Of a stretch of 16,072 bases of DNA, positions 1-16,072 are shown piece by piece; position 1 is the stretch's first letter; each line of letters opens with the position of its first letter. The stretch comes from Actinomycetales bacterium (GTDB taxonomy: Bacteria > Actinomycetota > Actinomycetes > Actinomycetales > Cellulomonadaceae). The stretch spans positions 1 through 16,072 of the forward strand of contig JAATES010000044.1 in NCBI GenBank assembly GCA_015655615.1. The letters run 5' to 3'. The position numbers and the translations under genes are program-made. Under the pieces are notes generated by a model. The model saw only the letters and a program-made list of their open reading frames with translations. It had not been told where the DNA came from and did not search any database.

Positions 1-84
1 CACGCACTGAGCCCGAATCTCCACGACGTGCGCTGGGAGCCCGGTGTGCAGATCTCGTTCTATGACGCCTGGCTGAGCAAGTAA
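1..84 (+). CDS. ABC transporter solute-binding protein, family 5 (C-terminal end only)
   Basis: Only the last 27 codons and a TAA stop are in the window; the gene starts upstream. The visible tail ends in FYDAWLSK and is too short to identify by itself. The call rests on position: it ends 11 bases before a DppB-type permease gene, in the place where dipeptide/oligopeptide-type operons carry the extracytoplasmic binding protein. Such lipoproteins capture the ligand outside the membrane and deliver it to the permeases. Short C-terminal tails of this kind are common in the family. Partial because of the window edge, not because it is broken. Confidence 0.55.
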   Translation, partial: HALSPNLHDVRWEPGVQISFYDAWLSK

Positions 85-95
85 GGGAGCTGACC

Positions 96-1184
96 ATGAC
101 ACGCCGCCTGGAGCGCGGGGCCGAGTTCAAGGACTGGGGCACCTATGTGGGCAGGAGACTGCTCCAAGGACTCCTCGTGCTCTGGGCGGCGTTCACCTTG
201 GCGTTCATCATCTTGTACATCCTTCCCAGCGATCCTGTACGGATCATGCTGTCGGGTAGCGGTGCTGAGTTCGCCAATGCCAGTGATGCCGATCTGGCAA
301 AGGTCCGAGCCGAGTACGGGCTCGACAAGTCCGCCCCCTTGCAGTACCTGCATGCCTTGTGGAACGCGGCCAGCGGAGACCTCGGCCGGTCGATCCAACG
401 CGGAATGCCGGTCACGGACCTGCTGGGCGGAGCGCTCGGCCAGACAGTCCGGCTGGGACTCGCCGCCTTCGCCATCGCGCTGGTACTCGGCGTGGCGGTG
501 GCGCTGGGCGCGGCCTTCACCCGCAATCGGCTCGTCCGGCAGCTGGTGCTCACCACGCCGTCGCTGGGAGTGTCGATTCCCACATTCTGGTCCGGACTGC
601 TCTTCACGCAGGTCTTCGCCTTCCGGCTGGGCTGGGTCAACGTCTTCGACCAGGAAAGCTGGAAGTCGATTCTGCTTCCGGCTCTCACCCTCGCCATCCC
701 CACCTCCGCCTTCATCGCGCAGATCCTCGCCAAGAGCCTGTCCGCCACCCTCGGCGAGCCCTACATCCAGGTGGTGCGCTCGCGAGGCGCCTCGGAGGCG
801 CGGGTCCTGTTGCGCAACGCGTTCCGCAATGCCTCACTCCCCCTGCTCACGATGATCGGCATGATCGTCGGGAACATGCTGGCCGGGTCCGTGGTGGTCG
901 AGACGGTGTTCTCCCGCATGGGGGTGGGCCGGCTGACCTTCGAGGCCGTCAACGCCCAGGACATCCCCGTCGTGATGGGCGTCGTCATCCTGGCCGCGGC
1001 GGTGTTCGTGGTCATCAGCCTCGTAGTCGACCTCATCTACCCGCTGCTCGACCCGCGGGTCTCGGTACGCACCGCCCGACGCCGCAACGCTGCGCCGAGC
1101 CCGCTCACTCCCCCCTCCCCCGACGGGACCGCCGCAGACCTGCCGTCACCCACCACCGCCACGATCCAAGGAGCCGTCGCATGA
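96..1184 (+). CDS. ABC transporter permease, DppB/OppB family
   Basis: A 362-aa inner-membrane permease, one half of the transmembrane channel of a peptide/nickel/opine-type importer. About six hydrophobic segments are visible, near residues 22-43, 118-140, 150-175, 192-212, 250-268 and 292-316. The cytoplasmic coupling (EAA) loop spans about 222-250, with the family-typical RSRGASEARVLLRNAF. The large periplasmic loop after the first helix is normal for DppB. The start at 96 is supported by AGGGAG about 6 bases upstream. The tail after residue 325 is rich in Pro, Ala, Ser and Thr and looks disordered. The stop overlaps the next start as ATGA, implying translational coupling. The ligand cannot be read from the permease; the rest of the operon suggests a small catabolisable molecule rather than peptides. 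Confidence 0.93.
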   Translation: MTRRLERGAEFKDWGTYVGRRLLQGLLVLWAAFTLAFIILYILPSDPVRIMLSGSGAEFANASDADLAKVRAEYGLDKSAPLQYLHALWNAASGDLGRSIQRGMPVTDLLGGALGQTVRLGLAAFAIALVLGVAVALGAAFTRNRLVRQLVLTTPSLGVSIPTFWSGLLFTQVFAFRLGWVNVFDQESWKSILLPALTLAIPTSAFIAQILAKSLSATLGEPYIQVVRSRGASEARVLLRNAFRNASLPLLTMIGMIVGNMLAGSVVVETVFSRMGVGRLTFEAVNAQDIPVVMGVVILAAAVFVVISLVVDLIYPLLDPRVSVRTARRRNAAPSPLTPPSPDGTAADLPSPTTATIQGAVA

Positions 1185-2044
1185 CCGCCGCCACGCTCCC
1201 GCTGGCACGACCGTCGAACGCCACAGCGACCCGGGCCCGCGCCCGAGCCCTCACGGTGATCAGCCGACCGGGCCTGGTGCTCGCGATCCTCGTGATCGCC
1301 CTGGTGATCCTCTGGGCCTTCCTGCCCCATCTGTTCACCGGCCAGGACCCCCTCCAGGGCGTTCCCTCCGAACGACTGAGCCCGCCCAGCGGCGCACACC
1401 TGTTCGGCACAGACCACCTGGGCCGGGACATTTTCTCCCGCATGGTCTACGGCGCATCGCTGACCCTGCGGGCCACCCTCATCGCCGTCCTGGTCGGCCT
1501 CGTGATCGGTGCGCTCACCGGCCTCGTGGCGGGGTTCGTCGGACGATGGGTCGACGATGTGCTGATGCGGGTCGTCGACGTCATGCTCGCCATCCCCGGC
1601 TTGCTGCTCTCGCTCGCCGTGGTGACCGCACTCGGATTCGGAACGCTGAACGTCGCCATCGCCGTCGGGGTATCGAACATCGCCGGGTTCGCCCGGGTCA
1701 TGCGCTCCGAGACGCTGAAGGTCCGCTCCCTGACCTACGTCGAGGCCTCCCGGGCGCTCGGATCACGATCGTCCTACACCCTGCGGACTCATGTCCTGCC
1801 CAATGCCATCGGACCCGTCGTCGCCCTGTCGGCCCTGGAGTTCGGCACGGCGATCCTGTCGATCTCGTCGCTGTCCTTCCTCGGTTTCGGCGCGCAGCCC
1901 CCCACCCCGGAGTGGGGCTCCCTGGTCTCCGACGGCCGCGACTACCTGGCGACTGCCTGGTGGATGACCACCTTCCCCGGCCTCACCATCGCCGCGGTCG
2001 TCCTCTCTGCCAACCGCATTGCCCGTCACCTGGAAGGGCGCTGA
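1181..2044 (+). CDS. ABC transporter permease, DppC/OppC family
   Basis: A 287-aa partner permease that would form a heterodimer with the preceding DppB-type protein. Family signatures are the GTDHLGRDIFSRMVYGA block (residues 76-92) just before the permease core, the coupling loop around 185-211 (YVEASRALG, then HVLPNAIGP), and SFLGFGAQPPTPEWG (232-246). Hydrophobic segments lie near 31-49, 97-120, 138-160, 213-235 and 265-280. The start ATG at 1181 overlaps the upstream TGA. A preceding CAAGGAG gives a good ribosome binding site, and the ATG precedes a typical short cytoplasmic N-terminus. The much longer open frame running upstream in this phase is only the shadow of the DppB gene. The stop is two bases before the ATPase gene. 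Confidence 0.94.
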   Translation: MTAATLPLARPSNATATRARARALTVISRPGLVLAILVIALVILWAFLPHLFTGQDPLQGVPSERLSPPSGAHLFGTDHLGRDIFSRMVYGASLTLRATLIAVLVGLVIGALTGLVAGFVGRWVDDVLMRVVDVMLAIPGLLLSLAVVTALGFGTLNVAIAVGVSNIAGFARVMRSETLKVRSLTYVEASRALGSRSSYTLRTHVLPNAIGPVVALSALEFGTAILSISSLSFLGFGAQPPTPEWGSLVSDGRDYLATAWWMTTFPGLTIAAVVLSANRIARHLEGR

Positions 2045-2046
2045 CC

Positions 2047-3843
2047 ATGCCGCATTCCACCGCCGCACCGCTCCTGAGGGTGCAGGACCTCACCGTCTCC
2101 TACCGGACCGGCCGGTCCGGACTGGTCCCCGCCGTCCGGGGGATCTCCTTCGACATCGCCGACGGAGAGATCGTCTCCCTGGTCGGCGAGTCGGGGTCGG
2201 GCAAGAGCACGACCGCCCTGGCGGTGCTCGGCCTGCTGGCGCCCGGATCACAGCTCACAGGTCGGCTCGAGTTCGAAGGACAGAGCCTGGTGGGGGCGAC
2301 CCCCCGGCAGTGGCGGGCCATCCGCGGACGCCAGATCGCCTTCATTCCCCAGGATCCCACCGTCTCCCTCAACCCGACCCGGCGCATCGGGCGGCAGATC
2401 GCCGAGGCGATCCGCATCCATGACCGCTCCACACCCCGGTCAGAGGTGCACGACCGGGTCATCGAGCTGCTGGACCGAGTGGGCATCCCGCAGCCTGACC
2501 TGCGCGCCCGCCAGTACCCCCATGAGCTGTCCGGAGGCATGCGCCAGCGGGTGCTGATCGCCGCAGCCCTGGCCAACGAGCCTCAGCTGATCGTCGCCGA
2601 CGAGCCCACCAGCGCACTGGATGTCACGGTGCAGAAGCAGGTGCTCGACCACATCCACGCGCTGCGATCGGACCTCGGGCTCGCAGTGCTGCTCATCACG
2701 CATGACCTCGGCGTGGCCACGGACCGCTCAGATCGCATCGTCGTGCTGTCCGACGGGCTGGTGGAGGAGAGCGCCACGGCGGAGCAGATCCTGCACTCTC
2801 CCTCGAGTGAGTACACCCGCCGGCTCCTCGCCGCCGTGCCCAAGGTCGATCATGGACGGCTGCGCTGGGACGCGGTGACCCAGACCGTGCTGGCACCCGA
2901 ACCGTCGCGCACCCCTCCGCCAGCGGCCACGGCTGGCGATGCCGCGTCTGCTGACTCCGTGCTCATCGCACATGGCCTGCATCGCAGCTTCAAGGGGCCG
3001 CGCCGCGGCGAGCCGATCCATGCCGTGCGCAATGTGTCGATCCGGGTCCCGCGCGGCGGAACCCTGGGAATCGTCGGTGAGTCCGGGTCCGGCAAGTCGA
3101 CCCTGGCCCGCCTGCTGACCAGACTGTCCCCGGTCGACTCCGGCCGGATCGTGCTGGACGGCACCGACATCACCGACATCACGGGGGAGCAACTGCGGCA
3201 GCTGCGCCGGCGCGTGCAGATCGTGTACCAGAATCCCTTCGCCTCGCTCGATCCTCGCTTCACGATCGCCCGCGCACTCGTCGAACCGCTCCGGGCCTTC
3301 GGGATCGGCACGGCCCGCGAGCGCGACGAACGAGCAGCCGAGCTCCTCTCCCTGGTGGGACTGCCCGAGGACTTCGCCCATCGCCTGCCCGCGCAGCTCT
3401 CCGGCGGCCAGCTCCAACGGGTCGCCATTGCCCGAGCGCTCGCGAACGAGCCGCAACTCCTGGTCCTCGACGAGGCCGTCTCGGCACTCGACGTCTCGGT
3501 CCAGGCGCAGATCCTCGAGCTGCTGGTACGTCTGCAGAGCGAGCTGGGCTTGAGCATCGCCTTCATCTCGCATGACCTCGCCGTGATCCGGCAGGTCAGT
3601 GATTCCGTGGTCGTGATGAGTCAGGGCGAGGTGGTCGAGGACGGCCCGGCCGACATCCTGTTCAACGACCCGCAGTCCCCCTACACCCGGGCGTTGCTCG
3701 AGGCGGTCCCCGGACGGGAACGGATGTTCGCCTCGCTGCCGGTCCGGGATGAGACCCCGATCACCCCCAAGCCGCTGGGACCCGAGGCCTTCGACGACCT
3801 GGAGGCCGCCCATTACCTCAACTCCGCGCTGAGCCCCATGTGA
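2047..3843 (+). CDS. Fused double ABC ATPase of a dipeptide/oligopeptide-type importer (DppD-DppF fusion)
   Basis: A 598-aa cytoplasmic protein carrying both nucleotide-binding domains. NBD1 (about 8-265) has Walker A GESGSGKST (47-55), Q-loop PQDP (101-104), signature LSGGM (161-165), Walker B ending D185-E186 and switch His219. NBD2 (about 305-555) has Walker A 344-352, Q395, signature LSGGQ (451-455), D475-E476 in LDEAVSALD, and His509. A Pro/Ala-rich linker (about 284-303) joins them. All catalytic residues are present in both halves, so both ATP sites should be competent. Each half keeps a YTRxLL element near its end, but the Cys-rich C-terminal extension often found in separate DppD/OppD proteins is absent, as is usual in fused versions. 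The frame extends openly upstream inside dppC, but the homologous start is the ATG at 2047, right after the dppC stop. Confidence 0.95.
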   Translation: MPHSTAAPLLRVQDLTVSYRTGRSGLVPAVRGISFDIADGEIVSLVGESGSGKSTTALAVLGLLAPGSQLTGRLEFEGQSLVGATPRQWRAIRGRQIAFIPQDPTVSLNPTRRIGRQIAEAIRIHDRSTPRSEVHDRVIELLDRVGIPQPDLRARQYPHELSGGMRQRVLIAAALANEPQLIVADEPTSALDVTVQKQVLDHIHALRSDLGLAVLLITHDLGVATDRSDRIVVLSDGLVEESATAEQILHSPSSEYTRRLLAAVPKVDHGRLRWDAVTQTVLAPEPSRTPPPAATAGDAASADSVLIAHGLHRSFKGPRRGEPIHAVRNVSIRVPRGGTLGIVGESGSGKSTLARLLTRLSPVDSGRIVLDGTDITDITGEQLRQLRRRVQIVYQNPFASLDPRFTIARALVEPLRAFGIGTARERDERAAELLSLVGLPEDFAHRLPAQLSGGQLQRVAIARALANEPQLLVLDEAVSALDVSVQAQILELLVRLQSELGLSIAFISHDLAVIRQVSDSVVVMSQGEVVEDGPADILFNDPQSPYTRALLEAVPGRERMFASLPVRDETPITPKPLGPEAFDDLEAAHYLNSALSPM

Positions 3844-3850
3844 GGCCCTC

Positions 3851-5053
3851 ATGACACAGACCACCACCGCGGTATCGGCAGACGATCTGGTGTCCCGCGC
3901 CGAATCGCTGCTGCCCCGCCTGGCAGAACTCGCCATCGAGCACGACCGCTCCGCGGCCTTTCCCACTGAGTCGATCCGGCTGCTGCACGATGCCGGACTG
4001 CTCACCGCCACGGTCGGGCCTCAGTACGGAGGACCCGGCCTCGGCCATGAGGGGGTGCACCGGCTGCTGCTGACCCTGGGTCGTGCCGATCCCTCCGTGG
4101 CGCTGATCGCCTCGATGACCTTGGCCCTGCACCAGCGCGAGGCCGTCCGGCCGACCCTCGGCCCCGAGGTGTACGGCCGGATCCTCACCGAATCGGAGCA
4201 TGGCCCCGTCCTGATCAACTCGCTCCAGGTCGAACCCGCCCTGGGCACCCCGTCACGAGGGGGCGCCCCGGCCACGTCGGCCCGGCGCACCGGCGACGGA
4301 TGGCTCGTCACCGGGCACAAGATCTTCTCGACGGGGGCACCCGGCCTGCGGTGGATGCTCGTGCTGGCGACCACCGACGAAGCCGTTCCGCGGGTGGGGA
4401 CGTTCGTCGTCGAGGCCCACGCGCCGGGCATCGAGATCCGGCCCACCTGGTCGGCCACGGGGATGCGCGCGAGCCGCAGTGACGACGTCCTGCTCACCGA
4501 CGTCCACGTCGCATCCGACCGGGTGCTGGGGCTCCAGACGGCCGGCACCGGACAGCACAATCCACAAGGCCCGGGGACGTCCATCCCCTCGATCTACCTG
4601 GGAATCGCTGAGGCAGCGCGCGACTGGCTCGTCGGCTACCTCCACCATCGCATCCCCAGCAACCTGGGGCATCCTCTCATCGAGCTGCCGCGATTCCAGG
4701 ACGCGCTGGGCGAGATCGAACTGCGGCTCACCAATGCACGCGAGCTGCTGTGGGCGCTGTCGGCTCAGGCCGATGCCGGCCGGGCGATTCCCCGGGACAC
4801 CGCCTGGTCGGCCAAGACGCTGGCCAATCGCACGGCGATCTGGGCGGTCGAGCAGACGGTCTCCCTCATCGGGAATCCCGGGTTGAGCACTGACAATCCG
4901 CTCGAGCGTCACCTCAGAGACGTGCTGTGCTCCCGGGTCCACTTCCCTCAGCACGACACCGTGGCGCGGGCACTCGGCGCGACGGCCACCGGCCGCGTCC
5001 CGGCCACCCCAGAACCAGATCCCTCCTACCCACGTTCGGAGAAGACGACATGA
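3851..5053 (+). CDS. Acyl-CoA dehydrogenase-fold flavoprotein, DszC/SfnB-like FMNH2-dependent monooxygenase
   Basis: A 400-aa soluble flavoprotein of the acyl-CoA dehydrogenase superfamily. The N-terminal helical domain (1-120) has LLHDAGLLTATVGPQYGGPG. The middle beta domain (about 121-225) has GHKIFSTGA (155-163), which resembles the K-F-Y-S-T-G-A motif of the DszC/SfnB branch rather than ordinary fatty acyl-CoA dehydrogenases. The C-terminal helical domain ends with NPLERHLRDVL (349-359) and FPQHDTVARALG (365-376). The stretch where canonical enzymes carry the catalytic Glu (YEGT) reads PQHDT, so ordinary acyl-CoA dehydrogenation is unlikely. Members of this branch use reduced flavin and O2 to oxygenate sulfur or nitrogen compounds, and the FMN reductase ending this operon fits as partner. 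The start is 7 bases after the ATPase stop. Substrate unknown; the sulfur assignment is inference. Confidence 0.82.
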   Translation: MTQTTTAVSADDLVSRAESLLPRLAELAIEHDRSAAFPTESIRLLHDAGLLTATVGPQYGGPGLGHEGVHRLLLTLGRADPSVALIASMTLALHQREAVRPTLGPEVYGRILTESEHGPVLINSLQVEPALGTPSRGGAPATSARRTGDGWLVTGHKIFSTGAPGLRWMLVLATTDEAVPRVGTFVVEAHAPGIEIRPTWSATGMRASRSDDVLLTDVHVASDRVLGLQTAGTGQHNPQGPGTSIPSIYLGIAEAARDWLVGYLHHRIPSNLGHPLIELPRFQDALGEIELRLTNARELLWALSAQADAGRAIPRDTAWSAKTLANRTAIWAVEQTVSLIGNPGLSTDNPLERHLRDVLCSRVHFPQHDTVARALGATATGRVPATPEPDPSYPRSEKTT

Positions 5054-6120
5054 CCCGCTACATCATCATCGGTGCCGGCGCCATCGGCGCCACCCTCGCA
5101 GCCCAGCTGCACGACACCGGGCTCGACCACGTGCTCGTCGGCCGGGGAACGAACATCGAGGCCATCCGAAACGCCGGCCTGCGCTACGTGCAGCACGGTC
5201 GGGAGCGAGTCGTCCGCGTCGTCGCGGCGAACGGCCCGAGCGAGGTGCGACTCACCGCGGACGACGTGCTGGTGTTCGCCACCAAGGCGCAAGACCTCGA
5301 AGTCGCCACCCGGGACTGGGCGTGGCAGCCGGCGGACTTCGGCGGGCGAGAAGGACTGGCGGCCGAGCTTCCCGTCGTCACGCTGCAGAACGGCCTCGCG
5401 GCGGACCGGATCGCACTGCGCCGCTTCGGGGCCGTCCTCGGCGGCTCCCTCCTCACCCCCGCGCAGCACCTGGAGCCCGGGCAGGTCCGCTCGGGCGCAC
5501 GGGATGCGATCGGGGTCCTCACTCTGGGCGTGGCCACCAAAGGGGAGGACCCTCGGCTGGCGGCCATCCTGGCGAGCATCGCCGCCGACCTCCGACGTGC
5601 CCGGTACATCGTCCAGACCACCTCCGACGTCTCCCGCTGGCAGCGCGCCAAGCTCCTGCACTCGGTCCGCAACGGGCTGGAGGTCTTCGCGAGCACCACG
5701 GATGAGGTCACGCTCCTCGGCGATCTGCTGGTGGCTGAGGTGCGCGCGGTCTTCGGGGCTGCTGGTCTCGATGTCGCCGATACCGCGGCGGAGCGCACGG
5801 AGGACGTCTCGGCCTTCGGCCAGGATCCCGATTCCGGAATCCCCCGTGGTCAGCAGTCGACCTGGCAGAGCTTCAGCCGAGGGGCCTCCAGCGAGATCGA
5901 TTACCTCAACGGCGAGGTCGTGCTGCTCGGTCGCCTCCACGGCGTCGCGACGCCGTTCTCCACCGCAGTGCAGCACGTCCTGGGCGGGTCGAGCCTGCGA
6001 GGGGAGCGCCCGGGCACCCGCACCGTCGCAGAGGTCCATGACCATGTGGCCCGATCCCTGGCCGGGCGCTCGGCCACTGCCGCCTCTCCCGCCGCGACCC
6101 TGACAGGAGCCCTCCGATGA
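5050..6120 (+). CDS. Ketopantoate reductase-like (ApbA/PanE family) NADP-dependent dehydrogenase
   Basis: A 356-aa two-domain dehydrogenase. The N-terminal Rossmann fold has GAGAIG (8-13), then VFATKAQD with Lys79 and the family's QNG (113-115). The helical C-terminal domain has WQRAKLLHSVRNG, with Lys201 at the catalytic lysine position, and SSEIDYLNGEV with Glu282, the substrate-binding acid. One Asn that follows the catalytic Lys in E. coli PanE appears to be Ser or shifted, so the substrate is probably not ketopantoate itself. It likely reduces a 2-oxo acid, or oxidises a hydroxy compound, with NADP(H). At 356 aa it is longer than PanE (about 300), with an Ala/Thr-rich tail. The start ATG overlaps the upstream stop (ATGA). 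Catabolic operons often carry PanE-like paralogs unrelated to vitamin synthesis. Confidence 0.87.
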   Translation: MTRYIIIGAGAIGATLAAQLHDTGLDHVLVGRGTNIEAIRNAGLRYVQHGRERVVRVVAANGPSEVRLTADDVLVFATKAQDLEVATRDWAWQPADFGGREGLAAELPVVTLQNGLAADRIALRRFGAVLGGSLLTPAQHLEPGQVRSGARDAIGVLTLGVATKGEDPRLAAILASIAADLRRARYIVQTTSDVSRWQRAKLLHSVRNGLEVFASTTDEVTLLGDLLVAEVRAVFGAAGLDVADTAAERTEDVSAFGQDPDSGIPRGQQSTWQSFSRGASSEIDYLNGEVVLLGRLHGVATPFSTAVQHVLGGSSLRGERPGTRTVAEVHDHVARSLAGRSATAASPAATLTGALR

Positions 6121-6869
6121 GCCTCACCACCACCGCCTCCCCCCTGACGTGGATCGAACCCGCGGGCATCTCCCCGCGCGCCACCGTGATCGTGCTGGCC
6201 GGGCGCGGGGAGACCCCCGAGGTCTATGAGCGGTTCGGCAAGCGGCTCTCGCATGACGCCTTCCGCGTGGTCGCGGTGCCGACCAGCGAAGGCGACGTGC
6301 CCGACGAGGTCGTCGCCACGCTCCTCGCCGACGCCGCGACGATCCGCCCGGTCGTCCTGGTGGGCAGCGATATCGGGGCCCTTCATGCCCGCCGGATCGC
6401 GGACGCCCACCCGGCCGAGATCGCTGCGGTGGTGCTCGCGGGCATTCCGGGGCAGCGGCACACCGGCGGCGCCAGGGACCTCACGGAGGAGATCCAGGCC
6501 CGCACGGCCTGCCCCAACCACCAGCGGGTGCTGGGAACCGCCGCACGCTCGGCGCTGTTCGCAGCTCCGGTCGCATGGGGCCTGATCGAGAACGCGCTCG
6601 GATCGCCGGACCACGCGCCCGGAACTCCCGCTGCACAGGTCCCCGTGCTGGCCATCCATGGTGAGGCCGACACCATCAGCCCGCTCGGCGAGGCCACTGA
6701 GGCCTACCGGGGCCTGGGCGCGACGGAGGTCTCCGTCGTGAGGGACGGGCTCCATGACGTGCTGAACGACCTCACCCACCGCTCGGTGGCGGCGACGATC
6801 GTGCTGTTCCTCGAACGGGTGCGCCTGGGTGACCCGGGCCACCCGCTCATCGCACCGGTGGCCCTATGA
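6117..6869 (+). CDS. Alpha/beta hydrolase with Asp at the nucleophile position
   Basis: A 250-aa single-domain alpha/beta hydrolase. The strand VIVLAGRGE (24-32) would provide the oxyanion-hole region. The nucleophile elbow reads VGSDIGA (82-88), which fits Gly-x-Asp-x-Gly with Asp85 as nucleophile rather than the common Gly-x-Ser-x-Gly. The acid is probably Asp185 in HGEADTISP, and the base His213 in DGLHDVLND, a layout like lysophospholipase-type hydrolases. An Asp nucleophile is known from haloalkane dehalogenases and epoxide hydrolases, but the rest of the protein does not clearly match either, and the adjacent Ser84 leaves some doubt. The gene starts as ATGA inside the previous stop and ends as ATGA into the next, so it belongs to the operon. 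No signal peptide is seen. Probable role: hydrolysis of a pathway intermediate. Confidence 0.82.
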   Translation: MSLTTTASPLTWIEPAGISPRATVIVLAGRGETPEVYERFGKRLSHDAFRVVAVPTSEGDVPDEVVATLLADAATIRPVVLVGSDIGALHARRIADAHPAEIAAVVLAGIPGQRHTGGARDLTEEIQARTACPNHQRVLGTAARSALFAAPVAWGLIENALGSPDHAPGTPAAQVPVLAIHGEADTISPLGEATEAYRGLGATEVSVVRDGLHDVLNDLTHRSVAATIVLFLERVRLGDPGHPLIAPVAL

Positions 6870-8320
6870 CCGTCGTCGGCCAGCACACCTCGGAACAGGC
6901 CGGGACCCTCACCTCGGACGGCCTCACCGCGCTGCCGGGGTTCGCTGAACTGCCACAGGTGTCGACGGAACCGGCAGTCCTGGAACGGTTCCGGGTGGAC
7001 CGTTCCGGGTGGACGGGCCCGGAGAGGCCCGTGGCCGTGGCCCGGCCGCGCACCGTCGCCGATGTCCAGTCCGTCCTCGCCTTCGCACATCGTCACCGGA
7101 TCCCTGTCACACCGCGTGGCGCCGGTACGGGGCTGTCCGGGGGCGCCGTGGCCGCCGACGGCGGCATCGTCCTGGATGTGTCGGGGCTTGACCGGATCCT
7201 TCGCATCAATGCCGTCGACCAGCTCGCGATCGTGGAACCCGGTGTGCTCACCGTGGCGCTCGACGCTGCCGCGGCCCAGCATGGCCTGCGCTATGCACCC
7301 GACCCGGCGAGCGCGGCGATCTCGACGATCGGCGGCAACATCGCCACCAATGCGGGGGGCCTGCGGTGCGTCAAATATGGCGTGACTCGTGATGCCGTCC
7401 GGGCGCTCGACGTGGTCCTCGCCGATGGGCGACTCCTCCGCCTCGGCGCTGCGACGGCCAAGTCGGTGACCGGATACGATCTGACCAGCCTGTTCGTGGG
7501 GTCCGAGGGAACCCTCGGCGTGATCGTGCGGGCGACCGTCTCTCTGATCCCGCTGCCGACCAGCACCGCCACCGCCACCGCCTATTTCGACACCGTCGCG
7601 CAGGCCGCGGCCGCGGTGGCTGCAGTCTCCGCAGCCGGGATCCGTCCTGCAGTCGCCGAGTTGCTCGACGGCGCCACACTCGGCGCCATCGACGAGTTGC
7701 ATACCGACGCCGATCTCCCCCAAGGCACGCGGCCGGCAAGGCACGATGCCTTCGTCCTGATCCAGACGGACGGTGCCGGGGCGACGGCTGAGATCGACCT
7801 CGTCGCCGAGGTCCTCGCCGCATACGGGCACGACGTCGCTGTGACGACCGATCCCGTGGAAGCCGAGCGTCTGCTGGCGACCCGGCGCGACGCACTGCCC
7901 GCCCTGGAACGTCGCGGCCGCGTCCTGATCGAGGACATCGCCGTGCCGCGGTCGGCCCTGGCCGCAGCCATCGACGAGATCGAGCAGATCAGCGAGCGCA
8001 CCGGAGTGCAGGTGTACACCTTCGCGCATGCGGGCGATGGCAACCTGCATCCGATCATCGTCGTCGACCCCACGCTCGCCGATGCCGATGCCGATGCCGA
8101 TGCGCCACAGACCGTCCCTGCGATCGTGCAGCAGACCGCCGATCAGATCTTCCAGCTCGCCCTCGACCTCGGTGGGACCGTCACGGGCGAGCACGGCATC
8201 GGCCTGCTCAAGCAGTCGTGGGTGGCCCGCGAGCTCGACCCGATCGCCCATGAGCTGCAGCTCGGTATCCGCAGGCTCTTCGACCCGGCGGGCATTCTCA
8301 ACCCCGGCAAGGCGCTATGA
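6866..8320 (+). CDS. FAD-linked oxidase/dehydrogenase, GlcD family (D-2-hydroxy acid oxidising)
   Basis: A 484-aa flavoprotein of the VAO/PCMH superfamily. The FAD-binding domain (about 55-230) has PRGAGTGLSGG (83-93), DPASAAISTIGGNIATNAGG (146-165) and the GYDLTSLFVGSEGTLGVI block (203-220). The cap/C-terminal domain has HAGDGNLH (388-395), GEHGIGLLK (441-449) and FDPAGILNPGK (472-482). These are hallmarks of glycolate oxidase subunit D and of D-lactate and other D-2-hydroxy acid dehydrogenases, and the whole set is intact. It probably oxidises a hydroxy acid to an oxo acid. No GlcE or GlcF (Fe-S) partner lies nearby, so it may act alone. The start overlaps the hydrolase stop as ATGA. A hexanucleotide repeat adds an Ala-Asp run (405-412) after HAGDGNLH. 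Confidence 0.93.
   Translation: MTVVGQHTSEQAGTLTSDGLTALPGFAELPQVSTEPAVLERFRVDRSGWTGPERPVAVARPRTVADVQSVLAFAHRHRIPVTPRGAGTGLSGGAVAADGGIVLDVSGLDRILRINAVDQLAIVEPGVLTVALDAAAAQHGLRYAPDPASAAISTIGGNIATNAGGLRCVKYGVTRDAVRALDVVLADGRLLRLGAATAKSVTGYDLTSLFVGSEGTLGVIVRATVSLIPLPTSTATATAYFDTVAQAAAAVAAVSAAGIRPAVAELLDGATLGAIDELHTDADLPQGTRPARHDAFVLIQTDGAGATAEIDLVAEVLAAYGHDVAVTTDPVEAERLLATRRDALPALERRGRVLIEDIAVPRSALAAAIDEIEQISERTGVQVYTFAHAGDGNLHPIIVVDPTLADADADADAPQTVPAIVQQTADQIFQLALDLGGTVTGEHGIGLLKQSWVARELDPIAHELQLGIRRLFDPAGILNPGKAL
8078..8101 (+). repeat. Hexanucleotide microsatellite (GCCGAT x4) inside the GlcD-like gene
   Basis: Four perfect in-frame copies of GCCGAT encode Ala-Asp repeats in a surface loop after HAGDGNLH. 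Copy number can change by slippage without a frameshift. Confidence 0.9.
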
Positions 8321-8373
8321 GCCCGCTCACGACTCCAGTGTCCCCCGCTCTGCTCTTCAACCAAGGATTCTCC

Positions 8374-8943
8374 ATGACCAGCCCGCTTCGCATCGTCACC
8401 GTCAACGGCAGTCCCGAGCTGCCATCTCGCACCAGCGTGGTCCTCGAGGCGCTCGCGAACGCGGTGGCAGCGCGCGTCCCGGCTTCCATCCACCGGGTCG
8501 AGACCGCCGACCTCGTGGGCCAGCCCCTGGGCGTCCGGCGGGACCAGCTCTCCCGCCGGACCCAGGACGACCTGCAGAGCATCGAGACCGCCGACCTGAT
8601 CGTGGCGGGCACTCCCGTCTACAAGGGCTCGTACACGGGGCTGTTCAAGTACCTTTTCGACCTGGTGGACCAGTATGCACTTGTCGATGTTCCCGTGATC
8701 CTCGCTGCCACCGGTGGCAGCGAACGCCATACCCTCGTCATCGAGCATCAGCTGCGTCCCCTGTTCGGCTTCTTCCAGGCGGCGACCGCCCCGCTGGGCG
8801 TCTATGCGCACTCCAGCGAGTTCGACACGTTCGAGATCGTGAACACCACCTTGCGCGCTCGGATCGAGCGGGCGGCGGAGCGCGCGGTGGCGTCACTCGT
8901 ACCGAACTCGACGCTGCGCGAGCTCAACCCGGCGGCGTTGTGA
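8374..8943 (+). CDS. NAD(P)H-dependent FMN reductase, SsuE/MsuE (CE1759-like) family
   Basis: A 189-aa flavodoxin-fold reductase that would supply FMNH2 to a two-component monooxygenase. Visible motifs are VNGSPELPSRT (10-20, phosphate-binding loop), AGTPVYKGSYTGLFK (78-92) and ATGGSERH...EHQLRPLFGFF (112-134), the pattern of SsuE/MsuE reductases. It resembles the reductases paired with luciferase-like monooxygenases in actinobacteria (the CE1759-type family as I recall it). The frame is open from an ATG at 8317 overlapping the previous stop, but that adds 19 unconserved residues. The start at 8374 is preferred because AAGGA lies 6 bases upstream and the protein then begins directly with the first beta strand. 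It is the last gene of the operon. Its likely partner here is the DszC/SfnB-like protein, and possibly a further monooxygenase upstream of the window. Confidence 0.88.
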   Translation: MTSPLRIVTVNGSPELPSRTSVVLEALANAVAARVPASIHRVETADLVGQPLGVRRDQLSRRTQDDLQSIETADLIVAGTPVYKGSYTGLFKYLFDLVDQYALVDVPVILAATGGSERHTLVIEHQLRPLFGFFQAATAPLGVYAHSSEFDTFEIVNTTLRARIERAAERAVASLVPNSTLRELNPAAL

Positions 8944-8960
8944 GCCCGGCATGCGACCCC

Positions 8961-8980
8961 AGCGGCGCCCGGCCGCCGCT
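8961..8980. terminator. Hairpin between convergent genes
   Basis: Perfect 7-bp inverted repeat (AGCGGCG / CGCCGCT) with a 6-base loop, lying between the FMN reductase stop and the convergent membrane-protein gene and just overlapping the latter's stop codon. There is no T-run on either side. A bidirectional intrinsic terminator is plausible, since GC-rich actinobacterial terminators often lack the U-tract. Confidence 0.45.
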
Positions 8981-9278
8981 AACTACGACGATCCGCGCGG
9001 ACCGCCAGCACGGCACCGGCCAGCACGCCGACCGTCGCGAAGCCGAGCGCGGTGAAGAACGTCACGAATCCGAGGTTGGAGTGATGGTTCCAGGCGGCGC
9101 TCGCAAACAGTGAGGCCACGATGCCGACGATGGCTCCGATCACTACGCCGGCCATCACGAAGGCGGCGAACCGGGGAGCGCGGCGGACCCGGGCCTCGGC
9201 TGCGGTCGCCTCGATCTGCGCGACCTGCTCGGCCGTGAGGGAGGAGTCTGCTGCGGCCTGCGGTGTGCTGCTGTCCAT
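8979..9278 (-). CDS. Small membrane protein, two predicted helices, function unknown
   Basis: A 99-aa protein with a hydrophilic N-terminus (residues 1-35, rich in Ala, Glu and Ser) followed by two hydrophobic segments, about 38-60 (AFVMAGVVIGAIVGIVASLF) and 70-93 (GFVTFFTALGFATVGVLAG), and an Arg-rich end. The positive residues before helix 1 and after helix 2 suggest both termini are cytoplasmic. I do not recognise a function; similar small two-helix proteins are widespread in actinobacteria. There is no Shine-Dalgarno sequence before the ATG. Instead a TAGACT box ends 6 bases upstream, so the mRNA may be leaderless with its own promoter. The gene lies 38 bases downstream of the SCP2-like gene on the same strand. 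Confidence 0.78.
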   Translation of the reverse strand: MDSSTPQAAADSSLTAEQVAQIEATAAEARVRRAPRFAAFVMAGVVIGAIVGIVASLFASAAWNHHSNLGFVTFFTALGFATVGVLAGAVLAVRADRRS

Positions 9279-9284
9279 GACCGC

Positions 9285-9290
9285 AGTCTA
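9285..9290 (-). promoter_or_regulatory. Candidate -10 box of a leaderless promoter for the small membrane protein
   Basis: On the minus strand TAGACT is followed by the 6 bases GCGGTC and then directly by the ATG. This is the TANNNT spacing expected when transcription starts at the A of the start codon. No clear -35 box is seen and no ribosome binding site fits. Confidence 0.4.
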
Positions 9291-9316
9291 TGGTTCCCGG
9301 ATGGTGCGGGTCGTCG

Positions 9317-9685
9317 CTACTGGATCAGCGGCCTCGGAAGCGGCAGCAGTTCCGTCAGGTCGGCGCGCAGGCCTGATGCCCGGACCCGCCCGGCCGCAGT
9401 CGCGTCCTCCCAGCTCACCCTGCCCGTGGCCAGCTCCAGCCAAGTCTGGGGGTCGGTCTCCACGACGTTCGGCGGGGTACCCCGGGTGTGCCGGGGACCG
9501 GACACGCACTGCACCACCCCCGCCGGGGGCACCCGCACCTCCACCGAGTGCCCCGGGGCCAGTTCGGCGAGGGTCTCCAGGGTGTACCGCACCGCCGTGG
9601 TGACCTCGCGCGCCCTGGCGCGACCTTCGTTCCAGGCCCGCAGTGCTGCCGCACCGATGACCGGATCGGTCCTGCGTCGTGCCAT
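9317..9685 (-). CDS. SCP2-like (sterol carrier family) actinobacterial protein
   Basis: A 122-aa cytoplasmic protein matching the pattern of the small 'sterol carrier family' proteins that actinobacteria conserve. It has an N-terminal helix with [15 protein letters not shown] (31-45), a strand [10 protein letters not shown] (47-56), the characteristic [16 protein letters not shown] (63-78), then [12 protein letters not shown] (81-92) and [14 protein letters not shown] (103-116). The family shares the SCP2 fold, a hydrophobic pocket that in other members holds lipids; the bacterial ligand is unknown, and sterol binding should not be assumed. The start is well supported: GGAAGGAGG lies about 8 bases before the ATG. 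A TAGGGT box some 30 bases upstream could be a -10 element. The gene lies downstream of map on the same strand with an 88-base gap. Confidence 0.87.
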
Positions 9686-9773
9686 CTGGCTCGCCTCCTT
9701 CCGACGTCTCCCGGTACCCTAACCGCCCCTGGCCGGGGAGAGCTCGCACGGGTTCAGCCGGACGCCCGCACGG

Positions 9774-10550
9774 TCAGGCCGGCGTCGGCACGGTGAGGAT
9801 GTCGGCGCCGTGATCGGTGATCGCGATGGTGTGCTCGCTGTGGGCCGCCCGGCTGCCCGTGGCGCTGCGCAGCGTCCACCCGTCGGCGTCGGTCACGAGG
9901 TGGGCGGTGTCCGCCATGATCCACGGTTCCAGCGCCAGCAGCAGTCCCGGCCGCAGGACGTATCCGCGCCCGGGTCGACCCGTGTTCGACACGTGCGGGT
10001 CCTGGTGCATCGTCGATCCGATGCCGTGGCCGCCGAACTCGGTGTTGATCGGGTAGCCCGCCTCACTGAGCACGGAACCGATGGCATGGGAGATATCGCC
10101 GATACGGGCGCCCGGCCCGGCAGCGGCTATCCCTGCGGCCAATGCCCGCTCGGTCGCACTGATCATCGCGACGCTCTCCGGGGGCTTGTGGTCGCCCACG
10201 ATGAAGCTGATGGCAGCGTCGGCGGCGATCCCGTCCTTGACCACGGCGAGGTCCAGGGTCAGCAGGTCACCGTCGGCCAGCCGGTAGTCATGCGGTAGCC
10301 CGTGCAGCACGGCGTCGTTGACCGCGGTGCAGATGTAGTGGCCGAACGGCCCGCGCCCGAAGGAGGGCGCATAGTCCACATAGCAGGACACCGCCCCCTC
10401 CTGGACGATCATGGCCTGAGCCCATCGATCGATGTCCAGGAGGTTGGTGCCCACCACGCTGCGCGTCTTCAGGGCCTGGAGGATGTCCGCCACCAAAGAT
10501 CCGGTGACGCGGGCTCGGCGCAACTCAGTGGAGCTGAGGATCTCAATCAT
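9774..10550 (-). CDS. map: Methionine aminopeptidase, type I
   Basis: A 258-aa metallopeptidase that removes the initiator Met from new proteins whose second residue is small. The pita-bread fold motifs and all five metal ligands are present: Asp100 in LTLDLAVVKDG, Asp111, His175 in GGHGIGSTMHQDPH (173-186), Glu208 in LALEPW and Glu239 in SEHT. His83 in VLHGLPHDY fits the substrate-side histidine. There is no N-terminal zinc finger or SH3-binding extension, as in E. coli-type MAP1. GAGAGG 5 bases before the ATG is a usable ribosome binding site. It is transcribed divergently from an XRE regulator gene, and the shared 64-bp region holds direct repeats overlapping its likely -10 boxes. This is probably a second, regulated Map copy, since the main copy often sits in the ribosomal-protein cluster; that is inference. 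Confidence 0.93.
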   Translation of the reverse strand: MIEILSSTELRRARVTGSLVADILQALKTRSVVGTNLLDIDRWAQAMIVQEGAVSCYVDYAPSFGRGPFGHYICTAVNDAVLHGLPHDYRLADGDLLTLDLAVVKDGIAADAAISFIVGDHKPPESVAMISATERALAAGIAAAGPGARIGDISHAIGSVLSEAGYPINTEFGGHGIGSTMHQDPHVSNTGRPGRGYVLRPGLLLALEPWIMADTAHLVTDADGWTLRSATGSRAAHSEHTIAITDHGADILTVPTPA

Positions 10551-10574
10551 GTGGGCCTCTCGTGTGAACCAATA

Positions 10575-10598
10575 ACTATCCCGGCAATACTATCCCGG
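10575..10598. promoter_or_regulatory. Tandem direct repeat, candidate operator for map/XRE divergent promoters
   Basis: ACTATCCCGG occurs twice, at 10575-10584 and 10589-10598, a 14-bp period. It lies between the two divergent starts. Read on the minus strand each copy contains GATAGT, so the candidate map -10 boxes (TAGTAT and TAGTTA) sit on the repeats. The HTH protein encoded next door is the natural candidate binder. Operator function is inferred. Confidence 0.45.
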
Positions 10599-10601
10599 TA
10601 C

Positions 10602-10607
10602 TAGAAT
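10602..10607 (+). promoter_or_regulatory. -10 box of a leaderless promoter for the XRE gene
   Basis: TAGAAT (5 of 6 to TATAAT) is followed by 7 bases and then the ATG at 10615. No Shine-Dalgarno sequence precedes the ATG, so transcription probably starts at the A of the start codon. The -35 region falls in the direct repeats and is not consensus, which fits an autoregulated promoter. Confidence 0.5.
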
Positions 10608-10614
10608 TGGCGCC

Positions 10615-10923
10615 ATGGTCAGATTGCCCCTCACCCCTGCCGAGGTCGAACGCGGTCAACGTCTCGGGGCCCTGCTGCGCCGGTCCAGGGGGGAACGCTC
10701 CATGCTCGCCACCGCACTGGACGCAGGCCTCTCCCCGGAGACACTGCGCAAGATCGAGTCCGGCCGGGTGGCCACGCCTGCGTTCTCCACCATCGCGGCG
10801 ATCGCGGACGTCCTCGGGCTCTCTCTCGACGCCCTATGGCGGGAGGCCAGCCCAGCTGCCGACGTGGACGACGCGGCATCGGAGCTACCGGATCGCGACA
10901 CCTCCGGCCAACTGGCCTCCTAG
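10615..10923 (+). CDS. XRE-family helix-turn-helix transcriptional regulator
   Basis: A 102-aa DNA-binding protein. The HTH domain covers about residues 13-76: GQRLGALLRRSRG, then the recognition portion LSPETLRKIESGRVATPAFSTIAAIADVLGLSLDALW, which carries the R-K-I-E-x-G and A-D-V-L-G-L-S-L-D-x-L features typical of XRE/Cro-type repressors. The C-terminal 25 residues are acidic and likely disordered, with no effector domain. It is divergently oriented to map across 64 bp, and I recall this map/XRE pairing in other actinobacteria. The likely role is to control map and itself through the ACTATCCCGG repeats. Translation appears leaderless. The stop is followed by a small hairpin. Confidence 0.9.
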   Translation: MVRLPLTPAEVERGQRLGALLRRSRGERSMLATALDAGLSPETLRKIESGRVATPAFSTIAAIADVLGLSLDALWREASPAADVDDAASELPDRDTSGQLAS

Positions 10924-10942
10924 TCACCGGCACCTTCCCCAC

Positions 10943-10958
10943 TCGGCTCACCAGCCGA
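10943..10958 (+). terminator. Candidate terminator hairpin after the XRE gene
   Basis: Perfect 6-bp stem TCGGCT/AGCCGA with loop CACC, 20 bases after the XRE stop. No U-tract follows, so it is weak as an intrinsic terminator. Confidence 0.35.
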
Positions 10959-10999
10959 CCACGATTCGGAACGAGTCGTCTCGCATATCGGCACAGGGG

Positions 11000-11028
11000 T
11001 GGACAAGGTTTCCTGAGTGGAATAGTCT
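11000..11028 (+). promoter_or_regulatory. Promoter of the Cys-rich leader/sulfurtransferase transcript
   Basis: TGGACA (11000-11005, 5 of 6 to TTGACA), a 17-base spacer and TAGTCT (11023-11028, TANNNT) make a good housekeeping-sigma promoter. The leader ATG begins 7 bases after the -10 box, so the transcript most likely starts at the A of the ATG and is leaderless. This is the best-formed promoter in the window. Confidence 0.65.
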
Positions 11029-11035
11029 ACTTCGC

Positions 11036-11146
11036 ATGACGCGCGCACTGACCTCGAGCCCAGCCGTCCCGGCTGTCGACATGAGGCACGCCCGTTGCTG
11101 TCCGGTCCGAATGCCGGTCATGCGATGTCTGCCCATCGGGCACTGA
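11036..11146 (+). CDS. Cys-rich leader peptide (Ms5788A-like), attenuator of the downstream sulfurtransferase
   Basis: A 36-aa ORF ending ARCCPVRMPVMRCLPIGH, with Cys at 21, 22 and 31 (codons TGC, TGT, TGT). Short Cys-rich leader peptides upstream of sulfurtransferase (cysA2-type) genes are known in mycobacteria, where ribosome stalling at Cys codons under cysteine shortage switches on the downstream genes; the Ms5788A family is the matching type. Here the leader ATG sits 7 bases after a -10 box with no ribosome binding site, so it is probably leaderless, as those leaders often are. An internal ATG at 11081 in the same frame would give a 21-aa product. Overlapping hairpins lie near its end. 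The gap to the sulfurtransferase start is unusually long, 251 bases. Family assignment is by pattern recall. Confidence 0.72.
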   Translation: MTRALTSSPAVPAVDMRHARCCPVRMPVMRCLPIGH

Positions 11147-11159
11147 CCCGCATGCAGAC
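11119..11159 (+). promoter_or_regulatory. Alternative RNA hairpins overlapping the end of the leader peptide
   Basis: Two exclusive pairings are visible. Structure A nests TGCCC/GGGCA (11130-11134 with 11138-11142, loop ATC) inside CATGCG/CGCATG (11119-11124 with 11149-11154). Structure B pairs GTCTGC/GCAGAC (11127-11132 with 11154-11159) and uses bases of both A stems. A ribosome stalled on Cys21-22 or Cys31 (codon 11126-11128) would bias the choice, as in an attenuator. The stems are short and need folding calculations. Confidence 0.35.
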
Positions 11160-11185
11160 GACCGCGCCGCACACCGCGCACTGAA

Positions 11186-11202
11186 CGGCCCTACGGTGGC
11201 CG
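11186..11202 (+). terminator. Possible attenuation hairpin downstream of the leader
   Basis: CGGCC and GGCCG pair perfectly (5 bp, 7-base loop) 40 bases after the leader stop. There is no U-run. It could be an attenuator terminator or nothing; it also lies just past the end of the antisense small ORF. Confidence 0.25.
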
Positions 11203-11212
11203 CTGTCAAGCG

Positions 11213-11311
11213 CTAGTGCCCGCCTTCGCCCTTGTCGCCGCCGCGCTTCATGGCCGCGATCCAGAGCGCACAGGCGATCTTCCTGGTCCCGCTCGGCGGG
11301 ACGCCACTCAT
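11213..11311 (-). CDS. Candidate 32-aa small protein antisense to the leader region
   Basis: A short minus-strand ORF encoding MSGVPPSGTRKIACALWIAA then MKRGGDKGEGGH. In favour: AGAGGAG lies 5 bases before the ATG, one of the better ribosome binding sites in the window, and third codon positions are almost all G or C, as in the surrounding genes. The product would have a short amphipathic or hydrophobic centre (about 11-21) and a basic, Gly-rich tail. Against: it lies within the presumed transcript linking the leader to the sulfurtransferase, it is very short, and no promoter is evident. I do not recognise the family. Confidence 0.4.
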   Translation of the reverse strand: MSGVPPSGTRKIACALWIAAMKRGGDKGEGGH

Positions 11312-11397
11312 CGGCACTCCTCTGTCCTCCGTCACCACACCTCGCCCACCACGCCGGCGAGGCACCGTGCACGGACGAACCCTGACGAAAGATCCTC

Positions 11398-12282
11398 ATG
11401 AGCGTCCTCATCTCCCCCGCTGAACTCACCCGCCTCCTCGCCAAGGGAATCGCACCCAAGCTGCTCGACGTCCGCTGGAGTCCGATCGCACCCCATGGCC
11501 AGGCCGACTATGTGTCCGGCCACCTGCCCGGGGCCGCCTACGTCGACCTCGAGCACGAGCTTTCCCTGCGGGGCGCCCGCTCTGAGGGCCGACGCCCGCT
11601 CCCTCCCATCGAAGACCTGCAGAGTGCCGTGCGCCGGTGGGGGATCTCCGAGGGCGATACCGTGGTCGTCTACGACGACGCAGCAGGCCTGGCCGCTTCC
11701 CGCGCCTGGTGGCTGCTGCGTCATGCGGGCCTGACCGATGTGCGCATCCTCGATGGCGCACTATCCGGGTGGCGCAAGTCCGGCGGGCACCTTCAGGCAG
11801 GCACTCCGCTGATCGAACGCGGCAACGCAGTTCTGAGTTATGGGCATCTGCCGACCGTGACCATCGACCAGGCTGCGGAGCTGCCCACCTACGGCGTCCT
11901 GCTGGATGCCCGGGCCCCGGAACGCTACCGTGGCGAGGCCGAACGGCTGGACCGGCTGGCCGGTCACATCCCGGGCGCGGTCAATGCCCCCGCCTCCGAG
12001 AACCTGACGCCGGAGGGCAACTTCCGCAGCGCCCACGCCCTGCGGGCCAGGTTCACTGAGCTGGGCCTGTCCGAGCACGACGTGATCGCCGTGTACGGCG
12101 GGTCGGGCATCACTGCCTCGCAGGACATCGCAGCCCTAGCCATCGCCGGGTTCAGCGCCGCGCTGTACCCGGGTTCGTGGTCACAGTGGGTCAACACTCC
12201 CGGACGACCCATCGAGACCGAGGAGAACTCCGTGGACACGGTGCGTTCCCGGCTCTGGGCGCAGACAGTGGGCGCTGCCTAG
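11398..12282 (+). CDS. Two-domain rhodanese-type sulfurtransferase (SseA/CysA2-like) lacking the catalytic cysteine
   Basis: A 294-aa protein with two rhodanese domains. The N-terminal, normally inactive domain (about 5-130) has KLLDVRW, GHLPGAAYVDLE and VVVYDDAAGLAASRAWWLLRHAG. The C-terminal domain (about 150-275) has LLDARAPERYRGE (168-180), AGHIPGAVNAPASENL (188-203) and the active-site loop. That loop should read C-G-S-G-V-T-A but here is YGGSGITAS, with Gly234 (codon GGC at 12097-12099) in place of the persulfide-forming Cys. The whole protein contains no cysteine, so thiosulfate or mercaptopyruvate sulfurtransferase chemistry through Cys is impossible. The rest of the fold is well preserved and the frame intact. 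It lies downstream of a Cys-rich leader peptide, which suggests cysteine-responsive control. The ribosome binding site is weak (GAAAGA). It may be a regulatory or binding pseudoenzyme. Confidence 0.9.
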   Translation: MSVLISPAELTRLLAKGIAPKLLDVRWSPIAPHGQADYVSGHLPGAAYVDLEHELSLRGARSEGRRPLPPIEDLQSAVRRWGISEGDTVVVYDDAAGLAASRAWWLLRHAGLTDVRILDGALSGWRKSGGHLQAGTPLIERGNAVLSYGHLPTVTIDQAAELPTYGVLLDARAPERYRGEAERLDRLAGHIPGAVNAPASENLTPEGNFRSAHALRARFTELGLSEHDVIAVYGGSGITASQDIAALAIAGFSAALYPGSWSQWVNTPGRPIETEENSVDTVRSRLWAQTVGAA

Positions 12283-12317
12283 CCTCTCCCGCTGCCACCT
12301 GTGAACGGGACCCGTAG

Positions 12318-12323
12318 TAGCAT
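12318..12323 (+). promoter_or_regulatory. Possible -10 box for the ABC exporter genes
   Basis: TAGCAT fits TANNNT and lies about 90 bases before the GTG start, just ahead of the inverted repeat. No convincing -35 box sits at the expected distance. Confidence 0.25.
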
Positions 12324-12329
12324 AGGCGG

Positions 12330-12369
12330 CGCAGGCCGCGGACCCCGGGGCAGCTGAAGGCGGCCTGCG
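12330..12369 (+). promoter_or_regulatory. 10-bp inverted repeat in the leader of the ABC exporter genes
   Basis: CGCAGGCCGC (12330-12339) and GCGGCCTGCG (12360-12369) pair perfectly around a 20-base loop holding the palindrome CCCCGGGG (12343-12350). It lies between the sulfurtransferase stop and the ATPase start. It could terminate the upstream transcript, act as a leader structure for the transporter, or be a repressor site. No T-run follows. Confidence 0.45.
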
Positions 12370-12409
12370 GTCGTCATCTCGCCCCGACAGCCCTACCACG
12401 GGAGATAGT

Positions 12410-13465
12410 GTGCTCGCCGAGACCGGGACACCGCTGGCCATCGAGACCCATCAGCTCCGCAAGACCTATCGCAAGGTGCTGGGCAGGCGCACCGTCGCTG
12501 TGACAGGGTTGGACCTGCGGGTTCCGGCCGGAGGCGTCCACGGCTTCCTGGGACCCAACGGATCGGGCAAGACGACCACCATCCGCATGCTGCTCGGCCT
12601 GATCCGCGCGGACTCCGGGACGATGTCGGTCCTCGGGCAGCCGGTACCGCGTCGCCTCCCTGCCGTGGTCAACCGGGTGGGGGCTATCGTGGAGCAGCCC
12701 AAGTTCTACCCCCACTTCAGTGCCCGCGAGAACCTCATCCAGCTCGCCGGTGCCATCGGCGCGCCGCGCAGCAAGGTCGACGCGGTCCTCGAGGCCGTCC
12801 GGCTTCGTGAGCGGGCGGGCGACAAATACCGCACCTTCTCGCTGGGCATGAAACAGCGCCTGGCGATCGCCGCGACGCTCCTGAAGGACCCGGACCTGCT
12901 GATCTTCGACGAGCCGACCAACGGGCTCGACCCGGCCGGAATCCGGGAGATCCGCGAGACCATGCGCTCCCTGGCCACCCAGGGAAAGACGGTGCTGGTC
13001 TCGAGTCACATCCTCGCCGAGGTCGAGCACGTGGCAGACACGGTCTCGATCATCGGCCGGGGCACCTTGCTGGCCGAGGGGCGCGTGCGCGACCTCATTG
13101 CGAGCCGTGGCGTGGCCGAGGTCCGGGTCGGGCTGCCGGAGGCCGCACTGCCCCAGGGGCTGGCCGTACTGCAGTCCGCGGGGTTCGCGGTGCGCAGCCA
13201 GGAATCGCAATTGCGGGTGTCCGGGAGGGTGGATGCGGCAGCGGTGGATGCGGCAGCGGTCAACCGCGTCCTGGCGCAGGCCGGGTTGTACGCGCATCAC
13301 CTGGTCAGCGAACGGGCAGGCCTGGAACAGATCTTCCTGGAACTCACTGCGGGCGAGACTCCGGGAGGGCAAGCGGACCCGCCGTCCTCCTCGTCATCGT
13401 CCTCCTCGACGCCCATCTCGCCGACACCGTCGAGCGAGTCGCCCACCGAAGGGCAGGTGCGGTGA
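12410..13465 (+). CDS. ABC transporter ATP-binding protein, BcrA/CcmA-type exporter
   Basis: A 351-aa ATPase of the drug/bacitracin-export type. Walker A is GPNGSGKTT (48-56), the Q-loop IVEQPKF has Gln96, the signature is FSLGMKQRL (143-151, the LGMKQR variant typical of BcrA-like proteins), Walker B with D-loop is LLIFDEPTNGLD (163-174), and the switch His is H200. Residues 225-312 form the usual C-terminal accessory region, with a duplicated VDAAA made by a 15-bp tandem repeat. The last 30 residues are a Ser/Pro-rich low-complexity tail (eight Ser in a row at 326-333), unusual for the family. The start is a GTG with GGGAG 5 bases upstream. The stop overlaps the permease start. Together they form an export or membrane-stress ABC pair; the substrate is unknown. 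Confidence 0.93.
   Translation: MLAETGTPLAIETHQLRKTYRKVLGRRTVAVTGLDLRVPAGGVHGFLGPNGSGKTTTIRMLLGLIRADSGTMSVLGQPVPRRLPAVVNRVGAIVEQPKFYPHFSARENLIQLAGAIGAPRSKVDAVLEAVRLRERAGDKYRTFSLGMKQRLAIAATLLKDPDLLIFDEPTNGLDPAGIREIRETMRSLATQGKTVLVSSHILAEVEHVADTVSIIGRGTLLAEGRVRDLIASRGVAEVRVGLPEAALPQGLAVLQSAGFAVRSQESQLRVSGRVDAAAVDAAAVNRVLAQAGLYAHHLVSERAGLEQIFLELTAGETPGGQADPPSSSSSSSSTPISPTPSSESPTEGQVR
13229..13258 (+). repeat. 15-bp perfect tandem duplication within the ABC ATPase gene
   Basis: Two head-to-tail copies of GTGGATGCGGCAGCG, in frame, encoding VDAAA twice. The exact identity, including third positions, suggests a recent slippage duplication. Confidence 0.9.
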
Positions 13466-14445
13466 TGCTCCGTCTCATCGGTGTGGAGTTCCGGCGTTTC
13501 AGCAAGCGTGCCGCGTTCCGGTGGGCGGGGATCGCCTTGATCGTGATCCTCGGCGCCATGCTCATCTCGATCTATCGTTCCGCAGCGCCGCCGGATCCTG
13601 GTGCACTCGCGCAAGCCCAGGTGGCGTCCGACGAGAACAATGCCTTCAATCAGGACTATTACGCACCCGGTGGCGGGTGCGAGGTCGAGCAGGCGGCCGA
13701 TCCGACCATCGACTTCGGTTGCGATTCCATCCCCGTCGCGTCCACGCCTCAGGACTACCTGTCTCCGCCGTCGACCTACAGTGCGCAGGGGCTGAGCGAC
13801 ACCAGTGACTTCAGCACTCTGCTGCTCTTCTTCGCGCTCGTCGTCGGGATCAGCTTCGTCACGGCAGAGTTCTCCTCGGGAGCGATCACGAACTGGCTCA
13901 CCTTCCAACCCCGCCGAACCCGGGTCTATGCGGCCAAGGCGATCGCTCTCACCGGAGCCGTCACGGCCGCGATGGCCGTGCTACTGGGTCTTCTCTTCGC
14001 GGGACGGCGACTCGCGTACTCCCTGCAGGATTCCTTAGGTGACAATGTCGCCGCCGCGACAAGGCTCAACCTGCAGATGTCTGGGCGGATCCTGGTGCTC
14101 ACCGTCCTGGTCACCTTGATGGGAATGGCCCTGGGCATGCTGCTGCGGCATGCTGCGATGGCGCTGGGTCTGGTGTTCGGGTACCTCATCTGGGAGGGCT
14201 TTCTGCGCCTCCTCACCCAGAACGGCTGGCGGTGGCTGCTCACGCCGCGCATTGAGGCCTGGACCCAGGGGCAGGCCACCTTCTCGGACCCCACTGGCTC
14301 CTGTTCGTCGTGGAGCCCCGATGGTGAGTGCCTCTCCAATGTCCACTACATCTTCCAGGCAAGTGCCGGCTGGTACCTGCTCGGTGCGACCGTGGTGCTC
14401 ACCGGGATCGCGTGGGCGGTCTTCCGCCGTCGCGACGTGATCTGA
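13465..14445 (+). CDS. ABC-2 type permease subunit
   Basis: A 326-aa integral membrane protein with about six hydrophobic segments near 20-38, 116-134, 158-180, 207-227, 231-252 and 302-320, the ABC-2 permease layout. A large extracytoplasmic loop after helix 1 (about 40-113) carries Cys72 and Cys86. The loop before the last helix carries Cys280 and Cys289, so two extracellular disulfides are possible. FVTAEFSSGAITNWLTFQPRR (131-151), after helix 2, resembles the conserved cytoplasmic region in permeases paired with BcrA-type ATPases. The start is ATG 13465, overlapping the ATPase stop as TGATG; a GTG immediately before it (13462) is equally open and would add one residue. No ribosome binding site of note, consistent with translational coupling. 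Confidence 0.88.
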   Translation: MLRLIGVEFRRFSKRAAFRWAGIALIVILGAMLISIYRSAAPPDPGALAQAQVASDENNAFNQDYYAPGGGCEVEQAADPTIDFGCDSIPVASTPQDYLSPPSTYSAQGLSDTSDFSTLLLFFALVVGISFVTAEFSSGAITNWLTFQPRRTRVYAAKAIALTGAVTAAMAVLLGLLFAGRRLAYSLQDSLGDNVAAATRLNLQMSGRILVLTVLVTLMGMALGMLLRHAAMALGLVFGYLIWEGFLRLLTQNGWRWLLTPRIEAWTQGQATFSDPTGSCSSWSPDGECLSNVHYIFQASAGWYLLGATVVLTGIAWAVFRRRDVI

Positions 14446-14468
14446 GCAGCCGCGGGCGCAACGCTGCT
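14445..14468 (+). terminator. Weak hairpin after the permease gene
   Basis: AGCAGC (14445-14450) and GCTGCT (14463-14468) form a 6-bp stem with a 12-base loop, overlapping the last base of the permease stop. There is no U-tract, so evidence is low. Confidence 0.25.
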
Positions 14469-14496
14469 GAAACCTGGTAGGCCTACGCTCAGCACT

Positions 14497-14520
14497 ATGG
14501 ATTCAGCACGATGGATGTAG
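14497..14520 (+). other. Seven-codon ORF overlapping the dehydrogenase start
   Basis: ATG followed by codons for DSARWM and a TAG, out of frame with the dehydrogenase ATG at 14511. TACGCT (14484-14489, TANNNT) ends 7 bases before this ATG, the spacing of a leaderless promoter. If used, ribosomes would start here and terminate 7 bases past the dehydrogenase ATG, favouring reinitiation. Speculative. Confidence 0.25.
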
Positions 14521-15593
14521 CGGTGCTCGGCGCCACCGGTGACGTCGGCCGGCAGGTGTGCGCACAGCTGATCGAGCGGCGGGTCCTTCCGACCTCCTCG
14601 CGCCTGCAGTTGGTAGGGCGCGCGGATGGCTCCTCGGCGCGTGCCGCTTACGGGCTGCGCGCCGACCTCATCGACGCCTACGACGAGCATGCGCCGTTGA
14701 TCGACGTCGCACTGAGCCCCGAGGACGTAGTAGCCGACGTCGTGGTGCTCACCGCCGGGAGGACGTCACCGGCGCGATCCGGCGGCTCCGTCGACCGGGC
14801 ACAGTTGGCTGCCGACAACCACGCCGTGTTCTCCGACTATGCGCAGGCGCTGGCTCGCCACGGGTCCGGGCACGAGGTGGTCATCGTGGTGTCCAACCCC
14901 GTCGAACTCGGGGTGGCCGTCGCCGCCGAGCAGCTGGGTCGTCACCGCGTCATCGGCATGGGCGCCTGGCTGGACACTCTGCGGTTCCGCCGAGAGATCG
15001 CCGTGTCGCTCGGCGTGCGCCGGCAACGGGTCGGCGGATTCGTCAGCGGCCAACACGGAAACGAGGTGGTTCCGTTGTGGTCGTCCGTGCGGATCCGCGG
15101 GCTTGACACCGACGAACGACTCCGGGCCGTCGCCGCTCTGCGCGGCGAGCGGCTGCTCGATGACTTCGACGAGGAGATCGCCCAGGCCAAGGTCACGCTC
15201 GACGCGCTGGTGGACGCCGACATCGAACGGGCCTTCGCCCTCATCGACACCTGGCCGCCGGACCTGCGGGTCGTCGTGCGGCCCTGGCTCACTCACCAGT
15301 CGGGGGCCAAGACCGCCTCCGGCACCGCCAGCGCGACCGTCGACCTGGTCGACACCGTGCTGGACGGCCGGGACATCGTCGTGGCGGGCCAGGTCAGCCT
15401 GGATGGCGAGGTCGCACTGAACGGCGAGCCCTTCTCGGGGGTGCTGGGGGTTCCGGTCATCCTGGGACCCGAGGGCTGGACCCATGTCATGCTGGACGAC
15501 CTCGCGCCGGACGAGCTCCGCCGGGTGCAGCAGTCCGCGCGCGGGATCGACGCGATGCTGTCGCAGTGGCCCCGGTGCGGAGGCGCCCGATGA
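14511..15593 (+). CDS. Malate/lactate dehydrogenase family NAD-dependent oxidoreductase
   Basis: A 360-aa protein of the LDH/MDH superfamily. The Rossmann motif is GATGDVG (7-13), then VLTAGRTSPARSGGSVDR (79-96, mobile substrate loop with Arg84 and other arginines), VVSNPVEL (126-133, NAD/substrate Asn129), GAWLDTLRFRREIA (151-164, Asp155 and Arg158) and SGQHGNEVVPLWS (179-191, catalytic His182). The Asp-His pair and substrate Arg are kept, but the loop after the first Arg differs from classical MDH (PRKPGM) and LDH, so the 2-hydroxy acid used cannot be named. At 360 aa it is longer than the usual 310-330. No Shine-Dalgarno sequence precedes the ATG. A seven-codon ORF starting at 14497 overlaps the start. 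The stop overlaps the ACT-protein start (ATGA), suggesting linked function. Confidence 0.88.
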   Translation: MDVAVLGATGDVGRQVCAQLIERRVLPTSSRLQLVGRADGSSARAAYGLRADLIDAYDEHAPLIDVALSPEDVVADVVVLTAGRTSPARSGGSVDRAQLAADNHAVFSDYAQALARHGSGHEVVIVVSNPVELGVAVAAEQLGRHRVIGMGAWLDTLRFRREIAVSLGVRRQRVGGFVSGQHGNEVVPLWSSVRIRGLDTDERLRAVAALRGERLLDDFDEEIAQAKVTLDALVDADIERAFALIDTWPPDLRVVVRPWLTHQSGAKTASGTASATVDLVDTVLDGRDIVVAGQVSLDGEVALNGEPFSGVLGVPVILGPEGWTHVMLDDLAPDELRRVQQSARGIDAMLSQWPRCGGAR

Positions 15594-16060
15594 CCGGACC
15601 CGACACCCGCTGGGTGGCCTTCATCCGAGGGGAGGATCGCACCGGCACGCTCACGGCTCTGGCCAGCGTGTTCTCCAGCCGCGGGGTGAACTTCGAGTCG
15701 ATCGCGACCGGTGACCTGCACCACGCCAGCGGGCTGATCGTCCTCATCTTCACAGCCAGCGACCGGGTGCAGCACCTGCTGGCGAGGACCGTGGAACGTC
15801 TTGCCGCCATCCGGGAGATCAGAGTCTGCCGCGCCGACGACCCGGCAGTGCGGGCCGTGGGTGTCGTCGACGGCCTCGATGGTCCTGTGGTTGGCCCGGC
15901 TGCGGAGCGCGCGGTGCGGTGGTCGAACCTCGGCGGCCCGGGACCTGTGTTCGTGGAGGGCGCACTGGTGTCCGTGGAACAGGCACTGGGCCGGGCGCGC
16001 GCCGCCGGGGCGAGCACCCTGGCTGTGGTGGTGCTGCCGCCTCAGGCGGATCGCGACTGA
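15590..16060 (+). CDS. ACT-domain protein resembling the acetolactate synthase regulatory subunit
   Basis: A 156-aa soluble protein. Residues 7-80 form an ACT domain: WVAFIRGEDRTGTLTALASVFSSRGVNFESIATGD (8-42) is very close in pattern to the IlvN/IlvH small subunit of acetolactate synthase, followed by GLIVLIF and RTVERLAAIREIRVCRADD. The C-terminal part (90-156) ends in a hydrophobic strand, STLAVVVLP, and is unlike the IlvH C-terminal domain. ACT domains bind amino acids and regulate partner enzymes. No catalytic acetolactate synthase gene is nearby; the gene overlaps the dehydrogenase stop by ATGA, so it may sense a ligand for that enzyme. ATG 15590 is chosen because it overlaps the upstream stop; a longer version from 15566 adds only Arg-rich, unconserved residues. 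Confidence 0.85.
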   Translation: MTGPDTRWVAFIRGEDRTGTLTALASVFSSRGVNFESIATGDLHHASGLIVLIFTASDRVQHLLARTVERLAAIREIRVCRADDPAVRAVGVVDGLDGPVVGPAAERAVRWSNLGGPGPVFVEGALVSVEQALGRARAAGASTLAVVVLPPQADRD

Positions 16061-16072
16061 GGTTCGGCCCGC

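What the first reader, a model, noticed from the sequence alone, without database searches (positions are those of the whole stretch)
11398..12282. Cysteine-free rhodanese: catalytic Cys replaced by Gly in an otherwise intact sulfurtransferase
The active-site loop, canonically C-G-S-G-V-T-A, reads G-G-S-G-I-T-A, with GGC at 12097-12099 where TGC or TGT is expected. The 294 residues contain no Cys at all, while surrounding fold motifs are well kept. Established knowledge: rhodaneses carry sulfur as a persulfide on this Cys. The protein must therefore be a pseudoenzyme (binding, sensing or scaffold), use other chemistry, or be recently inactivated by one T-to-G change. Being Cys-free and downstream of a cysteine-responsive leader is suggestive: a protein made during cysteine starvation that costs none.
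Basis: partly seen in the sequence, partly recalled or inferred. Interest (0 to 1): 0.82.

Follow-up and report, generated by a model that had tools for sequence, protein, structure and literature searches.

The report
Sulfurtransferase that lost its catalytic cysteine
A bacterial sulfur-transfer enzyme has lost the single cysteine it needs for catalysis, its nearest relatives show related changes, and the protein still appears to be kept by selection, possibly for a non-enzymatic role.

Summary
ORF 11398-12282 is a two-domain rhodanese of mercaptopyruvate-sulfurtransferase type with GGC (Gly) at 12097-12099 and no Cys. Being Cys-free is no separate oddity: 99 of 110 aligned rows have exactly one Cys. 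The genome is a fragmented draft in the genus of Rarobacter. Synteny and a tree make this gene the genus ortholog. In that four-row clade the nucleophile is Gly (here), Ser (isolate KH10) and Cys (two others); it is Cys in all 106 other rows examined. The three mates have changed Arg176 and Gly235, invariant in those 106. A codon model rejects neutral decay over the whole branch (omega 0.037), not at its tip. A Cys-bearing paralog lies 16.7 kb upstream if two contigs sharing a unique 141-nt end are adjacent. All five loci share promoter-like boxes and a leaderless Cys-containing ORF; Cys codons are clustered in the four orthologs, not the paralog. Best reading: a maintained pseudoenzyme in a lineage leaving sulfurtransferase chemistry. 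Late inactivation remains possible. Function is untested; structure prediction could not be run.

The parts
11398..12282 (+). Two-domain rhodanese (mercaptopyruvate-sulfurtransferase type) with no Cys
12097..12099 (+). Codon 234, GGC (Gly), at the place of the catalytic Cys (TGC in the Cys-bearing orthologs and paralogs read)
11593..11595 (+). Codon 66, CGC (Arg); His in 105 of 106 rows outside the clade; aligns with the His of the H-M-L-P motif in PDB 1urh and 4jgt
11944..11955 (+). Codons 183-186: Arg183 (Pro in 106/106) and Arg186 (Pro in 103/106); PDB 1uar has a 7-residue insertion between residues 185 and 186 of this protein
11000..11028 (+). Promoter-like boxes TGGACA - 17 nt - TAGTCT; similar boxes at the same place upstream of 4 related genes; not found by the tool's consensus scan of the window
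11036..11146 (+). Leaderless 36-aa ORF with a Cys-Cys pair and a third Cys (MTRALTSSPAVPAVDMRHARCCPVRMPVMRCLPIGH), probable cysteine-sensing leader
12410..13465 (+). ABC transporter ATPase, downstream of the rhodanese in all four genus orthologs
13462..14445 (+). ABC-2 type permease, same conserved neighbourhood
8979..9685 (-). Small ORF with no Pfam match and SCP_3 gene that flank the genus rhodanese; synteny markers

Best explanation
This is the genus ortholog of a mercaptopyruvate-sulfurtransferase-type enzyme that has lost sulfurtransferase chemistry and is retained as a pseudoenzyme. Shown by sequence: both the nucleophile (Cys234, now Gly) and the near-invariant His66 (now Arg) are gone; the rhodanese motifs, Ser236, Arg172 and Arg176 are kept; the coding sequence as a whole is under purifying selection; the three nearest orthologs have their own active-site changes, one with Ser for Cys; a Cys-bearing paralog exists in the same draft genome. 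Inferred: the gene is read when cysteine is short, through its Cys-codon leader; the cleft still binds an anionic sulfur ligand, helped by arginines 66, 183 and 186 if these face it; and it acts by binding, as a sensor, a sink or a subunit paired with the active paralog, not by carrying a persulfide.
For: Cys in 106 of 106 rows outside the clade and lost in 2 of 4 inside it (Fisher p 0.001, clade chosen after the fact and relatedness ignored). Window and three genus mates form a clade (99/92), and the two Cys-bearing mates group apart from KH10 (99/86), so Gly and Ser most simply arose on separate branches. Of 70 columns conserved in the 106, the window departs at 5 and the mates at 9, 9 and 8; the 106 depart at 0.61 on average, at most 3. 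With conservation judged on all 109 other rows, so less biased, it is 68 columns with 5 and 8, 8, 8, median 0. Terminal omega 0.037 against 0.033, omega 1 rejected by 9.45 log units. Small gene - SCP - rhodanese - ABC ATPase - permease in all four. Leaderless Cys ORF and promoter-like boxes in five of five loci. Paralog with CGSGVTAAH on contig C4, whose last 141 nt are the window's first 141.
Against: No activity, binding or expression data. The omega test cannot date the loss; the end of the branch could be neutral, and the fit is a single run on long branches with near-saturated synonymous sites. Pairwise dN/dS of the window with its kin (0.22-0.40) is somewhat above that of the other pairs in the same table (0.17-0.34). 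Closest sequence is 66% identical and there is no second strain. The ligand, the heteromer and the position of the arginines are inference. The window keeps Arg176 and Gly235 that its mates changed, so the four do not share one remodelled site. The paralog's leader has only two single Cys codons; no terminator-like repeat with a T tail was seen in the window.
Confidence: 0.55

Rival explanations
1. Recently inactivated gene on its way to decay: the Cys-bearing paralog 16.7 kb upstream covers the function, and two late point changes destroyed the catalytic site.
For: A Cys-bearing paralog with a similar promoter and leaderless ORF is present. Both catalytic codons differ by one base from the orthologs'. 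The rest of the loop, GSGIT, is intact. Window pairs have slightly higher dN/dS than other pairs.
Against: Terminal omega shows no rise over background. The reading frame is intact. The Ser form in KH10 occurs in a genome where one search found one such gene and one distant thiosulfate-type gene.
Confidence: 0.28
2. Consensus or assembly error in a fragmented draft genome (406 contigs, 81% complete).
For: The genome is a fragmented, incomplete draft with 3.4% contamination.
Against: Two separate catalytic positions are altered, plus two near-invariant prolines, while the frame is open. Ser at the same site in KH10 comes from a separate assembly.
Confidence: 0.06
3. Still an enzyme, with chemistry that does not need a thiol, for example hydrolysis using Ser236 (or Ser234 in KH10), in a genus-wide change of substrate.
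For: Ser236 is S in 106 of 106 other rows and in the window, and residues 176, 182, 183, 185, 188 and 235 are changed together in the three mates.
Against: The His of the proposed Ser-His-Asp set is lost in the window; no listed title or abstract start in the paper searches described such a case.
Confidence: 0.11

Closest known systems
3-mercaptopyruvate sulfurtransferase (PDB 1urh and 4jgt; that these are E. coli SseA and human MPST is recalled)
   Same: Two rhodanese domains, GSG[VI]TA loop, Ser236; first and third sequence match among solved structures
   Different: Nucleophile Cys and near-invariant His absent; two Arg for Pro before the GHIPG motif
Non-catalytic rhodanese domains (human USP8; TBC1D23)
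   Same: Rhodanese fold used for binding without sulfurtransferase activity (PMC7274447 passages; PMC12057046 listing and abstract start)
   Different: Those are domains fused to other domains; here it is a free-standing bacterial two-domain protein with no Cys in either domain. TBC1D23 is reported as inactive despite a putative active-site Cys
Leaderless cysteine-rich upstream ORF of mycobacterial cysA2
   Same: Leaderless small ORF with Cys codons upstream of a rhodanese gene (PMC4633059 passages)
   Different: Different rhodanese subtype and host group; no expression data here; no clear terminator in the window
Frondihabitans FrST and M. tuberculosis SseA (thiosulfate type)
   Same: Actinobacterial two-domain rhodaneses; a mobile loop covers the active site (PMC10962793, PMC12375888 passages)
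   Different: Catalytic Cys present; thiosulfate-type loop

Membership tests
3-mercaptopyruvate sulfurtransferase | Two rhodanese domains | tested here: met
   Pfam Rhodanese, 2 stretches; alignment of residues 36-273 to 1urh
3-mercaptopyruvate sulfurtransferase | Nucleophile Cys in a CGS(T)GVTA loop | tested here: not met
   Gly234; loop definition from PMC10962793 passages
3-mercaptopyruvate sulfurtransferase | Ser, His and Asp set proposed to activate the Cys | tested here: not met
   Ser236 kept, His66 is Arg, Asp50 kept; a Ser-His-Asp set is described in PMC12926118 passages, but which residues they are here rests on alignment and recall
3-mercaptopyruvate sulfurtransferase | Substrate arginines | tested here: met
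   Arg172 and Arg176 kept in the window; residue 176 is His in the three mates; that they bind substrate is by alignment and recall
3-mercaptopyruvate sulfurtransferase | NCBIfam NF008557 score at or above 250 | tested here: inconclusive
   127.6 bits; Cys-bearing relatives were not scored for comparison
3-mercaptopyruvate sulfurtransferase | Sulfur transfer activity | not testable with these tools
   Needs purified protein
Rhodanese pseudoenzyme | No catalytic Cys in either domain | tested here: met
   No Cys in 294 residues
Rhodanese pseudoenzyme | Protein maintained by selection | tested here: met
   Terminal omega 0.037, omega 1 rejected; late relaxation not excluded
Rhodanese pseudoenzyme | A binding partner or ligand | not tested
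Cysteine-responsive leaderless leader | Start codon directly downstream of the -10 box | tested here: met
   6-7 nt in all five loci; boxes found with a pattern built by eye from these loci; no transcript data
Cysteine-responsive leaderless leader | Clustered Cys codons, conserved among orthologs | tested here: met
   3, 4, 5 and 6 Cys with CC or CCC in the four genus orthologs; 2 unclustered in the C4 paralog
Cysteine-responsive leaderless leader | Terminator or equivalent switch between leader and gene | tested here: inconclusive
   Perfect inverted repeats of 10 and 8 bp followed by T-rich DNA in two mates, a 7-bp one without a T run in KH10, two 7-bp ones without a T tail in the window, none in C4; the tool's terminator scan found none in the three loci given, window, L007 and L008

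The most novel reading that the evidence does not exclude
In this genus a sulfurtransferase is being turned into a binding protein under cysteine-leader control: the orthologs show different stages of catalytic loss (substrate-site residues changed with Cys kept; the same with Cys replaced by Ser; Cys replaced by Gly with His replaced by Arg), and the protein here is an arginine-rich receptor for an anionic sulfur compound that serves the adjacent ABC transporter or the active paralog.
Probability: 0.18. Interest if true: 0.62.

Novelty: new variant of a known kind. Interest (0 to 1): 0.43.

Why it matters
In the papers seen here, rhodaneses are Cys enzymes or dead domains fused to something else; a review of the human set lists four classes, none of which is a two-domain protein with both domains inactive (PMC10135228 passages). 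A free-standing two-domain bacterial rhodanese with no Cys, kept by selection, with orthologs at different stages of catalytic loss, would be a small natural series for asking how an enzyme becomes a pseudoenzyme and what the fold does without its thiol. It also sits behind a probable cysteine-sensing leader, which in mycobacteria precedes a rhodanese gene too.

Tried and rejected
Cys-free as thrift under cysteine starvation: rejected as an argument, because 99 of 110 aligned rows have only one Cys. Recent duplicate of the C4 copy: the tree with window and C4 held together is 8.57 log units worse, p-AU 0.042, so weakly rejected. Contig from another organism: made unlikely by synteny with three genus mates, a 75% identical copy of the neighbouring dehydrogenase gene in one of the three mates (the other two have only matches of 31-36%) and the unique 141-nt overlap with contig C4, whose own placement was not tested. 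A widespread Gly-loop family: pattern found only in the window's genome among 396 order genomes and, for codons not starting in T, among 394 class genomes. Both patterns demand Tyr before the site, TCN for Ser and ACN for Thr, so they miss variant loops; one search also misses codons starting with T. The KH10 Ser form was found by alignment, not by these patterns. The Cys-Cys small-ORF scan alone is not specific: 18 of 111 loci against 101 of 774 control windows. The promoter plus leaderless-ATG pattern had 14 hits, all copies of five loci, but it was built from those loci, so only its absence elsewhere is informative. The tool's promoter scan found none in the window stretch and one each in L007 and L008, against shuffle means of 0.2 and 0.3. 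NCBIfam had no match for the leader peptide. The careful 110-row tree did not finish; the quick tree was used. Paper searches. No title or abstract start in those listings described a Cys-less two-domain bacterial rhodanese; listings were capped and most subscription papers are not held. PMC5228037 was opened and held none of the terms asked.

Full report
Observation. The ORF at 11398-12282 encodes 294 residues with no Cys, and codon 234 is GGC at 12097-12099. Pfam finds two rhodanese stretches. The best sequence matches among solved structures are 1urh (3-mercaptopyruvate sulfurtransferase), 1uar (rhodanese) and 4jgt (3-mercaptopyruvate sulfurtransferase). The loop is GGSGITASQ where most relatives read CGSGVTAAH or close to it.

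How unusual. Of 119 BLAST rows, with duplicates and distant rows in, the site is C in 115, G in 2 (both this gene) and S in 2 (both the KH10 gene). For the later counts I kept hits at E 1e-40 or better, one per locus, and dropped identical aligned stretches and the second copy of the window, which leaves 110 rows. They are best-scoring hits and not a census: one search kept 80 of 325 relatives and one search gave loci for 30 places. Outside the genus clade C is found in 106 of 106. A loop pattern with any codon not starting in T at the site matched 1 of 394 class genomes, the window's own; the TGY version matched 49 of 118, a smaller draw. A Gly pattern matched 1 of 396 order genomes. Lack of other Cys is ordinary: 99 of 110 rows have exactly one over the aligned stretch.

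A second loss. Of 70 columns at least 95% conserved in the 106 rows, the window departs at 5: L29P, H66R, P183R, P186R and C234G. His66 aligns with the His of the H-M-L-P motif in 1urh and 4jgt. A Ser-His-Asp set that helps form the Cys thiolate has been proposed for human MPST (PMC12926118, passages seen); that this His belongs to it is by alignment and recall. 1uar has a seven-residue insertion between residues 185 and 186 of this protein, just before the GHIPG motif; in actinobacterial thiosulfate-type enzymes a loop of that region covers the active site (PMC10962793 and PMC12375888, passages seen; that it is the same loop is my reading).

Genome and neighbourhood. The window is contig C347 of a 2.17-Mb, 406-contig draft, 81% complete and 3.4% contaminated. 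In all three mates a small gene, an SCP-like gene, the rhodanese, an ABC ATPase and a permease follow in this order, with purM-purF-like genes on the far side of the small gene, directly in two and some 3.8 kb away in G002 (purM and purF were named by eye from translations, not by a family search). The window has the same order from the small gene onward, with a methionine aminopeptidase and a small HTH gene inserted before the rhodanese. The rhodanese is thus the genus ortholog. Contig C4 carries the purM-purF-like genes followed by a Cys-bearing paralog (66% identical) and then genes that look like a LysR regulator, two flavin monooxygenases and a substrate-binding protein (named by eye). 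The last 141 nt of C4 equal the first 141 nt of the window, and these are the only two places in the genome. If the contigs are adjacent the two rhodaneses are 16.7 kb apart.

Tree. With 34 of the 110 rows, chosen by me, window and the three mates form a clade (99/92), with C4 outside (five-row clade 100/100). Holding window and C4 together costs 8.57 log units, p-AU 0.042. The two Cys-bearing mates group apart from KH10 (99/86). The 110-row quick tree agrees (94 and 99 by SH-aLRT). Hence Gly and Ser most simply arose separately. Two of four against 0 of 106 gives Fisher p 0.001, with the clade chosen after the fact and relatedness ignored. The mates depart at 9, 9 and 8 of the 70 columns, including R176H and G235T, both invariant in the 106, which themselves depart at 0.61 on average, at most 3. 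Judging conservation on the 106 favours them; with all 109 other rows used it is 68 columns, 5 for the window, 8 for each mate, 1 for C4, median 0. The window keeps Arg176 and Gly235, so the site was not remodelled in one common step, apart from L29P and the loss of Pro183, which all four share.

Selection. Pairwise NG86 dN/dS between window and its kin is 0.22 to 0.40; the ten other pairs in the table give 0.17 to 0.34; dS is near saturation. A codon model written for this purpose (8 taxa, 264 codons, fixed tree, one optimiser start) gives the window branch omega 0.037 against 0.033 elsewhere, no gain in likelihood; fixing it at 1 loses 9.45 log units. A fit with four classes gained 4.8 log units over one omega, with 0.087 background, 0.036 window, 0.014 mates and 0.035 C4. 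Absolute values are uncertain with long branches. The test rejects neutrality over the whole branch, not near its tip.

Leader. Boxes TGGACA, 17-18 nt, TANNCT, then 6-7 nt, then ATG open a short ORF upstream of the rhodanese in window, C4 and all three mates; in the fetched DNA (2.19 Mb counting both strands and duplicates) the 14 hits are copies of these five loci. The pattern was built from them, so only the absence elsewhere counts. The tool's promoter scan reports the boxes in L007 and L008 and none in the window, whose -10 box is poorer. The peptides have 3, 2, 4, 5 and 6 Cys (window, C4, R. faecitabidus, KH10, G002). Perfect inverted repeats of 10 and 8 bp followed by T-rich DNA lie between leader and gene in R. 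faecitabidus and G002, a 7-bp one without a T run in KH10, two of 7 bp without a T tail in the window and none in C4. A plain scan for small ORFs with Cys-Cys is not specific (18 of 111 against 101 of 774 controls). A leaderless Cys-rich ORF upstream of the rhodanese gene cysA2 is described in mycobacteria (PMC4633059, passages seen), so the arrangement is not new.

Interpretation. The persulfide mechanism needs the thiol, so this protein cannot be a normal sulfurtransferase. Because its kin show different active-site changes and the sequence is constrained, I favour a maintained pseudoenzyme in a lineage leaving this chemistry. What it binds is not known; the retained and gained arginines suggest an anion. 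The active paralog and the ABC pair are candidate partners by location only. The main alternative is late inactivation with the paralog covering. Sequencing error is unlikely but cannot be excluded without reads.

Limits. Only three genus mates are in the set. No expression or activity data.

Noticed in passing
window 96-8943 and contig C4 (L119) 8675-14933: A possible organosulfur-scavenging island: C4 paralog rhodanese, LysR-like regulator, two flavin monooxygenase-like genes, a substrate-binding protein (all named by eye), then Opp/Nik-type permease and ATPase genes, an acyl-CoA-dehydrogenase-like gene with a weak SfnB match, a PanE-like gene, a hydrolase, a GlcD-like oxidase and an MsuE-like FMN reductase. 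It lies between purF-like and small/SCP-like genes that are near each other in the genus mates.
   Followed up: partly
L120 (contig C167) 4073-14612: A second cluster with 44-49% identical Opp and PanE-like genes and a third, Cys-bearing rhodanese (56% identical).
   Followed up: partly
window 9774-10550 (-) and 10615-10923 (+): A type I methionine aminopeptidase and a small HTH gene sit between the SCP-like gene and the leader; no match to them in the three mates' stretches at the cut-off printed.
   Followed up: partly
20-22 nt upstream of the -35 box in window, L002, L007, L008, L009: A shared TCTCACA-like box (sequences) that could be an operator for a sulfur regulator; seen by eye only.
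   Followed up: no
L007, L008, L009 rhodaneses: The three genus mates read [CS]TSGIAAAH in the active loop and have His for Arg176, which is R in 106 of 106 other rows, so their substrate may not be mercaptopyruvate either.
   Followed up: partly
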